From positions 124,001 to 188,000 of the forward strand of contig NZ_FZNQ01000001.1 in NCBI RefSeq assembly GCF_900188065.1: a DNA stretch of 64,000 nucleotides, given 5' to 3'. The notes under the pieces were generated by a model. It was given only the letters and a program-made list of their open reading frames with translations, searched no databases and was not told the DNA's origin. Position 1 is the stretch's first letter, and each line of letters opens with the position of its first letter. The position numbers and the translations under genes were made by a program. This document shows, piece after piece, positions 1 to 64,000 of this stretch. The stretch comes from Halorubrum vacuolatum. GTDB taxonomy: Archaea; Halobacteriota; Halobacteria; Halobacteriales; Haloferacaceae.

Positions 1-639
1 GGCGGTTAGTGGCACGCCGACCAGGATCAGTCCGAGGAGCCCGAAGGTAATAAAAAAGAACCCGGGACCCCCGAAGGGGCCGAGGAACACGCCCGACATG
101 ACGACGGGGAACGCGAGGACGTACCCGATGATGACGAGTGGCCACCGATCGGTGCCATCGAGACGACCGCCGTAGCGATCGACGAGCGTCGGCGACAGGG
201 GATAGCGCCACGCCGTGCCGAACGTCGCTTTCAGCATGGCGATGAAGCCGACGACGAACGTGAGGAAGGTGACGCCGAACCAAACGGTGAGCAGCACGGA
301 AACGACAAGACCGGCAGCCGCCTCGACGGATGACTGAACGGAAACGATCGTCGGCAGGGCGTCGACATCGGTAGCACCCTGTCCCGTGAGTTCGCCATAG
401 GTAAACACCGATCCGAACGTAACGACGGTCAGCGCCAACACCGTGAGGTGCCAGTCGAGCGCGTTGCGTGCGTTCCGTTTCGTGAACGCGTTCGTCGCGA
501 GGAGATACACGAGTCCGGCCCCAACGACGCCGGTCGGGATCGCGATGAAGTGGACGAGGATCCCACCGATCGAGCGCTCTTCGAGGAGGGTCGGACCGTC
601 CTCCGTCGTCATCCGGTCCGTGGGTTGTTCGTTACCCAT
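1..639 (-). CDS. DUF4870-type integral membrane protein, 3' end cut by window edge
   Basis: The frame is open from an ATG at 639 to the window edge with no stop, giving 213 codons of a protein whose C-terminus lies outside. The product begins MGNEQPTDRM and has a hydrophilic start followed by about four hydrophobic segments. The pattern RSIGGILVHFIAIPTG, then a segment with RNARNALDWHLTV, is the DUF4870 (Tic20-like) arrangement, in which the conserved N..R.AL.WH sits between helices 1 and 2. The downstream gene at 649-1092 is a paralogue with the same motif, so the two form a tandem same-strand pair only 9 nt apart. This copy is longer, with extra hydrophobic segments in its second half. The function of the family is unknown. 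Assignment is by motif and by similarity to the neighbour. Confidence 0.75.
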   Translation of the reverse strand, partial: MGNEQPTDRMTTEDGPTLLEERSIGGILVHFIAIPTGVVGAGLVYLLATNAFTKRNARNALDWHLTVLALTVVTFGSVFTYGELTGQGATDVDALPTIVSVQSSVEAAAGLVVSVLLTVWFGVTFLTFVVGFIAMLKATFGTAWRYPLSPTLVDRYGGRLDGTDRWPLVIIGYVLAFPVVMSGVFLGPFGGPGFFFITFGLLGLILVGVPLTA

Positions 640-648
640 GCTGTTGTC

Positions 649-1092
649 TCATCGGATCCGACCGAGCACGTCTATCGAGCCGGGATAGGTCCAGACCGAT
701 CCGAAGATCGCCTTCACCGTCGCGACGAGAACGTACACGAAGGTGAGGAGGATAGCGAGCATCAACAGGACCACGAGCAGGATGCCGACGGCCGCAAACA
801 CGGTATCGAGCGGCGCGGGAAGCAGGGACACCTCCGTCGGCTCCCCGCCGACGGTGAGCTCGTCAGCCCCTAAAAAGAACGTCCCGATAGCGACGATGGA
901 GAGTCCGAAGAGGGTCAGATGCCAGTTCAGGGCATGTCGAGCGTTCTCGCGCGTGTACTCGTGGTCCGAGACGGCGTAGACGAGGATCGGTCCCAGGAAG
1001 CCGGTGAGCAGTCCAAGGAGGTGGACGAGGATGCCACCGAGCGAGCGTTCTGCAAGCAGTTCGGGTCCGGATGCGGGTGATGTGGAAGTCAT
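649..1092 (-). CDS. DUF4870 domain membrane protein
   Basis: A 147-residue protein with three to four predicted membrane helices. The N-terminal GGILVHLLGLLTGFLGPILVY stretch forms the first helix region. It is followed by the conserved RENARHALNWHLTL motif typical of DUF4870 and two further hydrophobic segments around residues 50-75 and 95-130. The end FGSVWTYPGSIDVLGRIR matches the Y-P-x-S/D ending common in this family. It lies upstream of and close to its longer paralogue at 1-639, which suggests duplication and co-transcription. The biochemical role of the family is not known. The open frames on the opposite strand across this gene are shadows. Confidence 0.8.
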   Translation of the reverse strand: MTSTSPASGPELLAERSLGGILVHLLGLLTGFLGPILVYAVSDHEYTRENARHALNWHLTLFGLSIVAIGTFFLGADELTVGGEPTEVSLLPAPLDTVFAAVGILLVVLLMLAILLTFVYVLVATVKAIFGSVWTYPGSIDVLGRIR

Positions 1093-1120
1093 GAATGGTG
1101 TGGAAGGCGTGGGTGTTTGC

Positions 1121-1735
1121 TTATCCGTCGTCAGTTCGGGTTCGATTACTCGACGGAAGGAGGTTCAGCGGGCCGTACTTTTCGCGAACCCAGCGGGCCG
1201 TCCGTTCGGCGAGCAGCAACAGCAGGCTCACGAGCAACAGGTCGAACGCGGTGTCCCAGAGCACGATGTCGCTGTGTGTACCCTGTATGTCGGCACCGGT
1301 GACCGTGAGGACGCCGCCGAGCGCGAACAGTACGAGGCTCGACTGGAAGCCAGCGAGCACGAGGGTGCGGATTCCGGCCGTGTCCGAGAGGGTGATGAAT
1401 CCGCGGGTGGAGAGCCGATCCAGCGGGGTGTCAGCGTGCAGCGCACGCTTGCCCTCGGGTGAGAGCGGCCATTCCGACTCCGGGTGGTTGATGTAATACA
1501 GCGTGATCGAGTCGGGATACGTCTCCGTCGCGACGACGTCGATCTCCTGGAGCTCCCGAAGTCGGTTGCGAACCGTCGCCCGACTGACGTCGGGTTTGAC
1601 GCGTGCGTGCAACTGCCGGATCGAGAAGAACGGGCGGTCGGATTCGAGCATCGTCTCGACGACGTGCTCCTGTGTGAGCGCGTGTTCGAGGTTCCGATCG
1701 ATCCGTTCGTCGATCCATGACGGAATCGGGGACAC
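1121..1735 (-). CDS. membrane-anchored winged-helix (HTH) protein
   Basis: I place the start at GTG 1735, giving 204 residues. A TATA-like TTTTATT lies about 28 nt upstream (1763-1769), as expected for a leaderless haloarchaeal transcript; an in-frame ATG at 1774 would overlap that box. Residues about 1-90 look like a winged helix: EHVVETMLESDRPFFSIRQL, then VSRATVRNRLRELQEIDVV, then a wing containing TETYPDSITLYYINHPES. The C-terminal third has two hydrophobic helices (TLVLAGFQSSLVLFALGG and a second near the end) before a basic tail. It is therefore probably a membrane-tethered transcription regulator, an architecture frequent in haloarchaea. The ligand and targets are unknown. A perfect inverted repeat overlaps its own promoter, which suggests autoregulation. 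Confidence 0.7.
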   Translation of the reverse strand: MSPIPSWIDERIDRNLEHALTQEHVVETMLESDRPFFSIRQLHARVKPDVSRATVRNRLRELQEIDVVATETYPDSITLYYINHPESEWPLSPEGKRALHADTPLDRLSTRGFITLSDTAGIRTLVLAGFQSSLVLFALGGVLTVTGADIQGTHSDIVLWDTAFDLLLVSLLLLLAERTARWVREKYGPLNLLPSSNRTRTDDG

Positions 1736-1740
1736 GGTAT

Positions 1741-1762
1741 CACCCCCTACTTTGCGGGGGTG
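1741..1762. promoter_or_regulatory. inverted repeat over the start region of the HTH gene (candidate operator)
   Basis: CACCCCC at 1741-1747 and GGGGGTG at 1756-1762 form a perfect 7-bp inverted repeat with an 8-nt centre. It lies between the TATA-like element (1763-1769, minus strand) and the GTG start at 1735, exactly over the expected transcription start. A protein bound here would block initiation. The natural candidate is the HTH protein encoded just downstream. The binding partner is inferred, not shown. Confidence 0.45.
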
Positions 1763-2031
1763 AATAAAACACATCGGGGATTTCGCCGCCTCGAACCGCC
1801 GTTTCACGGCCGTGAAACGCGCGTTCGCCGTATTCATTCGCCGGGAAACCGACGGACACCGACGGGATCGGCCGGAGATGCCTGGGAATGATAATCGGTA
1901 ACAGTTCGCGGCCGCGAACCGAAAGACGCCGATGTGACACGGACGATGATCGCGCGGCCACCGAGCGAACTGGCGGGGCCGATCGCGGTCGATGACGGAA
2001 CGTCTATGCCCGACACGAACCGCAAAGAGGT

Positions 2032-2547
2032 ATGGTCCCTCCAAGCGCGCTCCCGCTTTTTATCGACATCGGCGCGGCCCTCACGGATGCCGGCGGCCTA
2101 CTCCAGTACGGGTTGGTCTTCCTGTTCGCCGCGTTCCCGTGGGTCGAGATTCTCGTCGTGATCCCGATCGCCATCGGCGTCGGGTTGGACCCCGTGGGCG
2201 TCGGGGTCGTCGCCTTCGTCGGCAACGCCGGGTCCGTCCTCGTGCTGTTGCTCGGCTACCGTCGGGTCAGCGGGTGGTGGGAGCGTCGACGGTCACGCGC
2301 CGAAGACGAGGAGGATGGCGAATCGACGAGTCGTCGCCGGAAGTGGGCGCGCCGGATCTGGGATCGATACGGCCTCCCCGGCCTGGCGCTCGCCGCGCCC
2401 GTCCTGACCGGCGTCCACCTCGCCGCGTTGCTCGCGCTCGCCGCCGGCAGCCGGGGTAGGGCGATCGCGGGGTGGATGACCGTTGGGATCGCCGCGTGGA
2501 CGGTCGTGCTCGTGGCTGGATCGGCGTTTGGGGTGTCGTTGGTATAA
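2032..2547 (+). CDS. COG2426-type small multidrug export family membrane protein
   Basis: A 171-residue membrane protein. The first hydrophobic block (residues about 20-75) contains FLFAAFPWVEILVVIPIAIGVGLDPVGVGVVAFVGNAGSV, which matches the 'small multi-drug export protein' family (Pfam Sm_multidrug_ex, COG2426): an acidic residue in the first helix and a P-x-x-V.....GN signature. A charged cytoplasmic loop follows (about residues 78-110, with ERRRSRAEDEEDGE and RRRKWARRIWDRYG). Two more helices then end at residue 171. Despite the family name, export of drugs has not been generally shown. It stands alone, divergent from the HTH gene, with no visible operon partner. Confidence 0.75.
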   Translation: MVPPSALPLFIDIGAALTDAGGLLQYGLVFLFAAFPWVEILVVIPIAIGVGLDPVGVGVVAFVGNAGSVLVLLLGYRRVSGWWERRRSRAEDEEDGESTSRRRKWARRIWDRYGLPGLALAAPVLTGVHLAALLALAAGSRGRAIAGWMTVGIAAWTVVLVAGSAFGVSLV

Positions 2548-2910
2548 AAACTACCTCGGGCGGTGGTCATCTTCGAGGGGAACGTCGCGATCCAGGAGGT
2601 GTTTCGATGTTCAATGGGCCAGCGAGCCTATTTATTCGGCTGATACAGCGACGACTTCGTGGATAATTCCAGAAATGGTCGACGAGGCTGCAACTACTGA
2701 CGGTGATAACGTTATCAGCATTCTGAAAGCTGATGATGAATGTATTGTCTGGGTTTTCTCTGCGATTACGGCAAGGTAGTCCGTATTCAACTCTGAGTTT
2801 CCACACGCTATTTCCAATATCAGATATTTTGATATTAGGGACCATTATAATATTATCCCTCCCGATAATTGGGTGGGTAGGTTGATGCTATGGTTGTATA
2901 TTTTTCACAT
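2548..2910. other. AT-rich intergenic stretch
   Basis: Base composition falls sharply after about 2630 and stays low to the start of the transducer gene. This stands out against the G/C-rich neighbours. The region holds the short coding-like remnant at 2674-2781. It also contains several AT-rich stretches (for example around 2820-2860) that could serve as the transducer promoter. No complete gene was found. Such low-G+C patches in haloarchaeal chromosomes often mark insertions or deletions. Confidence 0.5.
2674..2781 (+). pseudogene. possible truncated N-terminus of a haloarchaeal HTH regulator
   Basis: An ATG at 2674 opens a 35-codon frame ending at TAG 2779-2781. The peptide MVDEAATTDGDNVISILK followed by ADDECIVWVFSAITAR resembles the first helix of haloarchaeal ArsR-like regulators, in which a D-x-x-x-L-x-D-x-x-x-x-I-x-x-x-x motif precedes the recognition helices. 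Nothing helix-turn-helix-like follows the stop in any frame. It could be a decayed gene or a chance small frame. Similarity is judged by eye only. Confidence 0.25.
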
Positions 2911-4461
2911 ATGGAGGGGTTATTCAACCGACTACTCATCGGCACAAGTAGTAATACTGAAGCGACAGCATCGAGCGATCAAAAAAATGCGTCCGTAGAG
3001 GAGACGCTCCAGCCGACTACCCCCGAGAGTCAGTCGGTTGAATGGAGTGATAGTTCCACGTCCGAACGGACACCGGACTCGCAACCACTCCAGCCAAGCT
3101 CAACCGACGGACTGGCCGACCAACCACCCGACAGTGGTCTACCATCGGAATACTTCGAGCTTGCTGAAGAGTACCGACAGTTGTCCGCCACCGAAGCACA
3201 GGTCGAACTTCAAGAACGAACCAAAGAGTTGAGGGCGATCACAAGAGCGAACGAACTGTTCGGGAAGCTCAATGAACCGGTTGAAAAACTGATCAAGACG
3301 TACGCTGCCGAACTCCCACAGTGGTTCCAGTACCCCAAAGTAACGGAGGCAAAGATTGTCGTTGGCGAGGCCGAAGCAACCTCCCATAGCTACGAGTCGA
3401 CTGCCGATCCGATGCGACATTCGACGCGGACAGACAGCGGCACCGAAATTGTCATCGAGATCGTCTACACTGAGCCACGACCTGAAGAAGACGACGGGCC
3501 GTGGCTTAACGAAGAGCACGATCTGGTTGATACCCTCATGTCGTTCGTAACGAACTACTGCAACCAGTGGGAAAAACAAGAACAGATCGAAGCTGAACTC
3601 GAACGGCAAAAAGCAGTCGCTGTTGAAGTCGAATCAGGCGTCGAAGAAGCTCGGAAAACAGCCGATGACCTATCCCAGAGTGCCGAAGGAATCGCTGACC
3701 ATGCTCACAACTCATCAGAATCAATGAAAGAGGTTGCTGCCGAGACTGAAGACATGTCGGCTACTGTCGAAGAGATCGCCTCGACAGCCGAGGAGGTCTC
3801 GATGATGAGTGAAAAAGCTGAAACGCTCGCCGAAGAAGGTGGCGAGGCTGCAACCGACGCGGTTGAGGGCATGGGTCGGATCGACTCATCGATCGAGGAG
3901 GTCACCGAAGATGTCGACGGCTTGCATAGTCGGCTGGAAAAGATCGATGCAATCGTTGAGGTAATCAACGATATCGCTGACCAGACAAACATTCTGGCGC
4001 TTAACGCCTCTATCGAGGCCGCTCGTGCTGGCGAAGCTGGCTCCGGTTTCGCGGTCGTTGCTGACGAAGTCAAATCGCTTGCCGGCGAGTCACAGGATCA
4101 CGCGACCGAGATCGAGCGGCTGATCGAGGCGATCAAAGGCGAAGCCGATGAGACTGTCCATAGTCTTGCAGAGACAACTCGGGAGGTCGACGATGGAATC
4201 GAACAGGTTGAGGCCGCAATGAACACGCTCGAAGAGATAGAAACGGCGGTTCAGGAGGCTTCTGACGGGATTCGAGAGGTCTCGGACGCTACAGATGACC
4301 AGGCCGCATCGACCGAGGAGGTCGCTTCGATGATCAACGAGTTGGTTGAAGAATCAGAGTCGGTTGCTGCCGAAGTTCAGAGTGTGGCTGCCGCAAACGA
4401 ACAACAGGTCAACTCGATTGAATCGATCGAGGAGACCGTCTCAGAACTCGTCGACGAGTAA
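2911..4461 (+). CDS. soluble methyl-accepting chemotaxis transducer
   Basis: The protein has 516 residues from the preferred ATG at 2911; an in-frame ATG at 2890 adds seven residues. The C-terminal half is a long coiled coil. It carries the signalling hairpin around residues 357-391, with [20 protein letters not shown] then [13 protein letters not shown], the hallmark of MCP cytoplasmic domains that bind CheA/CheW. Flanking Glu-rich heptads provide likely methylation sites. There is no signal peptide or transmembrane helix, so it is a cytoplasmic transducer. Residues about 30-90 are Ser/Pro/Gln-rich and low in complexity. Residues about 100-215 form a globular sensor ending in [20 protein letters not shown], like the last helix of the GAF-like domains of haloarchaeal sensor kinases. 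No other che genes are nearby. Codon usage is less G/C-biased than in the neighbours, which suggests transfer. The signal sensed is unknown. Confidence 0.9.
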
Positions 4462-4735
4462 CGTTCGTCGAGGAGTCTATTTTTTATTACCTCAGTTGAG
4501 TTTTGACTAGAGTACAAAAAATACGCATCGTGTGTAAAGCTAAAGAATCTCATCGTTGCAACGAAATGCTTTTTCGAGCCGTTGCCTGCCTTGGCAGCTT
4601 TTCTCGCATATCGCGGCTTCATCAGCGTGCTTTCCGCGTTGGGCTCGGAGGTTAGTAGCGACTGTTGGCTTGTGGTCGCTTCGAAGGTTGTACAGATGTT
4701 GTCAGCGATCAATAACGGTCGCTGGCGCTCCCTGA
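4462..4735. other. intergenic region after the transducer, no gene seen
   Basis: This continues the AT-richer island and contains T-rich runs just after the transducer stop (about 4478-4490, on the plus strand) that may terminate it. A minus-strand frame reading MRFFSFTHDAYFLYSSQNST overlaps the transducer gene in antisense. It has no recognisable domain, so I do not call it a gene. Confidence 0.4.
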
Positions 4736-4812
4736 TTCAAATCCCTCCTCAGCACAGTTCCGTCGCTCGCGGGGTTGCTCGCGACGGAAAAATGGGGCCG
4801 GAGGGATTTGAA
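4736..4812. repeat. 13-bp inverted repeat of the tRNA-Trp T-arm
   Basis: TTCAAATCCCTCC at 4736-4748 on the plus strand is identical to the T-arm and acceptor-side segment of tRNA-Trp on the minus strand (4800-4812). The two copies are inverted and about 50 bp apart. A 13-base exact match to the 3' half of a tRNA at this distance is suggestive of a remnant left by an integrating element, because tRNA 3' ends are common attachment sites. The inverted orientation is unusual, and no integrase is present in the window. Confidence 0.35.
4760..4792 (-). terminator. T-run and hairpin downstream of tRNA-Trp
   Basis: On the minus strand the tRNA 3' end is followed directly by TTTTT (4792-4788), the usual archaeal tRNA terminator. 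A hairpin then follows with 7-bp arms CCGTCGC (4760-4766) and GCGACGG (4781-4787). The T-run is the more credible signal. No CCA is encoded after the discriminator base. Confidence 0.5.
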
Positions 4813-4966
4813 CCCCCGATCGACTGATATCTCCGGTACGCCTCGGAACTCCAGAGGGTCGTCAACACGAGCGATGATCAGTCGCCCGCTCGGTATATCA
4901 GTCTGGAGTGTCGTCCCGGGCGTGGCCTCTGGAGTCAGTCGCCATGCCTGGCTTGGCCACAGCCCC
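4793..4966 (-). tRNA. tRNA-Trp (anticodon CCA) with a large intron
   Basis: Read on the minus strand, the 7-bp acceptor stem is GGGGCTG (4966-4960) paired with CGGCCCC (4800-4794), with discriminator A at 4793 and no encoded CCA. The T-arm is GGGGGTTCAAATCCCTC. The anticodon stem ACTGA/TCAGT encloses the loop CTCCAGA, so the anticodon is CCA. The loop is interrupted between positions 37 and 38: exon 1 is 4966-4929, the intron is 4928-4829 (about 100 nt), and exon 2 is 4828-4793. This is the position of the tRNA-Trp intron known from Haloferax volcanii. That intron forms a bulge-helix-bulge and also acts as a box C/D RNA guiding 2'-O-methylation of its own tRNA. The intron here contains CTGA (box D-like) motifs consistent with that. 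Confidence 0.95.
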
Positions 4967-5075
4967 GCTGTCTGCGGGCGAACCTAACGCAAACACCACT
5001 AAAGGGGTTTCGATCCGGGGCGATCGACGGACGTGAGCGCCACGACGGGGGCGCCCCCTCGTCCCCGCGACGAGG

Positions 5076-5300
5076 TCACTCCCGATCGTCGTCGCTCCAA
5101 TCGCAGTCTTGGCATTTATATCCCGTCACGAACTCGGTCACGCTCGGCATGTAGCCGACTTCGATGACGTCGCCGTCACACTCCGGACACGGGCGATCCG
5201 CATCGGTGATGTCCTCCGTTTCGAGAACCGGGGATCCCTCGATCAGCTCCGCGAGCGTTCCCGGCGTCACCATCCGTCCCTGCACGACGCGATTTGACAT
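5076..5300 (-). CDS. DUF5795 family zinc-ribbon protein
   Basis: A 74-residue protein found, as far as I know, only in haloarchaea. The N-terminus VVQGRMVTPGTLAELIEG is followed by a rubredoxin-like four-cysteine zinc ribbon: CPECDGDVIEVGYMPSVTEF, then KCQDCDWSDDD. These motifs match the DUF5795 family as I recall it. The likely promoter is leaderless: a TATA-like GCTTTAGG on the minus strand is centred about 27 nt before the ATG at 5300. Its function is unknown; a nucleic-acid or protein-binding zinc ribbon is the obvious possibility. Confidence 0.75.
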   Translation of the reverse strand: MSNRVVQGRMVTPGTLAELIEGSPVLETEDITDADRPCPECDGDVIEVGYMPSVTEFVTGYKCQDCDWSDDDRE

Positions 5301-5354
5301 ACTTGCCGAAGGGGCGAGAGGGCCTAAAGCGACACGGCTCCACGGCCGCGCCGA

Positions 5355-6428
5355 TCACAACCACGGCGCACGCGAGTCGCCGTCATCGAACGGGTCACGC
5401 CGGTCGTCGTCCGCCCCCTCGTCGTCGTCCGAGATCTCGCTTTCGCTTCCATCGGACGCCTCGTCCCCGCTCGCTGCAGCGGTCCCACCGTCACCCGCCG
5501 CCGTAGCCGACACGTCAGGACGTGCCGAAGCCGGCGTGTCCGCGGGCACATCGCGGGACTGGACGGCCGAAGCGGGCACATTCGATCCGGATTCGATGTC
5601 CTCGCGGATCTCGTCGGTCGCCACGTCGCCGGCGAGGTCGTCGTCGGAGTCATCGTCATCGTCGTCCGCGTCGCCGGGGGCGCCGATCCCCTCGGGATCG
5701 GGGTCATACGCGAACAGCGCGGTGACCGCGAGCACGGCGAGCGCGATGGGCGCTTCCGTCTGCATGACGCCGACGGGGCGCAGGAGGATCGGAAGCGCGA
5801 GGACGCCGAGCGCGACCGCCGAGCCGAACCGGAAGCGGTCGATGTCGACGCGGCCCTTCAGCTGCGGCGAGAACGCAGCCACGGCGAGCGCGAAGCCGAC
5901 GCCGATGCTCGCGGCGGCGGTACCCGGGACGACGTACTCCGTCGAGGTCTGCAGCGAGAGACCCGAGGGATCGAAGCTCGCGATGAGTCCCAGACCGATG
6001 ATGACCGCGGGGCTCGGAAGGTACTTGCCGAACTCCGAACTCGCCGTCTTCGCGGCGATGGCGAGGATGACGAGCCCGGCGAAGCGCTCGAAGATCTCGA
6101 GGTTCAAAAAGCCCTCAAGCGTCGGCGCGAGCGCGGCCTCGACGGCCGCCACCGGGATGATCACCGCCCCGATGAGCAACACGGAGGTCATCATCTCCTT
6201 TCGGGTGCCGTCCATCTCCGCGAGGATGACCGCCATCGTGGCGGAACCGCCGAAGATGAGGATCCCGGTCTCGACCACGCCGGTCGGCGTCGCGAGGACG
6301 CCGGCGACGACGAGCGCGGGGAAGATGCCGTCGATGAGCGGCAGCGCCATGACGGTCGCGAGGAGCTTCGTCGCGCCGCCGACGCGTTGCTCGAGGCGAA
6401 GCGCGATCGGATGTCGTGAGACGCTCAT
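5355..6428 (-). CDS. DUF5794 family membrane protein with acidic tail
   Basis: A 357-residue haloarchaeal membrane protein. Residues 1-240 contain about seven hydrophobic segments. The opening SRHPIALRLEQRVGGATKLL, then ATVMALPLIDGIFPALVVAG, and the motif TGILIFGGSATMAVILAEMD, match DUF5794 as I recall it. Residues about 245-357 form a highly acidic, low-complexity cytoplasmic-looking tail with long Asp/Glu and Ala/Gly runs, ending RRDPFDDGDSRAPWL. Such tails are normal for haloarchaea but this one is long. A TATA-like CGCTTACC lies about 25 nt upstream of the ATG. No function is known for the family. The plus-strand frame of 425 codons over this gene is a shadow. Confidence 0.75.
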   Translation of the reverse strand: MSVSRHPIALRLEQRVGGATKLLATVMALPLIDGIFPALVVAGVLATPTGVVETGILIFGGSATMAVILAEMDGTRKEMMTSVLLIGAVIIPVAAVEAALAPTLEGFLNLEIFERFAGLVILAIAAKTASSEFGKYLPSPAVIIGLGLIASFDPSGLSLQTSTEYVVPGTAAASIGVGFALAVAAFSPQLKGRVDIDRFRFGSAVALGVLALPILLRPVGVMQTEAPIALAVLAVTALFAYDPDPEGIGAPGDADDDDDDSDDDLAGDVATDEIREDIESGSNVPASAVQSRDVPADTPASARPDVSATAAGDGGTAAASGDEASDGSESEISDDDEGADDDRRDPFDDGDSRAPWL

Positions 6429-6918
6429 CTACCGTCTTTGACCCTGACCAACGGGTAAGCGGCGGGAGGCGGGCGACCCACGATAGCCGTGGAGGCGGCG
6501 TGCGGAGTCGGACCACCGAGTCCGACGAGCCCCTGTAAATTTGGACGTATTGCCGAATGTAAAGCGGGCGCCGAGCTGGATGGTCGGCTGACCGGCAATA
6601 CGCACGTCAATGGAGCTGTCGGAGTCCATATGAGGAGTATATCACCGGCTTTGATTAAACTTTGTGTGAGGACTGCCCGCACACCACGAGCACATTGTAT
6701 CCGACATTTATAAACACGGGTGTCGATCCCACGGTTAAGTCGGCTTTTGATCGAACACCCATCGAACCAACTCGATCGATAACCGTTTTTGACGGATGCA
6801 TTACCAGGGGACGGTCTCCGGATCGGTCGTCCACGTGGTTCGGAAACGGCGTCACCACGACCCGGCCATCCTCGCCGCGAATCTCAAGGTTCAATGTGCC
6901 GGGGCCGTTCCACGGGGT
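6429..6918. other. 490-bp intergenic region with an orphan TATA box
   Basis: There is no convincing gene in either strand. The left part carries the DUF5794 promoter. In the centre, ATTTATAAAC at 6706-6715 is a strong haloarchaeal TATA box for plus-strand transcription, predicted to start near 6740. The next gene begins only at 6919, so there would be a leader of about 180 nt, unusually long for haloarchaea. Either that leader is regulatory or a small RNA is encoded here. Confidence 0.4.
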
Positions 6919-7164
6919 ATGAGCGACCAGCAACTCCGCAAGGAGGCACACGACCTCGACGTCACGGTCTGGGTCGGGAAAGGCGGCATCGAGGCGGTCA
7001 CCGAGGAGCTCAAAGATCAACTACAGGACCGGAAGCTAGTCAAAGTGAAATTCCTCAGGGCGGCCCGTGGGGGGACCACGACCGACGAACTCGCCGCCGA
7101 ACTGGGTGAGGCCGTCGGGGCGGACCTGATCGAGACGCGCGGGAACACGGCGGTGTTCCACTGA
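6919..7164 (+). CDS. YhbY/CRM-domain RNA-binding protein
   Basis: An 81-residue protein from the ATG at 6919; an upstream in-frame ATG at 6796 gives a non-conserved extension with poor codon bias. The whole protein is one CRM (YhbY/CRS1) fold. LRKEAHDLDVTVWVGKGGIE is the conserved helix plus G-K-x-G loop that contacts RNA, followed by LKDQLQDRKLVKVKFL and an ETRGNTAVFH end. Members bind pre-ribosomal or intron RNA; E. coli YhbY associates with the pre-50S subunit. Its stop overlaps the start of the MscS gene (TGATG), so the two genes form an operon. This pairing with a mechanosensitive channel is the useful context clue. Confidence 0.85.
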   Translation: MSDQQLRKEAHDLDVTVWVGKGGIEAVTEELKDQLQDRKLVKVKFLRAARGGTTTDELAAELGEAVGADLIETRGNTAVFH

Positions 7165-8057
7165 TGCTCGGCGGTGGGGGTCCCGGACAGATCGCCGCGG
7201 CCGAGAACGTCCTCGCGCCGTTCCTCGGCGACGCCGCCGGGCTCGTCGTCTCGGCGGCGACGTTCATCGTCGTCTTAACTGCGGTGTATGTCCTCAACAA
7301 GAGCGTCTTCAACCCGCTCATCGAACGGCTGCTCGAACGACAGGGGTTGGAGGAGCACGCACGCCGCCCGCTCAACAAGATAGCCACGTTCCTCGTCCTC
7401 TTCGCCGGGCTGACCGTCGCGTTCGGGGCGGCCGGCTACGACGACTTCCTCCGCTCGCTCGCGACCATCGCGGCGGCCGCGACACTCGCGGTCGGTTTCG
7501 CGTTACAGGACGTGATCCGCAACTTCGTCGCGGGGATCTTCATTTACACCGACAAGCCGTTCAAAATTGGCGACTGGATCGAGTGGGACGACAACGTCGG
7601 CGTCGTTGAGGACATCTCGTTCCGGGTGACGCGCGTGCGCACCTTCGATAACGAACTGCTCACCGTCCCGAACCACACGCTCACGGCCGGCGTGGTGAAG
7701 AACCCGGTCGCGAAGGACACGCTCCGGCTACGCGTCGTCTTCGGGATCGATTACGAGGACGACGTCGACCACGCCACGGAGATCATCATCGATGAGGCTG
7801 AAAAACACGAGGCGATCCTCGAAGAGCCCGCCCCGTCGGTTCGGTTTAACGAGCTGGCCGACTCCTACGTCGGGCTCCAGTCGCGCGTGTGGATCGCGAA
7901 CCCGTCACGCTCGGACTTCATGCGGACGCGTGCGGAGTACATCGCGGCCGTCAAGAAGCGGTTCGACGCGGAGGATATCACCATCCCGTTCCCCCAGCGC
8001 ACCGTCTCCGGACGCGACTCCTGGGAGGAGCCGAGCGCCTTCGGCGGCGAACCCTAA
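7164..8057 (+). CDS. MscS-family mechanosensitive ion channel
   Basis: A 297-residue protein. Three hydrophobic segments (about residues 15-35, 68-95 and 100-125) lead into the pore helix, where AAAATLAVGFALQDVIRNFV carries the alternating small residues of MscS TM3. The soluble beta domain follows, with PFKIGDWIEWDDNVGVVEDI, FRVTRVRTFDNELLTVPN and the alpha/beta C-terminal domain, ending FPQRTVSGRD. Such channels open under membrane tension and release solutes on hypo-osmotic shock, a relevant risk for a halophile. It starts on the A of the upstream YhbY-type stop (TGATG overlap) and is therefore translationally coupled to it. Confidence 0.92.
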   Translation: MLGGGGPGQIAAAENVLAPFLGDAAGLVVSAATFIVVLTAVYVLNKSVFNPLIERLLERQGLEEHARRPLNKIATFLVLFAGLTVAFGAAGYDDFLRSLATIAAAATLAVGFALQDVIRNFVAGIFIYTDKPFKIGDWIEWDDNVGVVEDISFRVTRVRTFDNELLTVPNHTLTAGVVKNPVAKDTLRLRVVFGIDYEDDVDHATEIIIDEAEKHEAILEEPAPSVRFNELADSYVGLQSRVWIANPSRSDFMRTRAEYIAAVKKRFDAEDITIPFPQRTVSGRDSWEEPSAFGGEP

Positions 8058-8078
8058 ACACGAGGGATCACCGACCGC

Positions 8079-8426
8079 ATGTCCGACGAGACGATTCCCG
8101 TCCGTGTCCGCGACCAGGATGGACTGGAGACGACACTCACGGTTGCGCCCGGAACGGTCCTCCGCGACGCGCTGGTCGCGGGCGGCTTCGAGGTGTACGG
8201 CACGCTTTCGAGCCGGCTCAACTGCGGCGGCAACGGCCTCTGTGGAACCTGCGGGGTGCGCGTCGATCCGCCACCCGAGCCGACACGGTTTCACGACACC
8301 GCGGCGGCCCGGTTCGGCTATCCCCGGCTCTCATGTCAGATCGTCGTTGAGGAGCCGATCACGGTCGAGATCCCGTCGAAGATACTGTGGGGACAGCTGT
8401 TGCCGAGGCGATCGAAGGAAGAGTAG
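8079..8426 (+). CDS. 2Fe-2S plant-type ferredoxin
   Basis: A 115-residue protein with a ubiquitin-like beta-grasp fold: PVRVRDQDGLETTLTVAPG, then GTVLRDALVAGGF. The cluster ligands are in LNCGGNGLCGTCGVRVD (C-x5-C-x2-C) with a fourth Cys in RLSCQIVVEE, the plant-type 2Fe-2S pattern. It is an electron carrier in the cytoplasm. It follows the MscS gene by 21 nt on the same strand and may be co-transcribed with it. It converges with the methylmalonyl-CoA mutase gene. The partner enzyme cannot be read from context. Confidence 0.88.
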   Translation: MSDETIPVRVRDQDGLETTLTVAPGTVLRDALVAGGFEVYGTLSSRLNCGGNGLCGTCGVRVDPPPEPTRFHDTAAARFGYPRLSCQIVVEEPITVEIPSKILWGQLLPRRSKEE

Positions 8427-8448
8427 AGGGAGACAGCTCCCGCCGATC

Positions 8449-10125
8449 TCACCGGTTCGGCGTATATTCGCCGAACTCCTCCCGGAGGACGTCACAGATC
8501 TCCTGTACCGTCGCGTACGCCTTGACGGCCTCGATGATCGGTGGAAGGAGGTTCTCGTCGCCGGTCGCGGCCGAACGGATCGCCGCGAGGGCGGCGTCCA
8601 CCGCCTCGCTATCCCGGTCGGCTTTGACGGCGGCTAGTCGGTCGCGCTGGGCGGCCTCCTGTGCGGGATCTACCTCCTCTATGTCCATCGCCGGTTCCTC
8701 ATCGACGGTGTGCTCGTTGACGCCGACGATGATCCGCTCACCCGCTTCGATCTCGCGCTGGCGTTCGAAGGCGACGTCCTGTATCTGCCGTTGGACCCAC
8801 TGACTCTCGACGGCCGCCAACGCCCCGTCGCGGCGGTCGATCTCCTCGATGATCTCGAACGCCTCCGCCTCGATGTCGTCCGTGAGGCTCTCGACGTAAT
8901 ACGAGCCCGCGAGCGGGTCCATCGTGTCCGCCGCACCCGACTCGTGGGCGAGGATCTGCTGGGTGCGCAACGCGGTACGAACGGACTGCTCGGTGGGTAA
9001 CGCGAGCGCCTCGTCCTTGCCGTTGGTGTGGAGGCTCTGGGTGCCGCCGAGGACCGCCGCGAGCGCCTGATAGGCGACCCGAACGACGTTGTTTTCGATC
9101 TGTTGGGCCGTGAGCGTCGAGCCCCCGGTCTGGGTGTGGAACTTGAGCTGTTTCGATTTGGGGTTCCCGGCGTCGAACCGTTCGTCCATAATCTGTGCCC
9201 ACATCCGCCGGGCCGCACGGAACTTCGCCGCCTCCTCCAGGATGTTGTTGTGTGCATTGAAAAAGAAGGAGAGCTGTGGAGCGAAGGCGTCGACGTCGAG
9301 GCCGGCGTCGAGGGCCGCTTCGACGTATTCGATCCCGTTCGCGAGCGTGAACGCGACCTCCTGAGCCGCCGTCGAACCCGCCTCACGGATGTGATACCCC
9401 GAGATGGAGATCGTGTTGAAGCTGGGTACCTCGGCCGCACAGAACGCGAAGATGTCGGTGATGAGCCGCATCGACGGCTCCGGCGGGTAGATGTAGAGGT
9501 TGCGGGCGATGTACTCTTTCATAATATCGTTCTGGATCGTCCCGCGCAACTCCTCGCGGTCGACGCCCTGTTCGTCGCCCATGGCGACGTACATCGCGAG
9601 CAACACGGCGGCGGGCGCGTTGATCGTCATCGACGTCGAGACGGAATCGAGCGGAATCCCGTCGAAGACCGTCTCGAAGTCGTCGAGCGTGTCGATGGCG
9701 ACGCCCGAGCGTCCCACCTCGCCCTCGGCCATCGGGGCGTCGGAGTCATAGCCCATCTGGGTGGGGAGGTCGAACGCCATCGAGAGCCCCGAGGAGCCCT
9801 GATCGATCAGATACTGAAACCGCTCGTTCGTCTCCCTTGCGGTCCCCATCCCCGCGTACTGCCGCATCGTCCAGAGTCGCCCGCGGTGCATCGTCGAGTA
9901 GACGCCTCGCGTGTAGGGCTCCTCGCCCGGGAAGCCGACGTCCTCACGGTAGTCGTGATCGGCGAGGTCCGCCGGCGTATACAGGGGGGAAACGGTCCGG
10001 CCGCCGGTGTCCGTGGTGAACGTCTCGGCACGCTCCCCGAACCGATCGACGGTGGGGGCGTAGGTCTCCTCCTTCCACGACGCACGCGCCTCGCGGATCC
10101 GCGCCAGTTCCTCGGGATCGAACAT
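8449..10125 (-). CDS. methylmalonyl-CoA mutase, large (catalytic) subunit
   Basis: A 558-residue protein from the ATG at 10125. It is the substrate-binding TIM-barrel part of the coenzyme-B12 mutase, without the C-terminal B12-binding domain, which in archaea is a separate small subunit. Motifs include [54 protein letters not shown] and the [15 protein letters not shown] region. It interconverts (R)-methylmalonyl-CoA and succinyl-CoA for propionyl-CoA or odd-chain and branched-chain breakdown. The start choice is supported by a TATA-like CACTTAAGCC on the minus strand (core 10151-10156), about 29 nt upstream, implying a leaderless mRNA. The small subunit and MeaB chaperone are not in this window. 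Confidence 0.95.
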
Positions 10126-10150
10126 CACTGATCCGGTTGGCCGAGCGAGG

Positions 10151-10156
10151 CTTAAG
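10151..10156 (-). promoter_or_regulatory. TATA box for methylmalonyl-CoA mutase gene
   Basis: CTTAAG at 10151-10156 lies about 29 nt upstream of the ATG at 10125, the usual distance for leaderless haloarchaeal promoters. A separate AT-rich patch further on (about 10219-10270, including TCAATTAAATG) faces the giant gene pair and is the best candidate for its plus-strand promoter. Confidence 0.45.
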
Positions 10157-10354
10157 TGTGGAGGTCGCGGGGGGATACGGAAGCGACGGCCCAGGGTCGG
10201 TTCGACGGTTGCCCATAGAATTAAGTGGTTAGTCAATTAAATGAAAAAGTGTAAAGTAAACAACAATCGGTGTTCTCCGAACGGCAGGTGAGGTAATAGG
10301 TCCGCGGCGGTGAACCGGTGTCTGTCCACCGGAGATGCCGCCCATGGACCACCA

Positions 10355-13300
10355 ATGTCACGGCTTGCGTTACAATCGATCGGCGTCGACGGCGAGGTAC
10401 AGCCACGTTCCGAATATCCATCCCTGGCGAACGGCATTCACCTTCGATGGGCCTTCCCACCCCACCACGGGTTCCCACCCGGCGGATACTACCTGTTGAG
10501 ACGGGGCCATCGAGAGCCCGGCGCCACCGACGCGTTGCTCTCGGCGGCGCTCGATCACGACCCGGAAGACCCGCTCGCGGCCGCCGAGACGTCCGAGGGA
10601 CATCGGTTCGAGTTCGAAGATCACGCCCGCATCGAGACCGTCACCGACGACCAGAACGCCGTCGGGCTCTCGATAAGCGGCGTCGAGCCGTTTCGGATCG
10701 ACGTTCCCGACCCGGCCTTCCGCGTCGATGTCTCGGTCGGGACCGAGGTGCTCCGCGATAGCGTCACCGTCCGGGCGTTCACCGACGGGCGGGTCGTCGA
10801 CGAAGCGACGACGAAGGGCGGGACGGTCTCGCTCGCGGGGGATCGGATCGACGCGATCGACTGTGTCGGCGCCCATCCGAAAGTCGATCCCGTCTTCGTC
10901 TCCGAGATCGCGGCGTATCTGGTGACGGAGAACCTGCGGGGGAGATGGCAACTGCTCCACCGGACGCCGATCCGACTGCCGGTCGCACACGACGACTACG
11001 GCGACGACGACGCGCCCGCCACCATCGAGGCGGCACGCCGGCTCGCGACCGATCGGATCGCGTACGGTGACCCCGCACGGCTTACGGCGGACCCCGATCC
11101 GGAGCCGGGCCCCGGAACGGTGACCGTCACAGCGGGGTCGCCGTACGTCTTCGCGCCGGGTCTCCGGTCCGATGCAAACGTGGTCGGCAGGAACCTCCAC
11201 GTTCACGGCGACGACACCGCCTACGGGATCGCAGCCATCGGCGCCGCCACAGCGGGGGGCGCACGCCTCGTCCTCAACCGGCCGTATCGCGGACAGAGCG
11301 GGGCCAACCGGGCATACGAGGTTCGCAACGACGAGTTCGCCGCGCTCCACGATACGCTGTCGGTCCTCGTGGACGGGAACGGCGGCGGCGGGAGCGGCGG
11401 TCCGCCGGTCGGGGGAATGGGCAGCCGGACGATGCCCGCATTCGAGGACCCGGGCGGGGTGGCCTATCGCAACGGTGACCCGTCGACCATCTACGGGGCG
11501 GGGGTGGACTGGGCGTCCGAAATGGCTGGCTCCCGGATCCGCTTCGCGACCGGGGCCGTTTCGGGGATGGCGGCCGTACACGGTCGACCACTCCTCTTCG
11601 GCGCCGAAACCGGGCTGGACGAGTCGTTCATCGGCGACCACGTCCGCATCGGGGCGGAACGGGAGCTGTATCGGATCGTGGATCTCACCCACTACGACAT
11701 CCCGGAGGCATCCTTCGAGATCTGTCTGCTCGATCGACCGGTGAGCGGCCCGCACTACGGCGACACCGTCGCCTGTGTCACGTTCTCGTCGGTGACACAC
11801 CGGATCGAGTCCGTCGACCCGGCTCAGAGCACCCTCCAACTCGAACACGACGCGCTGGGACTCCGTGACGGGCTCCCGCGAGGATATCTGGTCCATCCGG
11901 ATGCGCCCGACGGCAGCCACGGATCGATCCCCCTTCAAAACCCGCTCGACACCGTGCTGACGGCGGCGACCGATCCCGCCGCGGCACAGGCGCTCGGGCT
12001 CTACTGGGTCGACGACGCCGTCGACCCGAACGGGAGCTATGATTACCTGATCGTCGCCGATCACGGCGAGGTGATCCCCTCGACCGGCGTCGGTGCGGGG
12101 ATGGTGATCAACGAGCTCGTCTCCTCGATGACGACGCCGAGGCTCGACTGGTACGTGGCGTTCGACGTCGGCGGGGGTGACGAATCGGCGCTCCCGTCGC
12201 CGGCGGATCCACGGGTCTTTTCGCTACCGGCGACGGCGGAAACCGAGAACACCGTCGGCCTCCGCTGGGCGATGGCGGACGACTCCGAGGGCGCGAGGAG
12301 CGATGCGGCAGCGACACCCATCAAATACCACCTGTGGCGGTGGGAGGGAGATAACGGGGCGGACGTGCCGGCGGAACTCGACGCGTACGACCCGATCACG
12401 GCGGCGTCCGCCGACGAGTTCCTCGATGGGGCGATGCCGATCCTCGCGACGAACCCGGACGATTCCCCGGCCCTGACGCCCGAGGATTGGCCCGACGAGC
12501 GCATGCACGCAATCGAAACCGGGCTGGCCGACGGCTGGTACAGTTACCGAGTGGTCGGCGTCGACGTCTTCGGCCGGTTCAGCGAGCGGAGCGATCCCGC
12601 GACGTGGTCGACGAACGACCCGATCGAATCGGCCGATTCACCACACGCACAGCAGGCGATCGAGGTGGTGAGCGACCGTTCGCCGCCCCCGCCGACAGCG
12701 ATCGAGGCGGCCGCGCTCGACCCGGCGGCTTACAGCGAGGACCTTCTGGGTCTCGACGCCGACGAGATCCCACCGAACCCGGACATCAGACAGGACGCGA
12801 CCTACCGTTCGTGGCGGGCGGCGAACCCGTCGGAGACCGGACTCCGGGTTCGGTGGTGCTGGCCGGAGGAACACGCCGACATCGCGCCTGACGTCGCCGA
12901 GTTCGACGTGTACGTCGCGCCCGGACGGCGAAACACGCACGTCGGCGAGATCACCGGGGTGACCGCGACAACGACCGGCTTCGAAGTGACCGTCGACGTC
13001 GGCCTCGATGGCGCCGAGCCGGCGGTGTTCGCGGGGACGACACTCGTCGTCGCCACGGCGGCGTTCCCGGTCGAGTCGGCAGTCGCGGTCGATGACGGGA
13101 TCGAACTGACGGTTCGACCACCTATCGAGCGGAACGGTGCGGCCACCGACGGCGGACAGAACATCACCGACGGCGGACAGAACATCACCGACGGCGGGCA
13201 GGCCGAATCCGTCGCGGATGCGCTCGTCACGGACGACGGGTTCGTGACGATGTTTCCGGCGGGTGATGTCGGCCCACTCGAGGTCTCGATCACGGAGCCC

Positions 13301-15328
13301 GAGGTGGGCGATCGGTGTTCGCTCGTCGTCCCGCCGGCGTACACCGAGGGAACCGTCACCGTCGACGCCGCCGAGACGACGGAGATCGATGGCACCACCG
13401 GAACCGTCGTGACGGGCCACCGCACCGAGTGGAACGAGTCGCTCGAGGGGCGGAACTTCAGAACCGTCGACGACGACGTGGCCTACGAGGTCGCAGGCGT
13501 CGAGGGACCGACGGAGCTCGTGCTCGATCGGCAGGTCGAGTCCACGACGCCCGGATCGTATCTCCCATATCGGATCGCGCATCCGCTCTGGACGGACGGG
13601 ACCGACCCGGGCGCGTGGGGGGATCCGGTCGGGACGATCGGGTTCGACGACGCGGACGCGACGATCGGTACGGACGGGCTCGGAGGAATCGACCCGGGAA
13701 CGACCGTCTATGAGACGATCGTTTCCGCGCCGGAGAGCGACGAGGGCGAGGCGTTCGCCCCGTCGCTTTCGGTCCCGACGGTGTATGCGGACGTGACCGT
13801 CACGGCATCCGACGGGTCGGGGAACGAGAGCCCGGTCGACGGCACCGCGACCGTCGCGCGCGTTCATCGCGAGACGCCGGATTCCCCGAGCGGGCCGACG
13901 ATCGAGGTGGACTTCGAGCGGGCCACCCACCCGGATTACGACGGCGAGTCGGCGTACACCGTGAGGTGGGAGCCGCTGGACGGCGGCGACGCCTACGGCT
14001 ATCACGTGTTCCGCGCGCTGGATGAGACGCTGTTCGCGACCGACCTGGAACGTCGGGTCGCCGCCGAGGATGAGGATGGTGATCTGGGCGACGGGCTTCC
14101 GCTCGACGCCGACGACGAGCGGTTCTTCCCGCCGGCGCTTCGCGGGTCGGACGGGTCGGACGAGCGTGACACGATCGTCGAAGCGTTGCAAACGTTCGAT
14201 GCGCACGCCAAAACGATCGATAAAGCGGAGGACGACGAGGCGGCGGCCGACGCGAGGGCGGCCGCGATGGCGGACTACCGCGCCCTTCGCGAGGCGGTCG
14301 ATCCGTCGACGGATGACGCAACCGAAAGCGAGGCGACCGAAGGCACCGACGCCGAGGCGTTACGGCCGGCGATCCTCGCGACGCTCGCGGCGCTGCCCGG
14401 CAACGAGACCGCCTTCTCCCAGCGAACCGACTCGGCGCTCGTCCCGAGCGAACACGACGACCGCGTCGGCCCCGACGGCGACGCGGCGTACGACCCCGAC
14501 GACGACCTGTGTGCGTGGGTCGATCACTTCGACGGCGTCGCCCGGAACTGCTATCTCTACCGGGTCGGCACCGTCGACGACGCCGGCAACCGCAGCGACG
14601 CCCGCGAGGACGACGGGACCCCGATGAGCTACCCGACGATGCCGGTGAAATCGCCCGCGGTGGTCCCCCCGCCGACGCCGCGGATCGTCGACGTCGGCGC
14701 GGGCCACCCGGATGAGGACGTCGACGGCGACCGGATGATCACGCTCCGGATCGAGGGCGTGACCGGCCCCGCCGTCGATCACCTCCTCGTGTATCGCACG
14801 GAGGACGCGGCGGCGGCCGACGACCTCCGTTCGATGGCGGGGCCGGAGACGGTCGTCCCCGAGGAGGACGGGATCATCGCCGAGGACGACACGCATCTCC
14901 TGTGGGTCGAGACGGACGTGGAGCCGTTCACGACGACGTACTATCGGGTCGTCGCCGTGAGCGAGGCCGGCATCCACACGAAGCCGACGCCGCCCGTCTC
15001 GGGGCAGGCGTTCGACCGATCGCCGCCGGAGACGCCGTCGTGGGAGACCGAGGATCCAGCCGTCGACGACGATGGCGACGTGACCCTCGCGTGGACACCC
15101 GCGGGCGACGCGGGCGACCTGATGTATCAGGTGCAACGCCGCCCAGACGACTCGGATGACGACGAACCGGATGACGACGGCCCCGACTGGCGAGCGATCG
15201 GGCCGTGGACCCGGGACACGGCGGTCACGGATAGGGGACGGGACCCGGATGGAACGTACGACTATCGCCTGCGTGTCAAGGGGGCGACCGGCGGGATGAA
15301 CGATGACCTTGAGCTGAAGGGGGTGTGA
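10355..15328 (+). CDS. giant FN3-like / virion-like beta-module protein A, function unknown
   Basis: A protein of 1,657 residues from the ATG at 10355; an in-frame start 15 codons upstream is less likely. There is no signal peptide, Tat motif, transmembrane helix or sorting tail, so it looks cytoplasmic or released by a non-classical route. The N-terminus (residues about 1-55) contains NGIHLRWAFPPHHGFPPGGY. Residues about 254-329, 368-466 and 1008-1076 are related beta modules with the pattern 'L.GR.....DD.AY.V..V.....L.LDR.Y.G....Y.I', like modules in phage virion proteins. Fibronectin-III-like segments, each with Y-x-Y/W-x-V-x-x-V/D-x-x-G, occur at about 629-751, 826-864, 1199-1419, 1461-1566 and 1576-1657. 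Three copies of TDGGQNI occur near residue 931. The next giant gene overlaps its stop, so the two form an operon. It is not a recognised named family. Confidence 0.85.
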   Translation: MSRLALQSIGVDGEVQPRSEYPSLANGIHLRWAFPPHHGFPPGGYYLLRRGHREPGATDALLSAALDHDPEDPLAAAETSEGHRFEFEDHARIETVTDDQNAVGLSISGVEPFRIDVPDPAFRVDVSVGTEVLRDSVTVRAFTDGRVVDEATTKGGTVSLAGDRIDAIDCVGAHPKVDPVFVSEIAAYLVTENLRGRWQLLHRTPIRLPVAHDDYGDDDAPATIEAARRLATDRIAYGDPARLTADPDPEPGPGTVTVTAGSPYVFAPGLRSDANVVGRNLHVHGDDTAYGIAAIGAATAGGARLVLNRPYRGQSGANRAYEVRNDEFAALHDTLSVLVDGNGGGGSGGPPVGGMGSRTMPAFEDPGGVAYRNGDPSTIYGAGVDWASEMAGSRIRFATGAVSGMAAVHGRPLLFGAETGLDESFIGDHVRIGAERELYRIVDLTHYDIPEASFEICLLDRPVSGPHYGDTVACVTFSSVTHRIESVDPAQSTLQLEHDALGLRDGLPRGYLVHPDAPDGSHGSIPLQNPLDTVLTAATDPAAAQALGLYWVDDAVDPNGSYDYLIVADHGEVIPSTGVGAGMVINELVSSMTTPRLDWYVAFDVGGGDESALPSPADPRVFSLPATAETENTVGLRWAMADDSEGARSDAAATPIKYHLWRWEGDNGADVPAELDAYDPITAASADEFLDGAMPILATNPDDSPALTPEDWPDERMHAIETGLADGWYSYRVVGVDVFGRFSERSDPATWSTNDPIESADSPHAQQAIEVVSDRSPPPPTAIEAAALDPAAYSEDLLGLDADEIPPNPDIRQDATYRSWRAANPSETGLRVRWCWPEEHADIAPDVAEFDVYVAPGRRNTHVGEITGVTATTTGFEVTVDVGLDGAEPAVFAGTTLVVATAAFPVESAVAVDDGIELTVRPPIERNGAATDGGQNITDGGQNITDGGQAESVADALVTDDGFVTMFPAGDVGPLEVSITEPEVGDRCSLVVPPAYTEGTVTVDAAETTEIDGTTGTVVTGHRTEWNESLEGRNFRTVDDDVAYEVAGVEGPTELVLDRQVESTTPGSYLPYRIAHPLWTDGTDPGAWGDPVGTIGFDDADATIGTDGLGGIDPGTTVYETIVSAPESDEGEAFAPSLSVPTVYADVTVTASDGSGNESPVDGTATVARVHRETPDSPSGPTIEVDFERATHPDYDGESAYTVRWEPLDGGDAYGYHVFRALDETLFATDLERRVAAEDEDGDLGDGLPLDADDERFFPPALRGSDGSDERDTIVEALQTFDAHAKTIDKAEDDEAAADARAAAMADYRALREAVDPSTDDATESEATEGTDAEALRPAILATLAALPGNETAFSQRTDSALVPSEHDDRVGPDGDAAYDPDDDLCAWVDHFDGVARNCYLYRVGTVDDAGNRSDAREDDGTPMSYPTMPVKSPAVVPPPTPRIVDVGAGHPDEDVDGDRMITLRIEGVTGPAVDHLLVYRTEDAAAADDLRSMAGPETVVPEEDGIIAEDDTHLLWVETDVEPFTTTYYRVVAVSEAGIHTKPTPPVSGQAFDRSPPETPSWETEDPAVDDDGDVTLAWTPAGDAGDLMYQVQRRPDDSDDDEPDDDGPDWRAIGPWTRDTAVTDRGRDPDGTYDYRLRVKGATGGMNDDLELKGV
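13145..13201 (+). repeat. in-frame 21-bp tandem repeat in giant gene A
   Basis: Two identical 21-bp units (13145-13165 and 13166-13186) and a partial third (to 13201) encode the heptapeptide TDGGQNI repeatedly. The repeat keeps the reading frame and sits between two beta modules, where it would act as a flexible linker of variable length. Confidence 0.85.
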
Positions 15329-15330
15329 TC

Positions 15331-18300
15331 ATGGGAGCGACACAGACGACGGCCGAACCGGTGGACGAATGGATCGAAGATCAGCTGCAGGATATGACCG
15401 ACGTGCCGGCGGACACGTTGCCGGAGTTTCTCGGAAACGTCGCCATCGACGACGCCGACGTCTCCGATGACGTCGCGAGCGCGACCCTCGTGATCGACGG
15501 CTACCCGAGCCTCTCGGTTCCGGGAAGCGCCGGCGTCGAGTTCTTCCTCGGCGAGCCGGAGGTTTCCACCGCCGAGATCGACGTCTCGCTCGTTCTCGAA
15601 ACCGAGTGGGCACTCGCCATCGAGGGGATCGAACTCACCGCCCGCGTCGACAACGGGGTGTTGCGCCCCGCCCCGGCGGATGACGGCACCCGCGCCGATC
15701 ACGTCGAGTTCACGACCGAAGTCGACATCACCCTCGATCACACCTGGGAGTTCGGGATCGAGGGGTTCGAGGGCGTGGACATGACGCCGGCCGAGATCGC
15801 CAAAACGGGGATCCTCATCGAGGCCAGCGACATCGTCCTCGACGTCTCGCCGACGGAGCTGTCCCCGGCGATCGCCGACCACGACGAGTTCGACGACGCA
15901 TACGTCGACGAGGGATTTGTCGGCCTATTCATCGGCGACGCGAGCGTCTCGTTCCCGGAGTCGTGGCCGCTCCCGGCGGAGCTCACGCTACAGGGAGCCA
16001 CTATCGGCTCCGGCGGCTTCTCCGGCGTCATCGCCTACGAGCCGGCCGATCTCACGTTCGACGACACGACCAACGAATACACCGGCGAGGCGGCCGCGAC
16101 CCTCGGGGACTTCTCGTTCGGGATCGACGCCGTGCAGGTCGAGTTCGTCCAGACGGCGCTCTCGACGTGTTCCGTCTCGGGTGAACTCTTCTTGCCGTAC
16201 GTCGACCAGCGCGTTGCCGTCGATCTCGGCTTCGATATGGAGGGCAGGCTCGCGGTCGAACTGACCGACCTCATCGACGCCGACGAGCCAACCGACGGGC
16301 CGTCCGGCGATCTCGTCACGATCGAAGTGGCGGAGGCGTTCGCGTTGGACGTCGACGGCTTCGGAATCGTCGTCAGTGCCGAGACGTTCGCACTCTCCGT
16401 CTCGGGGACGGTTCGTCCGCTCTTCGACGCGGTCGATCTCCCCGACGTCGAGGTGGACGACCTCACGATCAACGACGACGGAACGGTCGATTACGACGAC
16501 AGCTGGATCGACGTGCCGGATCAGGGCGCGACGGAGCTCGAGGGGATCGAACTCGAGGTGTCGAAGTTCGCCGTCGGGACCCGCGACGACGGCTGGCGCT
16601 ACCTCGCGTTCAGCGGGGCCATCAGCATCGTCGAGGGGATCCCCGCCGGCGCATCGGCCGACGGACTCCGCGTCGCGTGGGACCCGAGCGGCGAGAACGA
16701 CCCGACGGTCAGCTTCGATGGGATCGGCATCGAGTTCACGATCCCGGACACCCTCGCGTTCAAGGGGACCGTCGCCTACGACGGCGAGAACGGGAAGTAC
16801 TACGGCGACATCGACCTCGACCTGATCGCGTTGGACACCTCGATCTCGGCGACGCTCATCGTCGGCGAGGAAAAGGACGCGAGCGGACAATGGTTCACGT
16901 ATCTCGGTGTCTCCATCGACGCCTCGCTGCCGGTCGGGATCCCGCTGTTCTCGACCGGACTCTCAATCTACGGGATGGGGGCGCTCTACGCGCACAACAT
17001 GGAGCCGGACCGTGGAGATAAGGAGTGGTACGCGTTGAGCGGCGAGAAAGAGGAGAGCTGGTATCACGCGGGCAACGAGCCCGGCGTCGACGACCTCAAC
17101 AATCAGTGGGCTGCCAAACGCGGCGGCTTCGGGTTCGGCGCCGGGGTCAATATCGGAACGAGCTCGGACAACGGCTTCGCGCTCACGAGCGACCTCCTCC
17201 TGGTGATCGCGTTCCCCGGCCCCGTGATCATGTTGGAGGGACGTGCCGATTTACTCTCACCCGGGGAGGAGATCGACTCGGAGGGGAGCCTGCGGACGCT
17301 CGCGGTGCTCGATGGCGACGCCGGCGATCTGACCTTCGGGATCGACGCCCAATACACCAAGGCGTCCGAGAACACCACCTTGATCGACATTCGGGCCGGA
17401 GTTGAGGCGTACTACGACTTCACGGACCCGAGCGCCTGGTATCTCAACCTCGGAAGACGCGACCCCGAGGACGACCGGGTTCGTGCGGAGCTGTTGGTCT
17501 TCTCCGCGGACGGCTACTTCATGCTCAACGCGGACCGCGTCGCGACCGGCGCGCGCGTCGGCTACGGGGAGGACTTCTCCTTCGGGCCGCTCGCGGTCGA
17601 TTTCGAGGCGTTCATCGAGGGGCACGTGCTGGTGAGCTGGCAGCCGACCCACTTCTCCGGGGCGGTCGAGCTATACGGCGCCATCGAACTGTCGGCGTTC
17701 GGGATCGGCGCCTCGATCACCGCGAGCGCCGCGCTCGCCGCGGAGGCGATCGATCCGTTCCACGTCCACGGAGAGGTGAGCGTCGAGCTGGGCACGCCGT
17801 GGCCACTCCCGGATCCCGAAGCGACCGTCTCGCTCGAATGGGGCCCGACCCCGGAACCGCCGGAGGTGCCGGCACCGCTTTCGGGCGTCGCGCTGGGACA
17901 CGAGCGGGTGACGACGCGCTGGCCGTTGCCGCGCGCCGGACAGGTCGATGAGGTCGGAGACGGCGCGTACACGGAGGCCCTGCTCGAACCGGACTACGCC
18001 ACCGCGGACGCGGGAGGCGAGCGGCTGCTCGGGTACGACGGCGACCTCCCGTCGCCACCGGAAGATGACGACAAGGGTCCGGCTGATCCGCCGCGCGTCC
18101 CCCCGGACGTCCGGCCGGAGCTCACCTTCACCACGGGCGTCGTCGACGACGGCGACGTCGGCGTGAACGCCTCGACGAGCGACGCGTGGACGGTCATCGG
18201 CGACCCGGAGGACGGCGGCCCCGTCGAGGCCAGATATCTGCTTCAGGACGTGTCGCTGCAGCGATGGAGCGAGTCGGAAGATTCGTACGTCGACGAGGGA

Positions 18301-21300
18301 CCGGTCTACGGGTCGTGGGCACCGTTGCCCGACACCCGGATCGGCGCTGGCGGCGCGCCGAGCGACGACGGCACCCCGCCGGTCGCGAACACGAAGCTCC
18401 GCCTCTGGTCGGTCAACCCGTACGACTACGGGCGTGATACGGGCGGCGCGTGGGAGGAAGGGATCGACCGGCTTCTCGGCTCCTATCCCTGCTACGGCGA
18501 CGGGCGGTGTTTCCCGCTTGCGGGCACCGCCATCGGCGAGGAACTCACCCGCGAGCTGGAGGGCGAGGAGTTCGACGGCGAGCGGATCACCCACGAGGAC
18601 GACGGATGGCCGCAGTTCCTCCGGGAGGTCGACGAACTCGACGCGCCCCCGGAGGTATCCCCGGCCGAAACCGAGGCGGGTTTCATCGAGGCGCTGCGCT
18701 ATCTCGGGCCGAACAGGAAACACGATCCCGAGGACCTGACGGAAGTCGTCGTTGGCCTCGACGGATACAGGCGGTCGGTCGAGCTGACCCTCGTCGTCAG
18801 CCGAGGAAACACCCGCCTGTCGGCGACGGCGCTCGGGTATGAGGGCGAGAGAAAGGGAAGCACCCCGATCGATACCCGTGATATCCGGTCGGCCCCCGAA
18901 TTTCTCACCGGCTCGGTGGAGGAGGAGGCCTTCCGGGAGGTCGAGGTCGATCCGCCGACGTCGGCTCCCTTCGAGCGACGGACGGTGACGTTCACCGCGG
19001 ACGGGGGGATCAGCCACGTCCTGATCCGCTCGACCGGGGCGTTTGGCATCGTCGAGGTGTGTGAGGCGACGGTCCCGATCGATGCGCTGGGTGCCGACGG
19101 GGTAGAGGGTCCCGCTCACGTCCGCGATGAACTCGTGCGCTGGTCCGAGGAGCCGACCGTGCTCGAACCAAACGAGCGCTATCGGCTCGTGATCGACACC
19201 GTCGCCGAGGCCCGGGGGATCGACGGGGAGCCGCTTTCGGAGTTCGAACACCGCTGGCCCGACGGGGACGGGACGATGACCGAAATGGCGTACTTCGAGA
19301 CCACCGGCCCGCCGGCGCTCGCCGACGTGAGCCCGCCGTTCGGGGCCGACGACCAGGAGGAGGGTGGCTCGGACGCGTTCGGGACGCTCGAACGATACGT
19401 CGAGTCCACGGTCCCGGAAAGCGTCGTCGCCGACGGCGAACGGCCGAGCGTCCCCCGGCCGGTGTATCGCGGCTACGACGTCGGCGTCCGGTTCGCCGAG
19501 GCATACGTGGAGTCGCTGTACGCCATGGCGCGGCGTGACCTCCGATTGCAGCTGTACGACGAGGACGACCGGCCGGTTCGGGACGTCGACGGACGGCTCG
19601 GAACGGCGCGAAACCCGTGGGCAAAGGCGGGGACACACGCGCTCGAACGCCACGATCGGACGTGGCTCTCGCGCGTCGCGGAGGCCTGCGGCGGCATCGA
19701 GGAGGAGACGCTCCCCTACGAGGACGTCCTCGCGGACGACGACCCTCGATGCGTGCTCGATCCGGACACGACCTACGAGGCGCGACTCGTCCCGGCGCTC
19801 ATCCGGGAACCGTTCGATACCGACGGGGACCGCTGGAGCGGCGGCGACGGAGAAGCCATGGTGACACACGTCGGTCACGACGGTGCGTCGGGCGAAAGCG
19901 CCTCGGTCGTCTCCGAGGATACAGACGCCGACGAGGCCGTCGTGACGCTCGAAGCGCTTGAGGAGGGCGACCTCGACGACATCACCCCGGAAAGCGACAC
20001 CGTTCGGTTCCGGGGCGACAAACGGCGTGCGGACGGGACGTACGTCATCACGGCCGTCGACGAGGACGACGATGCGACGGTGACGCTCGACGGCGTACCC
20101 GACCTCGCGGACGACGACCGGACGTGGCGGGTGGCTCCGACCGGCCACCTTCGGATCGACGACGGTGACGGAACCGTCGACGTGACCATATCCCTCGAGT
20201 CGGCTCCGGGATCGACGGCCCCCACTACATGGGACGACTACGTGCTTCGCACGAACGTCCGGTTCACGGACGCGGCCGAGGGGGTCGCCGGCGCGGTGGT
20301 ACGGTATGACCCCGACGCTGGGACCGGCTATCGGTTCGAGATCGACGCGGACGACGACGAATACCGGCTGATTCGGATCGACGCGGACGCCTCGGAGACG
20401 TTGAAGACCGAGCCGTCCCCGTCGATCGAGGCGGGGATGGACGCCGATATCCGGATGCAGGTCATCGGCGGCACGATCGACGTCTTCGTCGACGACGAGC
20501 CGACGATGTCCGTCATCGAGGCGGAGCCGCTTCCCGCGGGCACGGTCGGGATCCATGCGATGGACGTCCCGAGGATCGACGTCGCCGAGGTGTTCGTCGA
20601 GGACTTCCGAACCGGCGGTGCGAGTCCCGTCGCCTACCGGTTCCCGTTCACCACGTCGCGGTTTTCGAACTTCGTCCACCAGCTCCACAGCTTTCCGGAC
20701 ACCGCGTGGACCGCCGATGGCGGGGCCCTCGCCGCGATGCTCGACGGGGACGACGACGTGCCGGACGTGACGGCGGCGGCAACGTCGCTGCCCGCGGACG
20801 ATCCGGAGCCACCCGGGGGGATGGAGGCGCGGGCGTACGACGCCGTGGAGGAGGCGCTCGCGCCCGGGGTGACGCCACCCGTCGACGGCCTCGATGCGAC
20901 GTGGCTGACGGCGGACGACGGGCCGGTCGGCCTGCTCGTCCGGTCCCCGGAGCCGATAGATTGGGACCGGACCACCGGAGAACTCGGCTGTGCGGCCGAG
21001 CCGCTGTCAGCGCCACAGCCGCCGGAGGTGACGAAGGTTACCGAGGTCCGGTTCGAGGGCGAAAACGACGGGGGGACGGGGTCGACCGACGGCTCCGTGG
21101 AGGTACTCTTGGACCGGCGGATAACGCCGGAGGGGTACGTCCTCGAACGCCGGCTGCCCGGTGGTCGGGGCTTTGCGCCCGACCCCATGGGTGACGGGTT
21201 CGAGGAGCGGTTCCCCGAGACGTTCGAGGGCGACGTCTATCGACAGATCCCCGGCCCCGAACCCGGCGAACTGCCCGATATCCCGTTCCCACAGGACCTG

Positions 21301-23280
21301 ATCGAGTGGGACGGGGACGAGCCGCTCGTGCCGGGGCGCGAGGATCCGATACTCGAGGAGGAGGAAAGCGAAGAGCAGTTGACCGAGGTCGAACCGATCG
21401 ACGACGACCGGATATCCGGGCTCGCGGCGCGCGTGTCCGAGACGTTCGACCGGTACGACATCGACGTGTCGGTTTCGGAGGACGATCCGCTGACGGCGCT
21501 GGAGGCCACCACCGTCGACGACGAGCTCGTGGCCGACCTCGATCTCAGCGGCGAGGAGTACGAGCTGCTCGAACGGCAGGCCGCCCGCATGGCCGACCGC
21601 ACCACGATCGATGCCACGTCGGGGACGACGGTCAGGACGGTGGACGGCGCGGAGCGAACGGTGGACGGCGCGGAGCGAACCGTCGACCTTGAGCGCCTCG
21701 CGGCCGTCACGTCGGAGGGGGCCACAGCCGGCGATCCGGACGCGGAGTGGTTCATCGATGAGGACGGTCTGTCGGCGGAGACCGAGGGGTGGACCGGTTT
21801 CGTCCGCCCCGCGGGGACGACCCCGACCGTCTGGGAGACGACGGTCGCGCTCGGATCGTCGGCCACCGCCGGACTGCTGTTCCGCGTGCGCGATGAGACC
21901 CATTACCTCGCCGCGGTGCTCTCCACCGGCGACGAACGTGTGTCGCTGCGACGCCGAGACGGCGACGGCGCCGAGACGGTACGGGAGGTGCCGCTCCCGG
22001 ATCGAGACGGTGCCGACGAGGCCGATGAGAACGGTGCCGACGAGGACGGGACACGCGCTTCCGAATACACCCTTCGCGTTCGTGCGGACAGCACGACCCT
22101 CTGGGTGAGCGTCGACGACGTCCCGCTTTTCGGCGTCGAAGACACGTTCCTCGAGGGCGACGCCGCGGGCGTGTTCACGGACGGGGACGACGCGACGTTC
22201 ACGTCGCTGTCGGCCAACGACGACGCCGACGTCGGGCGGCTGTTGAAGGACGCCTTCACGGCGGACGACCCGGTCGATTCGGAGTACGTCTCCGGCGAGG
22301 AGACGGTCGGCGACTGGCGGGTGGTCGATGAACCGCCCTACACGATCCGGCACTCGATGTGGCGCACCCGCGATGGGACCTTGGAGCAGGTGAGCAACCT
22401 CTACGGCTTCGTCGGCAACCGGTATCGCGAGCCCGGAACCTACGCCGTGACCGGCGACGAGAACTGGAGCGATTACCGGGTCGCCGTTCGGCTTCGATCC
22501 GAGGACGACGACGCCATCGGCGTCATCGTCAGATACCGCGGCGACGGGGAGTACTACCGCTTCTCGATGGATCACGAGCGGAAATATCGCCGACTCGTCC
22601 GACGCTCCGGCGGGACGACCACGGTGCTCTGGGAGGACGACGAACGCTACGAGCTCGGCCGCGAGTACCTCCTCACGATCGACTGTGTCGGCGACCGGAT
22701 CGTCGGCCATCTCGACGGCGAACGGCTGTTTTCGGTGACCGATCCCGTGATCGACACCGGGAAGATCGGCGTCTATTGCCGGGCGAACGTGGGCGCCCGG
22801 TTCGAGGACGTACGCGTCACCGCCCCCGGGGGCGGATGGGTCCCATACCACGTCTTCGAGGCCGACGTCGCGTTCCCCGCGGGATCCCGGATCCGGGTCG
22901 CCGACGATCCGCCGGCGGACGACGCGCTTCCGGTCGGCGTCTACGGCCGTGAACGAAACGGCGCCGACGCCGGTCAGCTCCCGGAGACGCCGACCGACTT
23001 CCGGATCCGCGACCCGACCGGTGCGATCGGCCATCGTCGCGTGTTCCTCCCGGAGGAGGCGTATGAGCCGTGTGCCGACGTGCCCGTCCTCCGCAACACG
23101 GACGGGACGGGACTGTTCCTCCTCACGGCGGGGCTCCCGAGCGACACGACGGCGACCCGGCTCTCGATGACCTATCGCAGGGCGCTCGAGGACGACGTGC
23201 TGACGCAGCACGGAAGCGACGAACCGGAGACGACCGGCGTCACCGTTCGTGTCCCAGCGGACGGCGACGAGGGGGAGTGA
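15331..23280 (+). CDS. giant beta-rich protein B with three LamG-like modules, function unknown
   Basis: A protein of 2,649 residues from the ATG at 15331, which has a GGGGGTG ribosome-binding site just upstream; an in-frame GTG at 15325 overlaps the stop of gene A. No signal peptide or membrane anchor is visible. Residues about 1-850 form a continuous series of beta-strand repeats. They alternate hydrophobic and acidic residues, with sheets such as GGFGFGAGVNIGTSSDNGFA and SADGYFMLNADRVATGARVG. These recall the long beta-repeat DUF6603 proteins of bacteria, though this is by eye. Around residue 1050 there is a two-cysteine motif, SYPCYGDGRCFPL. Three concanavalin/LamG-like modules occur at about 1636-1764, 2135-2297 and 2304-2500, each with a 'GV..R......Y.F.....D..Y.L.R' core. 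A heptad repeat DGAERTV sits near residue 2105. Carbohydrate or surface binding is plausible but unproven. Confidence 0.85.
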   Translation: MGATQTTAEPVDEWIEDQLQDMTDVPADTLPEFLGNVAIDDADVSDDVASATLVIDGYPSLSVPGSAGVEFFLGEPEVSTAEIDVSLVLETEWALAIEGIELTARVDNGVLRPAPADDGTRADHVEFTTEVDITLDHTWEFGIEGFEGVDMTPAEIAKTGILIEASDIVLDVSPTELSPAIADHDEFDDAYVDEGFVGLFIGDASVSFPESWPLPAELTLQGATIGSGGFSGVIAYEPADLTFDDTTNEYTGEAAATLGDFSFGIDAVQVEFVQTALSTCSVSGELFLPYVDQRVAVDLGFDMEGRLAVELTDLIDADEPTDGPSGDLVTIEVAEAFALDVDGFGIVVSAETFALSVSGTVRPLFDAVDLPDVEVDDLTINDDGTVDYDDSWIDVPDQGATELEGIELEVSKFAVGTRDDGWRYLAFSGAISIVEGIPAGASADGLRVAWDPSGENDPTVSFDGIGIEFTIPDTLAFKGTVAYDGENGKYYGDIDLDLIALDTSISATLIVGEEKDASGQWFTYLGVSIDASLPVGIPLFSTGLSIYGMGALYAHNMEPDRGDKEWYALSGEKEESWYHAGNEPGVDDLNNQWAAKRGGFGFGAGVNIGTSSDNGFALTSDLLLVIAFPGPVIMLEGRADLLSPGEEIDSEGSLRTLAVLDGDAGDLTFGIDAQYTKASENTTLIDIRAGVEAYYDFTDPSAWYLNLGRRDPEDDRVRAELLVFSADGYFMLNADRVATGARVGYGEDFSFGPLAVDFEAFIEGHVLVSWQPTHFSGAVELYGAIELSAFGIGASITASAALAAEAIDPFHVHGEVSVELGTPWPLPDPEATVSLEWGPTPEPPEVPAPLSGVALGHERVTTRWPLPRAGQVDEVGDGAYTEALLEPDYATADAGGERLLGYDGDLPSPPEDDDKGPADPPRVPPDVRPELTFTTGVVDDGDVGVNASTSDAWTVIGDPEDGGPVEARYLLQDVSLQRWSESEDSYVDEGPVYGSWAPLPDTRIGAGGAPSDDGTPPVANTKLRLWSVNPYDYGRDTGGAWEEGIDRLLGSYPCYGDGRCFPLAGTAIGEELTRELEGEEFDGERITHEDDGWPQFLREVDELDAPPEVSPAETEAGFIEALRYLGPNRKHDPEDLTEVVVGLDGYRRSVELTLVVSRGNTRLSATALGYEGERKGSTPIDTRDIRSAPEFLTGSVEEEAFREVEVDPPTSAPFERRTVTFTADGGISHVLIRSTGAFGIVEVCEATVPIDALGADGVEGPAHVRDELVRWSEEPTVLEPNERYRLVIDTVAEARGIDGEPLSEFEHRWPDGDGTMTEMAYFETTGPPALADVSPPFGADDQEEGGSDAFGTLERYVESTVPESVVADGERPSVPRPVYRGYDVGVRFAEAYVESLYAMARRDLRLQLYDEDDRPVRDVDGRLGTARNPWAKAGTHALERHDRTWLSRVAEACGGIEEETLPYEDVLADDDPRCVLDPDTTYEARLVPALIREPFDTDGDRWSGGDGEAMVTHVGHDGASGESASVVSEDTDADEAVVTLEALEEGDLDDITPESDTVRFRGDKRRADGTYVITAVDEDDDATVTLDGVPDLADDDRTWRVAPTGHLRIDDGDGTVDVTISLESAPGSTAPTTWDDYVLRTNVRFTDAAEGVAGAVVRYDPDAGTGYRFEIDADDDEYRLIRIDADASETLKTEPSPSIEAGMDADIRMQVIGGTIDVFVDDEPTMSVIEAEPLPAGTVGIHAMDVPRIDVAEVFVEDFRTGGASPVAYRFPFTTSRFSNFVHQLHSFPDTAWTADGGALAAMLDGDDDVPDVTAAATSLPADDPEPPGGMEARAYDAVEEALAPGVTPPVDGLDATWLTADDGPVGLLVRSPEPIDWDRTTGELGCAAEPLSAPQPPEVTKVTEVRFEGENDGGTGSTDGSVEVLLDRRITPEGYVLERRLPGGRGFAPDPMGDGFEERFPETFEGDVYRQIPGPEPGELPDIPFPQDLIEWDGDEPLVPGREDPILEEEESEEQLTEVEPIDDDRISGLAARVSETFDRYDIDVSVSEDDPLTALEATTVDDELVADLDLSGEEYELLERQAARMADRTTIDATSGTTVRTVDGAERTVDGAERTVDLERLAAVTSEGATAGDPDAEWFIDEDGLSAETEGWTGFVRPAGTTPTVWETTVALGSSATAGLLFRVRDETHYLAAVLSTGDERVSLRRRDGDGAETVREVPLPDRDGADEADENGADEDGTRASEYTLRVRADSTTLWVSVDDVPLFGVEDTFLEGDAAGVFTDGDDATFTSLSANDDADVGRLLKDAFTADDPVDSEYVSGEETVGDWRVVDEPPYTIRHSMWRTRDGTLEQVSNLYGFVGNRYREPGTYAVTGDENWSDYRVAVRLRSEDDDAIGVIVRYRGDGEYYRFSMDHERKYRRLVRRSGGTTTVLWEDDERYELGREYLLTIDCVGDRIVGHLDGERLFSVTDPVIDTGKIGVYCRANVGARFEDVRVTAPGGGWVPYHVFEADVAFPAGSRIRVADDPPADDALPVGVYGRERNGADAGQLPETPTDFRIRDPTGAIGHRRVFLPEEAYEPCADVPVLRNTDGTGLFLLTAGLPSDTTATRLSMTYRRALEDDVLTQHGSDEPETTGVTVRVPADGDEGE
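21640..21681 (+). repeat. in-frame 21-bp tandem duplication in giant gene B
   Basis: Two 21-bp units (21640-21660 and 21661-21681) differ by a single base at the end and encode VDGAERT twice. They lie in a linker between the coiled acidic segment and the second LamG-like module. Confidence 0.85.
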
Positions 23281-23368
23281 GTCGACGGCGGCGCAGGCCG
23301 TCCGCTTTCCTGTTGCATCAGTGCCCGAACACGACCGTTTGAAGCGTGTCGGAGCCGAGTGACCGCTC

Positions 23369-24034
23369 ATGAACGTCCTTCCCGATCACACCGCACGGTT
23401 TCTGGCGGCCACGGCCCCGGACCACACCCCGGTTCAAGCGGAGATGGCCGACCTCGCCGAGGAGTGGGACTTTCCGATCATCGGCGCGGAGGCGGGGGCG
23501 GTGCTCCGTCTGCTTGCCCGACTGACCGACGCCGAGCGCGTCTTCGAGTTCGGCTCCGGGTTCGGCTACTCCGCGACGTGGTTCCTCCGCGGCGGGGCCG
23601 AATCCGTCGTCTGTACCGAGTTCGACGAGGAGGAGGCCGAACGGGGCGTCACGTTCGCGACCGAGTACGGCTACGACGACGCCGTCACCTTCGAGATCGG
23701 CGACGCGATGGGGACGATCGAGCGCTACGACGGTCCCTTCGACATCGCCCTGATCGATCACCAGAAGTCCCGATACGTCGACGCGTTCGAGGCCGTGAGG
23801 CCGAAGCTCCGATCCGGCGGTGTCGTCATCGCGGACAACATCGCTTCCGGTCCGATCGACTTCGACGCCCTCGTGCGCCACGTCACCGACGGCGACCCCC
23901 TCCCTTCGGTCGATGACGACGCCCAAACCCACGGGATCGGGAGCTACGTCGATCACGTGACCGATGACCCAGCCGTGGAGACGGCGATCCTGCCGGTCGG
24001 GTCCGGGATCGCGGTGTCGACGGTCCGCGGGTGA
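23369..24034 (+). CDS. SAM-dependent O-methyltransferase-like protein
   Basis: A 221-residue class I methyltransferase. After a helical N-terminus (FPIIGAEAGAVLRLLARLTD), motif I is RVFEFGSGFGYSATWFL, the SAM-binding glycine loop. An acidic residue follows at the end of strand 2 (VVCTEFDEEEA), then the GDAMGTIERYDGPFDIALIDH strand-4 region and GGVVIADNIASG. The arrangement matches the O-methyltransferase family 3 (caffeoyl-CoA/catechol type), where the Asp of ALIDH and DN of IADN bind metal and substrate. The substrate is unknown. It follows the giant gene pair by 88 nt on the same strand, but its conserved sequence and the position before gatC suggest an independent gene. Confidence 0.85.
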   Translation: MNVLPDHTARFLAATAPDHTPVQAEMADLAEEWDFPIIGAEAGAVLRLLARLTDAERVFEFGSGFGYSATWFLRGGAESVVCTEFDEEEAERGVTFATEYGYDDAVTFEIGDAMGTIERYDGPFDIALIDHQKSRYVDAFEAVRPKLRSGGVVIADNIASGPIDFDALVRHVTDGDPLPSVDDDAQTHGIGSYVDHVTDDPAVETAILPVGSGIAVSTVRG

Positions 24035-24109
24035 CCCACGGGTGACCCGCAATCGACGGATGACCGCGCGTTCCGAAACCCTTACTCCCGGCCCGGAACA
24101 CCCTCGGGT

Positions 24110-24436
24110 ATGAGCGAAACGCCCGAATCCGACGCGGATACCGCGGACACCGCCGCCGCCGCGGCCGCCGCCGTCGACGCCGAGGAGGTCCGACACGTCG
24201 CCGAACTCGCCCGGGTGAACCTCGCTGACGACGAGGTCGACCGGTTCGCCGAGGAGTTCGCCGATATCCTCGACTCCTTTGCGGCCCTCGATGAGGTGCC
24301 GGAGACCGAGCGCGACGAGGATCTTATCAACGTGATGCGCGCCGATGAGGTCCGCGAGGGACTCACCCAGGAGGAGGCGCTCGCGAACGCCGCCGAGACC
24401 GAGGACGGCTTCTTCAAGGGACCGAAGGTGTCGTAG
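24110..24436 (+). CDS. gatC: Asp-tRNA(Asn)/Glu-tRNA(Gln) amidotransferase subunit C
   Basis: A 108-residue protein with an Ala/Asp-rich N-terminal extension of about 25 residues and then the GatC core: VDAEEVRHVAELARVNLADD, EFADILDSFAALDEVPE and a C-terminal tail VREGLTQEEALANAAETEDG. GatC wraps around GatA and stabilises its contact with GatB. The gene lies directly before gatA, with no base between its TAG and the gatA ATG. A TATA-like CCTTAC is centred about 27 nt before the ATG. gatB is not next to them, as is usual in haloarchaea. Confidence 0.95.
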   Translation: MSETPESDADTADTAAAAAAAVDAEEVRHVAELARVNLADDEVDRFAEEFADILDSFAALDEVPETERDEDLINVMRADEVREGLTQEEALANAAETEDGFFKGPKVS

Positions 24437-25717
24437 ATGGCAGTCGATCACAACGTCTTCATCACGGAGGAGTCGATCGAGGGCGAGACGGCGGGCCCGC
24501 TCGCCGGGAGGACGATCGCCGTGAAGGACAACCTCTCGACGGCCGGCGTGCGGACGACCTGCGGATCGGAGATGCTCGCCGACTACGTGCCACCCTACGA
24601 CGCGACCGCCGTGACGCGCGTGACGGACGCGGGTGCGACGATCGTCGGCAAGGCGAACATGGACGAGTTCGGGATGGGGACGACGACCGAGACCTCCGCG
24701 TTCGGCCCGACCCGAAACCCCGCCGATCCCGAACGGGTCCCCGGCGGCTCCTCCGGCGGCTCGGCGGCGGCGGTGGCCGCGGGCGAGGCCGACCTCGCGC
24801 TCGGCTCCGACACCGGCGGTTCCGTCCGCTGTCCGGCCGCGTTCTGTGGCGTCGTCGGGATCAAGCCGACCTACGGGCTCGTCTCCCGCTACGGGCTCGT
24901 CGCCTACGCGAACTCCCTCGAACAGATCGGCCCGATCGCGAACACCGTCGAGGACGCCGCGACCCTGCTCGACGTCATCGCCGGCCCGGACCCACACGAC
25001 GGAACGACCCGCGAGGCGGGTGCGGACTCGGACTACGCCGCGGCCGCCGACGGCGACGTGGACGGCATGACGATCGGGGTCGTTACCGAGCTCTTCGACG
25101 GGGCCGACGAGCGTGTCGTCGAGACGGTCGAGGCCGCCATCGCCGACCTCGAAGCCCGTGGCGCGGAAACCGTCGAGGTCTCGTTGCCCTCGCTCGAATA
25201 CGCGGTGCAGGCGTACTACGTGATCGCGATGAGCGAGGCCTCCTCGAACCTCGCACGGTTCGACGGGGTTCGATACGGCCACCGCGGCGAGAGCGACGGG
25301 AACTGGAACGAGTCGTTCGCGGAGACGCGCGAGGCGTTCGGCGCGGAGGTCAAACGGCGGATCCTGCTCGGGACCTACGCGCTTTCGGCGGGCTACCACG
25401 ACGCCTACTACGCGAAGGCGCAGGACGCCCGCGCGTGGATCAAAGCCGACTTCGATGACGCCTTCGAGTCGGTCGACGCCATCGCCTCGCCGACGATGCC
25501 CGTCCTCCCGTTCGAACTCGGCGAGAGCCTCGATGACCCGCTTCGGATGTACCTCGCGGACGCGAACACGACGCCCGTGAACCTCGCGAACCTCCCCGCG
25601 ATCTCCGTACCGGCCGGGACCGCCGACGGCCTCCCGGTCGGGCTGCAACTCGTCGGGCCGGCCTTCGGCGAGGAGACGATCGTCCGGGCGGCGAGCGCGG
25701 TCGAGGACGCCTTATAA
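24437..25717 (+). CDS. gatA: Asp-tRNA(Asn)/Glu-tRNA(Gln) amidotransferase subunit A
   Basis: A 426-residue amidase-signature protein that releases ammonia from glutamine for transamidation of mischarged Asp-tRNA(Asn) or Glu-tRNA(Gln). The catalytic Lys is in RTIAVKDNLSTAG. The cis-Ser and the nucleophilic Ser lie in PGGSSGGSAAAVAAG and GSDTGGSVRCPAAFCG, completing the Ser-Ser-Lys triad. GIKPTYGLVSRYGLVAYANS is the usual downstream block. It is shorter at the N-terminus than bacterial GatA (about 480), as typical for haloarchaea. Translation is likely coupled to gatC, as the genes abut. Confidence 0.96.
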   Translation: MAVDHNVFITEESIEGETAGPLAGRTIAVKDNLSTAGVRTTCGSEMLADYVPPYDATAVTRVTDAGATIVGKANMDEFGMGTTTETSAFGPTRNPADPERVPGGSSGGSAAAVAAGEADLALGSDTGGSVRCPAAFCGVVGIKPTYGLVSRYGLVAYANSLEQIGPIANTVEDAATLLDVIAGPDPHDGTTREAGADSDYAAAADGDVDGMTIGVVTELFDGADERVVETVEAAIADLEARGAETVEVSLPSLEYAVQAYYVIAMSEASSNLARFDGVRYGHRGESDGNWNESFAETREAFGAEVKRRILLGTYALSAGYHDAYYAKAQDARAWIKADFDDAFESVDAIASPTMPVLPFELGESLDDPLRMYLADANTTPVNLANLPAISVPAGTADGLPVGLQLVGPAFGEETIVRAASAVEDAL

Positions 25718-25771
25718 ACGGACGCCAACGACATTCGCAACGACCATACCGACCGACGTGAACGCGTACCT

Positions 25772-26278
25772 ATGGGGCTGACCGAAGAGGAGTTGGATCG
25801 ACTTGCCGACGTGGTTCGCCTTCAGCCGACGAAGAACGCGGAGTTGATCGAGGCGTGGGGCGTCGAGAGCGGGAGCGAGGTGCACTCGTATCTGGAGAAC
25901 CACTTAAAAGAGTACTACTATCGCGACGACGACAGCCTGATCCGTGCGACGGCGGAGGCGAACGACCTCGTCGACGTCGAACCCGGGATCGAAGCCGACG
26001 AGGTCGCCCGCGGCGGCGTTCCGAGCGTGATCCGGGTCCCGGAACTCGAAGCACGGGTGTTCGAGGTCGTCGCGGGCCCCGAGGATCGCTCGGAGTCCGT
26101 CGTCAGCGTCCTCACGAAGCTCCGTGAGACGTACGGCGTCGACCCCGAGGCCGGTGAGGTCCGCCGCGCCCTGCAGAGCCTCCGTCGAAAGAACGTCGTC
26201 GAGGTCGTCTATCGCACGGTGCCGACCTTCCGGTTGGCCGTCGAGCGCGACGACGTCGAGGTGGAGATCGCGGAGTGA
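25772..26278 (+). CDS. DUF5797 family HTH-like protein
   Basis: A 168-residue haloarchaea-specific protein. The start TEEELDRLADVVRLQPTKNA, then ELIEAWGVESGSEVHSYLEN and the short motif EYYYRDDDSLIRATAEANDL, match the DUF5797 family as I recall it. The N-terminal 60 residues look like a winged helix and residues 90-160 like a second helical domain (KLRETYGVDPEAGEVRRALQ). It probably binds DNA, but no target is known. It follows gatA closely on the same strand, and an array of 15-bp repeats begins directly after its stop. Confidence 0.7.
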   Translation: MGLTEEELDRLADVVRLQPTKNAELIEAWGVESGSEVHSYLENHLKEYYYRDDDSLIRATAEANDLVDVEPGIEADEVARGGVPSVIRVPELEARVFEVVAGPEDRSESVVSVLTKLRETYGVDPEAGEVRRALQSLRRKNVVEVVYRTVPTFRLAVERDDVEVEIAE

Positions 26279-26285
26279 GCGGAAA

Positions 26286-26393
26286 CGGATGACAGGGGGA
26301 CGGATGACGGGAGGACGGACGACGGGAGGACGGATGACAGGGGGACGGATGACGGGAGGACGGATGACAAGGGGACGGACGACGGGAGATCGG
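26286..26393 (+). repeat. 15-bp tandem repeat array, seven units
   Basis: Seven consecutive 15-bp units with the consensus CGGATGACRGGRGGA (one or two bases vary per unit) begin 8 bp after the DUF5797 stop. An A-rich promoter (GGTTTTAAAAGG at 26412-26423) follows at once, serving the next small gene. The unit length is a multiple of three but no sensible protein results. There are no spacers, so this is a minisatellite and not a CRISPR. Confidence 0.9.
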
Positions 26394-26411
26394 ACCGTCA
26401 CCGGACCCCAT

Positions 26412-26423
26412 CGGTTTTAAAAG
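26412..26423 (+). promoter_or_regulatory. TATA box of the small gene at 26447
   Basis: GGTTTTAAAAGG is centred about 29 nt before the ATG at 26447, as in leaderless haloarchaeal promoters. This distance also supports ATG 26447 over the in-frame GTG at 26441. Confidence 0.6.
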
Positions 26424-26446
26424 GCTCCGGGCGATACGGAGTGTAT

Positions 26447-26683
26447 ATGCCAACGTTCGAGCTGAACCTGTCGGATGACGTCTACGCGGAGTTTCAACAG
26501 CTTGCCGACAGCGAGTTCGTCTCCGAGGAGCAGGCCGCGGAGGAGCTGATCTCATCGGGTATCGAGGCGTACAACATCACCGTCGTCGACGAGGACCCGC
26601 ACGACGAGATGCTGGACGGCGCGGAGAACAACATGTTCGATACCGCACAGGACCCGGGCAGTATCGAGGACGACCGCTTATAA
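26447..26683 (+). CDS. small CopG/RHH-like haloarchaeal protein (DUF7120-like)
   Basis: A 78-residue protein. Residues 1-45, MPTFELNLSDDVYAEFQQLA followed by DSEFVSEEQAAEELISSGIE, look like a ribbon-helix-helix core: one beta strand with alternating residues and two helices. The tail is acidic and ends EDDRL. Similar haloarchaeal proteins carry the label DUF7120, though I give that from memory. RHH proteins dimerise and bind operators or act as antitoxins, but no toxin-like neighbour is present. The start is supported by the TATA box about 29 nt upstream. Confidence 0.6.
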   Translation: MPTFELNLSDDVYAEFQQLADSEFVSEEQAAEELISSGIEAYNITVVDEDPHDEMLDGAENNMFDTAQDPGSIEDDRL

Positions 26684-26796
26684 ACACCGTCGGATTTTCC
26701 GCTTCGAGTCAACGATCGCAACCCGCCACCGATGCGCCGTCCCGCCGGAGCACGCCGACGGAAAGCCTTTGTCGAAGGCGATGAACGTGGCGGTAG

Positions 26797-27258
26797 ATGT
26801 CAACCCGACCCGCACGAACACACCTGTTCGGGAACGGCTCGCGGGGAGCGCTGCCGTTCGTGGCGGTCGGGGCCCTCATCGGCGTCCTCTCCGCCGGCTT
26901 CGTCGTCGGGATCGTTGATCTCGGTGTCTCCCTGGCCGTAGGCGGGGTCGCCCTCGCTCTCGCCGTCGCGAGCGGCGCGGCGCGGGGCGGACTCCTTCCG
27001 ACCGTCGGGGCGCTCTGGATCTTCGCCGTCTGGTGGTTCGTCTTTCCGCCGATGGTCGGCTTGCTCACCGGCAACTGGGAGACGGGGTCCCGATACACCT
27101 ATCCCCGATTTCTCGATTACGGATACGCCTCCGCGGCCGCCGAGGTACGCGGCGGCATCGAACAGGGGGTCACGAACGGGGTCGTTCTCGCCGCGCTGCT
27201 CGGAACGGGCGGCTATCTCCTCGGCACGGTCGGCGCGTGGATCGCGGTTCGGCGCTGA
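26797..27258 (+). CDS. four-helix membrane protein of unknown function
   Basis: A 153-residue protein with four hydrophobic segments (about residues 18-38, 42-62, 67-90 and 128-150). Between helices 3 and 4 lies an extracellular-looking loop with TGNWETGSRYTYPRFLDYGY. I do not recognise a family. It ends 15 nt before the archaeosortase gene, which runs in the opposite direction, so the two converge and share no promoter. A TATA-like AGCCTTTG lies about 29 nt upstream of the ATG. Confidence 0.6.
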   Translation: MSTRPARTHLFGNGSRGALPFVAVGALIGVLSAGFVVGIVDLGVSLAVGGVALALAVASGAARGGLLPTVGALWIFAVWWFVFPPMVGLLTGNWETGSRYTYPRFLDYGYASAAAEVRGGIEQGVTNGVVLAALLGTGGYLLGTVGAWIAVRR

Positions 27259-27273
27259 TCGTCGGGGCGGACG

Positions 27274-28242
27274 TCACTTCTCGCGGTTGGTCGGCTCCAA
27301 CGGGAGATCAAGCGCCTCCGTGAGGTCGTGTTCATCGCCCGTGAGGATATAGAGGACGTCCTCCAGGACGACGACGAGCTCGGGCAGCTCGCGGGCGACG
27401 AGGTAGGTGATCCCGATCAGGGCGACGACGGCGAGCAGCTGGCTGATGATCCGATCGGAGACGAGAAACGACACCCGGTAGGGATTGGTCGCGCCGAACA
27501 TCGCCAACACGAGGTCGGGCTGCCAGTGCATGTACTGGTTGCCGGTGACGATGGAGATGAACGCCGTCCGGATGATATTGAGCACGTAGATCAGCGGAAG
27601 CGAGACCGCGAGCGCGCGGAGCTTTCGGTTAAACGGAGCGCGAACCGCCGCGATCAGCCCGCCGAAGATCGCCATACTGCCGAGGCCCGTACACGCCAAC
27701 ACGACGTTCACCCGATAGGTGTGCCCGTCCTCGAGGGTCCACTGATACGCCGCGTCGTAGCCCTCGTGACTCGTGACCCGCTCGGGGGCGTAGCCGAGCA
27801 GGTCGATCAGGATCCCCGTGTGGGTGGCGACGATCTCGATGAGCACCTGTCGCGGTTCGGGGAGCGCGAGTCCCGCGACGGTGAGCGCGGGGATCGTCTC
27901 GAAGGGGAGGTAGATGAACAACATCAGCGCGACAGCCCGCGTGAGGACGAACAGCGATGCCCGGCCCCGATACAGGAGGTAGCCCGCGTACGCACAGGCG
28001 GGCGCTCCAAGGAGCGCGAGGATCGACTCCACGTAGCTCTGATGTTCGAACGCGAAGAACGGAACCATCGAGAGCCAGAAGAGCCCGAACAGGCCCCAGG
28101 TGCCCGCCGCGAGGGTCCGGCCGGCCGGATAGCCGTAGTGATCGAGCACCCACGCGGCCGCAAAGAGGATCGCGACGATCCACGCGAACGTGAACGTGTC
28201 GGGGAGGGCGCTCAAGACGGCGACCACGCCGACACCGGTCAT
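27274..28242 (-). CDS. artA: archaeosortase A
   Basis: A 322-residue polytopic membrane enzyme. The exosortase/archaeosortase core shows the catalytic Cys in LACTGLGSMAIFGGL (C184), a first Arg in LNIIRTAFISI (R225) and a second in VSDRIISQ (R264). The spacings of 41 and 39 residues equal those of the catalytic C173, R214 and R253 of Haloferax volcanii ArtA. ArtA removes the PGF-CTERM tail of surface proteins, including the S-layer glycoprotein, and links them to archaeal lipid. None of the proteins in this window ends in a PGF-CTERM tail. A TATA-like GATTTATCC on the minus strand lies about 26 nt upstream of the ATG, so the mRNA is probably leaderless. It is divergent from the YchF gene. Confidence 0.95.
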   Translation of the reverse strand: MTGVGVVAVLSALPDTFTFAWIVAILFAAAWVLDHYGYPAGRTLAAGTWGLFGLFWLSMVPFFAFEHQSYVESILALLGAPACAYAGYLLYRGRASLFVLTRAVALMLFIYLPFETIPALTVAGLALPEPRQVLIEIVATHTGILIDLLGYAPERVTSHEGYDAAYQWTLEDGHTYRVNVVLACTGLGSMAIFGGLIAAVRAPFNRKLRALAVSLPLIYVLNIIRTAFISIVTGNQYMHWQPDLVLAMFGATNPYRVSFLVSDRIISQLLAVVALIGITYLVARELPELVVVLEDVLYILTGDEHDLTEALDLPLEPTNREK

Positions 28243-28263
28243 GACTGAACAATCCGTGACGAC

Positions 28264-28273
28264 CGGATAAATC
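28264..28273 (-). promoter_or_regulatory. TATA box of artA
   Basis: CGGATAAATC on the plus strand (GATTTATCCG on the minus) is centred about 26 nt before the artA ATG at 28242. The opposite strand carries a weaker box (GCTTTTCG near 28371-28378) at the matching distance from the YchF start at 28401. Confidence 0.55.
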
Positions 28274-28400
28274 CCTTGTCGTTGTGCACGAGTCGCACCC
28301 GAGCGCCCGGGTCGGGGTCACCCGGGTGTGACAGAGACGTCCCCTGGTCGAGGTCACGGTCGACCGAAAGGCGCTTTTCGGAGGGGGACGACCCTCGCGC

Positions 28401-29582
28401 ATGATCACGGTCGCGCTGGCGGGCAAGCCGAACGCCGGCAAGTCCACCTTTTATACCGCCGCGACGATGGCCGACGTCGACGTCGCGAACTACCCGTTCA
28501 CGACCATCGACCCGAACCGCGGGGTGACGTACGTGCGGACCGAGTGTCCGTGCCTTTCCCGCGAGGAACGCTGTGGCAACGAGAACTGCCGGGCGGGCAA
28601 ACGCTACGTCCCCGTCGAACTGCTCGACGTCGCCGGGCTCGTCCCGGGCGCTCACGAGGGCAAGGGGCTCGGCAACCAGTTCCTCGACGCGTTGACGGAC
28701 GCCGACGTCATCGTCAACGTCGTCGACGCCGCGGGCGCGACGAACGCCGAAGGCGAGCCCGTCGAACCCGGCACCCACGACCCGCTCGAGGACGTCGATT
28801 TCATCGAGGAGGAGATGGATCTCTGGCTCACCGGCATCGTCGGGGACAACTGGGAGGGGGTCGAGCGGAAGTCCCGTTCGCCCGATTTCGACATCGAGGA
28901 GGCGCTCACCGACCTGCTCACCGGGGTGGGCGCGACGGAGGCGGACGTCACCGCCGTCCTTCGCGATCTGGAGTATCCGGCGGACCCGATCCAGTGGACC
29001 GACGACCACCGGGAGGCGCTCGCGCGGGCGATCCGCCGCCGGACGAAACCGTTCGTCGTGGTCGCCAACAAGGCGGACGTCGCCGCCGACGGGACCATCG
29101 ATCGGATCCGCGAGGGGACCGACAAGCCGGTTATCCCGACCACAGCGGACGGCGAGTTGGGGCTTCGCCGGGCCGCGGAGGCCGGGCTCGTCGCCTACGA
29201 TCCCGGCGATGACGAGTTCGAGATCATCGGCGACGTCTCCACGGGACAGCGGGAGGGGCTCGATGCGATCCGAGCGGTGATGGCGGAGATCGGCGGCACA
29301 GGGGTCCAAACCGCACTCAACGTGGCGGTCTACGACGTGCTCGACCGCGTGACGGTCTATCCGGTCCAGGACGGCTCGAAGTGGACGGACGGGACGGGGA
29401 CGGTGTTGCCGGACGCCTTCCTCCTCCCGACTGGCGCGACGCCGCCGGATCTCGCGTACGCCGTCCACACCGACATCGGCGAGGGGTACCTCCACGCCGT
29501 CGACGCCCGCTCGAATCGACGGATCGGCGAGGATCACGAGCTGACCGAGGGCGACGTGATCCGGATCGTGAGCACGAACTAA
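28401..29582 (+). CDS. YchF/Ola1-type GTP/ATP-binding protein
   Basis: A 393-residue OBG-family P-loop protein. The P-loop is GKPNAGKSTFYTAAT. Switch I is NYPFTTIDPNRGVTYVRTEC, and the G3 block is VELLDVAGLVPGAHEGKGLG. The specificity motif VVANKAD appears as in archaeal members. The C-terminal TGS domain follows (residues about 315-390: NVAVYDVLDRVTVYP, then GATPPDLAYAVHTDIGEGY and a final DHELTEGDVIRIVSTN). The cysteine-rich insert CPCLSREERCGNENCRAGKR after switch I is typical of archaeal YchF and may bind metal. Members bind ribosomes and hydrolyse ATP or GTP, but the exact job is unsettled. Confidence 0.93.
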   Translation: MITVALAGKPNAGKSTFYTAATMADVDVANYPFTTIDPNRGVTYVRTECPCLSREERCGNENCRAGKRYVPVELLDVAGLVPGAHEGKGLGNQFLDALTDADVIVNVVDAAGATNAEGEPVEPGTHDPLEDVDFIEEEMDLWLTGIVGDNWEGVERKSRSPDFDIEEALTDLLTGVGATEADVTAVLRDLEYPADPIQWTDDHREALARAIRRRTKPFVVVANKADVAADGTIDRIREGTDKPVIPTTADGELGLRRAAEAGLVAYDPGDDEFEIIGDVSTGQREGLDAIRAVMAEIGGTGVQTALNVAVYDVLDRVTVYPVQDGSKWTDGTGTVLPDAFLLPTGATPPDLAYAVHTDIGEGYLHAVDARSNRRIGEDHELTEGDVIRIVSTN

Positions 29583-29808
29583 CAGCAACATAATCCGGTA
29601 TCCGGCAGCGGGGCCGAACCCGTTCGACCAGACGACGGAGACGGAGCGGATGGTGAAAACCGGCGGTAACGGGCGTCTCACCGGTGAAGAGCTTCGTGGT
29701 GATGCGTGACATGGGAACCGAATAATTACTATAGAGCATCATAGACTGGATTGAATATTCCTCCTAGCCATATCTGTTTATGAGTGGGGACGGTACGTTG
29801 AGTCGATA

Positions 29809-30786
29809 ATGAAGCGAAGACAATTCCTGCGTGGGGCCGGCGCAGGTGTGGCCGGCACCGCCCTCGCCGGCTGTGTTGGCGGCGATGGTGGAACCCGAAC
29901 CGTGACCGTCGATTACGCCTACTACAACCCAGTGAGCCTCGTTCTGCGCGAGCACGGCTGGTTGGAGGAGGCGTTTGAAGGGAGCGATGCGGAGATCGAA
30001 TGGGTACTCAGTCTCGGCAGCAACGAGGCAAACGAGTACTCCCAGACGGGCGACGCACAGGTCGCCTCGACGGCCGGCGTCGCCGCCCTCATGGCCCGCT
30101 CGAACGGCGTGCCGATCACGACCCCGTACATCTACTCCGAACCGGAGTGGACGGCGCTCGTCACCCTCGGAGGCAACGGGATCGGGTCGGTCACCGACCT
30201 CGAAGGGGCGTCCGTCGCCGCCACACGTGGCACCGACCCGTACTTCTTCCTGCTGCAAGCGCTCGATGAGGAGGGGTTGAGCGAGGACGACGTGGAGGTC
30301 GTCGATCTCCAGCACCCGGAGGGACAGGACGCGCTCGTCCGCGGCGACGTGGACGCGTGGGCGGGGCTCGACCCACATATGGCCGAGTTGGAACTGGAGG
30401 AGGACGGCACGGAGCTGTTCTACCGCGAGACCGCGTTCAACACCTTCGGCTTCCTCAACTTCCTCGATGAGTTCCTCGCGGAGCATCCCGAGGACGCCCA
30501 GCGGGTCATCGAGGCGTACGAACGTGGTCGCGAGTGGGCACTCGAGAACCCCGAGGAGACCGCGGGCATCCTCGCGGCCGAATCCGACATGTCCGAACCG
30601 GTCGCCGAGCGGGTGTTCACCGAACGCAACGACCTCACCGAGCCCATACCCGGCGACGACCACCGCGAGCTACTCGACGACCTCGCGCCGATCCTCGAAC
30701 GTGAGGGACTCGTCAGTGACGATGCTGACCCCGAGGCGGCCGCCGCCGAACTGCTCGATAGCTCGTTCGCGACGGAGGTGATCTGA
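29809..30786 (+). CDS. ABC transporter substrate-binding lipoprotein (SsuA/TauA/NMT1 type)
   Basis: A 325-residue secreted binding protein. The N-terminus MKRRQFLRGAGAGVAGTALA has a twin-arginine motif followed by a lipobox LAGC, so it is exported by Tat and anchored by a lipid. The mature part has the type II periplasmic fold: VDYAYYNPVSLVLREHGWLE, SLGSNEANEYSQTGDAQVAS, VTDLEGASVAATRGTDPYFF, and LVRGDVDAWAGLDPHMAELE. The family takes up sulfonates, taurine, nitrate, aromatics or thiamine precursors, and the ligand cannot be set from sequence. It is the first gene of an importer operon with the permease and ATPase directly downstream. Confidence 0.9.
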   Translation: MKRRQFLRGAGAGVAGTALAGCVGGDGGTRTVTVDYAYYNPVSLVLREHGWLEEAFEGSDAEIEWVLSLGSNEANEYSQTGDAQVASTAGVAALMARSNGVPITTPYIYSEPEWTALVTLGGNGIGSVTDLEGASVAATRGTDPYFFLLQALDEEGLSEDDVEVVDLQHPEGQDALVRGDVDAWAGLDPHMAELELEEDGTELFYRETAFNTFGFLNFLDEFLAEHPEDAQRVIEAYERGREWALENPEETAGILAAESDMSEPVAERVFTERNDLTEPIPGDDHRELLDDLAPILEREGLVSDDADPEAAAAELLDSSFATEVI

Positions 30787-30787
30787 G

Positions 30788-31582
30788 GTGGCGACGACGG
30801 GAAGGACCTACACGATCGGCGGGACGGGCCTCCCGAACGTCGAGCGCTTCCGCTGGCTGCTCGGGCTCGTCGTCCCGGCCGCCCTCGTCGTTATTTGGCA
30901 CCTCTCGGTGACGGTCGGGATCTTCGCCCCGCATCAGCTCCCGGAGCCGCTTCGGGTCGTCACCACCTTCTACGGGATGGCCGTAAGCGGCGAGCTGTGG
31001 GGACACATCGCGATCACGATCCAGCGCGTCTTCCTCGGCGTCATCATCGGCGTCGCGGTCGGGATCGTCTTCGGGACGCTGACGGGGTATTATCGCCTCG
31101 CGAGCGATCTGTTCGACCCGTTGTTCCAGTCGATGAAGAACATCCCCTCGCTGGCGTGGGTGCCGCTTTTCCTCCTCTGGTTCGGGATCGGCGAGAGCGC
31201 GAAGGTGCTGCTTATCGCCGTCGGGGCCTTCTTCCCCGTCTATCTCAACCTCTCGACCGGTATTGCCGGGGTCAGCGAGGACCTGCTGGAGGTGGCAGCC
31301 GTCTACGATCTCGGCCGGATCGAGGAGCTCCGCCGGGTGATCCTCCCCGCCGCGCTTCCAAGCCTGCTCGTGGGGATCCGCGGCGGGGTCGGTCTCGCAT
31401 GGATGTTCGTGGTCGCCGCGGAGCTGATCGCCGCGAGCCAGGGGATCGGCTTCCTGCTCTCCGATGGACGCACCCTCTCGCGACCCGACATCATCATCGG
31501 CTCCATTCTGCTGTTTGCCTTCCTCGGCAACCTGTCGGATCTCGGCGTCAAGGAGGTGGAAAAGCGTGTCGTCACTCAATAA
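30788..31582 (+). CDS. ABC transporter permease (SsuC/TauC type)
   Basis: A 264-residue inner-membrane permease starting at GTG 30788, one base after the upstream TGA. About six hydrophobic helices are visible. The cytoplasmic EAA loop, which docks to the ATPase, reads VSEDLLEVAAVYDLGRIEEL and ends RRVILPAALPSLLVGIRGG; it carries the conserved E-A-A......G....I.LP pattern. The last helix ends GNLSDLGVKEVEKRVV. It belongs with the binding protein at 29809 and the ATPase at 31566, which overlaps its 3' end. Confidence 0.92.
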   Translation: MATTGRTYTIGGTGLPNVERFRWLLGLVVPAALVVIWHLSVTVGIFAPHQLPEPLRVVTTFYGMAVSGELWGHIAITIQRVFLGVIIGVAVGIVFGTLTGYYRLASDLFDPLFQSMKNIPSLAWVPLFLLWFGIGESAKVLLIAVGAFFPVYLNLSTGIAGVSEDLLEVAAVYDLGRIEELRRVILPAALPSLLVGIRGGVGLAWMFVVAAELIAASQGIGFLLSDGRTLSRPDIIIGSILLFAFLGNLSDLGVKEVEKRVVTQ

Positions 31583-32366
31583 AAAACAAGGGGACACGAG
31601 CAGCGATCAGCGGCCGAACGCGAGCGACGAAGACGCACTCGTCGTACGCGACCTCACGAAGCGCTACGGCGAGACGGTCGCGCTCGACGGCGTCGATCTC
31701 ACGGTTTCCGACGGCGAGTTCGTCTCGGTCGTGGGTCCCTCCGGCTGTGGAAAATCGACCCTGCTCCGCGTGCTCAGCGGGCTCGAGGAGCGCTTCGATG
31801 GGCGCGCCGCGGTCGATGGTGAAGACGTCCGTGACGGCGGCAGCGACGGCGTCGGCATGGTGTTTCAGGAGCCGCGGCTGCTTCCATGGGCCGACGTCAG
31901 CGAGAACGTCGCGGTCGGCCTCCCGGCCGACGTTGACGCCGATGATCCGAAGGCAGCCACACGGATCGACGATCTGATCGAAACGGTCGGACTGTCGGGC
32001 TTCGAGGACCATCGGCCCGGTGGCCTCTCCGGCGGGATGGCCCAACGTGTCTCGCTCGCCCGCGGGCTCGCCTATGATCCCGCGGTACTGCTGCTCGACG
32101 AACCGTTCTCGGCGCTCGATCAGTTGACGAAGTACGAACAACAGGACAACCTCCTCGACGTCTGGGAGGCCCGCGAGACGACGATCGTCCTCGTCACCCA
32201 CGACATCGAGGAGGCCGCTTATCTCTCCGATCGCGTCGTCGTCCTCGGCGGCCAACCCGGACGGGTGGTCGAGACGATCGACGTCGACGTGGCCCGTCCA
32301 CGCGAACAAACGGACGACGAGTTGGTGGCGGTTCGTGAGCGAATAACGGACGCGCTTGGGGTGTGA
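31566..32366 (+). CDS. ABC transporter ATPase (SsuB/TauB type)
   Basis: A 266-residue ATPase, starting at GTG 31566 and overlapping the permease by 17 nt; a longer upstream frame is a shadow of the permease. Walker A is GPSGCGKSTLL. The Q-loop is VFQEPRLLPW. The signature is LSGGMAQRVSLARGLA, Walker B is LLLDEPFSALD and the switch His is in VTHDIEEAAYLSD. All catalytic elements are intact. It powers import of the unknown anion or small organic ligand bound by the protein at 29809. A Ser/Gln/Asp-rich N-terminal tail of about 25 residues precedes the ATPase. Confidence 0.93.
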   Translation: MSSLNKKQGDTSSDQRPNASDEDALVVRDLTKRYGETVALDGVDLTVSDGEFVSVVGPSGCGKSTLLRVLSGLEERFDGRAAVDGEDVRDGGSDGVGMVFQEPRLLPWADVSENVAVGLPADVDADDPKAATRIDDLIETVGLSGFEDHRPGGLSGGMAQRVSLARGLAYDPAVLLLDEPFSALDQLTKYEQQDNLLDVWEARETTIVLVTHDIEEAAYLSDRVVVLGGQPGRVVETIDVDVARPREQTDDELVAVRERITDALGV

Positions 32367-32396
32367 GCGTCCAGACGGAGAGGAGGGAAAACGCGT

Positions 32397-33629
32397 TCAG
32401 GCCAGCCGTTCCCGTGCGTACTTCGCTAACATCGGGAGGTCCTCGATGTGGAGCAGCTTCCGCATCGCGAGCTTATTCCCCCGATTCGCCTCCGCGAGGA
32501 TGTCGTCGTCGGTCCGTCGAAGGTCGCGCATGAACCGGTCGTATCGCTCGTTCGGCGCGAGATACAACAATTCGGTCAGCATCAGCCGTTGTTTCATTCG
32601 GGGTGCGACCTGTTCGTGCCAGAGCTCCTCATAGAGCGCGAGGCTGGCGGCGTCCGTGGGGCGCTCGGAGTCGGTGAGACAGCGGTCGACCGTCATCGCC
32701 GCGGCCCGCCCGGATTTCATACACTTGTGGATCCCTTCCCCCCACAGCGGGTCGATCGTCGGGACGGTGTCGCCGATGGCGATGAAGGAATCGGTGTGCA
32801 TCCGCCCCGGCATCTGGATATGTGCGGAGCCGCGGTGAACTTTCCCCTCGAGCCGCTCGGCATCCGCGAATCGCGGGTCGTTCTCCAACCACTCCTCCAG
32901 ATAGCCGTCGACGGTCTTCCCCTTCTCGGCGAACTCCCGATGGCGGTCGTTCTGGATGTAACAGATCCCCACTTTGGCCGTGTCCTCGCCCGTCGAGAAG
33001 ATCCACGAGTAGCCGCCGGGCGCGATGTTGTGATCCAACCGGAGCATCATCGCACGGCGCAGGTCCGCATAGCCCGGGTGGTTCATCTCGACGCCCTCCA
33101 GCTCGTACTCGATGCCGATCGCCTGGTTCTCCCGTTCGAGGTCGACGACGCCGAGCGCGCTCGCGATGGGCGCGGCCGGCCCCGTCGCGTCGATGATCAC
33201 GTCGGCGTAGACCTCCTCGTCGCCGGCGTATTTTACGCCCTCGATGGTGCCGTCGTCGCCGAGGATCGGGCGGGAGACGCGTGAATCAAACCGATACTCC
33301 GCACCCTCGTCGCGGCCGTCCTTTACAAGATAGCGTTTGAAATCGGCGAACTCCAACACCGCCCCGGGCTGGTAGGTCTGGTAGTAGTCGTTCGGCGACT
33401 CCAACACCACGTCGTCGGTGAATTGCATTACGACGTCATCGGGGATCCCGAAGGCGGCCATCATCGACGGGAACGTGCCCGCGGTCGATTTGTTGCTCTG
33501 TCGTGGGAACTCGTCTTCGGGCTCCGTCTCGAGGACGACGACGTCGTAGTCGCGCGCGGCGAGATCGCGGGCACATTGGGCCCCTGCCGGGCCCGCACCA
33601 GCGATCACGACGTCGTAGCGGTCAACCAT
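32397..33629 (-). CDS. geranylgeranyl-reductase-family FAD oxidoreductase
   Basis: A 410-residue flavoprotein. I choose ATG 33629, since the alternative four codons upstream is a TTG. The Rossmann motif is VVIAGAGPAGAQCARDLAAR. The substrate domain has YSWIFSTGEDTAKVGICY and the FAD motif is FIAIGDTVPTIDPLWGEGIH. The order matches the GGR family, which saturates isoprenoid chains of archaeal lipids and other prenyl compounds. In typical archaeal GGRs the first motif is Y-x-W-x-F-P, whereas here the Pro is replaced by Ser (YSWIFS), so it may be a paralogue with another substrate. It converges with the ABC-importer operon and stands alone. Confidence 0.85.
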   Translation of the reverse strand: MVDRYDVVIAGAGPAGAQCARDLAARDYDVVVLETEPEDEFPRQSNKSTAGTFPSMMAAFGIPDDVVMQFTDDVVLESPNDYYQTYQPGAVLEFADFKRYLVKDGRDEGAEYRFDSRVSRPILGDDGTIEGVKYAGDEEVYADVIIDATGPAAPIASALGVVDLERENQAIGIEYELEGVEMNHPGYADLRRAMMLRLDHNIAPGGYSWIFSTGEDTAKVGICYIQNDRHREFAEKGKTVDGYLEEWLENDPRFADAERLEGKVHRGSAHIQMPGRMHTDSFIAIGDTVPTIDPLWGEGIHKCMKSGRAAAMTVDRCLTDSERPTDAASLALYEELWHEQVAPRMKQRLMLTELLYLAPNERYDRFMRDLRRTDDDILAEANRGNKLAMRKLLHIEDLPMLAKYARERLA

Positions 33630-33767
33630 ATCCAGTATCAATACGTCCGTGTAATTAGTGTTGCTGAAATCCCTCGAAAACTGGCCCGAAACCCACGTAC
33701 TCGACGGATTTCTGACGGTGGATGGAGGTCGGAATTCGGCCGGTCGAAAACGCCGACGACCGACCGG

Positions 33768-34631
33768 TCAGTAGAACTCGCGGACCAAGTCCGTCGCCCC
33801 TTCCGGGGCGCCGTCGGGAATGACGGACATGTCCTCGGTCACGTCGTGTTGTTCGTGATACGGGACGCTGTTTTCGTCCTGATAGATGACACCCTGATAC
33901 TCCTTATCGGAGTCGAGGATGACGTCCTTGGCGTCGTCGTAATCGTGTCGGTCGTGATCGGTGTCCGCTAAGTCGACGAGCGAGTCGCGGAAGTAGTCGT
34001 AGGTGTCGACGTCGTTGAACGTCACACAGGGTGAGTAGACGTTGACGAAGCCGAAGCCGTCGTGTTCGATCGCCTCCTGGATGATCTCCTGATGGCGCAG
34101 CGCGTCCGAGGAGAACGACTGGGCGATGAACGTCGCGCCCGCCGCGAGCGCGAGGGCGTGCGGGTTGACCGGCGGCTGTTTCGGTCCCTCGGGCGTCGTC
34201 GACGTCTCGAAGTCGTCACGCGAGGTCGGGGAGGCCTGCCCCTTCGTGAGCCCGTAGATCCGGTTGTCCATCACGACGTAGCTCATGTCGACGTTCCGCC
34301 GCACGGCGTGGACGAAGTGTCCCGCGCCGATGGAGTAGCCGTCGCCGTCGCCGCCGGAGACCATCACTTCGATGTCGGGACGCGCCATCTTCACGCCGGT
34401 GCCGACCGGGAGCGCCCGGCCGTGCACGCCGTGAAGCGCGTAGCTGTGCATGTACGTGCCGATCTTTCCGGAACAGCCGATCCCGGCGACGACGAAGGTG
34501 TTGTCGGGGTCGTTGCCCGTCTCCGCGAGCGCCTTCATCATGCCGTTCATCGTCCCGAAGTCGCCGCAGCCGGGACACCACGTTGGCTGTTTGTCGGATT
34601 TGAAGTCGGTGAATCGAACGTCTGAGCTCAT
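33768..34631 (-). CDS. korB: 2-oxoacid:ferredoxin oxidoreductase beta subunit (KorB-like)
   Basis: A 287-residue thiamine-pyrophosphate subunit. CPGCGDFGTMNGMMKALAET and GIGCSGKIGTYMHSYALHGV hold cysteines for a 4Fe-4S cluster. The TPP site is SGGDGDGYSIGAGHFVHAVR, followed by MDNRIYGLTKGQASPT, with the last cluster-type Cys in VYSPCVTFND. It decarboxylates a 2-oxoacid and passes electrons to ferredoxin. The paired alpha gene overlaps by 4 nt upstream. I favour the 2-oxoglutarate enzyme (Kor) because of close recalled similarity to haloarchaeal KorB. Pyruvate (Por) is the alternative and cannot be excluded by eye. Confidence 0.85.
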   Translation of the reverse strand: MSSDVRFTDFKSDKQPTWCPGCGDFGTMNGMMKALAETGNDPDNTFVVAGIGCSGKIGTYMHSYALHGVHGRALPVGTGVKMARPDIEVMVSGGDGDGYSIGAGHFVHAVRRNVDMSYVVMDNRIYGLTKGQASPTSRDDFETSTTPEGPKQPPVNPHALALAAGATFIAQSFSSDALRHQEIIQEAIEHDGFGFVNVYSPCVTFNDVDTYDYFRDSLVDLADTDHDRHDYDDAKDVILDSDKEYQGVIYQDENSVPYHEQHDVTEDMSVIPDGAPEGATDLVREFY

Positions 34632-36394
34632 GGGTGTGCCTCCATTCCCTCCGTGAGGGCCGCTTCGATCTCCCGTGCGAGTTCGTCGGCCTTGAATCGT
34701 ACGCCGTCGTATTTGTTGATCCGGTCGACCCGCTCCAGCACGTCGTGTTCGATCAGGTTCGCGAACTGGCCCGTCGCGTTACACTCGACGACGATCGTGT
34801 TCTCGGCCGCCGCGACCGCGTCGGTGAGGTCGGGCCGCGGGAAGACGTACGGGACCGAGATGACCCGCACGTCGATCCCGTCCGCCGCGAGGAGCTCGAG
34901 CGCCTCGACGATCGCCCCTTCGTTCGATCCCCACGAGATGACGAGGTTCTCCGCGTCGGCGTCCCCGAACTCACGGGGGCTCCAGTCCTCGCGCTCGATG
35001 GCCGTCTCGACCTTGCGGTTTCGCTTGTCGACCTGTTTGATCCGCATCTCGGTGTCCTCCGTCCGACGGCCGCGCTCGTCGTGTTCGAGCCCGGTGGACA
35101 TGTGTGCGCCGCCGGCCGTGCCGGGAAACGTCCGCGGAGAGATGCCGTCCTCGGTGAGCTCGTGCGGCATAAATCCGCCCGACTCCGTCCGGTGCTCGTC
35201 GATCGTTGATTCGTCGACGACGAAGCCGCGGTCGACCTCGACGGCGTCCATATCGAAGGTGTCGGGCGTGAACGTCTCCTCGGTGACCGCGAGCGAGAGG
35301 TCGGCGGTGAGATACACGGGCGTCTGGTACTTCTCGGCGAGGTTGAACGCCTCGACGGTCTTCCAGAAGCACTCCGAGACCGTCGTGGGCGCGATGACGA
35401 ACCGATGGATCTCGCCATGACCGCCGAAAAGCATCTGGTTGAGGTCGCCCTGTTCCTGTTTCGTCGGCATCCCCGTCGATGGACCCGAACGCATCACGTT
35501 ACAGATGACGAGCGGGGTCTCGCTCGTCGCGACGAGGCCGAACGTCTCCGTCATCAAGTCGATCCCCGGCCCGGACGATGCCGTCATCGCACGTGCGCCG
35601 CCGCGGGCGGCCCCCAACGCCATGTTGACCGCGGACAGTTCGTCCTCCGCCTGCACCACGTGGCCGCCGTAGCGCTCGATGCGACCCGTGAGATAGGTCA
35701 TCACGTCCGTCGCGGGCGTGATCGGGTAGCCGGCATAAAAGCGGCAGCCGGCAGCGATAGCGCCCATGCCGATCGCCTCGTCGCCGTTGAGCAGGACGTA
35801 ATCCTCGTCGGTCGTCTCCAGCGAGTAGTCGAACTCGAGATCACCGTACTCCTCGGCGACGTGGTCACGGCCCGCACGGGCGGCTTCCTGGTTGTTTTCG
35901 ACGAGCTTTCGGCCCTTATCCCCGAATCGCTTTTCGAGCGCGGAGTCGAGGTTCTCGATCGGGAAGTCCGCGACCGCGCAGGCGGCCCCGAGCGCGACGA
36001 CGTTCCGCATGATGGCGCCGCCGGCCTCCTCGGCGAGCCGTTTGAGTGGAACGTCGAGGCCGACCATCTCGCCGGGGATCTCGACGTTCCGCATCGTCGT
36101 CCGCTCGCCGTCGTAGATGATCACGGAGTCATCGTGGAGTTCATCGAGGTTCTCCTCGATGGTTCGGGGGGTCAACGCGATGAGGACATCGAGTCGGTCA
36201 ACGACGCTCTGTACCTTGTCGACGGACGTGCGAACCTTGTACGCGGTGTATCCACCACGGATCCGGGACGCGAAATCCTTCGACGTGAAGACGTGTCGAC
36301 CCGATCGGGAGAGCGCTTGGGCGAAGATCTTGCCCGTCGAGTCGATGCCGTCGCCGGCCTCCCCGCCGACGGCCCAGTTGAAGTCCGCAGCCAT
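34628..36394 (-). CDS. korA: 2-oxoacid:ferredoxin oxidoreductase alpha subunit, gamma-alpha fusion (KorA-like)
   Basis: A 588-residue protein. Residues 1-190 form the gamma domain (GGEAGDGIDSTGKIFAQALS, SKDFASRIRGGYTAYKVRTS). The alpha domains start near residue 205, with GDEAIGMGAIAAGCRFYAGY followed by PITPATDVMTYL, and end with NTIVVECNATGQFANLI. The fused gamma-alpha layout is the haloarchaeal form. The protein pairs with the beta subunit at 33768-34631, and the ATGA overlap indicates coupled translation. The complex replaces the dehydrogenase complex that haloarchaea do not use for 2-oxoacids. The long plus-strand frames over this gene are shadows. Confidence 0.88.
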   Translation of the reverse strand: MAADFNWAVGGEAGDGIDSTGKIFAQALSRSGRHVFTSKDFASRIRGGYTAYKVRTSVDKVQSVVDRLDVLIALTPRTIEENLDELHDDSVIIYDGERTTMRNVEIPGEMVGLDVPLKRLAEEAGGAIMRNVVALGAACAVADFPIENLDSALEKRFGDKGRKLVENNQEAARAGRDHVAEEYGDLEFDYSLETTDEDYVLLNGDEAIGMGAIAAGCRFYAGYPITPATDVMTYLTGRIERYGGHVVQAEDELSAVNMALGAARGGARAMTASSGPGIDLMTETFGLVATSETPLVICNVMRSGPSTGMPTKQEQGDLNQMLFGGHGEIHRFVIAPTTVSECFWKTVEAFNLAEKYQTPVYLTADLSLAVTEETFTPDTFDMDAVEVDRGFVVDESTIDEHRTESGGFMPHELTEDGISPRTFPGTAGGAHMSTGLEHDERGRRTEDTEMRIKQVDKRNRKVETAIEREDWSPREFGDADAENLVISWGSNEGAIVEALELLAADGIDVRVISVPYVFPRPDLTDAVAAAENTIVVECNATGQFANLIEHDVLERVDRINKYDGVRFKADELAREIEAALTEGMEAHP

Positions 36395-36678
36395 GCTATG
36401 CCGTCGGTTTTACCGGACCAAGCAAAAGGCTTCTGGAAGGGGTGGTGCCATCGTTTCTGAACATTCGACCACTGCTTCGCGAATATTGCACGATCTACAT
36501 CCGTATCGATCTATAAAACACGGGTAGAGTGGGAGATCGTTTACCAATAACGCGATTACGATACGTAGTTGTCGACCGGGAATTCGACGATCGTCGGAAC
36601 CACTCGGTGGCCGTCCACGACGGTGGCGAGTGACGCCGAGACGGGAACACGTTAATGTGTCACCCCATTACCCGAGGT
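36395..36678. other. divergent promoter region, no gene seen
   Basis: This separates korA (minus) from the flavin reductase gene (plus). CTATAAAACA at 36511-36520 is a strong TATA-like element, but it lies about 160 nt before the next plus-strand ATG, too far for a leaderless start. A weaker box, ACGTTAATG near 36649-36657, sits about 26 nt before the ATG at 36679 and is the likelier promoter for that gene. Confidence 0.4.
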
Positions 36679-37323
36679 ATGGACGCGACAGTCACCGTGA
36701 CCGACGTCGAGGACGTCGGCCCAGATACGTACGCGATTCGCTTCGGGACGCCGGACGGTTTCGCCGCCGAGCCCGGACAGTTCGTCAAACTCGGCACCGA
36801 GATCGACGGCGAGTCCGTCGCTCGATTCTACACGCTCTCCTCGCCGACCGTGGACGAGACCTTCGAGGTCACCGTCGGCATCGATCCGGATGACGGCGGG
36901 GCGTTTTCGGCCTTCCTGACGTCGATCGAACCGGGCGTGGAGCTGTCGCTCTCGGGGCCCTTCGGCGACCAGCACTACGACGGCGAGCGGCGCGTCGTGA
37001 TCCTCGCCGGCGGCCCCGGGGTCGGTCCCGCCGTCGCAATCGCCGAGCGGGCCGTCACGGAGGGCGGCGAGGCGGCGATCGTCTACCGCGACGACGAACC
37101 GGCACATGGGGGTCGGTTGAAACGGCTCCGCGATGCGGGCGCGAGTATCTACCTCCTTGACGGTGACGTCGAGTTGGACGCGGCCACCGCGGACGTGGTG
37201 ACCGGTGCGGGCGATGAGGGCCTGTTCGTCTACGGGTTCGCCGATTTCGTCGCCGACGCCGAGGCCGCGATCGAGGCCACCATCGGCGATGCGGACGACG
37301 CGAAAGTCGAGAACTTCGGATAG
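36679..37323 (+). CDS. FAD-dependent ferredoxin-NADP reductase-like protein
   Basis: A 214-residue protein from the ATG at 36679, chosen because the in-frame ATG at 36655 is not conserved and overlaps the promoter. Residues 1-95 form the FAD-binding barrel: AEPGQFVKLGTEIDG, then RFYTLSSPTVDETFEVTVGI, whose R-x-Y-T/S-L-S-S motif binds FAD. Residues 100-214 form the NAD(P)-binding part, starting VVILAGGPGVGPAVAIAERA. It moves electrons between NAD(P)H and a carrier. Haloarchaea often encode one such short protein. The partner is unknown, though neighbouring ferredoxin-linked korAB is suggestive. Confidence 0.8.
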   Translation: MDATVTVTDVEDVGPDTYAIRFGTPDGFAAEPGQFVKLGTEIDGESVARFYTLSSPTVDETFEVTVGIDPDDGGAFSAFLTSIEPGVELSLSGPFGDQHYDGERRVVILAGGPGVGPAVAIAERAVTEGGEAAIVYRDDEPAHGGRLKRLRDAGASIYLLDGDVELDAATADVVTGAGDEGLFVYGFADFVADAEAAIEATIGDADDAKVENFG

Positions 37324-37347
37324 TCGCGCTGGCGTGTCCGTGGGCGA

Positions 37348-38451
37348 TCAGCCGTCGAAATAGTCGACCAGCCGCCCGGCCGCCTCCTCCACGCGCGGGG
37401 TGACGAGCGCGAACCGGAACCAGTCCTTCCGGGCGGTGCCGAAGGTGTCCCCGGGCATCCCCGCCACGCCGGCCTCGTCGATGAGTCGCTTCACGTTCGC
37501 CATCGTCCCGGGAACGCCCTCGAAGCGGGCGAGCACGTAGAACGCCCCGTCCGGACGCGTGTACTCCGCGCCGGCGGCATCGAGCGCCGAGCCGAAGGCG
37601 TCGATCCGTTCGTCGAGTAACTCCCGGGCCCGCTCGTAGTACGCCTCGTCGGTCTCGCGAAGGGCGGTGTTGACGGCGTGTTGTGACGGGCGGGCGCTCG
37701 CGACGTTCACGAGCATGTGTCGGGTCTTCGCGCTCGCGACGTGTTCGGGCGGAAGGATCGCGTAGCCGACGCGGAAGCCCGTGATCGCCATCGACTTCGA
37801 GAAGCCGCTCGTGACGATCACGTTCGGGGAGTCGATGGTGAGTGCCGACTCGAAGCGACCGGAGAGGTCGAAGGCGTCGTACACCTCGTCGACGACGACG
37901 AGCGCGTCGACCGCCTCGGCGATCGCGACGACCTCGCGGATCGCCTCGATGTCGTAGACCGCGCCGGTCGGGTTGTTCGGGGTGTTTAAGACGATCAGCG
38001 CGGTCTCCTCGCTCGCCGCGGCGCGGATCGCCTCCACGTCGAGCCCACCGCCGCGGTGGGTCGGGACGAGCGTCGGCGTGCCGCCGAGGAGGTCGGTCTT
38101 GCCCGGATAGTACGGATAGACCGGATCCATGAGCAGCGCCTCCGAGCCCGCGTCGCGCTCGAACGCCCGCGCCATCGCGAGGTAGTTCGCCTCCCCGGTG
38201 CCGTTCGTGACCACCACCCGATCGACGCCGACGCCGCGGCGCTCGGCGATCGCCTCGCGGAGTTCGAGGAGGCCCTCGCTCGGTGGATACTGGAACTCCT
38301 CGGGTGGGAACCGGGCGTAGGCTTCGAGCGCCTCCCGGAGGGCGTCGGGCGGCTCCCAGTCGGGATTGCCGCTCACCATGTCGATGACGTCGCCGTCGGC
38401 CACGCTCGCGTACTGCATCACGTGGAAGAACTTCGGCTCGTCGTACTCCAT
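37348..38451 (-). CDS. PLP-dependent aminotransferase class I/II
   Basis: A 367-residue fold-type I transaminase. Motifs are VVTNGTGEANYLAMARAFER (cofactor phosphate region), VLNTPNNPTGAVYDIEAIRE, VVDEVYDAF (the Asp that binds the PLP ring nitrogen) and TSGFSKSMAITGFRVGYAIL, in which the Lys carries the Schiff base. This is the aspartate/aromatic aminotransferase group. The amino-acid substrate cannot be decided. It converges with the flavin reductase gene. The in-frame ATG at 38451 gives a protein of usual length for the group. Confidence 0.92.
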   Translation of the reverse strand: MEYDEPKFFHVMQYASVADGDVIDMVSGNPDWEPPDALREALEAYARFPPEEFQYPPSEGLLELREAIAERRGVGVDRVVVTNGTGEANYLAMARAFERDAGSEALLMDPVYPYYPGKTDLLGGTPTLVPTHRGGGLDVEAIRAAASEETALIVLNTPNNPTGAVYDIEAIREVVAIAEAVDALVVVDEVYDAFDLSGRFESALTIDSPNVIVTSGFSKSMAITGFRVGYAILPPEHVASAKTRHMLVNVASARPSQHAVNTALRETDEAYYERARELLDERIDAFGSALDAAGAEYTRPDGAFYVLARFEGVPGTMANVKRLIDEAGVAGMPGDTFGTARKDWFRFALVTPRVEEAAGRLVDYFDG

Positions 38452-38508
38452 GCGGACCGGTCGGTCGCCGGCACCCTTGCTCTTTCGGGACCGAACGCGG
38501 TCGGATCA

Positions 38509-38730
38509 AAAGGCGAACGTCACGACGGAGGGTATCATCGGGCTGCCGATCGACGCGATGGTGATGAACTCGATCTCCGGACGGTCCCAACGGGCAAGGT
38601 CGTCTCGAAGACGATCACCCTCGAAGACGGCACCGACGAACTCGCGGCGATGACCGACTTCGGGTCGACCGGCATTCCGCTCATCGATTCGTTCCGCGAG
38701 GCCATCCCTGCCGACACGCAGCCATTGAGG
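38509..38730 (+). pseudogene. coding-like remnant between two minus-strand genes
   Basis: Between the aminotransferase and dph2 the plus strand carries a stretch with strong G/C3 bias and acidic composition. It includes LEDGTDELAAMTDFGSTGIP, followed by LIDSFREAIPADTQPL. It lacks its own plausible start codon and runs into non-coding sequence at both ends. The antisense frame is Ser/Arg-rich, as is usual for a shadow of real haloarchaeal coding sequence. I do not recognise the family. It could be a decayed insertion or a fragment left by a deletion. Confidence 0.3.
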
Positions 38731-38737
38731 ACCACTC

Positions 38738-38755
38738 AAACGGGGGTTCCCGTTT
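38738..38755 (-). terminator. hairpin after dph2 (candidate terminator)
   Basis: AAACGGG (38738-38744) and CCCGTTT (38749-38755) form a perfect 7-bp hairpin with a 4-nt loop, some 22 nt after the dph2 stop on the minus strand. Hairpin terminators are not general in archaea, so this may be a processing or stability element. Confidence 0.35.
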
Positions 38756-38776
38756 TCGGGTGGTTCCCCGACAGAC

Positions 38777-39820
38777 TCACCACGTATCGTGGAACGTGTC
38801 GAACTCGATCGAATCGAGCGGCTTCTCGCCGATCGCGGCCTTATACTCCCCGGGCGTCAACATCGGCTTGTGGAACCGGGGGCCGTCGTCGGTGGTGATC
38901 CGCGGACAGCCCGTGTTGACGAAGGCGTCGACGTTGAAGTTGCGAAGCCGGTCCGGGGTCACCTCGTCCATCGTGATCAGGTAGGCGTTCTCGTTGTTGT
39001 CGATGATCTCCTGGGCCTGCTCCCAGCGGCCCTGCCCGATCTTCGTACAGAAGATGACGCCCCACGTGTCGGCGCTCATCGCCTTATGAACGGCCGCATA
39101 GCGCTGTTTGAGGAAGGTGTCGTGTTCGGCGATCTTCACGACGTTGTTGACGGGGTCGGCGATGACGACCCGCTTTTCGGGGTGCTCCATCGCCAACCCG
39201 ACCGGATGGAACTTGCCGCCACCGACGTAGAGCACCTGATCGGCGGGGATGTCCGCGGAGGCGTAGTTGCAGCCGAGGACCTGTCCCTCTTTCGTGAGAC
39301 GGTTGTCGCCGCGGCGGGTGTGGACCTCGTAGCCGCGCGCCTCCAGCCAGTCGGTCATCTCCTCGAAGCGGTTCATGTGCTGGGCGGTCGTGACGAGCCC
39401 GACGTCGGGGTCCTCCTCGGGCTCGGCGAGCTCCGCGAGCGACTCCTCCATGATCGGGAAGGGGTCGACGTTCGAAAAGAGCGGGACGTAGATGATGCTG
39501 TCCGACTCCTTCATCGGGGTGTGCCCGAAGTGGACGAAGACGTCAGTTCGTCGCATCAGGTAGGTGTCCAGGTCGCACGCGCCGTAACAGGGCTGCCCGG
39601 AGATCATGAAGGTGACGTCGTCTGGGGCGGCCGCTCGGAGGTCGTCGGCGACCTTCGGACCGCGGCGTTTCAGCCCCTCCGGGAACTGGAGCCCGACCTT
39701 CGTCGCGTCCCGCTCTTCTATCGCCTCGACGATCCGGTCGAGTTCGTAATCCCACTCTCGGTCGTGTTTCAGGGCCATCCCCGTTCGTGTGAGGTCGCCC
39801 TCGCTTGACCCGCGGCTCAT
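38777..39820 (-). CDS. dph2: diphthamide synthase radical enzyme Dph2
   Basis: A 347-residue protein, starting at ATG 39820 (MSRGSSEGDLTRTG); the longer frame is a poor extension. It has three repeated domains, each offering one cysteine to the 4Fe-4S cluster: SGQPCYGACDLDTYLM, GQVLGCNYASADIP and NTGCPRITTDDGPR. The enzyme cleaves SAM in a non-standard way and adds a 3-amino-3-carboxypropyl group to a His of elongation factor 2, the first step to diphthamide. LQFPEGLKRRGPKVADDL is the usual N-terminal motif. Confidence 0.92.
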   Translation of the reverse strand: MSRGSSEGDLTRTGMALKHDREWDYELDRIVEAIEERDATKVGLQFPEGLKRRGPKVADDLRAAAPDDVTFMISGQPCYGACDLDTYLMRRTDVFVHFGHTPMKESDSIIYVPLFSNVDPFPIMEESLAELAEPEEDPDVGLVTTAQHMNRFEEMTDWLEARGYEVHTRRGDNRLTKEGQVLGCNYASADIPADQVLYVGGGKFHPVGLAMEHPEKRVVIADPVNNVVKIAEHDTFLKQRYAAVHKAMSADTWGVIFCTKIGQGRWEQAQEIIDNNENAYLITMDEVTPDRLRNFNVDAFVNTGCPRITTDDGPRFHKPMLTPGEYKAAIGEKPLDSIEFDTFHDTW

Positions 39821-39966
39821 GTTGTCTACGGGTTGCGTGCGGGGAGGGATAAGCGGCGCGTTAGGCACGGAACCTCGATACACCCCATCCCCGCCCGTTA
39901 ATAAACTTACTTACGATTGATCGTTGTTTGGGAACGAATAACACGACTCCCCGAGGACAGCCACCC

Positions 39967-41121
39967 ATGGAGTTCGAACTCACCGACGAACAACGACAGC
40001 TCAAAGAGGAGGTACGACGGTTCGCCGACGAGGAGATCCGCCCGATCGCGACCGAACACGACGTTGAGGAGTCGTATCCGTACGACGTGATGGATGCGGC
40101 CGCCGACATGGGCCTGCTCGCGCCACACGTCCCCGTCGAATACGGCGGCGTCGGCTACACGGCGCTCGAAAACGCGATCCTCACCGAGGAGCTGTTCGCG
40201 GCGGATCCCGGGATCGGCCTCTGCATCTCCAGTGCTGGCTTCGGCGCGGAGGCGATCATGGGGTTCGGGACCGACGAACAGAAGGAGGAGGTCCTTCCGG
40301 CGGTCACGGCGGGCGAGGCGATCATGGGCTCCGCGATCAGCGAGCCGGGGGCGGGCTCCGACGTCACCGCCATCGCGACCCGGGCGGAACGCGACGGCGA
40401 CGAGTGGGTGATAAACGGCTCGAAGACGTGGATCACGAACGGGACGGTCGCCGACTATCTCGTCGTCGTCTGTGAGACCGATCCGGAGATCGAGGACCGG
40501 TACTCGGGCTACTCACAGATCCTCGTGGAGACCGACCGCGACGGGGTGACCCGCGAGAATATCACGGGCAAACTCGGGATCCGCGCGAGCGACACCGCCG
40601 AGATCGTCCTCGATGACGTTCGCGTCCCCGAGTCGAACCTGATCGGCCAGCGCGGGATGGGCTTTCTCCAGCTCATGCAGTTCTTCGATGAGACCCGGAC
40701 GGCCGTCGCCGCTCAGGGCGTCGGTATCGCCCGCGGCGCGGCCGAGCGGGCGCTGGAATACGCTCAGGAACGCGAGCAGTTCGGTCGCCCGATCTCGGAG
40801 TTTCAGGCGGTCACGCACAAGCTCGCGGAGATGCACACGAACACCGAGGCGGCCCGCTGGCTCACCTACCGCTCGGCGTGGGCGGTCGACAACGAGGGCG
40901 ACGAGCTGACCGCGCTCGCGTCGATGGCCAAGGAGTTCGCCTCCCGCGTCGCCGTCGAGGTCGCCGACGAGGCGGTCCAGATCCACGGCGGGGCCGGCTA
41001 CGTCAACGACTTCGACGTCGAGCGGCTCTACCGTGACGCGAAGATCACCCAGATCTACGAGGGGACGACGGAGATTCAAAAGAACATCATCGCGCGCGAA
41101 CTGCTCGGGAAAGGGTTTTAA
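39967..41121 (+). CDS. acyl-CoA dehydrogenase
   Basis: A 384-residue flavoenzyme, with ATG 39967 preferred over the upstream in-frame start at 39928 because [20 protein letters not shown] is the normal family start. Motifs are [20 protein letters not shown] and [18 protein letters not shown], then [20 protein letters not shown] and the C-terminal [20 protein letters not shown], followed by [19 protein letters not shown]. In this last block the Glu of YEGTTEI is the usual catalytic base in short-chain members. It oxidises an acyl-CoA to an enoyl-CoA and passes electrons to ETF. A TATA-like TTAATAAAC lies at 39898-39906. Confidence 0.95.
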
Positions 41122-41228
41122 GAGCAAATTCAAGGTGTCCTCGGCGTCGTTGCAGCCGGTCGCCGGCTCCACCCCTGATCCCGACCTCACGCCGCCGTGT
41201 TTTTGCCCGTCGCCGTCGACTCCCGAGT

Positions 41229-41690
41229 ATGAGCCTCGATGTCGACGTTCCCGAACCGCCCACGCTCGCCTCGGTCGACCCCAACGAGTACGAGGATGCG
41301 GAGGTGATCGGCGATACCGACTACCGCCGCGACGAGCTGGAGGCGTTCTTACGGGAGGGCGCGTGGGAGGAGGCGTTCGAGGAGTGGGCGGCGACGAGCG
41401 ACATGGATCCCGAGGACTGGGCGATCGTCGTCGACCTCGATCTCATCTCGCGGTTCGACTTCTTCTGGGACGATTTCGCGGACCGGGTCGGCTACCACGC
41501 ACCTGGACTGCCCGAGGACTGGAAGGAACGCGACCTCCATCCCGACCTCGACTCGTGGGGAACGGTCTCCGCGATCAATGCAGGACTGACCGAACTCGGG
41601 CAGGTCGTCTGTGAGGTCCTCAAAGAGGAGTACATCGACTGGGAGGCGAGCTACGAGGCCCCCGACGACCTGCCCGACTTCGACGACTGA
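41229..41690 (+). CDS. conserved haloarchaeal protein of unknown function
   Basis: A 153-residue acidic, Trp-rich soluble protein. The conserved-looking blocks are VIGDTDYRRDELEAFLREGA, FDFFWDDFADRVGYHAPGLP and LDSWGTVSAINAGLTELGQV; the end is EAPDDLPDFDD. No cysteine pairs, membrane segments or known domain were seen. I recall close relatives across haloarchaea with no assigned role. A TATA-like GTGTTTTTG sits about 28 nt before the ATG, consistent with a leaderless start. It converges with top6A. Confidence 0.65.
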   Translation: MSLDVDVPEPPTLASVDPNEYEDAEVIGDTDYRRDELEAFLREGAWEEAFEEWAATSDMDPEDWAIVVDLDLISRFDFFWDDFADRVGYHAPGLPEDWKERDLHPDLDSWGTVSAINAGLTELGQVVCEVLKEEYIDWEASYEAPDDLPDFDD

Positions 41691-41729
41691 ACGCACGGGA
41701 CGTGAGTGTCCCGCTCACCCTTTTATCGC

Positions 41730-42815
41730 TTATAACACGCCCATCTCCCCGAGTCGCTCGGGAAGATACGTGTCGGTGACGAAATCCAGTCCGCGAGCGG
41801 CGAGCGACTGCTGTTCGGACTTCTTACCGATCTCCAGTTGCAGCTCGATCTGCTCCTCCCAGTAGTCGGTCTGGAAGCGCGGATCGTCCAACTCGGACTC
41901 CAACGCGTTGATGTCGGAGTCCGAAAGCGGGTCGGCGGGGAGGTCGTACTCGACGATATCGGCCGGCTGGATCCCGATGAACTGCGCCTGTGGCGTCGCG
42001 AGGTACTCCGAGAGGTGTGCGGATTTGATCGAGCCGTACGCGACGGAGCCATAGATCCGATAGGACCACGGGTCGCCGTCGGCGAAGACGACGATCGGCA
42101 CGCCCAGTTCGTCGTGGATCCGCTTCGTGATCCGCCGGGTCGCCCGCGCGGGCTGGCCTTTTAAATGGGTCACGAGACAGTTGTATGCCTCATCGAAGCC
42201 GTTCTCGATGAGCCGGTCGCGCATCCCGCCGGTCTCGACGGCGAGCGCGAAGTCGATGTCGTGATCGAGAAACTCGATCATGTCCGGGTTGTTCGGGATC
42301 TGATAGCCGCCCTCGCCGACGTCCTCCTGACAGTGGATCTCCCGTTCACCCCGGCGGGTCTGTTCGCGCAACAGAAGCGGGCCCATGAGCGTCGCGCCCG
42401 ATTCCTCGGGGCGCATGTGGAAGTCCTCGCGCGTCACCCCCGTCACGACCTCGAGGTCCTCGACGAGGTCGTTCGACTCGTCCTGATCGCCGAACTGTGC
42501 CTCGGTGTTGTCCCACGACTCCGAGAGATAGTAGAGCTCACGCAGCGTCGAGGAGCGGTCCTCCGCCAACTGATCCGCGAGGAACTCGATCGTGTAGGCG
42601 GCTTTTAAGAGCTTTCGCGCACCCCGCACGGAGTTCGCGCTCCGCGTCGAGGTGCGGTCGCCGTACTTCCAGACGCCGCTTTCGGGGTCGTACTCGATGT
42701 TGCTTTTCGTCCGCGTCGGCAGCCGCAGCTCCGGAACCTGCCCGGCCGCGAACTGGTCGTAGAACTGCGCCGCCAGATCGATGAGCTCCTCGCGTGCCTG
42801 CGTCTCGTCCGTCAT
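41730..42815 (-). CDS. top6A: DNA topoisomerase VI subunit A
   Basis: A 361-residue protein homologous to Spo11. The catalytic Tyr lies in the winged helix, [16 protein letters not shown] (residues about 91-106). The toprim metal site appears in [20 protein letters not shown]. It cuts both DNA strands while subunit B supplies ATP-driven strand passage. Its ATG shares an A with the stop of top6B (TAATG), so the two are translated together. The order B-A on one strand is the normal haloarchaeal order. Confidence 0.97.
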
Positions 42816-45253
42816 TATGCGTTCACCGTGAGTTTCTCCGTCTCGACGCCGCTCACGCTGACGTCGAACTCGGCGTCCTCGGACACCGTGTAGGTCAATT
42901 CGGCGTCACCGCCGGCCGACACCTCGGGTTTCCACTGCAGGAACCACTCGCCGTCCATCTCCACCACGCTCCCGGCGGACGGATCGACCGGCTCGACGGA
43001 GACGATGTCCGTGATCTCGACCCGCTCCGTCGTGCTCGAATGGTTCTCGACGTGCAGCGTCACCGTCTCCCCGTTCACCTCCCGTTCGATGCTGACGTTG
43101 TTCATGATGCGCGCCAACGCGCCGTCGATGTTCGGGCGCGACCGACCCGTCACCTCCGAAACCTTGTCAGCCATCTCCGGAAGGATGCGCCCCAGGACGT
43201 CCTGTTTCTCGCGACGCTGCTGCATCGAGCGTCGCCGTTTTAAATACGACTTCAGCTCGCGGGCGGCCTCCCGCACCGCCAACTCGATCTCGTCTTCGAT
43301 CGCCGGGACGTTCGCGAGCGCGTCCTTCGACTCGCTGGTGAACGGGACGTTCGTCGACGCAACGTGTACGGAGATCACCGCGGGGCCGTTCGGCAGCCCC
43401 GATCCGCCCGGCTGGTCCAAGTTGTAGTTCCGCCAGCCGATCGATTTGAGCACGTCCGTGATCGCACATGCCCCACGCTGGTAGACGAGCGGGACGCGGT
43501 TCGCGAAGCGCAACACCTCGACGGAGCCCTCCGCGGGGATCGCACCGCCATAGGCGATCCCGGCCTCGACGATGAACGGGTCGCCGCCGTGGACTTTTGC
43601 ATCCCGTGTCGCGGCCGCATAGAAGTCCGCCTCGTACTCCTTCCGGAGGCCCGCCTCGACCAACTCCGCGGTGATCGGCGCGAGACAGTCCGTCGGTGGC
43701 GCGAGGATATCCGTCACTCGCATCGCATCCAACAGATCCGCCGAGGCGTCGCGATCGGCTGCGACCACGTTCACTTTTGGCGGATCGTCGGGCACCGTCC
43801 GCGCCCGCGACCAGAACGCCTCGACGACGTTCCCGCGGGCGGTCTCGCCGAAGGTGACGTCGTGTTGTTCGGTGACGAACGCCGCCGCGTCGGCGACGAG
43901 TCGCTCGAGGTCATCATGGGTCACCCGAAACGCGTCGCCATCGAGGCCCACGAGCCGGCGGGCGACGGCGTCCGCCATCGCCTGGACCGTCTCGTCGTCC
44001 TTTCGTGTCGAGGTCGCCTCGTCGATGAGCGCGTACACCTGCGGGACGAGCGGTGTGCCGTCTTCGCTAGCCTCCGCGTCTTCGGCATCACCAGCTACGC
44101 CCGTTATTGCGCCCCACGCCGCCTCGACCGCGTTCTCGCGGACCGTCGAGCCGAAGGTCCGACCGGTGTCGTCCTCGACGGTTTCGGCGGCGTTGTTCAC
44201 GATGGTCGCGACCTCCGAACGTGTGACGCGGGCGTTGCCGGCGACCGTCTCCGCGACGCTTGCGGCGAACGCGGCGGTCGCTTCGGCCCCCTTGTTCGCG
44301 ACGGCCGCCTCCACCGCGGCCTCGACGTCACGATCGACGTGTGCGGCGGGCGGCTCCCAGGAAAGCTCGCGGCCGTAGTGGACGTCACGGAAGTTGTCGA
44401 TGATAGAGTCAGCCGTCTTCTTACCGACGCGCGTGAACTCCTCCTGGAGGAACCCCGACACCGAGTACGACTCCGTCGCCTCCAGCATCTTGATGAGCGC
44501 GCCGAGTTCGACGCCGTGCGGGTGCGGCCGGATCTCCGAGGTCTCCGCCGGCAGCTCGTCGGTGGCCCGCTCGAACTTCAGCGGCTCCGAGAGGCCGGGC
44601 TCGCGCAACTCGATCCGGGCATGCGGGTTGACGACGGCGGTGTGTTTGATGTAGTCATGGAGCTGTGCCCGGGCCCGCATGTTCGCCTCCATCTCCAACT
44701 CGATCCGGGTCCCGTGTGGCCGGTCCCAGGCGGTCTCTTTCTCCGCTTTGATCTCCGGTTCGTTCGTATCCGTATCGATGATCAACTCGAAATACTGCGC
44801 GCGGGACTGCCCCTTCGGTCGCGAGGTGATCTTCGCCGGTTGCCCGGAGGTGAGCTGTGAGTACAGGACGGCCGCTGAGATTCCGATTCCCTGTTGCCCT
44901 CTCGATTGCTCCCGTGCGTGGAACCGCGAACCGTACAGCAGTTTCCCGAACACTTTCGGAAGCTGTGCTTTCGTGATGCCCGGCCCGTTATCCTCGATCA
45001 CGAGTCGGTAGTAGTCGCCGGCCTCCTCGATCTCGACGTAGATGTCGGGAAGGATCGCGGCCTCCTCGGTCGCGTCGAGCGCGTTGTCGACCGCCTCCTT
45101 GACGGCGGTGACGAGCCCGCGGGCGCCCGAGTCGAACCCGAGCATGTGTTTGTTCTTCTCGAAGAATTCGGCGATGGAGATCTCGCGCTGGCCCGCAGCC
45201 AACTCCTCCGCGATCCCCTCCTCGTCGCCGATCGTCGACTGGAAGGACGTCAT
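42815..45253 (-). CDS. top6B: DNA topoisomerase VI subunit B
   Basis: An 812-residue GHKL ATPase subunit. The Bergerat fold has [20 protein letters not shown] (box N), [20 protein letters not shown] (box G1) and [20 protein letters not shown] (box G2). It is followed by the helix-two-turn-helix and transducer domains ([40 protein letters not shown]). Residues about 300-500 hold an Ala/Asp/Glu-rich insert carried by haloarchaeal forms, and the C-terminal 110 residues form an Ig-like domain. The gyrB-gyrA pair that often sits next to it in other haloarchaea is absent; the next gene upstream is cspA. Confidence 0.96.
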
Positions 45254-45449
45254 TCGGTGCCCGTACGTTTCACCGTGGGGGTCAAAAGGTCACCGGGGGC
45301 GCGGTGAAAGTGAATTGAGCGGTGTGAGACGTCACAACGCCCTCGGAACAGGGCCGTCGCTCGACGGGTGAATAACGAAAAGCCGTGTTTCGTGACGCCT
45401 CCGACGTGTCGCCGACGCGTCCGATCGGGTGGTCCGCTGCAGCCGCGCC

Positions 45450-45644
45450 TTACAACCGGGTGAGGTTCTTCGCGCGTGGACCTTTTTCGGCCTCCTCGAT
45501 CTCGAACTCGACTTCCTGACCTTCCTCTAGGTCGGGGCCGCCGACGTCCTCCATGTGGAAGAAGACGTCCTCGTCCGCGTCGTCGGTCTCGATAAAGCCG
45601 TAGCCGCCAGTGTCGTTGAAGAATTCGACCTTGCCTGTCGCCAT
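45450..45644 (-). CDS. cspA: cold-shock domain protein
   Basis: A 64-residue protein from the ATG at 45644; upstream in-frame codons overlap the promoter and IS left end. It has the RNP1-like KVEFFNDTGGYGFIETDDAD and the RNP2-like DVFFHMEDV motifs, so it is a complete OB-fold cold-shock protein. It binds single-stranded RNA or DNA and is usually among the best-expressed haloarchaeal genes. The likely TATA element is ACTTATTTCC, centred about 30 nt upstream. Confidence 0.96.
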   Translation of the reverse strand: MATGKVEFFNDTGGYGFIETDDADEDVFFHMEDVGGPDLEEGQEVEFEIEEAEKGPRAKNLTRL

Positions 45645-45733
45645 CGCAACCGTACCGACACACGACGAGGAAATAAGTGTTGGGTGTCCGGCTTGCGCTT
45701 GCTTCTCTGGACTACCGAGATCAAGGAGAGAGT

Positions 45734-45752
45734 CCCGCCCTTTAGCGCGGGC
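45734..45752 (+). repeat. left-end hairpin of the TnpB element
   Basis: CCCGC (45734-45738) and GCGGG (45747-45751) pair around a loop containing CTTTAG. The sequence resembles the right-end hairpin in its G/C stem and TTTA loop, as expected for subterminal hairpins of IS200/IS605 elements. Confidence 0.5.
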
Positions 45753-45791
45753 GTGAATCCGACACTCCACGTCACAAACTACGGTCGACGG

Positions 45792-45929
45792 TTACTCCGG
45801 GGTATCCTCTCTGACTTTCTTCTCTCCTTCGAGGAGTAAGCCCTTCCACGTCAATCCACGGTGCTTCTTCAGTTTTTTCAGTCGTTCGTACTGTTCATCA
45901 TCGTCAAATTCGATCCGAATTGCGACCAT
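45792..45929 (-). CDS. 45-residue ribbon-helix-helix-like protein inside the TnpB element
   Basis: The ATG at 45929 opens a 45-codon frame ending with TAA at 45792. The peptide MVAIRIEFDDDEQYERLKKL, continuing KKHRGLTWKGLLLEGEKKV, has a beta strand with alternating residues and two helices joined at RGLTW. This is the fold pattern of ribbon-helix-helix DNA-binding proteins. It is divergent from tnpB, where tnpA would sit in a complete element, and shares a short AT-rich promoter with it. I recall similar small frames next to haloarchaeal TnpB genes. It may repress tnpB. It is too short for most gene finders and is easily missed. Confidence 0.65.
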   Translation of the reverse strand: MVAIRIEFDDDEQYERLKKLKKHRGLTWKGLLLEGEKKVREDTPE

Positions 45930-45982
45930 ATAATATCACACAAACAGCATATTTATGTGTGTTACGGTACAATACGTAGTTG
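45930..45982. promoter_or_regulatory. divergent promoter/operator between the RHH-like gene and tnpB
   Basis: This 53-bp AT-rich gap contains CACACAAA and TTTATGTGTG halves of an imperfect inverted repeat (about 45938-45962), with CATATTTATG in the centre serving as a TATA-like element for tnpB, about 27 nt before its ATG. ATATTATATG on the minus strand could serve the small gene. Placement of the palindrome over both start sites fits a ribbon-helix-helix operator. Confidence 0.45.
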
Positions 45983-47257
45983 ATGAAGCGGGCCAACACG
46001 TTCGACGTGATTCCGCAGTCCTCAGAGGACGAGGAGTTGCTTCGACGCCTGTTGGACGCTTCTGCCGCTCTCTGGAACGAAATCAACTACGAGCGCCGCG
46101 AACACTACGAAGACCCAGACCAAGACGTATGGGAGATCAGCGAGTATCGCGGTCGCTATGGCGGAACACTCGGTGCATCCACGGTTCAGCAAATCGAACG
46201 CAAGAACCGGGAAGCGTGGAGGTCGTTCTTTAGCCTCAAAAAGAAGGGAGAAGCCAACGGCAAACCCGGATTCTGGGGGAACGCAGAGGAAGGGCGAGAA
46301 CTCCGCACGTACATCCGCAACACGTCGTACTCTGTTAAGTGGGGCAAATACTCACGCCTCGAAATTCTCGTTGGTCAAGACCTGAAAGACGAGTACGGGT
46401 TGGGACACCGCGAACGGCTCCGGCTCGAAGTCTGGGGCGAACCTAACTGGAAAGAGTACGACAAGCAGGGACGGTTAGAGTTGTGCTGGGACGAGCAAGC
46501 ACGATCATTCAGGGCCTTTCAGCCAGTCACAATCGACACTTCTCGGCTGGCACACCCACTGGCTTCGGAAGAAGCCGCTCTGGACCTCGGTGCAAACAAT
46601 CTCGTCGCTTGCACAACCATAACCGGCCAGCAATACCTGTACGAAGGACGCGATATGTTCGAGCGATTCCGCGAAACGACGCGGGAGATCGCCCGGTTGC
46701 AGTCGCTCTTGGAGGACGGTCGGTACAGCAGCCACCGGATACGTTCACTATACCGACGCCGGACGCGCCGACGCGACCACGCCCAAGACGCGCTCGCCCG
46801 CGACCTCATCGAACGGTTGCACAGCGAGGGCATTTCTACGGTGTACGTGGGGGCGTTAACGGACGTACTCGACACGCACTGGTCGGTCGAATCGAACGCC
46901 AAAACGCACAACTTCTGGGCGTTCCGGCAGTTCATCGATCGACTCGCGTGTACCGCCGAGGAGTACGGAATCTCGGTAGAGGTTCGGTCGGAAGCGTGGA
47001 CAAGCCAAGAGTGCCCGCAGTGTGGGTCCACGGAGCGAACAACGCGCCACCGCGACACGCTGACGTGTCCGTGTGGTTTCGAGGGACACGCGGATCTTAC
47101 GGCATCCGAAACGTTCCTGAGACGGCAGACAGACGTAGCACGGTCGATGGCACGGCCTGTGCGCCTCAAGTGGAACGACCACGAGTGGTCAGAGTCACCA
47201 CGCTCTTGTTCCAACGAGGAGCGCACGAACCCGCAAGTTGCCTCCGTGGGCCGGTAA
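45983..47257 (+). CDS. tnpB: IS1341-type TnpB (RNA-guided nuclease family) with altered RuvC-II
   Basis: A 424-residue protein from the ATG at 45983. The N-terminal helical part is followed by a RuvC-like nuclease. RuvC-I is [20 protein letters not shown] with Asp201. RuvC-III is [20 protein letters not shown] with Asp371. Between them is a zinc finger, [18 protein letters not shown] then LTCPCGFEG. At the RuvC-II strand ([20 protein letters not shown]), where ISDra2 TnpB has its catalytic Glu, there is Gly290. A Glu at 337 in [17 protein letters not shown] lies 47 residues downstream and may supply the missing acid; rearranged RuvC-II glutamates have been reported in TnpB surveys. If it does not, the nuclease would be inactive and the protein could act as an RNA-guided binder. 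The gene is full-length and not frameshifted. Confidence 0.9.
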
Positions 47258-47280
47258 GCGATACCCCCAGCGCGAGGAAA

Positions 47281-47300
47281 CCCTGGCGTTTACGCCGGGG
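47281..47300 (+). repeat. right-end hairpin of the TnpB element
   Basis: CCCTGGCG (47281-47288) pairs with CGCCGGGG (47293-47300), one G-T pair included, around loop TTTA. It lies 23 bp after the tnpB stop, where the right end and the conserved part of the guide RNA should be. The next bases, AGGATGTCATC, may contain the right cleavage site. Confidence 0.65.
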
Positions 47301-47464
47301 AGGATGTCATCTCAGGCGTCCCTGTGCTTGAAGCGAGTATCTATTTGCACATCGAAAATCGCAGACAGCAGGCCAGCAGCACTGATAGTTGACCGACGTG
47401 TCTTCCGGCAATCGACCCATACTATATCAATCCATGTGACGACAGGAACACAACGGGTAACCGA

Positions 47465-48694
47465 ATGAACGAATCCGATCCAAACCGGAACACGGACAAG
47501 ATCCTCGACGGTGTAACGGTGCTTGACCTCTCGACGTTCGTGACTGGTGGCTTCTGCTCGGCGATGTTGGCGAACCAGGGAGCGGACGTCGTGAAGATCG
47601 AACAGCCCGGCTACGGGGATGCGGTCCGTCACTCCGGACCGCCGTTCATGAATGGAGAGTCGCCATACTACTGGACGCTCAACTACGGAAAAAAGAGCCT
47701 CGAGCTGGATCTAAAAAACCCCGACGCACGGGAGGCGCTCTATGAGCTCGTCGAGGAAACCGACGTCTTCATCCAGAACTTCCGTCCCGGGACGGCCGAT
47801 CGTCTCGACGTCGATCACGAGACGCTCTCGGCGTACAACGATGACCTGATCTATCTCGCCATTTCCGCGTTCGGTCAGACGGGACCATGGGCGAAGCGCT
47901 CCGGCTACGACCTGCTCATCCAGGGAATGAGTGGCATCATGAGCGTTACCGGCGAGGAAGGCAGACAGCCGGTGAAGGTCGGATTGCCGATGACGGACCT
48001 GATAACGGCCATGTGGGCGGCGTTCGGTGTTCTGACCGCGTTGTACCGGCGTGAACGGACGGGTGAGGGGGAGTATATCGACCTCGGCATGCTGGAGGCG
48101 ACGTTACCGTGGCTCACGAAACAGGCCGGCATGGTGTTCGCCGACGAGGAAACGAAACGGATGGGGACGAAAGATCCAGTACTGGCGCCGTATCAGACCT
48201 TCGAGACGAAAGACGGCCACATCAACATCTGTATCCTGAACGAGAAGCTTTGGGGTGAGTTATGCACGGCGATCGACCGCGAAGACCTGACGACTGACCC
48301 CCGATTCGAGAGAAACGCCGATCGAGTGGAGCATCTCGACGAACTGGAAGCGGAGATCGAATCGACGCTCACCCAACGGTCGACCGAAACGTGGATCTCG
48401 GTGATCGCGGAGGACGCGGGCGTTCCGGCCGGACCGGTATATACGGTTGCCGAGGCGCTTTCCAATCCGCAGATCGATGCACGCGGCGCGATATCGGAGA
48501 TCGACCATCCGGAACTCGGCTCGATCCCCGTCATCGAACATCCGCTGCGGTTCAAAAACGCCGATAGCGGCTTCGAGCTGGCTCCGCCGTTGCTCGGTGA
48601 ACATAACCGGGACGTCTTTCGTGAACACGGCTACACCGAATCGGCGATCGACGAACTGGAGCGACGGGGCGTCTTCGGCGACGACGATGACTGA
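47465..48694 (+). CDS. family III CoA-transferase (CaiB/BaiF/Frc type)
   Basis: A 409-residue protein. Its start, LDGVTVLDLSTFVTGGFCSA then MLANQGADVVKIEQPGYGDA, and the block YGKKSLELDLKNPDAREALY, are typical of this family. The catalytic Asp that forms an anhydride intermediate should be the D in SGYDLLIQGMSGIMSVTGEE. The enzyme moves CoA between carboxylic acids; the acid pair is unknown. A TATA-like ACTATATCAA at 47421-47430 lies about 40 nt before the ATG. It lies directly beside the TnpB element and has somewhat less biased codons than the neighbours, so recent acquisition is possible. Confidence 0.9.
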   Translation: MNESDPNRNTDKILDGVTVLDLSTFVTGGFCSAMLANQGADVVKIEQPGYGDAVRHSGPPFMNGESPYYWTLNYGKKSLELDLKNPDAREALYELVEETDVFIQNFRPGTADRLDVDHETLSAYNDDLIYLAISAFGQTGPWAKRSGYDLLIQGMSGIMSVTGEEGRQPVKVGLPMTDLITAMWAAFGVLTALYRRERTGEGEYIDLGMLEATLPWLTKQAGMVFADEETKRMGTKDPVLAPYQTFETKDGHINICILNEKLWGELCTAIDREDLTTDPRFERNADRVEHLDELEAEIESTLTQRSTETWISVIAEDAGVPAGPVYTVAEALSNPQIDARGAISEIDHPELGSIPVIEHPLRFKNADSGFELAPPLLGEHNRDVFREHGYTESAIDELERRGVFGDDDD

Positions 48695-48876
48695 GACAAA
48701 ACGTTTGCAGTCGTAAGCGAGCGCTCTCGTCTTCGACGATGGGATCGGTTTCCGGTCTGTTTTGAATCCGAACCCAGCGTGAATCTTCATTCGCTTTCAA
48801 AAGCTGAACCGCCAATTCAACCCACCCGATCACAAGCACAACCGCAATGAATGGGGGTCGCGTATATTTATGCAAC

Positions 48877-51594
48877 ATGCGTACACGCCGGGCACACCTC
48901 GAGATCGGCGGGATGTCCTGTTCGACCTGTTCGGGGACCGTTGCGGAGGCGGTCGAGGACCTCGCAGGGGTCGAGGAGGCGTCCATCTCGTTCGCGACCG
49001 ACGAGGGAACGATCACCTACGACCACGAGCGCGTCGACCTCGCGACGATCTACGAAGCCATCGAGGAGGCGGGCTTCGAACCCGTCTCGGAGACGGCAAC
49101 TGTCGGCATCATCGGGATGAGCTGTTCGAGCTGTGCGGCGTCGGTCTCGGACGCCGTCGGCGACGTTCCCGGCGTGATCCGCGTCTCGGTCAACGCCGCG
49201 ACCGACGAGGCTCGCGTCGCGTACAACCCGGTCGACGCCTCACGTGTCGAGATCGACGCCGCGATCCGGGAGGCGGGCTTCGAACCGGCGTCCGCGGGCG
49301 GCTCAGGGGACGAGTCCGTGGATGGAGACGGGAGAACAAATGAGGGCGATACCGACGGCGACGCTGTCAGCCGATCGGACGCTGGCACGAACGTCAGGGA
49401 GACCGCGGTCGAGCGTGAACTCGCCCGTCAGCGACGGTTGGTGATCGGCGGCGGGATCCTCACCATCCCGTTCTGGTACATGATGGGCGCGATGTTCGGC
49501 CTCTATTCGATGCCCCATCAGGTCTTCGGCGTCGACTTCGGCTGGATCGAGTTCGTCTTCGCCAGCATCCTGATGGGAACGCTCGGCAAGGAGTTCATCG
49601 CCGGGGCATGGCGTGCGTGGTCGAAGACGCGGACGGCCAACATGGACACGCTCGTCGCGATCGGCACCTCCGCCGGCTACCTGTTCAGCACGGCCGTGCT
49701 CGTCGGTCCGCTGCTCGGCGTGCCGCTGGTCGGCGACCTCTACTTCGAGGCCGTCGCGTTCATCCTCTGGTTCATCACGGTCGGCAACTGGCTCGAAGTG
49801 CGCTCGAAGGCGCGTGCCAGCGACGCGCTCCGGAAGCTGCTCCGGATGAGCCCCGATCAGGCGACGCTCGTGGACGAGGACGGCACGGAACGCACCGTTC
49901 CCGTCGAGAACGTCGTGGTCGGCGACCGGCTCAAGGTCCGTCCCGGCGAAAAGATCCCGACCGACGGGATCGTTATCGAGGGCGACTCCGCGGTCGACGA
50001 GTCGATGCTGACCGGCGAATCGGTCCCGGTCGAAAAGGGCGTCGGCGACGAGGTCGTCGGCTCGACGGTGAACGAGAACGGCGTGTTGCTCGTCGAGGCG
50101 ACCCGGGTCGGCGCGGACACCGCGATCCAACAGATCGTCGATCGCGTGAAGGAGGCACAGTCGCGACAACCGGATATCCAGCGACTCGTCGACAAGGTGT
50201 CGGGGATCTTCGTCCCGGTCGTCATCGCGAACGCGGCGTTCTGGGCGCTCATCTGGGCGCTGTTTCCCGAACAGCTCGCGGCGTTCGTCGCGTGGCTCCC
50301 GCTGTGGACGCCCGTCGGCGGCGGCCCCGTCGCCGGCGGCGTGAGCCTCCTCGAGTTCTCGATGGTCGTCTTCGCCTCGGCGGTGCTCATCGCCTGTCCC
50401 TGTGCGCTCGGGCTGGCGACGCCGGCGGCGACGATGGTCGGCTCGACCATCGCCGCGACCAACGGGGTCTTATTTAAAGGCGCGGACATCCTCGAACGCG
50501 TCCGCGACGTCGACGTCGTCGTCTTCGACAAGACGGGGACGCTCACCCACGGGGAGATGCGGCTGACGGACGTGGTCCCGTTCGAAGACGGCGAGCCGGT
50601 CGAATCGGAGTTCGCGGGATCGGCCGCCCCGGACGGGGGGACCGCAGTAGCCGGTGGGACGGTGGATTCGACCGACGAGGCGGACCCGGCTGCCCGGCTC
50701 CTCCGGGCGGCGGCGACCGCCGAATCCGGCAGCGAGCATCCACTCGGTCGCGCGATCGTCGAGGGCGCGCGCGACCGGGGGCTCACGGTCGAGGACGCGA
50801 GCGACTTCGAGAACGTCCCCGGACACGGCGTTCAAGCGAGCACGCCGCTGGGGGAGGTGCTCGTCGGCAACCGAAAGCTGCTCCGTGATCACGGCGTCGA
50901 CCCCGCTCCGGCGGAGGCGACGATGGAGCGACTGGAGTCGAACGGCCGCACCGCCATGCTCGTCGCCTGCGACGGCGACCTCCTCGGGGTGGTCGCGACC
51001 GCGGACACGGTCCGTGAGAGCGCCCGTGAGACGGTCGCGGCCCTTCGGGAGCGGGGCCTCGCCGTCTCGATGCTGACCGGCGACAACGAGCGGACCGCGC
51101 GGGCGGTCGCCGAGGAGGTGGGGATCGACCCCGAGAACGTCCGGGCCGGCGTGCTCCCGGGCGACAAGGCGGACGCCATCGAGGCGATCCAGGCGGACGG
51201 CGGCCGCGCGGTGATGGTCGGCGACGGCGTCAACGACGCCCCGGCGCTCACCACCGCCCACGTCGGGATCGCCATCGGATCGGGGACGGACGTCGCCATC
51301 GAGTCGGCCGACGTCACGCTGATGCGCGATGACCCGCGCGACGTGTTGAAGGCGCTACGCATCTCGGAGGCGACCATCTCGAAGGTCCGACAGAACCTCT
51401 TCTGGGCGTTCGCGTACAACACGACGCTCATCCCCACCGCCTCGCTCGGCCTCTTGAACCCCGCGCTCGCCGGGTTCGCGATGGCCGGATCGTCGGTCTC
51501 GGTGATGTCGAACAGCCTCGCGTTCAGCCGCTGGGACCCGAAGACTGATTACCACCTCCTCATCACTCGCCCGTTCTACCGACTGTTCGGCTGA
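48877..51594 (+). CDS. copA: copper-transporting P1B-type ATPase
   Basis: A 905-residue pump from the ATG at 48877, chosen because [13 protein letters not shown] is the usual haloarchaeal start and an ATG ten codons earlier is not. Two heavy-metal domains carry [16 protein letters not shown] and [16 protein letters not shown]. The membrane site CPC is in [15 protein letters not shown] (residue about 507), typical of Cu(I)/Ag(I) exporters. Phosphorylation Asp is in [13 protein letters not shown] (about residue 551). The actuator TGES and hinge [10 protein letters not shown] are intact. A Gly/Asp-rich acidic linker joins the second metal domain to the membrane part. It exports copper, using ATP. 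No CopY-like regulator or chaperone flanks it. Confidence 0.95.
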
Positions 51595-51599
51595 CCGCC

Positions 51600-51632
51600 G
51601 GTTGCGTTTATCGGTGCGTTGGTTGCGTTTAT
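51600..51632. repeat. 12-bp direct repeat in copA-DUF2062 gap
   Basis: GGTTGCGTTTAT occurs twice (51600-51611 and 51621-51632), 21 bp apart, between the copA stop and the DUF2062 gene. The second copy runs into TATATACTCCC, which resembles a TATA box. Twin copies could be a regulator site. Confidence 0.6.
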
Positions 51633-51693
51633 ATACTCCCGTCCGCCGTTCCCGCCGACAGGTACTTTCCCCGGGACGGGCTATCACGGATAG

Positions 51694-52311
51694 ATGATCG
51701 TCGAACGGGCGGAGGCGTGGTCGACCCGGGTCAAGGAGGAACTCCAACGCTCCTTCGCCGAGGAGTACAGCTCCCGGGAGACCGCGGGCAGCTTCTCGCT
51801 TGGGGTCTTTATTACGATGCTCCCCACGCTCGGGACGGGGCTCATCGTCTTCGTGATCCTCGCGTGGCTCTTCGATCGGGTCAACAAGGTGGCGCTTTTC
51901 GCCTCCGTCGTCGTCTTCAATCCCGTCGTGAAATGGGGGGTGTATGCCGCGAGCTTCACCCTCGGCGTGGCGATCCTCGGCCCGGTGCCGGGCGCGACGC
52001 CCACGGACATCTCGCTGTCTGCGGGCCCGGAGATCGTGATCCGGCTGCTCGTCGGCAACCTGATCCTCGCGGTCGTCGCCGCCGTCCCGAGCTACTTCGT
52101 CTGTATGCGGCTTGTCGAGGCGTATAAAGGACGGCGCGTCGACCTCGTGGAGGTCATCGAGGACGTCGTCGACCCGGACGAGGACACGCTTGACGCGCTC
52201 GGCGTGGGCGACGCCGCCGCTGACGGTTCCGGGGACGGCACCGACACCGGCAGTTCCGGGAACTGTACCGACACCGGCGAGGATGCGACCGCCGCGGACG
52301 GCGGGCGGTGA
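51694..52311 (+). CDS. DUF2062 domain membrane protein
   Basis: A 205-residue protein. The conserved N-terminal stretch ERAEAWSTRVKEELQRSFAE, then FSLGVFITMLPTLGTGLIVF, and the VFNPVVKWGVYAASFTLGV block are the DUF2062 signature. Three or four hydrophobic segments lie between residues 33 and 140. The last 45 residues are acidic, with Gly/Asp/Thr repeats. The family's activity is not known, although in bacteria some members are fused to glycosyltransferases. The helicase gene follows after only 6 nt on the same strand, which suggests co-transcription. Confidence 0.8.
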   Translation: MIVERAEAWSTRVKEELQRSFAEEYSSRETAGSFSLGVFITMLPTLGTGLIVFVILAWLFDRVNKVALFASVVVFNPVVKWGVYAASFTLGVAILGPVPGATPTDISLSAGPEIVIRLLVGNLILAVVAAVPSYFVCMRLVEAYKGRRVDLVEVIEDVVDPDEDTLDALGVGDAAADGSGDGTDTGSSGNCTDTGEDATAADGGR

Positions 52312-52317
52312 TCCGAG

Positions 52318-54729
52318 GTGTCGGATCCCATCGATTGGCTCCGCGAGCGACCCTCTTATGCCGGACAGATCGTCGACCATCGTCGTTTTGAGGCCCGCGA
52401 GCCACGCTTTTCGGATATCGAACTGGCCCCCCGACTGGCGGACGCGCTCGCCGAGCGCGGCGTCGATCGCTTATATACCCATCAGGCGACGGCGATCGAG
52501 GCGGCCCGCGACGGCGACGACGTCGTGCTCGCCACCGAGACGGCGAGCGGCAAATCGCTCGCGTATACCGTCCCCGCCTTCGAGGCCGCGATGGACCACG
52601 GGGGTCGGACCCTGTATATCGCCCCGCAGAACGCGCTGATCGCCGACCAGGAGGAGTCGCTCTCGGCGCTCTCCCGCGACCTCGGGTTCGCGAGCGGCGT
52701 CGCCGTCGATTCCTACACCGGCCGGCTCACGCGCGCCGAAAAGCGGGCCGTCAGGGACCGGCAACCGACGGTGGTGCTCTCGAACCCCGACATGCTCCAC
52801 TACGGGCTTCTGCCCTACGCCGGGCGGCTCTGGGAGTGGTTCTTCTCCTCGCTCGAGTACGTCGTGATCGACGAGATACACGGCTATCGCGGCGTCTTCG
52901 GCTCGCAGGTCGCCATGACGCTTCGGCGGCTCGCGCGAACCTGCGAACGGTTCGGCTCGCGTCCACAGTTCATCTGCTGTTCGGCCACGATCGGCAATCC
53001 CGTCGAGCACGTCGCGACCGTCACGGGCCGCGATCCGGGCGCGATCACGCTCGTCGACGACGACACCTCCGGGCGCGGCCCGCGCGACTGGGTGCTCTGG
53101 AACCCTCCCGAGTACGACGACGACTGGGCCGACCGCGGGCAGGGCCGGCGACGGTCGAGCCACACCGAGAGCAAGCGGCTCTTCGCCGACCTCGTCGCGT
53201 CGGGCCGACAGACGCTCACCTTCACGCGCTCACGGCAGACCGCCGAGCGCTACGCGACCGAGAGCGCCGCGGAACTCCGACGACGGGGGGATCACGACCT
53301 CGCCGGCCGGGTCGGCGCGTATCAGGCTGCCCTCCGGGACGACCGCCGGCGCGAGATCGAATCGAAACTGCACGACGGCGAGTTACGGGGTGTGTGGTCG
53401 ACGAACGCGCTCGAACTCGGCGTCGACGTCGGCGGGCTCGACGCCGTGATCCTCGACGGCTATCCAGGGACGCGGATGTCGACCTTCCAGCGGGCGGGCC
53501 GGGCCGGCCGCGGCGACGACCCGGCGCTTATCGTCCTCGTCGCGGGCGAGGACGGCCTCGATCAGTACCTGATGGAGCACCCGGACGACCTCTTCACCGC
53601 CCCGCCCGAGGACGCGATCTGTGACCCCGAAAACGACCGGCTCCTCCCGCGCCACGTCGCCTGCGCGGCCGACGAGTCCTGGCTCTCGACCGACGACGAG
53701 ACGCACTTCGGCGAGTCTTTTCCGGGGATCGTCGCCGACCTGACGGAGACCGGGACGCTGACGCGACGGTCCACCGCCGAGGGCCCCCGCTGGATCCACA
53801 GCGACGGGGGGAACCCGCAACACGGGATGAACCTGCGTACCGCGGACGACCGCGAGGTCGATCTGATCGTCGAAGGGTCGAACGAGACCGTCGCCTCCCT
53901 CGGGCTCGCGGACGCCCTGCGGGACGCCCACCCGGGCGCGATCTATCACCAGCAGGGACGGACCTACGAGGTCGTCGAACTCGATCTCGACCGCGACGTG
54001 GCCAGGCTGCGCTCCTCGTGGGCGGACTACTACACGCAGGTGCTCACGGACAAGGACATCGTCGTCGAATCGGACCGTCGGGAGCGTGTTCTCGACGCCC
54101 GCCCCGACGTCCCGATCCGCTTCGCGGACGTGACGGTGACCGAACGGGTGACCGGATTCGTCCGCCGGGACCGCACGACGGGCGAGTCGCTCGGGGAGTC
54201 GACGCTCGCGCTGCCGCCCACGACGCTGCGGACGACGGCGCTGTATTTCCCGGTGCCCGCGGACATCGAATCGGAGATGCGGGCGATGGGGGCGGGCGAG
54301 GGCGACAACGAAGCCGGAGATATCGACGAAGACAACGACAACCACGGAGGCATCGGAACCCACGCGTTCAACGGCGGCATCCACGCCGCGGAACACGGCC
54401 TGATCTCGCTGTTTCCGTTTCACCTGCTCTGTGATCGCCGTGACGTGGGCGGGATCTCGACGCCCGCACACCCCCACACGGCCGGGCCGGCGATCTTCAT
54501 CTACGACGGCTATCCGGGCGGCGTCGGACTGACGCGACGCGGCCATGACCGGTTCGAGGAACTCGCGGTCCGAACCGCCCGGCTCATCGACGGCTGTGGG
54601 TGTGCTGACGGCTGTCCGTCCTGTGTCCAGTCGCCACACTGTGGCAACGCCAACGAGCCGTTGGCGAAGGCGCCGGCGGTTCAGCTCCTTCGGTCGCTGG
54701 TTCCGGATCGACCGGGCGGGCCGGCGTAA
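52318..54729 (+). CDS. DEAD/DEAH helicase with DUF1998 domain (Hrq1/MrfA-like)
   Basis: An 803-residue superfamily 2 helicase starting at GTG 52318. Motif I is TETASGKSLAYTVPAFEAAM and motif II is VIDEIHGYRG (DEIH). The second RecA domain has GVWSTNALELGVDVGGLDAV and FQRAGRAGRGDDPALIVLVA (motifs V and VI). The C-terminal DUF1998 region ends with four cysteines in DGCGCADGCPSCVQSPHCGN that likely bind zinc. This order is that of Hrq1 in yeast and MrfA in bacteria, which act in DNA crosslink repair. It is the only obvious repair gene here. A Gly/Asp/Asn-rich insert lies around residues 657-685. Confidence 0.92.
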   Translation: MSDPIDWLRERPSYAGQIVDHRRFEAREPRFSDIELAPRLADALAERGVDRLYTHQATAIEAARDGDDVVLATETASGKSLAYTVPAFEAAMDHGGRTLYIAPQNALIADQEESLSALSRDLGFASGVAVDSYTGRLTRAEKRAVRDRQPTVVLSNPDMLHYGLLPYAGRLWEWFFSSLEYVVIDEIHGYRGVFGSQVAMTLRRLARTCERFGSRPQFICCSATIGNPVEHVATVTGRDPGAITLVDDDTSGRGPRDWVLWNPPEYDDDWADRGQGRRRSSHTESKRLFADLVASGRQTLTFTRSRQTAERYATESAAELRRRGDHDLAGRVGAYQAALRDDRRREIESKLHDGELRGVWSTNALELGVDVGGLDAVILDGYPGTRMSTFQRAGRAGRGDDPALIVLVAGEDGLDQYLMEHPDDLFTAPPEDAICDPENDRLLPRHVACAADESWLSTDDETHFGESFPGIVADLTETGTLTRRSTAEGPRWIHSDGGNPQHGMNLRTADDREVDLIVEGSNETVASLGLADALRDAHPGAIYHQQGRTYEVVELDLDRDVARLRSSWADYYTQVLTDKDIVVESDRRERVLDARPDVPIRFADVTVTERVTGFVRRDRTTGESLGESTLALPPTTLRTTALYFPVPADIESEMRAMGAGEGDNEAGDIDEDNDNHGGIGTHAFNGGIHAAEHGLISLFPFHLLCDRRDVGGISTPAHPHTAGPAIFIYDGYPGGVGLTRRGHDRFEELAVRTARLIDGCGCADGCPSCVQSPHCGNANEPLAKAPAVQLLRSLVPDRPGGPA

Positions 54730-54756
54730 TTCGCCGACAGGATGACGACACTCGCT

Positions 54757-54987
54757 GGTGTGGTGGCGCCATACGTCGGTGGAATGGCGTCACGTGTCGG
54801 TGGAACGGCGTCACGTGTCGGTGGAATGGCGTCACTCGTCGGTGGAATGGCGCCACTCGCCGGTGGAATGGCGCCACTCGCCGGTGGAATGGCGCCACTC
54901 GCCGGTGGAATGGCGCCACTCGCCGGTGGAATGGCGCCACTCGTCGGTGGGATGGCGCCATTCGTCGGTTGAATGGCGTCATCCCGG
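54757..54987. repeat. eleven-unit 21-bp tandem repeat between convergent genes
   Basis: Eleven 21-bp units run from 54757 to 54987. Units 5-8 (54841-54924) are identical; the outer ones differ by a few bases. Each central unit begins GGTGGAATGGCGCCACT and contains the palindrome TGGCGCCA. As 21 is a multiple of three, both strands stay open, producing false frames with GGMAPLA or HRRVAPF heptads. It fills the gap between the helicase (ending at 54729) and the GH13 gene (ending at 55003). No spacers are present, so it is not a CRISPR. Confidence 0.95.
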
Positions 54988-55002
54988 CAGATCGCCGTCC
55001 GC

Positions 55003-57714
55003 CTACACCCGCCAAACGATCGCGTCGGCGGTTTCGAGCGTGACGGTATCGCCCGACTCGCCCGACTCAGGCTCAACTGCCGGCGGCGCGAGCACGACCC
55101 GCCACCCGTCGTCGGGCTCGGGAACGTCCGCTTCGGCCTCGACATCGACGCCCGCGAGGTCATCGCGCACCTCCGTGAGGAGGCCCTCTACATCGACCTC
55201 GACGGGCGTCCCTTCGACGTTACAGGCGACCAGTAGGTCCTCGTCGCCCTCGGGGTCCCGCCGGAGCGCGTAATAAAGGACCGTCCCCTCAGTGGGGTGT
55301 CGATAGCCGAACGTCTCCCCCCGCTCGGGGTCGACGTCCTCGCGCAGCCACGGGCGCTCCTGTCTGAACTCCCGCACCGCGCGGTCGAAGGCGGTCCGCT
55401 CGTCGTCCTGTGTCCCGTGCCAGCGGTCCAAGACGAAGTACTCGCTCACGTCCGCGCTCCAGGCGAACGAGAAGGTCTGCAGATCGGCGGCGGTGAGGTC
55501 ATCGCCCATCGGCGTCCCCTGCACGGAGAGCAGCTCGGCGATGGTGTCCACGTCGTAGCCGGTGGCATCGACGAGCGAGGCGAGCGTCCGCGCGAACCAG
55601 CGCAACTCGCCGCGGTTCGAAAAGCCGAGCGCCTTCAGCCGTGCGAAGTCGTCGCCGTCGGCGAACGCCCCTTCGGGGATGTGCCAGTCGATCCACGGGG
55701 CCTCCTCGGCGACGACCTTCACGTTCCAGATCGGGTCCGTGTCGCGGACGAACCCCCACGGCGCTCGGTGGTTCGCGTGCAGGAAGTCCATCGGCACGCC
55801 GGGCATGGCGACGTGGAACCAGACGAGCGCCGCAGGGCTGTCGTACGCCTCTCGGATCGTCTCCGGCGGCGTGTCGGCCAGATACGGGTTGATAAGCGCG
55901 CCGCTCCAGTCGTCGGAGATCTGCACCTGTGATCCGCGCCGCAGCGTATCGTGATTCGCCACGCCGGTGATCCACTGGCTGCCGAACTCGCCGACCTCCT
56001 TCATTCGCCACCACTTCGTCGCCCAAAAGGTGAGCAGCGCCGGCTTGTTGTGGGCGAACGTGACCGGCGACCACTGGAACGCGTGCGGATGCTGCTCGAT
56101 GAGCGTCCGATACGTCGAGGCCAACTCCCAGTCCTCGCGCGGCCACGGGCGGCCGTCCTCGTAGATCATCCACGGGCGGTACTCGGTTCCCGCCACGGTC
56201 TGGGTCACCTCGTCCATCCGCGCGAGGAACGCGTCGTCGTGGAACTCCTCGCCGGTCTCGGCGTCGTGATAGGTAAAATCCTGTGCGCCGTCGACGCGGA
56301 TCCCGTCCGCCCCGAACGCCATCTTGCGCCGCTGGAGCTCCAGGAGGATCGCCCGGACGACCGGCTGCCGATAATCGAGGTGAAGCCCGTACATCCCCGG
56401 CCCCTCGAAAAACGGCGACGGGAGCAGTTCGTCGGCGGCATTATCGGCGTGACCCAGCGCAACGTCGAAGACGACCCGGATCGGGTCGGGCATGGCGTGA
56501 CAGGCGGCGATGAACTCGACCAGCTCGTCGGGACGGCCGGTCTCCAGGATCGCCGGGTTCGCCGCCGAGAAGGCGCTCACGACCACGTCGTAGCCCCAGT
56601 TCGTCTGATCGGGCCGTTTCAGCCCCACGGTCACGCGTTCGGCGTCGGCGTCGCGGTCGAAGGCGTCGTGGATGGCGGGTTCGTCTGCGGACGTGTCATC
56701 GGTGTCGCCGTCGGCGGTACTGTCCCCGTCGCCGACAGCCGACCGGTCCACGTCCTCCGTCGCCCCCTCGTACGCGCCGCCGGGCCGCCAGTACCACTGC
56801 CGGTCATACGCCTGCGTGAGTGGCTCGACGGGCATCACCTGGACGGCGTCGTAGCCGGCGTAGTTGCGCTCGTGTGGGTCGAGTGGCTCGCCCGATCGCA
56901 GCTTCTCGCCGATGGTTTCGAACCGCTCGGCGAGCGCGCGAAGCGACCCCTCCGCGGTCGTGGTCCCCGGATGGATCTCGAGCATGCTCGTCGCGGGCTC
57001 AACCCGCGGGAGGCCGTCGTCCTCGGTCGTCGGCAGCGCCTCGTCGTCGGTGCCGAACGACCGGAAGTGCTCGCGGTCCGGTCGGGTCGCATCGAGGTGC
57101 GGCCAGTCGTACACCTCGGCGGGCGCGAACGTGCCGAACGGAACCGAGTACGCGAGCGGGTCGCGAACGACGCTCCAGCCGCCGTCGCTCGATCCCTCCC
57201 CGTCCGGACCCTCGTCACTCGGGGACGGATACACGAGCTGATAGAGCGCGCCGAGCCGGTCGCCGGTTCCGACGGGCACGTCCTCGACGGCGACCCAGTG
57301 GAACTCGCCGTCGCGCTCGACGGGGAGCCGGCGAACCGCGAATTCGGTCTCCCGGAGATCATCGCGTCCCGGGTCGACACTCCCATCCTGTCCGTCCTGC
57401 CCGTCTTGCCCATCCTCACCGAGCGGGACGAACAGCTCCAGACGGACGTTCTCCGTGGGGACGCCGTCGGCGACGAGGTCCGGTGTCCAGAAACCGAAGG
57501 CGACTCCCGCGGGCGGATCCTCGGCTGGGTCGGCGTCCGGTGGACGAATCGGCTGTGCGCCCAGCCGCTCAGCTATCCGTCTCGCGGCAGCGAACTCGTC
57601 CTCGGCTCGTTTCCGATCGTCCTTCGCCTGCGCGACGAGTTCGGCGGTGTGTTCGGGGAGGATCGAAGGCTCCGCGGGCCCGTCACCGCCGGCCTCGAAC
57701 GGCGTCTGCGTCAC
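55003..57714 (-). CDS. GH13 glycoside hydrolase, possible glucosylglycerol hydrolase
   Basis: A 903-residue protein from the GTG at 57714, which has a GGAGG about 10 nt upstream. The GH13 barrel residues are visible: FGADGIRVDGAQDFTYHDAE (nucleophile Asp), MIYEDGRPWPREDWELASTY (acid/base Glu) and ITGVANHDTLRRGSQVQI (third Asp). Residues about 50-200 form an N-terminal beta domain and contain a short GQD tripeptide repeat near residue 106. The end is a C-terminal beta domain. The IRVDGAQDF motif and overall length recall the GghA-type glucosylglycerol hydrolases, but this is by memory and a plain alpha-glucan role is possible. It follows the GH13 gene at 57718-59751 after 3 nt in the same operon. 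Confidence 0.8.
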   Translation of the reverse strand: MTQTPFEAGGDGPAEPSILPEHTAELVAQAKDDRKRAEDEFAAARRIAERLGAQPIRPPDADPAEDPPAGVAFGFWTPDLVADGVPTENVRLELFVPLGEDGQDGQDGQDGSVDPGRDDLRETEFAVRRLPVERDGEFHWVAVEDVPVGTGDRLGALYQLVYPSPSDEGPDGEGSSDGGWSVVRDPLAYSVPFGTFAPAEVYDWPHLDATRPDREHFRSFGTDDEALPTTEDDGLPRVEPATSMLEIHPGTTTAEGSLRALAERFETIGEKLRSGEPLDPHERNYAGYDAVQVMPVEPLTQAYDRQWYWRPGGAYEGATEDVDRSAVGDGDSTADGDTDDTSADEPAIHDAFDRDADAERVTVGLKRPDQTNWGYDVVVSAFSAANPAILETGRPDELVEFIAACHAMPDPIRVVFDVALGHADNAADELLPSPFFEGPGMYGLHLDYRQPVVRAILLELQRRKMAFGADGIRVDGAQDFTYHDAETGEEFHDDAFLARMDEVTQTVAGTEYRPWMIYEDGRPWPREDWELASTYRTLIEQHPHAFQWSPVTFAHNKPALLTFWATKWWRMKEVGEFGSQWITGVANHDTLRRGSQVQISDDWSGALINPYLADTPPETIREAYDSPAALVWFHVAMPGVPMDFLHANHRAPWGFVRDTDPIWNVKVVAEEAPWIDWHIPEGAFADGDDFARLKALGFSNRGELRWFARTLASLVDATGYDVDTIAELLSVQGTPMGDDLTAADLQTFSFAWSADVSEYFVLDRWHGTQDDERTAFDRAVREFRQERPWLREDVDPERGETFGYRHPTEGTVLYYALRRDPEGDEDLLVACNVEGTPVEVDVEGLLTEVRDDLAGVDVEAEADVPEPDDGWRVVLAPPAVEPESGESGDTVTLETADAIVWRV

Positions 57715-57717
57715 GGT

Positions 57718-59751
57718 TCAGTCCTCCAGCGGCACGACGGCGACGTCGTCGGCGAGGATCCGCTCCTCCCCGTCGGCGTCGACCGTGACGCAGGACTCCC
57801 CGGTCACGACGTTGGTTTCACCGTGGGCGGCGTCGACCGCGACGGCCGCCTCGCCCAGCGAGAAGTTCAACACGACGACGAACGACTCCGTCTCGCCCTC
57901 CCGCTGGAAGGCGACGACGTCGTTCGGGTGGACGGTCTCGCCGTCGGCGATGAGCGGTCGCTCCGTCAGGTCGCCGCTGGCGACGTGGTAGCCGACGCGG
58001 GAGAGGTCGCCCGCGGGTCCGAGCGCCGGATGCTCGGCGTGGGTCGCGAGCAGCCGTTCGTATCGCTCCCGTACCTCATCGCGGGCGTGATCCCACGCGA
58101 TGTCGTCGCGCCGACCGCGCTGGCCGATCTCCTGACCGGCATAGACCATCGGGACGCCGGGCAGCGTCACCGTCGCCGCACCCGCGGCGGCCGCGGCCGC
58201 GTCGCCACATTCGACGCGATAGCGCGTCTCGTCGTGGTTCTCGATGTACTGCAGGAAGCCGGCGTGATCGGGGAAGCCGACCCGTGCGCGCTGTTCGATC
58301 GCGTCGAGGAGGGATTCGGCGGGCTCCGCGCCGCGGCCGACCTGCCGAAGCTGGAAGTAGAGGGTCGCATCGAAGTGAACGTCGAACATCCCCTCGTGGA
58401 AGTCGGCGATATAGGGGATCGTCTCGTCCATCAACAGGAACTCCCGATCGATATCTTTCACCCGGTCGCGAAGCTCGCGCCAGAACGACTCCGGCACCGC
58501 CCACGCCATGTCACACCGGAAGCCGTCGACGAGCGGGGCCCACTCGTCTATCACGTCGAGGAGGAACCGCCTGACGTGGAGGTTCTCGTGGTTTAAGTTC
58601 GCGATCAGCTCCCAATCGAAGTAGGTGCCCGGCTCGCCGGACTCCTGCCACTCGTAGCGGTCGCGGTAGGGCGAATCCGGATCCTGATACGCATCCTCGA
58701 ACCATCGGTGGTCGCGGGCGGTGTGGTTGGCGACGAAATCGAACAGCACACGGAGGCCGTGGTCGTGTGCGGTCTCGACGAGCGCCTCGTAGTCCGCACG
58801 TGTGCCGAGGTCGCCGGCGACGTCGAAGAAGTCGACGATGTTGTAGCCGTGCGGCTTTCCGTCGTGTTGGAGGACGGGCGTCAACCAGAGCGTGTCGACG
58901 CCGAGGTCGGCCAGTTCGGGGATCCGATCGGCGATGGCGTCGAACGTCTCGCCGGGGGCGTCGGTGTCGGTGAACGTCCGGACGTACACCTCGTACACAC
59001 GGGCGTTTTCGGTCCATTCCGGGGGCTGGTTGAGCCGGATCGTCTCGAAGCCGTCGCGGGTCCGGTCGATCGCGACGGCGTCGGCGACGCTGAATCGGAG
59101 CTCCTGGCCGGGTTCACGGGCGACGGAGACGGCGTGGATCCGCAACCGGTCGGCGACGGTCGCCGCCGGCACCTCCAAGGTGGCTCCGTCGGTCGTCTCC
59201 GTCACCGATAGCGCGTCACGCGGGTTCGTCCGGCCCTCGACGACCGAGGCGGCGACGTCGCGGTCGTCGACGACGAAGGCCACGTCGAGATCGGACGCGT
59301 CGAGTTCGGAGTCGGGGTTCGGCTTCGCCGTCGCCTCCACGCGGACCGTTTCGCCCTCGGCATCCGCCGCGACCGCCGCGTCAAGTTGGACCCGCGGCGG
59401 CCCGGTCCCCTCGTGGGCCTGTTCGGCCGCGTAGTCGACCTCGGCGCGGTCGGCATCGCGATCGCGAAGCACGGTTCCGCTCCCGCCCGCGATGTCGACG
59501 TCCTCGTATGCGGCCGGGAACGCTCGGATCGTCAGCTGATGGTCGCCGTCGGGCCCTTTGAGCCCGAGCGTGAATCGCCCGGGTACGTCGGGGGTGAACT
59601 CGGTTACGGGGTTCTCGCCCACGGTCGCCTCGCTTCCGGGCGGCGATTCGATCACATGCCATTCGTACGTCGCTTCGGGGTCGGGATCGCGTGGTGCCAA
59701 CTGTGTCGTCTCGCCTGTCGAGAGAAACCGCGGCGGGCCAGGATGGTGCAT
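57718..59751 (-). CDS. GH13 alpha-amylase-family protein
   Basis: A 677-residue protein from the ATG at 59751; the longer frame is dubious. There is no signal peptide, so it is intracellular. Residues about 1-270 hold two beta domains, one PKD/Ig-like at the start (TYEWHVIESPPGSEATVG, FTPDVPGRFTLGLKGPDG). The GH13 barrel follows from about residue 255. Its conserved regions are VLFDFVANHTARDHRW, VDGFRCDMAWAVPESFW (nucleophile Asp), FLLMDETIPYIADFH (acid/base Glu) and FLQYIENHDETRY (Asp). It presumably breaks alpha-1,4-glucans together with the other two hydrolases of the locus. It is the first gene of a two-gene operon. Confidence 0.9.
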   Translation of the reverse strand: MHHPGPPRFLSTGETTQLAPRDPDPEATYEWHVIESPPGSEATVGENPVTEFTPDVPGRFTLGLKGPDGDHQLTIRAFPAAYEDVDIAGGSGTVLRDRDADRAEVDYAAEQAHEGTGPPRVQLDAAVAADAEGETVRVEATAKPNPDSELDASDLDVAFVVDDRDVAASVVEGRTNPRDALSVTETTDGATLEVPAATVADRLRIHAVSVAREPGQELRFSVADAVAIDRTRDGFETIRLNQPPEWTENARVYEVYVRTFTDTDAPGETFDAIADRIPELADLGVDTLWLTPVLQHDGKPHGYNIVDFFDVAGDLGTRADYEALVETAHDHGLRVLFDFVANHTARDHRWFEDAYQDPDSPYRDRYEWQESGEPGTYFDWELIANLNHENLHVRRFLLDVIDEWAPLVDGFRCDMAWAVPESFWRELRDRVKDIDREFLLMDETIPYIADFHEGMFDVHFDATLYFQLRQVGRGAEPAESLLDAIEQRARVGFPDHAGFLQYIENHDETRYRVECGDAAAAAAGAATVTLPGVPMVYAGQEIGQRGRRDDIAWDHARDEVRERYERLLATHAEHPALGPAGDLSRVGYHVASGDLTERPLIADGETVHPNDVVAFQREGETESFVVVLNFSLGEAAVAVDAAHGETNVVTGESCVTVDADGEERILADDVAVVPLED

Positions 59752-59906
59752 GCGGCAACACTCGTCACCCGGGGTCTTCGGTGTTACCATCTCCGGTATT
59801 TTTGACGATGCGATCCGCTCATCGCCCGATAGTGTACTCATACGGAGCTACAAACGGGATCGAGCCCTGTTGACCTCCTTCGTCAATGCTTTTGTCTCGG
59901 GGCACA

Positions 59907-59911
59907 GGAGG
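59907..59911 (+). promoter_or_regulatory. Shine-Dalgarno sequence before the GH15-like gene
   Basis: GGAGG at 59907-59911 lies 6 nt before the ATG at 59918, a good match to the 16S 3' end. This implies a leadered transcript, unlike most genes in the window, and it fixes the start. Confidence 0.6.
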
Positions 59912-59917
59912 ACGTGT

Positions 59918-62900
59918 ATGCGACTGAGAACGGCTCTCACGGAACACAAACGCCGCCACGGGGAACGGTTCCCCGCGGAGCGTTCCACGACGACGGGCGC
60001 GTTCACCGGCGACGGGGAGCGGCTGGTCTATATCGGGCGTCACGGCACGATCCATGACTGTTCGTACCCGCTATCGGGAATCGGCGGGATCGACCGGCTT
60101 CGTCTCGGGATCCTCGCCGGCGGCAGCGTCCGGTGGTTCGACGGGCTCGCCGCGACGCGACAGCACTACGACGACGACACGCCGCTCGTCGAGACCGAGT
60201 ACGACGCCGGCCGCTACACGGTCCATCAGTTCGATATCACGGTCGAGGGGACACATCTCACGCACGTCGAACTCCGTGGCGCCCCCCCGGCGGACGCGGA
60301 ACTCGTCGTCGCGTGTTCGTTCGCGCCCGACCTCGCGGAGGGACGCGTCGGCAACATCGTTCACCGGGAGGCCGGCCCCGCGGACGGACACGTCATAGAG
60401 GTGTTCCACCGCGCGGAGCACGACTTCCTCACCGCCTCGACGGGCCTCTCGTCGGCGCATGGCCAGCGACAGGACTCGCTCTCCGACTTGCTCGGAAGGG
60501 ACGACAATGGGTTCCCTCGACGGGGAGAGATCGACGACCACGAGGCGTCCCACCTGACGGGCGACGTCATCGCTCGCGCGCCGTTCGAACGCGAGGGACG
60601 CACGGAGCGCGTCACCGTCGCGACCGACACGGTGCTCGCCGATCCGGACGCCCGCGACGCCAATGGCCGTGCTCGCGAAGGGTGGATAGCCGACATCTCG
60701 GAAGCCGCTGCAACGTATTCGGCCGCTGACGATCTTCGGGAGGCGGCCGAGGCGAGGGGTCCGACGGTGCCGGAGGACGCCCCACGGCGGCCGCTCCTCG
60801 CGGCCGATCTGCGCACCCTCGATCTCCTCACCGCGTCCTCCGGCGCCCGGATCGCCGGGCCCGATTTCGATCCCTTCTATTCGAACTCCGGTGGGTACGG
60901 TTATACGTGGTTCCGCGACGACGCGGAGGTATCGAACGCCCTGCTCGCGGCCAGCGCGGAGCTCGATCTCCCTGCGGATGAGGAGCTGTCGACGACCGCG
61001 GACTTTTTCTGTGCGACCCAGGACGCCGACGGCAGCTGGCCCCACCGTGTCTGGGCCGACTCCGGCACGGTCGCGCCCGGCTGGGCGAACGCCCGTATCG
61101 AGGGCCCTGACGGCGACGTCGGCCCGGATGACCAGCTCGATCAGCCCGCGGCGGTCGTGGCGTTCCTCGCCCGTCTGCGGCGGACGACCGACCTCGATGA
61201 GCAACGACGCGACCGAGTCGATGCGGCCATCGCCGATGCGGTCGACTTCCTGATCGAAACCTGTGAGGAGGACGGGCTCCCACGCGCCTGTCAGAACTGC
61301 TGGGAGAACGCGATCGGTCGCTTCACCCATACCGGCGCGACGTACCTGCGTGCGTTCGCGGCGGTGGCGCGTGCGCCGGTCGATGACGACCTCCGTGCTC
61401 GCGCGGCGACGGCGGCGGATGCGGCCCTGCTCGGCCTCGACGGACGATGGATCCCCGAATCCGACCGCTTCCCGCAGCGGGCCTCCGAGGAGAGCCGGGA
61501 TACCCGGGCCGATTCCAGCACGTTCGGACTGGTGGACGGGCTCATCGAGTACGCCGCGCTCGCGGAGGAGCGCGCGGACGGCGAGGACGGAGAGGACGGG
61601 ACGGAGACGCTTCCCCCGATCGACGGCGACGTCGACCTCGAAACGTTCGTGGATCGAGTGCGGACGCACGTCCGGACGACGATCGATGCGCTCCGTCACG
61701 AGACGGCCGATGTCGAGGGGCTCGTGCGCTTCGTCGGCGACGACTGGCGGGTCGAAGAACAGGGACACGCGAAGGTGTGGTCCGTCGCGACCCTGTGGGG
61801 TGCGCTCGCGGCCGCCGAGCTCGGTGGCTTCCTGGTCGAGCGTGGCGAAAGCGGGGACTCGCTGTTCTCGGTCGCCCGCGAACTGTACACGCTCTGTGAG
61901 CCGAAGGGACCGCTTACGAACGAGGCGGGGCTGCTCGCCGAACAGGTGTTCGATAACGGCGACCTCGACAGCGCGACGCCGCTCGGCTGGTCACACGCCC
62001 TTCGGCTGCACGCCACGGTCACGCTCGCGCGGCATGGGAAGCTTCCGGTCCCATCCGAACGGCCGACGGGCCCGGAGGCCGCACCGCAGTGGACGACCGG
62101 CCGCAAGTTCGGGGTCGCCACGCCGGCGGATCACGGCGAGGAGGACCCCGTGCCCATCTGGTTCACGCTCACCGAGGGGGCGCTCACGGAGGCCCGATTC
62201 CCCCGGATCGACGTGATGAACCTCCGGACGTTCGACTTCCTGATCGCCGACCCCGAGACCGACTACACCGTCCGGACCTTCGATGAGACCCGCCACGTGA
62301 CGATGACGGAGACGATAGAGCGGACGACGGAACCCGCCGACGACCAGGCGCTCGCGTACACTCAGACGATCACGGAGACCGGCGACGGCCACGGTCACGA
62401 ATGGACGCTCACCGTCGAGTACGCCATCGATGTGGACGGGCAGGCGCTCCTTGCGGACGTCTCCTTCGAGGGATGCCGCGAGTACGACATCTACGCCGTG
62501 GCCGATACGACCCTCGGAAACGTCGGGGTCGACGACTACGGCCGGCGCGTCCCCGCGGTCGATCCGGAGGCGACGCCCGCGTCCGACGACATCGAGGCGA
62601 TCACCGCCGCCGGTGACCTCACGGACGGTGGCACCGTCCCCGCCGCGCAGTCGGCGGAGCCGAACACGGACACCGGGGCATACCATCTCATCGCGCGCAA
62701 CGCACATCCCGACCGCGAGCCCGGCAAGATCGTCGATGCGGACGGGGATCCCTTCGAGGTCGCGCTCGCGCTCGCGAGCGCCAGCCGGTTCGAGTGGGCG
62801 ACCGCCGCGCACGCGGGTGACGAGTCGCTGAGGACGCTTTTCACCACCGGCGAGCGCGACGACGGGGCCGACGAGGCGACCGGCAACCTCGTCCTCGCGG

Positions 62901-64000
62901 GGCTCGTCGGAAGCGGCGAGCGGGTTTCGGACACGCTCGCGCTCGGCTTCGCGGAGCGGGCGGACACCGCGGCGGCGCTCGGCGAGGCGGAGGGGGCGCT
63001 CGCCCGGCCCTTCCGAGAGGTCGCCGACGATTACGCGGCGACGTGGCACGACTGGTTGGCCGGCCGGGAGTATCCCGACTCCGTCGCCGGCGACCCCGAC
63101 CTCGAAGCGCAGTACCGGTTCGCGCTCATGACGCTCGCGGCCGTCGAGGACAAACGGCACGCCGGTGCGGGGATCGCCAGCCCCTCGGTGCCGTGGGGTG
63201 AGACCGAACACGCCGCCGAGGACCGCGGGTACGGCTACAACTTCGTCTGGTCGCGCGACCTCTATCAGGTCTTCACGGCGCTCGTCGAGGTTGGCGAGAT
63301 CGAGCGTAGCGCGGACGCGCTCGCGTACCTGTATAACACCCAGCAGGACGACGACGGGTTCCTCCCACAGAACACCTACATCAACGGACGGACCCGCTGG
63401 GGCGGTGAGCAGATGGACAACATCGCCTTCCCGTCGGTGATGGCCTGGCAGCTGTACGAACACGGGGTGACGTTGACGGATGCCGACTACACCTACGATC
63501 AGGTGCGGCGGTCGCTCGGCTACGTCTCGCGAAACGGCCCCGAGACGGCACAGGAACGCTGGGAGGAGGAGGCCGGCTTCTCGCCCTCCAGCATCGCCGC
63601 GGAGATCGCGGGACTCGTCTGTGGGGCCGCGCTCGCGCTTGCTGAGGCCGAGCGAGTCGACGCGGACGGCTCGGCCGATCTCGATGCGGCCGGTCTCCCA
63701 GAGGATCCCGACTCGTTGCGTGCGGACGCGTTGGCGTGGCTCGCGCTCGCCGACGACTGGGCCGAGCGCGTCGAGGAGTGGTGTGCAACCGAGACCGGGA
63801 CGGACCGTCACACGGAGACGCCATACTACCTCCGGATCACCGCCGACGGCGACCCGGAATCCGGCCGCCCGCGGACGATCGCCAACGACGGACCGACCTA
63901 CGACGAGCGGGAGATCATCGACGGTGGCTTCCTCGAACTCGTCCGGCTCGGCGTCAAGCCGGCCGACGATCCGATCGTTCGCAACTCGGTTTCGGTCGTC
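59918..64000 (+). CDS. giant GH15-like glucan 1,4-alpha-glucosidase fusion, cut by window edge
   Basis: The frame is open from ATG 59918 to the window end: 1,361 codons, no stop. There is no signal peptide. Residues about 1-660 resemble a GH15-type protein: YIGRHGTIHDCSYPLSGIGG at the start, then FYSNSGGYGYTWFRDDAEVS, GSWPHRVWADSG and LGWSHALRLHATVTLA of the alpha,alpha-barrel. Residues about 725-1000 look like the beta-supersandwich found before glucodextranase and bacterial glucoamylase (TTGRKFGVATPADHGEEDPV). A second alpha,alpha-barrel begins near 1020, with RGYGYNFVWSRDLYQVFTAL and DGFLPQNTYINGRTRWGGEQ. The protein thus carries two GH15-like catalytic regions in one chain. It would release glucose from alpha-glucan ends in the cytoplasm. 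It is divergent from the two GH13 genes. Confidence 0.88.
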   Translation, partial: MRLRTALTEHKRRHGERFPAERSTTTGAFTGDGERLVYIGRHGTIHDCSYPLSGIGGIDRLRLGILAGGSVRWFDGLAATRQHYDDDTPLVETEYDAGRYTVHQFDITVEGTHLTHVELRGAPPADAELVVACSFAPDLAEGRVGNIVHREAGPADGHVIEVFHRAEHDFLTASTGLSSAHGQRQDSLSDLLGRDDNGFPRRGEIDDHEASHLTGDVIARAPFEREGRTERVTVATDTVLADPDARDANGRAREGWIADISEAAATYSAADDLREAAEARGPTVPEDAPRRPLLAADLRTLDLLTASSGARIAGPDFDPFYSNSGGYGYTWFRDDAEVSNALLAASAELDLPADEELSTTADFFCATQDADGSWPHRVWADSGTVAPGWANARIEGPDGDVGPDDQLDQPAAVVAFLARLRRTTDLDEQRRDRVDAAIADAVDFLIETCEEDGLPRACQNCWENAIGRFTHTGATYLRAFAAVARAPVDDDLRARAATAADAALLGLDGRWIPESDRFPQRASEESRDTRADSSTFGLVDGLIEYAALAEERADGEDGEDGTETLPPIDGDVDLETFVDRVRTHVRTTIDALRHETADVEGLVRFVGDDWRVEEQGHAKVWSVATLWGALAAAELGGFLVERGESGDSLFSVARELYTLCEPKGPLTNEAGLLAEQVFDNGDLDSATPLGWSHALRLHATVTLARHGKLPVPSERPTGPEAAPQWTTGRKFGVATPADHGEEDPVPIWFTLTEGALTEARFPRIDVMNLRTFDFLIADPETDYTVRTFDETRHVTMTETIERTTEPADDQALAYTQTITETGDGHGHEWTLTVEYAIDVDGQALLADVSFEGCREYDIYAVADTTLGNVGVDDYGRRVPAVDPEATPASDDIEAITAAGDLTDGGTVPAAQSAEPNTDTGAYHLIARNAHPDREPGKIVDADGDPFEVALALASASRFEWATAAHAGDESLRTLFTTGERDDGADEATGNLVLAGLVGSGERVSDTLALGFAERADTAAALGEAEGALARPFREVADDYAATWHDWLAGREYPDSVAGDPDLEAQYRFALMTLAAVEDKRHAGAGIASPSVPWGETEHAAEDRGYGYNFVWSRDLYQVFTALVEVGEIERSADALAYLYNTQQDDDGFLPQNTYINGRTRWGGEQMDNIAFPSVMAWQLYEHGVTLTDADYTYDQVRRSLGYVSRNGPETAQERWEEEAGFSPSSIAAEIAGLVCGAALALAEAERVDADGSADLDAAGLPEDPDSLRADALAWLALADDWAERVEEWCATETGTDRHTETPYYLRITADGDPESGRPRTIANDGPTYDEREIIDGGFLELVRLGVKPADDPIVRNSVSVV

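What the first reader, a model, noticed from the sequence alone, without database searches (positions are those of the whole stretch)
10355..23280. Two giant overlapping genes of unknown function without secretion signals
Genes A (1,657 residues) and B (2,649 residues) take up 13 kb, one fifth of the window. They are intact, overlap by a few bases and keep strong coding bias, so they are under selection. Neither has a signal peptide, Tat motif, membrane helix or PGF-CTERM tail. Protein A is a string of FN3-like and virion-like beta modules; protein B is a long beta-repeat protein with LamG-like modules at the end. This is the composition of fibres, adhesins, or cargo of phage-like particles, yet no export route is visible. 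Maintenance of such a costly operon in one strain suggests a defined accessory system. What is seen: size, overlap, modules. The role is inference.
Basis: partly seen in the sequence, partly recalled or inferred. Interest (0 to 1): 0.8.

Follow-up and report, generated by a model that had tools for sequence, protein, structure and literature searches.

The report
Two-giant-gene lipase-linked mobile cassette
Two huge neighbouring genes in a salt-loving archaeon form a rare, horizontally moving cassette also found in other archaea and in bacteria, where a gene for a fat-splitting type of enzyme usually sits between the two giants, pointing to an undescribed lipid-acting complex whose function is still unproven.

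Summary
The two giant genes are real, intact and under purifying selection (dN/dS about 0.36-0.43). They are separated by 2 nt rather than overlapping. They are inserted between a methylmalonyl-CoA mutase and an O-methyltransferase gene that are adjacent in four relatives. The order A-B recurs in Halorubrum sp. 48-1-W and Halobellus captivus. In Halogranum rubrum, in another haloarchaeal family (G859) and on plasmids of the fungal endosymbiont Mycetohabitans, a phospholipase-D-superfamily gene sits between A and B. In two Acidobacteriota that slot holds unrelated proteins with SGNH-hydrolase blocks. So the conserved unit is 'giant A - lipolytic-type enzyme - giant B', and the window carries an enzyme-less form. 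A has no named family beyond a C-terminal FN3 domain. B has DUF6603 inside an amphipathic beta-rich N-terminal third, and CBM66-like jelly rolls at its C-terminus. No export signal is visible in any full-length member checked. No phage or viral relatives were found, and the window genome lacks contractile sheath and tube genes, so the phage-particle/eCIS-cargo idea is not supported here. Best guess: a cytoplasmically made lipid-handling, target-binding complex, armed with a lipase in most relatives. The mechanism is unproven (0.33); the cassette itself is solid.

The parts
10355..15328 (+). Gene A, 1,657 aa giant (open frame from GTG 10310); N-terminal signature GIHLRWAF..GFP..GYYLLRR; no named family
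15331..23280 (+). Gene B, 2,649 aa giant (alternative start GTG 15325)
16588..17883 (+). DUF6603 (PF20248) match in B, residues 422-853 counted from GTG 15325
   Evidence: 47.1 bits, cut-off 27
15418..17910 (+). N-terminal third of B (about residues 30-860), amphipathic beta-rich region
   Evidence: beta-moment z 3.6 and 4.9 in the window protein, 2.9-5.3 in Halogranum and Mycetohabitans; AF2 strands at pLDDT 55-80 for residues 30-430 only
20200..20610 (+). CBM66-like jelly-roll module in B (boundaries approximate)
   Evidence: profile match to levanase CBM66, E=2e-5
21760..22250 (+). Possible further jelly-roll module in B (boundaries approximate)
   Evidence: weak profile match to beta-fructofuranosidase, E=0.003
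22312..22854 (+). CBM66-like jelly-roll module near the end of B (boundaries approximate)
   Evidence: profile match to levanase CBM66, E=1e-3
14950..15290 (+). C-terminal FN3-like domain of A (boundaries approximate)
   Evidence: profile match to pikachurin and titin FN3, E=2e-4 and 5e-3
8449..10236 (-). Methylmalonyl-CoA mutase gene, left flank of the insertion
   Evidence: PF01642; adjacent to the right flank in four relatives
23369..24034 (+). O-methyltransferase gene, right flank of the insertion
   Evidence: PF01596

Best explanation
Shown: A and B are the two giant proteins of a rare, horizontally moving cassette of archaea and bacteria with the order 'A - lipolytic-type enzyme - B'. 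The middle slot is filled by a PLD-superfamily protein or by a protein with SGNH-hydrolase blocks. The window carries an enzyme-less form, most simply explained by loss. Inferred: the proteins are made and assembled in the cytoplasm, since no export signal is visible. The amphipathic beta region of B forms a lipid- or membrane-facing scaffold; the CBM66-like modules of B and the FN3 region of A bind glycans or partner proteins; the middle enzyme cleaves or remodels phospholipid or ester bonds. The complex most likely acts on other cells after release by lysis, less likely inside the producer. In the window lineage the giants act without the enzyme or with one encoded elsewhere.
For: Same order A-B in Halorubrum 48-1-W and Halobellus; A-PLD-B in Halogranum, in G859 and on Mycetohabitans plasmids; A-SGNH-B in two Acidobacteriota; a more distant A-like - PLD - B-like locus. 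PLD proteins keep two HxK motifs, the second canonical; the SGNH proteins keep GDSW, GGND and DExH. Two unrelated lipolytic folds in one slot point to a lipid- or ester-directed function. Empty site in four relatives and a different site in Halobellus show mobility; dN/dS below 0.45 shows function. Amphipathic beta signal confined to the N-terminal third of B and the CBM66-like module, in archaea and bacteria alike. No hydrophobic export signal in any full-length member checked.
Against: No biochemistry; activity is inferred from motifs. The window locus itself has no enzyme, and none of this PLD type exists elsewhere in that genome. The first HxK motif of the PLD proteins lacks the usual Asp, so activity or substrate may differ. 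SGNH assignment rests on motifs; Pfam gave no match. AF2 models were poor, and fold matches are at noise level. Physical association of the proteins is not shown.
Confidence: 0.33

Rival explanations
1. A and B are surface or matrix proteins (adhesins) exported by an unrecognised route, and the middle enzyme trims surface lipids or glycolipids.
For: FN3 in A and CBM66-like modules in B are typical of extracellular proteins; strong acidity and repeat-like beta content.
Against: No signal peptide, Tat motif, anchor or membrane helix in archaeal or bacterial members (motif reading by eye, no dedicated predictor). No dedicated exporter gene next to the cassette in the window, Halobellus, Halogranum or Mycetohabitans.
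Confidence: 0.25
2. An intracellular lipid- or polymer-handling scaffold: the giants coat or carry lipid, and the enzyme remodels it inside the producer.
For: No export signal; amphipathic beta-rich B; lipolytic-type enzyme; some of the weak fold matches are lipid carriers (ApoB100, MTP, LptD).
Against: Those fold matches are at noise level (best Z 7.3, model pLDDT 46). Glycan-binding-type modules and sporadic mobile distribution fit housekeeping lipid storage badly.
Confidence: 0.15
3. Tail-fibre, accessory or cargo proteins of a contractile injection system or phage-like particle.
For: Giant beta-rich proteins without signal peptides; CIS tube or sheath genes in four other carriers (Halorubrum 48-1-W, Halobellus captivus, two Acidobacteriota).
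Against: The window genome, Halogranum and G859 have no tube or PF17482 sheath, and the window genome has no PF04984 sheath. In the carriers with CIS the cluster is not adjacent (about 60 kb and 160 kb away where on the same contig). 12% of haloarchaea have a CIS anyway (PMC11566945). No phage or viral homologues.
Confidence: 0.08
4. An anti-phage or plasmid-competition defence system using a PLD-type nuclease.
For: PLD proteins of relatives have weak similarity to DISARM DrmC; mobile context with toxin-antitoxin genes in Mycetohabitans.
Against: DrmC scores are far below the cut-off (22 against 133 bits) and confined to the HKD core; the best solved matches are phospholipases D; SGNH replacement does not fit a nuclease; A and B have no PADLOC match.
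Confidence: 0.07
5. A decaying remnant: after loss of the enzyme the giants in the window lineage have no function.
For: Enzyme absent from all three genomes of this type.
Against: Both frames intact over 13 kb, dN/dS about 0.4 between the three enzyme-less genomes, identical 2-nt spacing.
Confidence: 0.05

Closest known systems
DUF6603 family (Pfam PF20248) and the multi-giant-gene operons that carry it in haloarchaea, Streptomyces and Rhizobium
   Same: B contains the domain above its cut-off; several giant genes in a row; also on plasmids
   Different: Those operons start with the DUF6603 gene and continue with other giants (lamin-tail, BGTF surface domains); they lack A and the enzyme slot. 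Outside DUF6603 no similarity to A or B was found; the link to B itself is weak (22% identity, E 2e-4; HH probability 60%).
PLD superfamily (phospholipase D, cardiolipin synthase, DrmC)
   Same: The middle gene of Halogranum, G859 and Mycetohabitans has PLDc_2 and the HKD core
   Different: Far below every named subfamily cut-off; the first HxK motif lacks Asp; lies between two giants; absent from the window
SGNH/GDSL hydrolases
   Same: The middle gene of two Acidobacteriota has the GDSW, GGND and DExH blocks
   Different: No Pfam or PDB sequence match
T6SS lipase effectors (Tle families) and other polymorphic lipase effectors
   Same: Different lipolytic folds in equivalent gene positions beside large partner proteins (from general knowledge, not tested)
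   Different: No VgrG, immunity gene or secretion apparatus beside the cassette
CBM66 (levanase carbohydrate-binding module)
   Same: Profile match of two stretches of B
   Different: No glycoside hydrolase found in B; ligand unknown

Membership tests
DUF6603 (PF20248) | Profile match above the curated cut-off | tested here: met
   B 47.1 bits against 27
DUF6603 multi-giant operon (G022/G055 type) | DUF6603 gene followed by the same set of giant partners | tested here: not met
   A and B share only DUF6603 with that operon
Contractile injection system (eCIS/T6SS) | Sheath and tube genes in the genome | tested here: not met
   PF04984, PF17482 and PF06841 absent from the window genome; the same families ring in other carriers
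Phage or prophage | Homologues in phage or viral records or PHROGs | tested here: not met
   A: none in viral contigs or phage records; A and B: none in PHROGs
Secreted or surface protein | Signal peptide, Tat motif, membrane helix or anchor | tested here: not met
   Hydropathy and termini of 13 proteins; no dedicated predictor was available
PLD superfamily (middle gene of relatives, not in the window) | Two HxKx4D motifs | tested here: inconclusive
   Second motif canonical; first keeps HxK but lacks Asp; PLDc_2 above cut-off
SGNH hydrolase (middle gene in Acidobacteriota) | GDSx, GxND and DxxH blocks, and a family profile match | tested here: inconclusive
   Blocks present and aligned in both proteins; no Pfam match
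DISARM DrmC or other defence family | Profile match above cut-off and DISARM partner genes | tested here: not met
   22 against 133 bits; A and B no PADLOC match
CBM66 module | Fold and ligand binding | tested here: inconclusive
   Sequence profile E 2e-5 and 1e-3; fold and ligand not tested

The most novel reading that the evidence does not exclude
A previously undescribed class of effector or lipid-handling complex, in which two signal-less giant beta-rich proteins carry interchangeable lipolytic enzymes (PLD or SGNH type), spread by horizontal transfer between haloarchaea, Acidobacteriota and a fungal endosymbiont and working independently of contractile injection systems.
Probability: 0.3. 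Interest if true: 0.82.

Novelty: categorically new. Interest (0 to 1): 0.62.

Why it matters
If right, it is a new kind of multi-protein system shared by archaea and bacteria, recognised by gene order, with an enzyme slot that swaps folds while keeping a lipolytic character. That pattern is usual for effector or remodelling systems and would give a first testable function to a group of unnamed giant DUF6603 proteins. The enzyme-less haloarchaeal form is a natural contrast between scaffold and enzyme.

Tried and rejected
Phage or virion origin: viral contigs, phage records and PHROGs negative. CIS cargo: sheath and tube absent from the own genome. Defence: only sub-threshold DrmC similarity of the relatives' PLD gene. 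AlphaFold of A 1-1097 (pLDDT 34) was unusable and was not searched; B 1-1077 (pLDDT 46) gave only noise-level fold matches (LptD, FimD, ApoB100, MTP), so no fold is claimed. Flanking repeats: none convincing at the cassette ends, so the insertion mechanism is unknown. Literature: no paper in the open library mentions DUF6603. The G022/G055 operons were first taken for the same system, but share only DUF6603 with B. G348 and G572 are distant: G348 shares the A signature and a B-like gene without enzyme; G572 has a PLD gene and a B-like gene (HH probability 96.5%) but its A-like gene is weak. Weak A-profile hits in many other genomes look like generic FN3 and are not counted. The SGNH protein has no relatives on plasmids. 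PLD relatives also occur without A and B in Streptomyces and Nonomuraea, so the PLD gene alone does not mark the cassette.

Full report
What is there. The window lies in a haloarchaeal genome (72 contigs, 98.35% complete; contig C39, 488 kb). Gene A (ATG 10355-15328, 1,657 aa) and gene B (ATG 15331-23280, 2,649 aa) are intact, highly acidic (pI 4.2 and 4.1) and coding-biased. With the starts suggested by homologues they are separated by 2 nt; the same spacing is seen in Halobellus and Halorubrum 48-1-W. dN/dS is 0.36-0.43.

It is an insertion. In four relatives (G002, G003, G005, G007) the flanking methylmalonyl-CoA mutase and O-methyltransferase genes lie side by side, divergent. In the window A and B, with short flanks, lie between them. 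No convincing terminal repeats were found. In Halobellus the pair sits between an M3- and an M29-peptidase gene, so the cassette has changed place between genomes.

Who has it. Among 170 genomes of the same family four carry A. In an even sample of 393 genomes of the phylum only the window genome and G859 match A strongly. Of 396 genomes of the phylum of the Acidobacteria MAG two match strongly. Named carriers are Halorubrum sp. 48-1-W, Halobellus captivus ZY8, Halogranum rubrum and an Acidobacteria gp7 MAG, with fragments from Desulfuromonadales and Pricia MAGs. On plasmids it was found only in Mycetohabitans, endosymbionts of the fungus Rhizopus. The A tree splits archaeal from bacterial members with full support.

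The middle gene. In Halogranum, G859 and Mycetohabitans a gene for a PLD-superfamily protein (509-544 aa) lies between A and B. Its second HxKx4D motif is canonical; the first keeps HxK but lacks the usual Asp. In two Acidobacteriota the slot instead holds a protein (in one genome two genes) with the three SGNH-hydrolase blocks GDSW, GGND and DExH. A more distant locus (G572) has the order A-like, PLD, B-like. The enzyme-less trio to which the window belongs groups next to PLD-bearing G859 in the A tree (84/85 support), while the B tree does not resolve this; loss of the enzyme is the simplest reading. No relative of this PLD type was found anywhere in the three enzyme-less genomes.

What the giants look like. 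A has no match in Pfam, NCBIfam, PHROGs or PADLOC. Its N-terminal signature GIHLRWAF..GFP..GYYLxRR is strongly conserved and is what the distant member G348 shares; its C-terminus matches FN3 domains. B has DUF6603 in a region (about residues 30-860) with significant beta-amphipathic periodicity in archaeal and bacterial members (z 2.9-5.3), not seen in most of the rest of the protein or in a control enzyme. Late in B, two or three stretches match CBM66 of levanase or a related jelly roll. Structure prediction from five sequences failed for A and was poor for B, and the fold matches are at noise level.

What it is not, as far as tested. No phage or viral relatives. No contractile sheath or tube in the window genome, and no tube or PF17482 sheath in Halogranum or G859; four other carriers have CIS genes, but not beside the cassette. 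In haloarchaea 12% of 350 genomes carry a CIS in any case (PMC11566945), so two closely related positives among five haloarchaeal carriers are no evidence of a link.

Reading. Shown: a rare, mobile, selected cassette of archaea and bacteria, with two giant proteins without export signals and an interchangeable lipolytic-type enzyme slot, empty in the window lineage. Inferred: a cytoplasmic complex that handles or attacks lipids and binds glycans, possibly acting on other cells after lysis. The two main rivals are surface proteins with an unknown export route and an intracellular lipid scaffold. No biochemical step has been shown, and the activity of either middle protein is inferred from motifs.

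Novelty. 'Categorically new' refers to the operon type: no family library, solved structure or open-access paper searched here describes it as a system. Several of its parts are known domains, and a description in subscription literature cannot be excluded.

Noticed in passing
L008/L025 (G022), L009/L026 (G055), L077 (Halalkalicoccus plasmid), L076 (Streptomyces plasmid), L078 (Rhizobium plasmid): A second, separate type of giant-gene operon that starts with a DUF6603 gene and ends with a protein bearing the motif LLGRQWQxGEFxGEDAGSP (often with a lamin-tail domain), widespread on haloarchaeal and actinobacterial plasmids and undescribed in the open literature searched.
   Followed up: partly
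L088 (Streptomyces sp. NBC_01724 plasmid): A DUF6603 gene lies within about 10 kb of a DUF2235 gene (T6SS Tle1-like phospholipase type, from general knowledge) and a PLD-like gene: another co-location of DUF6603 with lipolytic-type genes.
   Followed up: no
L086 (G463:C65:95500-115400) and G026:C11:135643-136601: Contractile-injection-system tube genes (and a sheath in G463) on the same contigs as the cassette but about 60 kb and 160 kb away.
   Followed up: partly
window 13144-13206: Three tandem 21-nt copies inside A, encoding repeats of about ITDGGQN, in a linker region that varies in length between homologues.
   Followed up: no
window 45980-47257: IS605-family OrfB/TnpB-type gene (PF01385, PF07282) in a stretch of lower GC.
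   Followed up: no
window 55003-57714 and 57718-59841 (minus strand): A GHL5 'hypothetical glycoside hydrolase' gene next to an alpha-amylase gene, a likely polysaccharide-processing pair.
   Followed up: no
L035, L036: On Mycetohabitans plasmids the cassette is surrounded by transposase or integrase genes and several toxin-antitoxin pairs.
   Followed up: no

What the first reader, a model, noticed from the sequence alone, without database searches (positions are those of the whole stretch)
45792..45982. Small ribbon-helix-helix-like gene paired with TnpB
A 45-codon gene, usually unannotated, lies divergent to tnpB in the place of tnpA, inside the element ends. The 53-bp gap between them carries an inverted repeat over the TATA region. 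The layout resembles an autoregulated two-gene module: a DNA-binding protein controlling an RNA-guided nuclease. If the pair is conserved across haloarchaea, it is a defined TnpB-associated accessory factor.
Basis: partly seen in the sequence, partly recalled or inferred. Interest (0 to 1): 0.6.

Follow-up and report, generated by a model that had tools for sequence, protein, structure and literature searches.

The report
Tiny repressor gene paired with TnpB
A 45-amino-acid, probably DNA-binding protein sits head-to-head with a transposon-encoded RNA-guided nuclease gene in salt-loving archaea, and the repeated motifs in their shared promoter suggest it switches the nuclease gene off.

Summary
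A 45-codon gene (45792-45929, -) lies 53 bp from and divergent to tnpB (45983-47257, +), inside a ~1.6-kb IS200/IS605-type element that has no tnpA. The gene is real (dN/dS 0.042 in its clade). Its family (invariant TWxG core) is in 167 of 391 class genomes. It is tied to tnpB: 74 of 80 named loci found by the small protein alone have a divergent tnpB start within 158 bp. Predicted fold: ribbon-helix-helix (RHH) like CopG. Across 21 family clusters the shared promoter carries direct repeats with an 11-bp period (z 7.9, 0 of 400 shuffles; no signal upstream of RHH-less tnpB). The window's clade has instead a conserved inverted repeat around the TATA core. Near-identical TnpBs (88-92%) occur with different small proteins, each with its own operator-like sequence. 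A second, unrelated small divergent protein replaces it in other copies, with 8-bp repeats. Best reading: an element-encoded autorepressor of tnpB. Binding and repression are inferred, not shown.

The parts
45712..47310 (+). mobile element (approximate ends): subterminal hairpin, small RHH gene, divergent promoter, tnpB, right-end hairpin + GGAGGATGTCA; no tnpA
   Evidence: homologous elements L202/L203 (1607 bp, 100% identical) and L204/L205 (1606 bp, 100%) lie in unrelated flanks; window aligns over 45721-47310
45734..45753 (.). left-end imperfect hairpin CCCGCCCTTTAGCGCGGGCG
   Evidence: sequence; same place in L202, L204
45792..45929 (-). 45-aa small protein, predicted ribbon-helix-helix (CopG-like); core motif G-x-T-W-[KR]-G
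45930..45982 (.). divergent intergenic promoter/operator region
45934..45942 (+). left arm of inverted repeat (proposed half-site), TATCACACA
45950..45956 (.). AT-rich TATA-like core TATTTAT, about 24-30 bp from both start codons
   Evidence: sequence; TTAT 45953-45956 kept in 36-37 of 37; TATA role is inference
45956..45964 (+). right arm of inverted repeat (proposed half-site), TGTGTGTTA
45983..47257 (+). tnpB, 424 aa (425 if TTG 45980 is the start): RuvC D201 and D371, Gly at the canonical RuvC-II Glu position (290), invariant Glu337
47281..47310 (+). right end: hairpin CCCTGGCGTTTACGCCGGGG then GAGGATGTCAT (expected 3' part of the guide-RNA scaffold)
   Evidence: sub-threshold Rfam HgcC match 47183-47321, E 0.39

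Best explanation
The 45-aa protein is an element-encoded ribbon-helix-helix repressor. Dimers bind half-sites in the 53-bp divergent promoter and cover the shared TATA region, so the protein represses its own gene and tnpB together. The RNA-guided nuclease is thereby kept low once the element is established. Shown: gene reality, purifying selection, near-constant divergent pairing with tnpB, RHH-like predicted fold, periodic or symmetric promoter repeats, and their change with the small protein. Inferred: DNA binding, repression, autoregulation and its purpose.
For: Pairing: divergent tnpB start in 74 of 80 named loci, 3 of the other 6 cut by contig ends; 67 of 70 unnamed loci. It pairs with two TnpB lineages only about 25-30% identical over the aligned part, with similar gaps. 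Selection: dN/dS 0.042. Fold: AF2 pLDDT 91.7; 12 of 15 Foldseek PDB rows are RHH proteins, CopG first, TM 0.74; VIA Z 5.7 to CopG. Operator: lag-11 direct repeats z 7.9 in 21 cluster representatives, 0 of 400 dinucleotide shuffles, z 5.8-7.9 with three random representative sets; controls in tnpB and RHH coding give lag-11 z 1.2 and -0.9, and 36 upstreams of RHH-less tnpB give 0.0. Window clade: conserved inverted repeat. Co-change: operator distance follows RHH distance given TnpB distance (partial r 0.74, 0 of 1000 permutations), not TnpB given RHH (-0.09); the tnpB-proximal stretch shows no such link (0.07). The exact operator pattern occurs once in the own genome, at this promoter.
Against: No binding or expression data. 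Foldseek E-values are 1.8 or worse; no PDB sequence match; Pfam RHH_1 in only 3 of 29 members, best E 0.036; nothing for the window protein itself. The window copy has no 11-bp direct repeat (score 2) and its own inverted repeat has p=0.09. Lag 11 is the best or joint-best lag in 10 of 21 clusters, not all. Inverted repeats are not enriched across clusters (z 0.8). Co-change could partly reflect recombination of one contiguous block, and only 3 of the 26 loci in that test carry a non-window RHH type. The small gene survives beside broken tnpB in several loci, e.g. L026, L048, which does not need a repressor role.
Confidence: 0.75

Rival explanations
1. The small protein acts directly on the TnpB-guide RNA complex (an inhibitor or assembly factor, antitoxin-like), and the promoter repeats serve only its autoregulation.
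For: Fixed pairing with tnpB; known RHH antitoxins both bind DNA and neutralise a partner (recalled).
Against: The protein has only about 3 residues after the second helix (helices 11-24 and 28-42), so little room for a neutralising tail. The same family pairs with TnpB lineages only about 25-30% identical, and different small proteins pair with near-identical TnpBs, which argues against a fitted protein-protein interface.
Confidence: 0.12
2. The small protein is a transposition accessory factor: it takes the place of tnpA and helps a trans-acting TnpA or host factors at the element, e.g. by bending DNA.
For: It sits where tnpA sits in sister elements; elements with it and without tnpA have moved recently (L202/L203, L204/L205 100% identical in unrelated flanks); right ends are shared with tnpA-bearing relatives, including one in the same genome (L113).
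Against: The conserved repeats are in the promoter, and the exact operator pattern has no second copy in the genome, hence none at the element ends.
Confidence: 0.1
3. A passenger: the gene is a conserved small protein without a role in tnpB control, and the promoter features reflect only a shared archaeal TATA region.
For: Kept next to broken tnpB in several loci.
Against: Strong purifying selection; 11-bp periodicity absent upstream of RHH-less tnpB genes; a second unrelated family at the same place with its own 8-bp periodicity.
Confidence: 0.03

Closest known systems
CopG / Arc class of small ribbon-helix-helix repressors
   Same: 45 aa; extended N-terminus then two helices at the RHH spacing; best PDB matches are CopG, Arc, PutA; repeats in its own promoter
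   Different: no significant sequence match to RHH families; TWKG core; partner is an RNA-guided nuclease gene of a transposon
IS200/IS605 (IS1341-type) tnpB elements
   Same: tnpB, subterminal hairpins, right end shared with tnpA-bearing relatives
   Different: tnpA absent; divergent small regulator-like gene instead. The Haloquadratum paper PMC3119063 (passages read) notes that most tnpB of Natronomonas are not linked to tnpA and suggests stringent copy-number control, but the passages name no such protein
TldR, nuclease-dead TnpB-like RNA-guided repressors (search listing with the start of the abstract only; nuclease-dead is recalled)
   Same: TnpB-derived protein and gene regulation in one setting
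   Different: here RuvC D201, D371 and an alternative Glu337 are kept, and the proposed regulator is the separate small protein
Toxin-antitoxin modules with RHH antitoxins (recalled)
   Same: small DNA-binding protein beside a potentially harmful enzyme
   Different: genes divergent, not one operon; almost no C-terminal tail

Membership tests
Ribbon-helix-helix (CopG/Arc) superfamily | N-terminal strand plus two helices, ~45-50 aa | tested here: met
   AF2 pLDDT 91.7, helices 11-24 and 28-42 after an extended N-terminus; monomer model, so the strand is not paired
Ribbon-helix-helix (CopG/Arc) superfamily | structural match to solved RHH proteins | tested here: inconclusive
   12 of 15 Foldseek rows are RHH, but E 1.8 or worse; VIA Z 5.7 at most
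Ribbon-helix-helix (CopG/Arc) superfamily | sequence profile match | tested here: inconclusive
   RHH_1 in 3 of 29 members at E <= 1 (best 0.036), ParD in 2 (best 0.06); none for the window protein
Ribbon-helix-helix (CopG/Arc) superfamily | dimer that reads DNA with the paired strands | not testable with these tools
   no dimer prediction or binding assay available
TnpB RNA-guided nuclease | profile match over the full length | tested here: met
   NF040570 147 bits, cut-off 100; PF01385, PF07282
TnpB RNA-guided nuclease | RuvC D-E-D triad | tested here: inconclusive
   D201 and D371 invariant in 70 of 70 clade-A proteins; canonical Glu is Gly in 70 of 70; Glu337, followed by six residues and then Cys, is invariant in clade A, which fits the Ealt position of PMC10711439 (passages read)
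IS200/IS605 family | Y1 transposase TnpA | tested here: not met
   none inside 45712-47310; so a tnpA-less derivative, not a complete IS605
IS200/IS605 family | subterminal hairpins, no inverted terminal repeats | tested here: met
   hairpins at both ends; ends set by identical copies of homologues
TldR | loss of RuvC catalytic residues (recalled) | tested here: not met
   two aspartates and a candidate alternative Glu invariant
Type II toxin-antitoxin | antitoxin and toxin in one operon (recalled) | tested here: not met
   genes divergent

The most novel reading that the evidence does not exclude
Haloarchaeal TnpB elements that dropped their transposase carry interchangeable repressor-operator cassettes, at least two unrelated small-protein families and many specificities within one. 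They would behave like phage immunity groups: a resident element silences the TnpB of incoming elements with the same operator but not of those with another, and this drives rapid cassette turnover between near-identical TnpBs.
Probability: 0.3. Interest if true: 0.82.

Novelty: new variant of a known kind. Interest (0 to 1): 0.62.

Why it matters
TnpB nucleases are held to be ancestral to Cas12, and how elements keep them in check is mostly open. A dedicated repressor encoded in place of the transposase would give a direct, testable answer in one large group of archaea. It would also bear on how tnpB elements persist without tnpA, and supply small promoter-repressor pairs for haloarchaeal genetics. 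In the paper searches made I saw no report of a small divergent RHH protein with tnpB; I read passages of four of the papers (PMC3119063, PMC12558985, PMC8303175, PMC10711439), and only listings of the rest.

Tried and rejected
Considered and set aside. (1) Chance ORF: rejected by dN/dS and frame controls. (2) Inverted repeat as the general operator: not enriched across clusters (z 0.8); direct 11-bp repeats are; the inverted repeat stands for the window's clade only. (3) TldR-like dead TnpB: the missing canonical Glu suggested this, but Glu337 is invariant and its place fits the published alternative site. (4) Regulation of host genes: the exact operator pattern has no second site in the own genome; looser patterns were not tried. 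(5) Known RNA: only a sub-threshold HgcC match at the right end. (6) Homology of the two small families: none seen by profile comparison (probability 0.6%). (7) The fold of the second family stays open: pLDDT 73.2 from 7 sequences, weak Pfam hits to TraM (E 0.0076) and MatP (0.058).

Counting limits. Searches used 110 of the TnpB rows printed, about 100 or a smaller relevant subset of the RHH rows printed, and about 58 of the rows for the second family; the list was itself cut by the tool, so counts of absence are upper bounds. One search left out five loci before counting (L063, L100, L118, L119, L120: no tnpB seen or doubtful family membership) and one search left out L014 (indel). Loci L001-L030 and L071-L100 overlap; identical intergenic sequences were counted once.

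Full report
What is there. The window holds a 45-codon ORF at 45792-45929 on the minus strand and, 53 bp away and divergent, tnpB from ATG 45983 to 47257 (an in-frame TTG lies at 45980). The TnpB is a clear family member (NF040570 147 bits against a cut-off of 100; PF01385; PF07282). Both genes lie in an element of about 1.6 kb. Its ends could be set from homologues that moved recently: in one genome two copies are 100% identical over 1607 bp, in another over 1606 bp, with unrelated flanks (L202/L203, L204/L205). The window aligns with L202 over 45721-47310; I put the left end at about 45712. Hairpins stand near both ends. There is no tnpA inside.

The small gene is real. In the window's clade (38 distinct loci, 703 pairs) dN/dS is 0.042; the two other frames of that strand give pN/pS 1.69 and 2.79. 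Pairs are not independent, but the contrast is large. By single-sequence search 167 of 391 genomes of the class have a match at E <= 0.01, in 60 of 86 genera. With a profile of 29 members, 76 of 194 class genomes match at E <= 1e-6. In a 392-genome phylum sample 39 match at E <= 0.001, of which 38 are of the same order or closer and one is a weak outside match (G424, E 5.5e-4). No match was found in 50,697 phage records, and one relative in viral contigs.

It is tied to tnpB. The cleanest count starts from the small protein alone: of 80 named loci from the genome-contig scan, 74 have the N-terminal end of a TnpB frame on the opposite strand within 158 bp, mostly 50-70 bp; 3 are cut by contig ends and 3 (L238, L245, L279) show none, L279 matching only residues 21-45. 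The partners belong to two TnpB lineages, one like the window's and one only about 25-30% identical over aligned parts. In the other direction the tie is clade-specific. Of 35 TnpBs at least 79% identical to the window's, 32 have the small gene, 2 have a second small gene (below) and 1 has neither in the lists (L102, which holds a partial match to the small protein); of 75 at 67-73%, 7 have it, 18 have the second one and 50 have neither. Of those 75 I looked at 13 chosen from the ones without the small gene (L104-L116): 7 have tnpA on the tnpB strand directly upstream, 5 the second gene, and 1 nothing. The own genome has 20 TnpB matches and one such small gene.

What kind of protein. Pfam gives nothing for the window protein and weak RHH_1 or ParD matches for a few of 29 members. 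NCBIfam gives nothing sensible, PHROGs one weak Arc-like match, PDB sequences none. The AF2 model has pLDDT 91.7 with an extended N-terminus and helices 11-24 and 28-42. Of 15 Foldseek rows 12 are RHH proteins, led by CopG (TM 0.74), although E-values are 1.8 or worse, which I put down to the length of 45 residues. VIA Z is 5.7 for CopG and 5.3-5.5 for PutA and Arc. I take the fold as very likely RHH.

The promoter. In the window's clade, 37 distinct intergenic sequences keep CACA at 45937-45940 (one T at 45939) and TTATGTG at 45953-45959 (one A at 45953), while 45946-45948, 45952, 45964-45965 and 45973 vary. These are the cores of the inverted repeat TATCACACA-N13-TGTGTGTTA. The TATA-like core lies between the arms and about 24-30 bp from either start codon, where one would expect it for leaderless haloarchaeal genes in both directions (general knowledge). 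For the family as a whole I tested repeats on the first 46 nt upstream of the small gene, one representative for each of 21 clusters (75% identity). Direct repeats at lag 11 stand out (z 7.9, 0 of 400 dinucleotide shuffles; 5.8-7.9 in three other draws), and no other lag from 5 to 24 exceeds 2.9 in any of the four draws. Coding controls give lag-11 z of 1.2 and -0.9, with their own maxima at lags 12 and 18, multiples of three. Upstreams of 36 RHH-less tnpB genes give 0.0 at lag 11. Lag 11 is the best or joint-best lag in 10 of 21 clusters; the window's own clade is not among them and has the inverted repeat instead. One helical turn between half-sites is what cooperative RHH repressors use (recalled, e.g. 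Arc).

Operator and small protein change together. L035, L038 and L086 have TnpBs 88-92% identical to the window's but small proteins only 51-56% identical, and operator regions 44-53% identical with a different near-symmetric sequence, CATTGA...TCAATG in L035. L190 and L191 (TnpB 87-88%) have yet another small protein and a GTCTATGG-N4-CCATAGAC repeat. Over 26 loci with TnpB over 75% identical, operator distance follows RHH distance given TnpB distance (partial r 0.74, 0 of 1000 permutations), not TnpB given RHH (-0.09), and the tnpB-proximal stretch shows no such link (0.07). Only 3 of the 26 are of another type, and block recombination would give some of this.

A parallel case. Sister TnpBs carry another small divergent protein (about 43-47 aa, MRPxIDIS...) in the same place, in 61 of 194 genomes. 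It has no profile similarity to the first, weak matches to the TraM and MatP families, and a moderate model with helices after an extended start (pLDDT 73.2). Its intergenic regions show direct repeats at lag 8 (z 6.5) and 16 (5.3) in 14 dissimilar sequences. So two small proteins without detectable relation, each with its own repeat period, face the tnpB promoter. This is the strongest general argument that tnpB control is the point.

The nuclease. In 70 clade-A TnpBs the canonical RuvC-II Glu is Gly, while D201, D371 and Glu337 are invariant; 30 clade-B proteins have the canonical Glu. Glu337 is followed by six residues and the first zinc-finger Cys, the alternative site described in PMC10711439 (passages read). 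So the window's TnpB is probably not dead by this criterion; activity is untested.

How it most likely works. After insertion the divergent promoter fires both ways; the small protein accumulates, dimerises and binds the half-sites over the TATA region; tnpB and its own gene are shut down to a low level. If the protein is lost or diluted, for example on entry to a new cell, tnpB would be expressed, which could help the element establish and hold its site. The last step is speculation. Mobility without tnpA may come from trans-acting TnpA: right ends are shared with tnpA-bearing relatives, one of them in this genome (L113).

Verdict. What is added: class-wide conservation with counts, clade limits, the 11-bp operator period, co-change of operator and protein, and a second family in the same role. 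Binding and repression remain to be shown.

Noticed in passing
L101, L103, L110-L112, L115, L116, L295-L314: A second small divergent protein without detectable relation to the first (MRPxIDIS..., about 43-47 aa) beside sister tnpB genes, with 8-bp direct repeats in the intergenic region; in 61 of 194 class genomes.
   Followed up: partly
L110, L116, probably L299: Between the second small gene and tnpB lies a further divergent ORF of up to 75 aa with two CxxC pairs (CYICGQ..., CPACED...), reminiscent of a zinc-binding protein.
   Followed up: no
45983-47257, residues 290 and 337: Canonical RuvC-II Glu is Gly in 70 of 70 clade-A TnpBs and Glu337 is invariant, as in TnpBs/Fanzors with a relocated glutamate.
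   Followed up: partly
47183-47321: Sub-threshold match (17.5 bits, gathering 50, E 0.39) of the element's right end to Rfam HgcC; the shared hairpin plus GAGGA.GTCA hints that HgcC RNAs may be TnpB guide-RNA scaffolds.
   Followed up: no
L202/L203, L204/L205: Elements with the small gene and without tnpA exist as two 100% identical copies in unrelated flanks, so they moved recently.
   Followed up: partly
L118, L119 (G129): Two longer relatives (MTERETTNVNIELPQEDFEFLKEYKDEMGLTWEGLL...) in a genome with 43 TnpB matches; their neighbours were not identified.
   Followed up: no
plasmid NZ_CP084319.1, 233589-234921 (hit H28): A window-like tnpB (87.6% DNA identity, from query base 247 on) without the small-gene part, beside a gene annotated as TFIIB family.
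   Followed up: no
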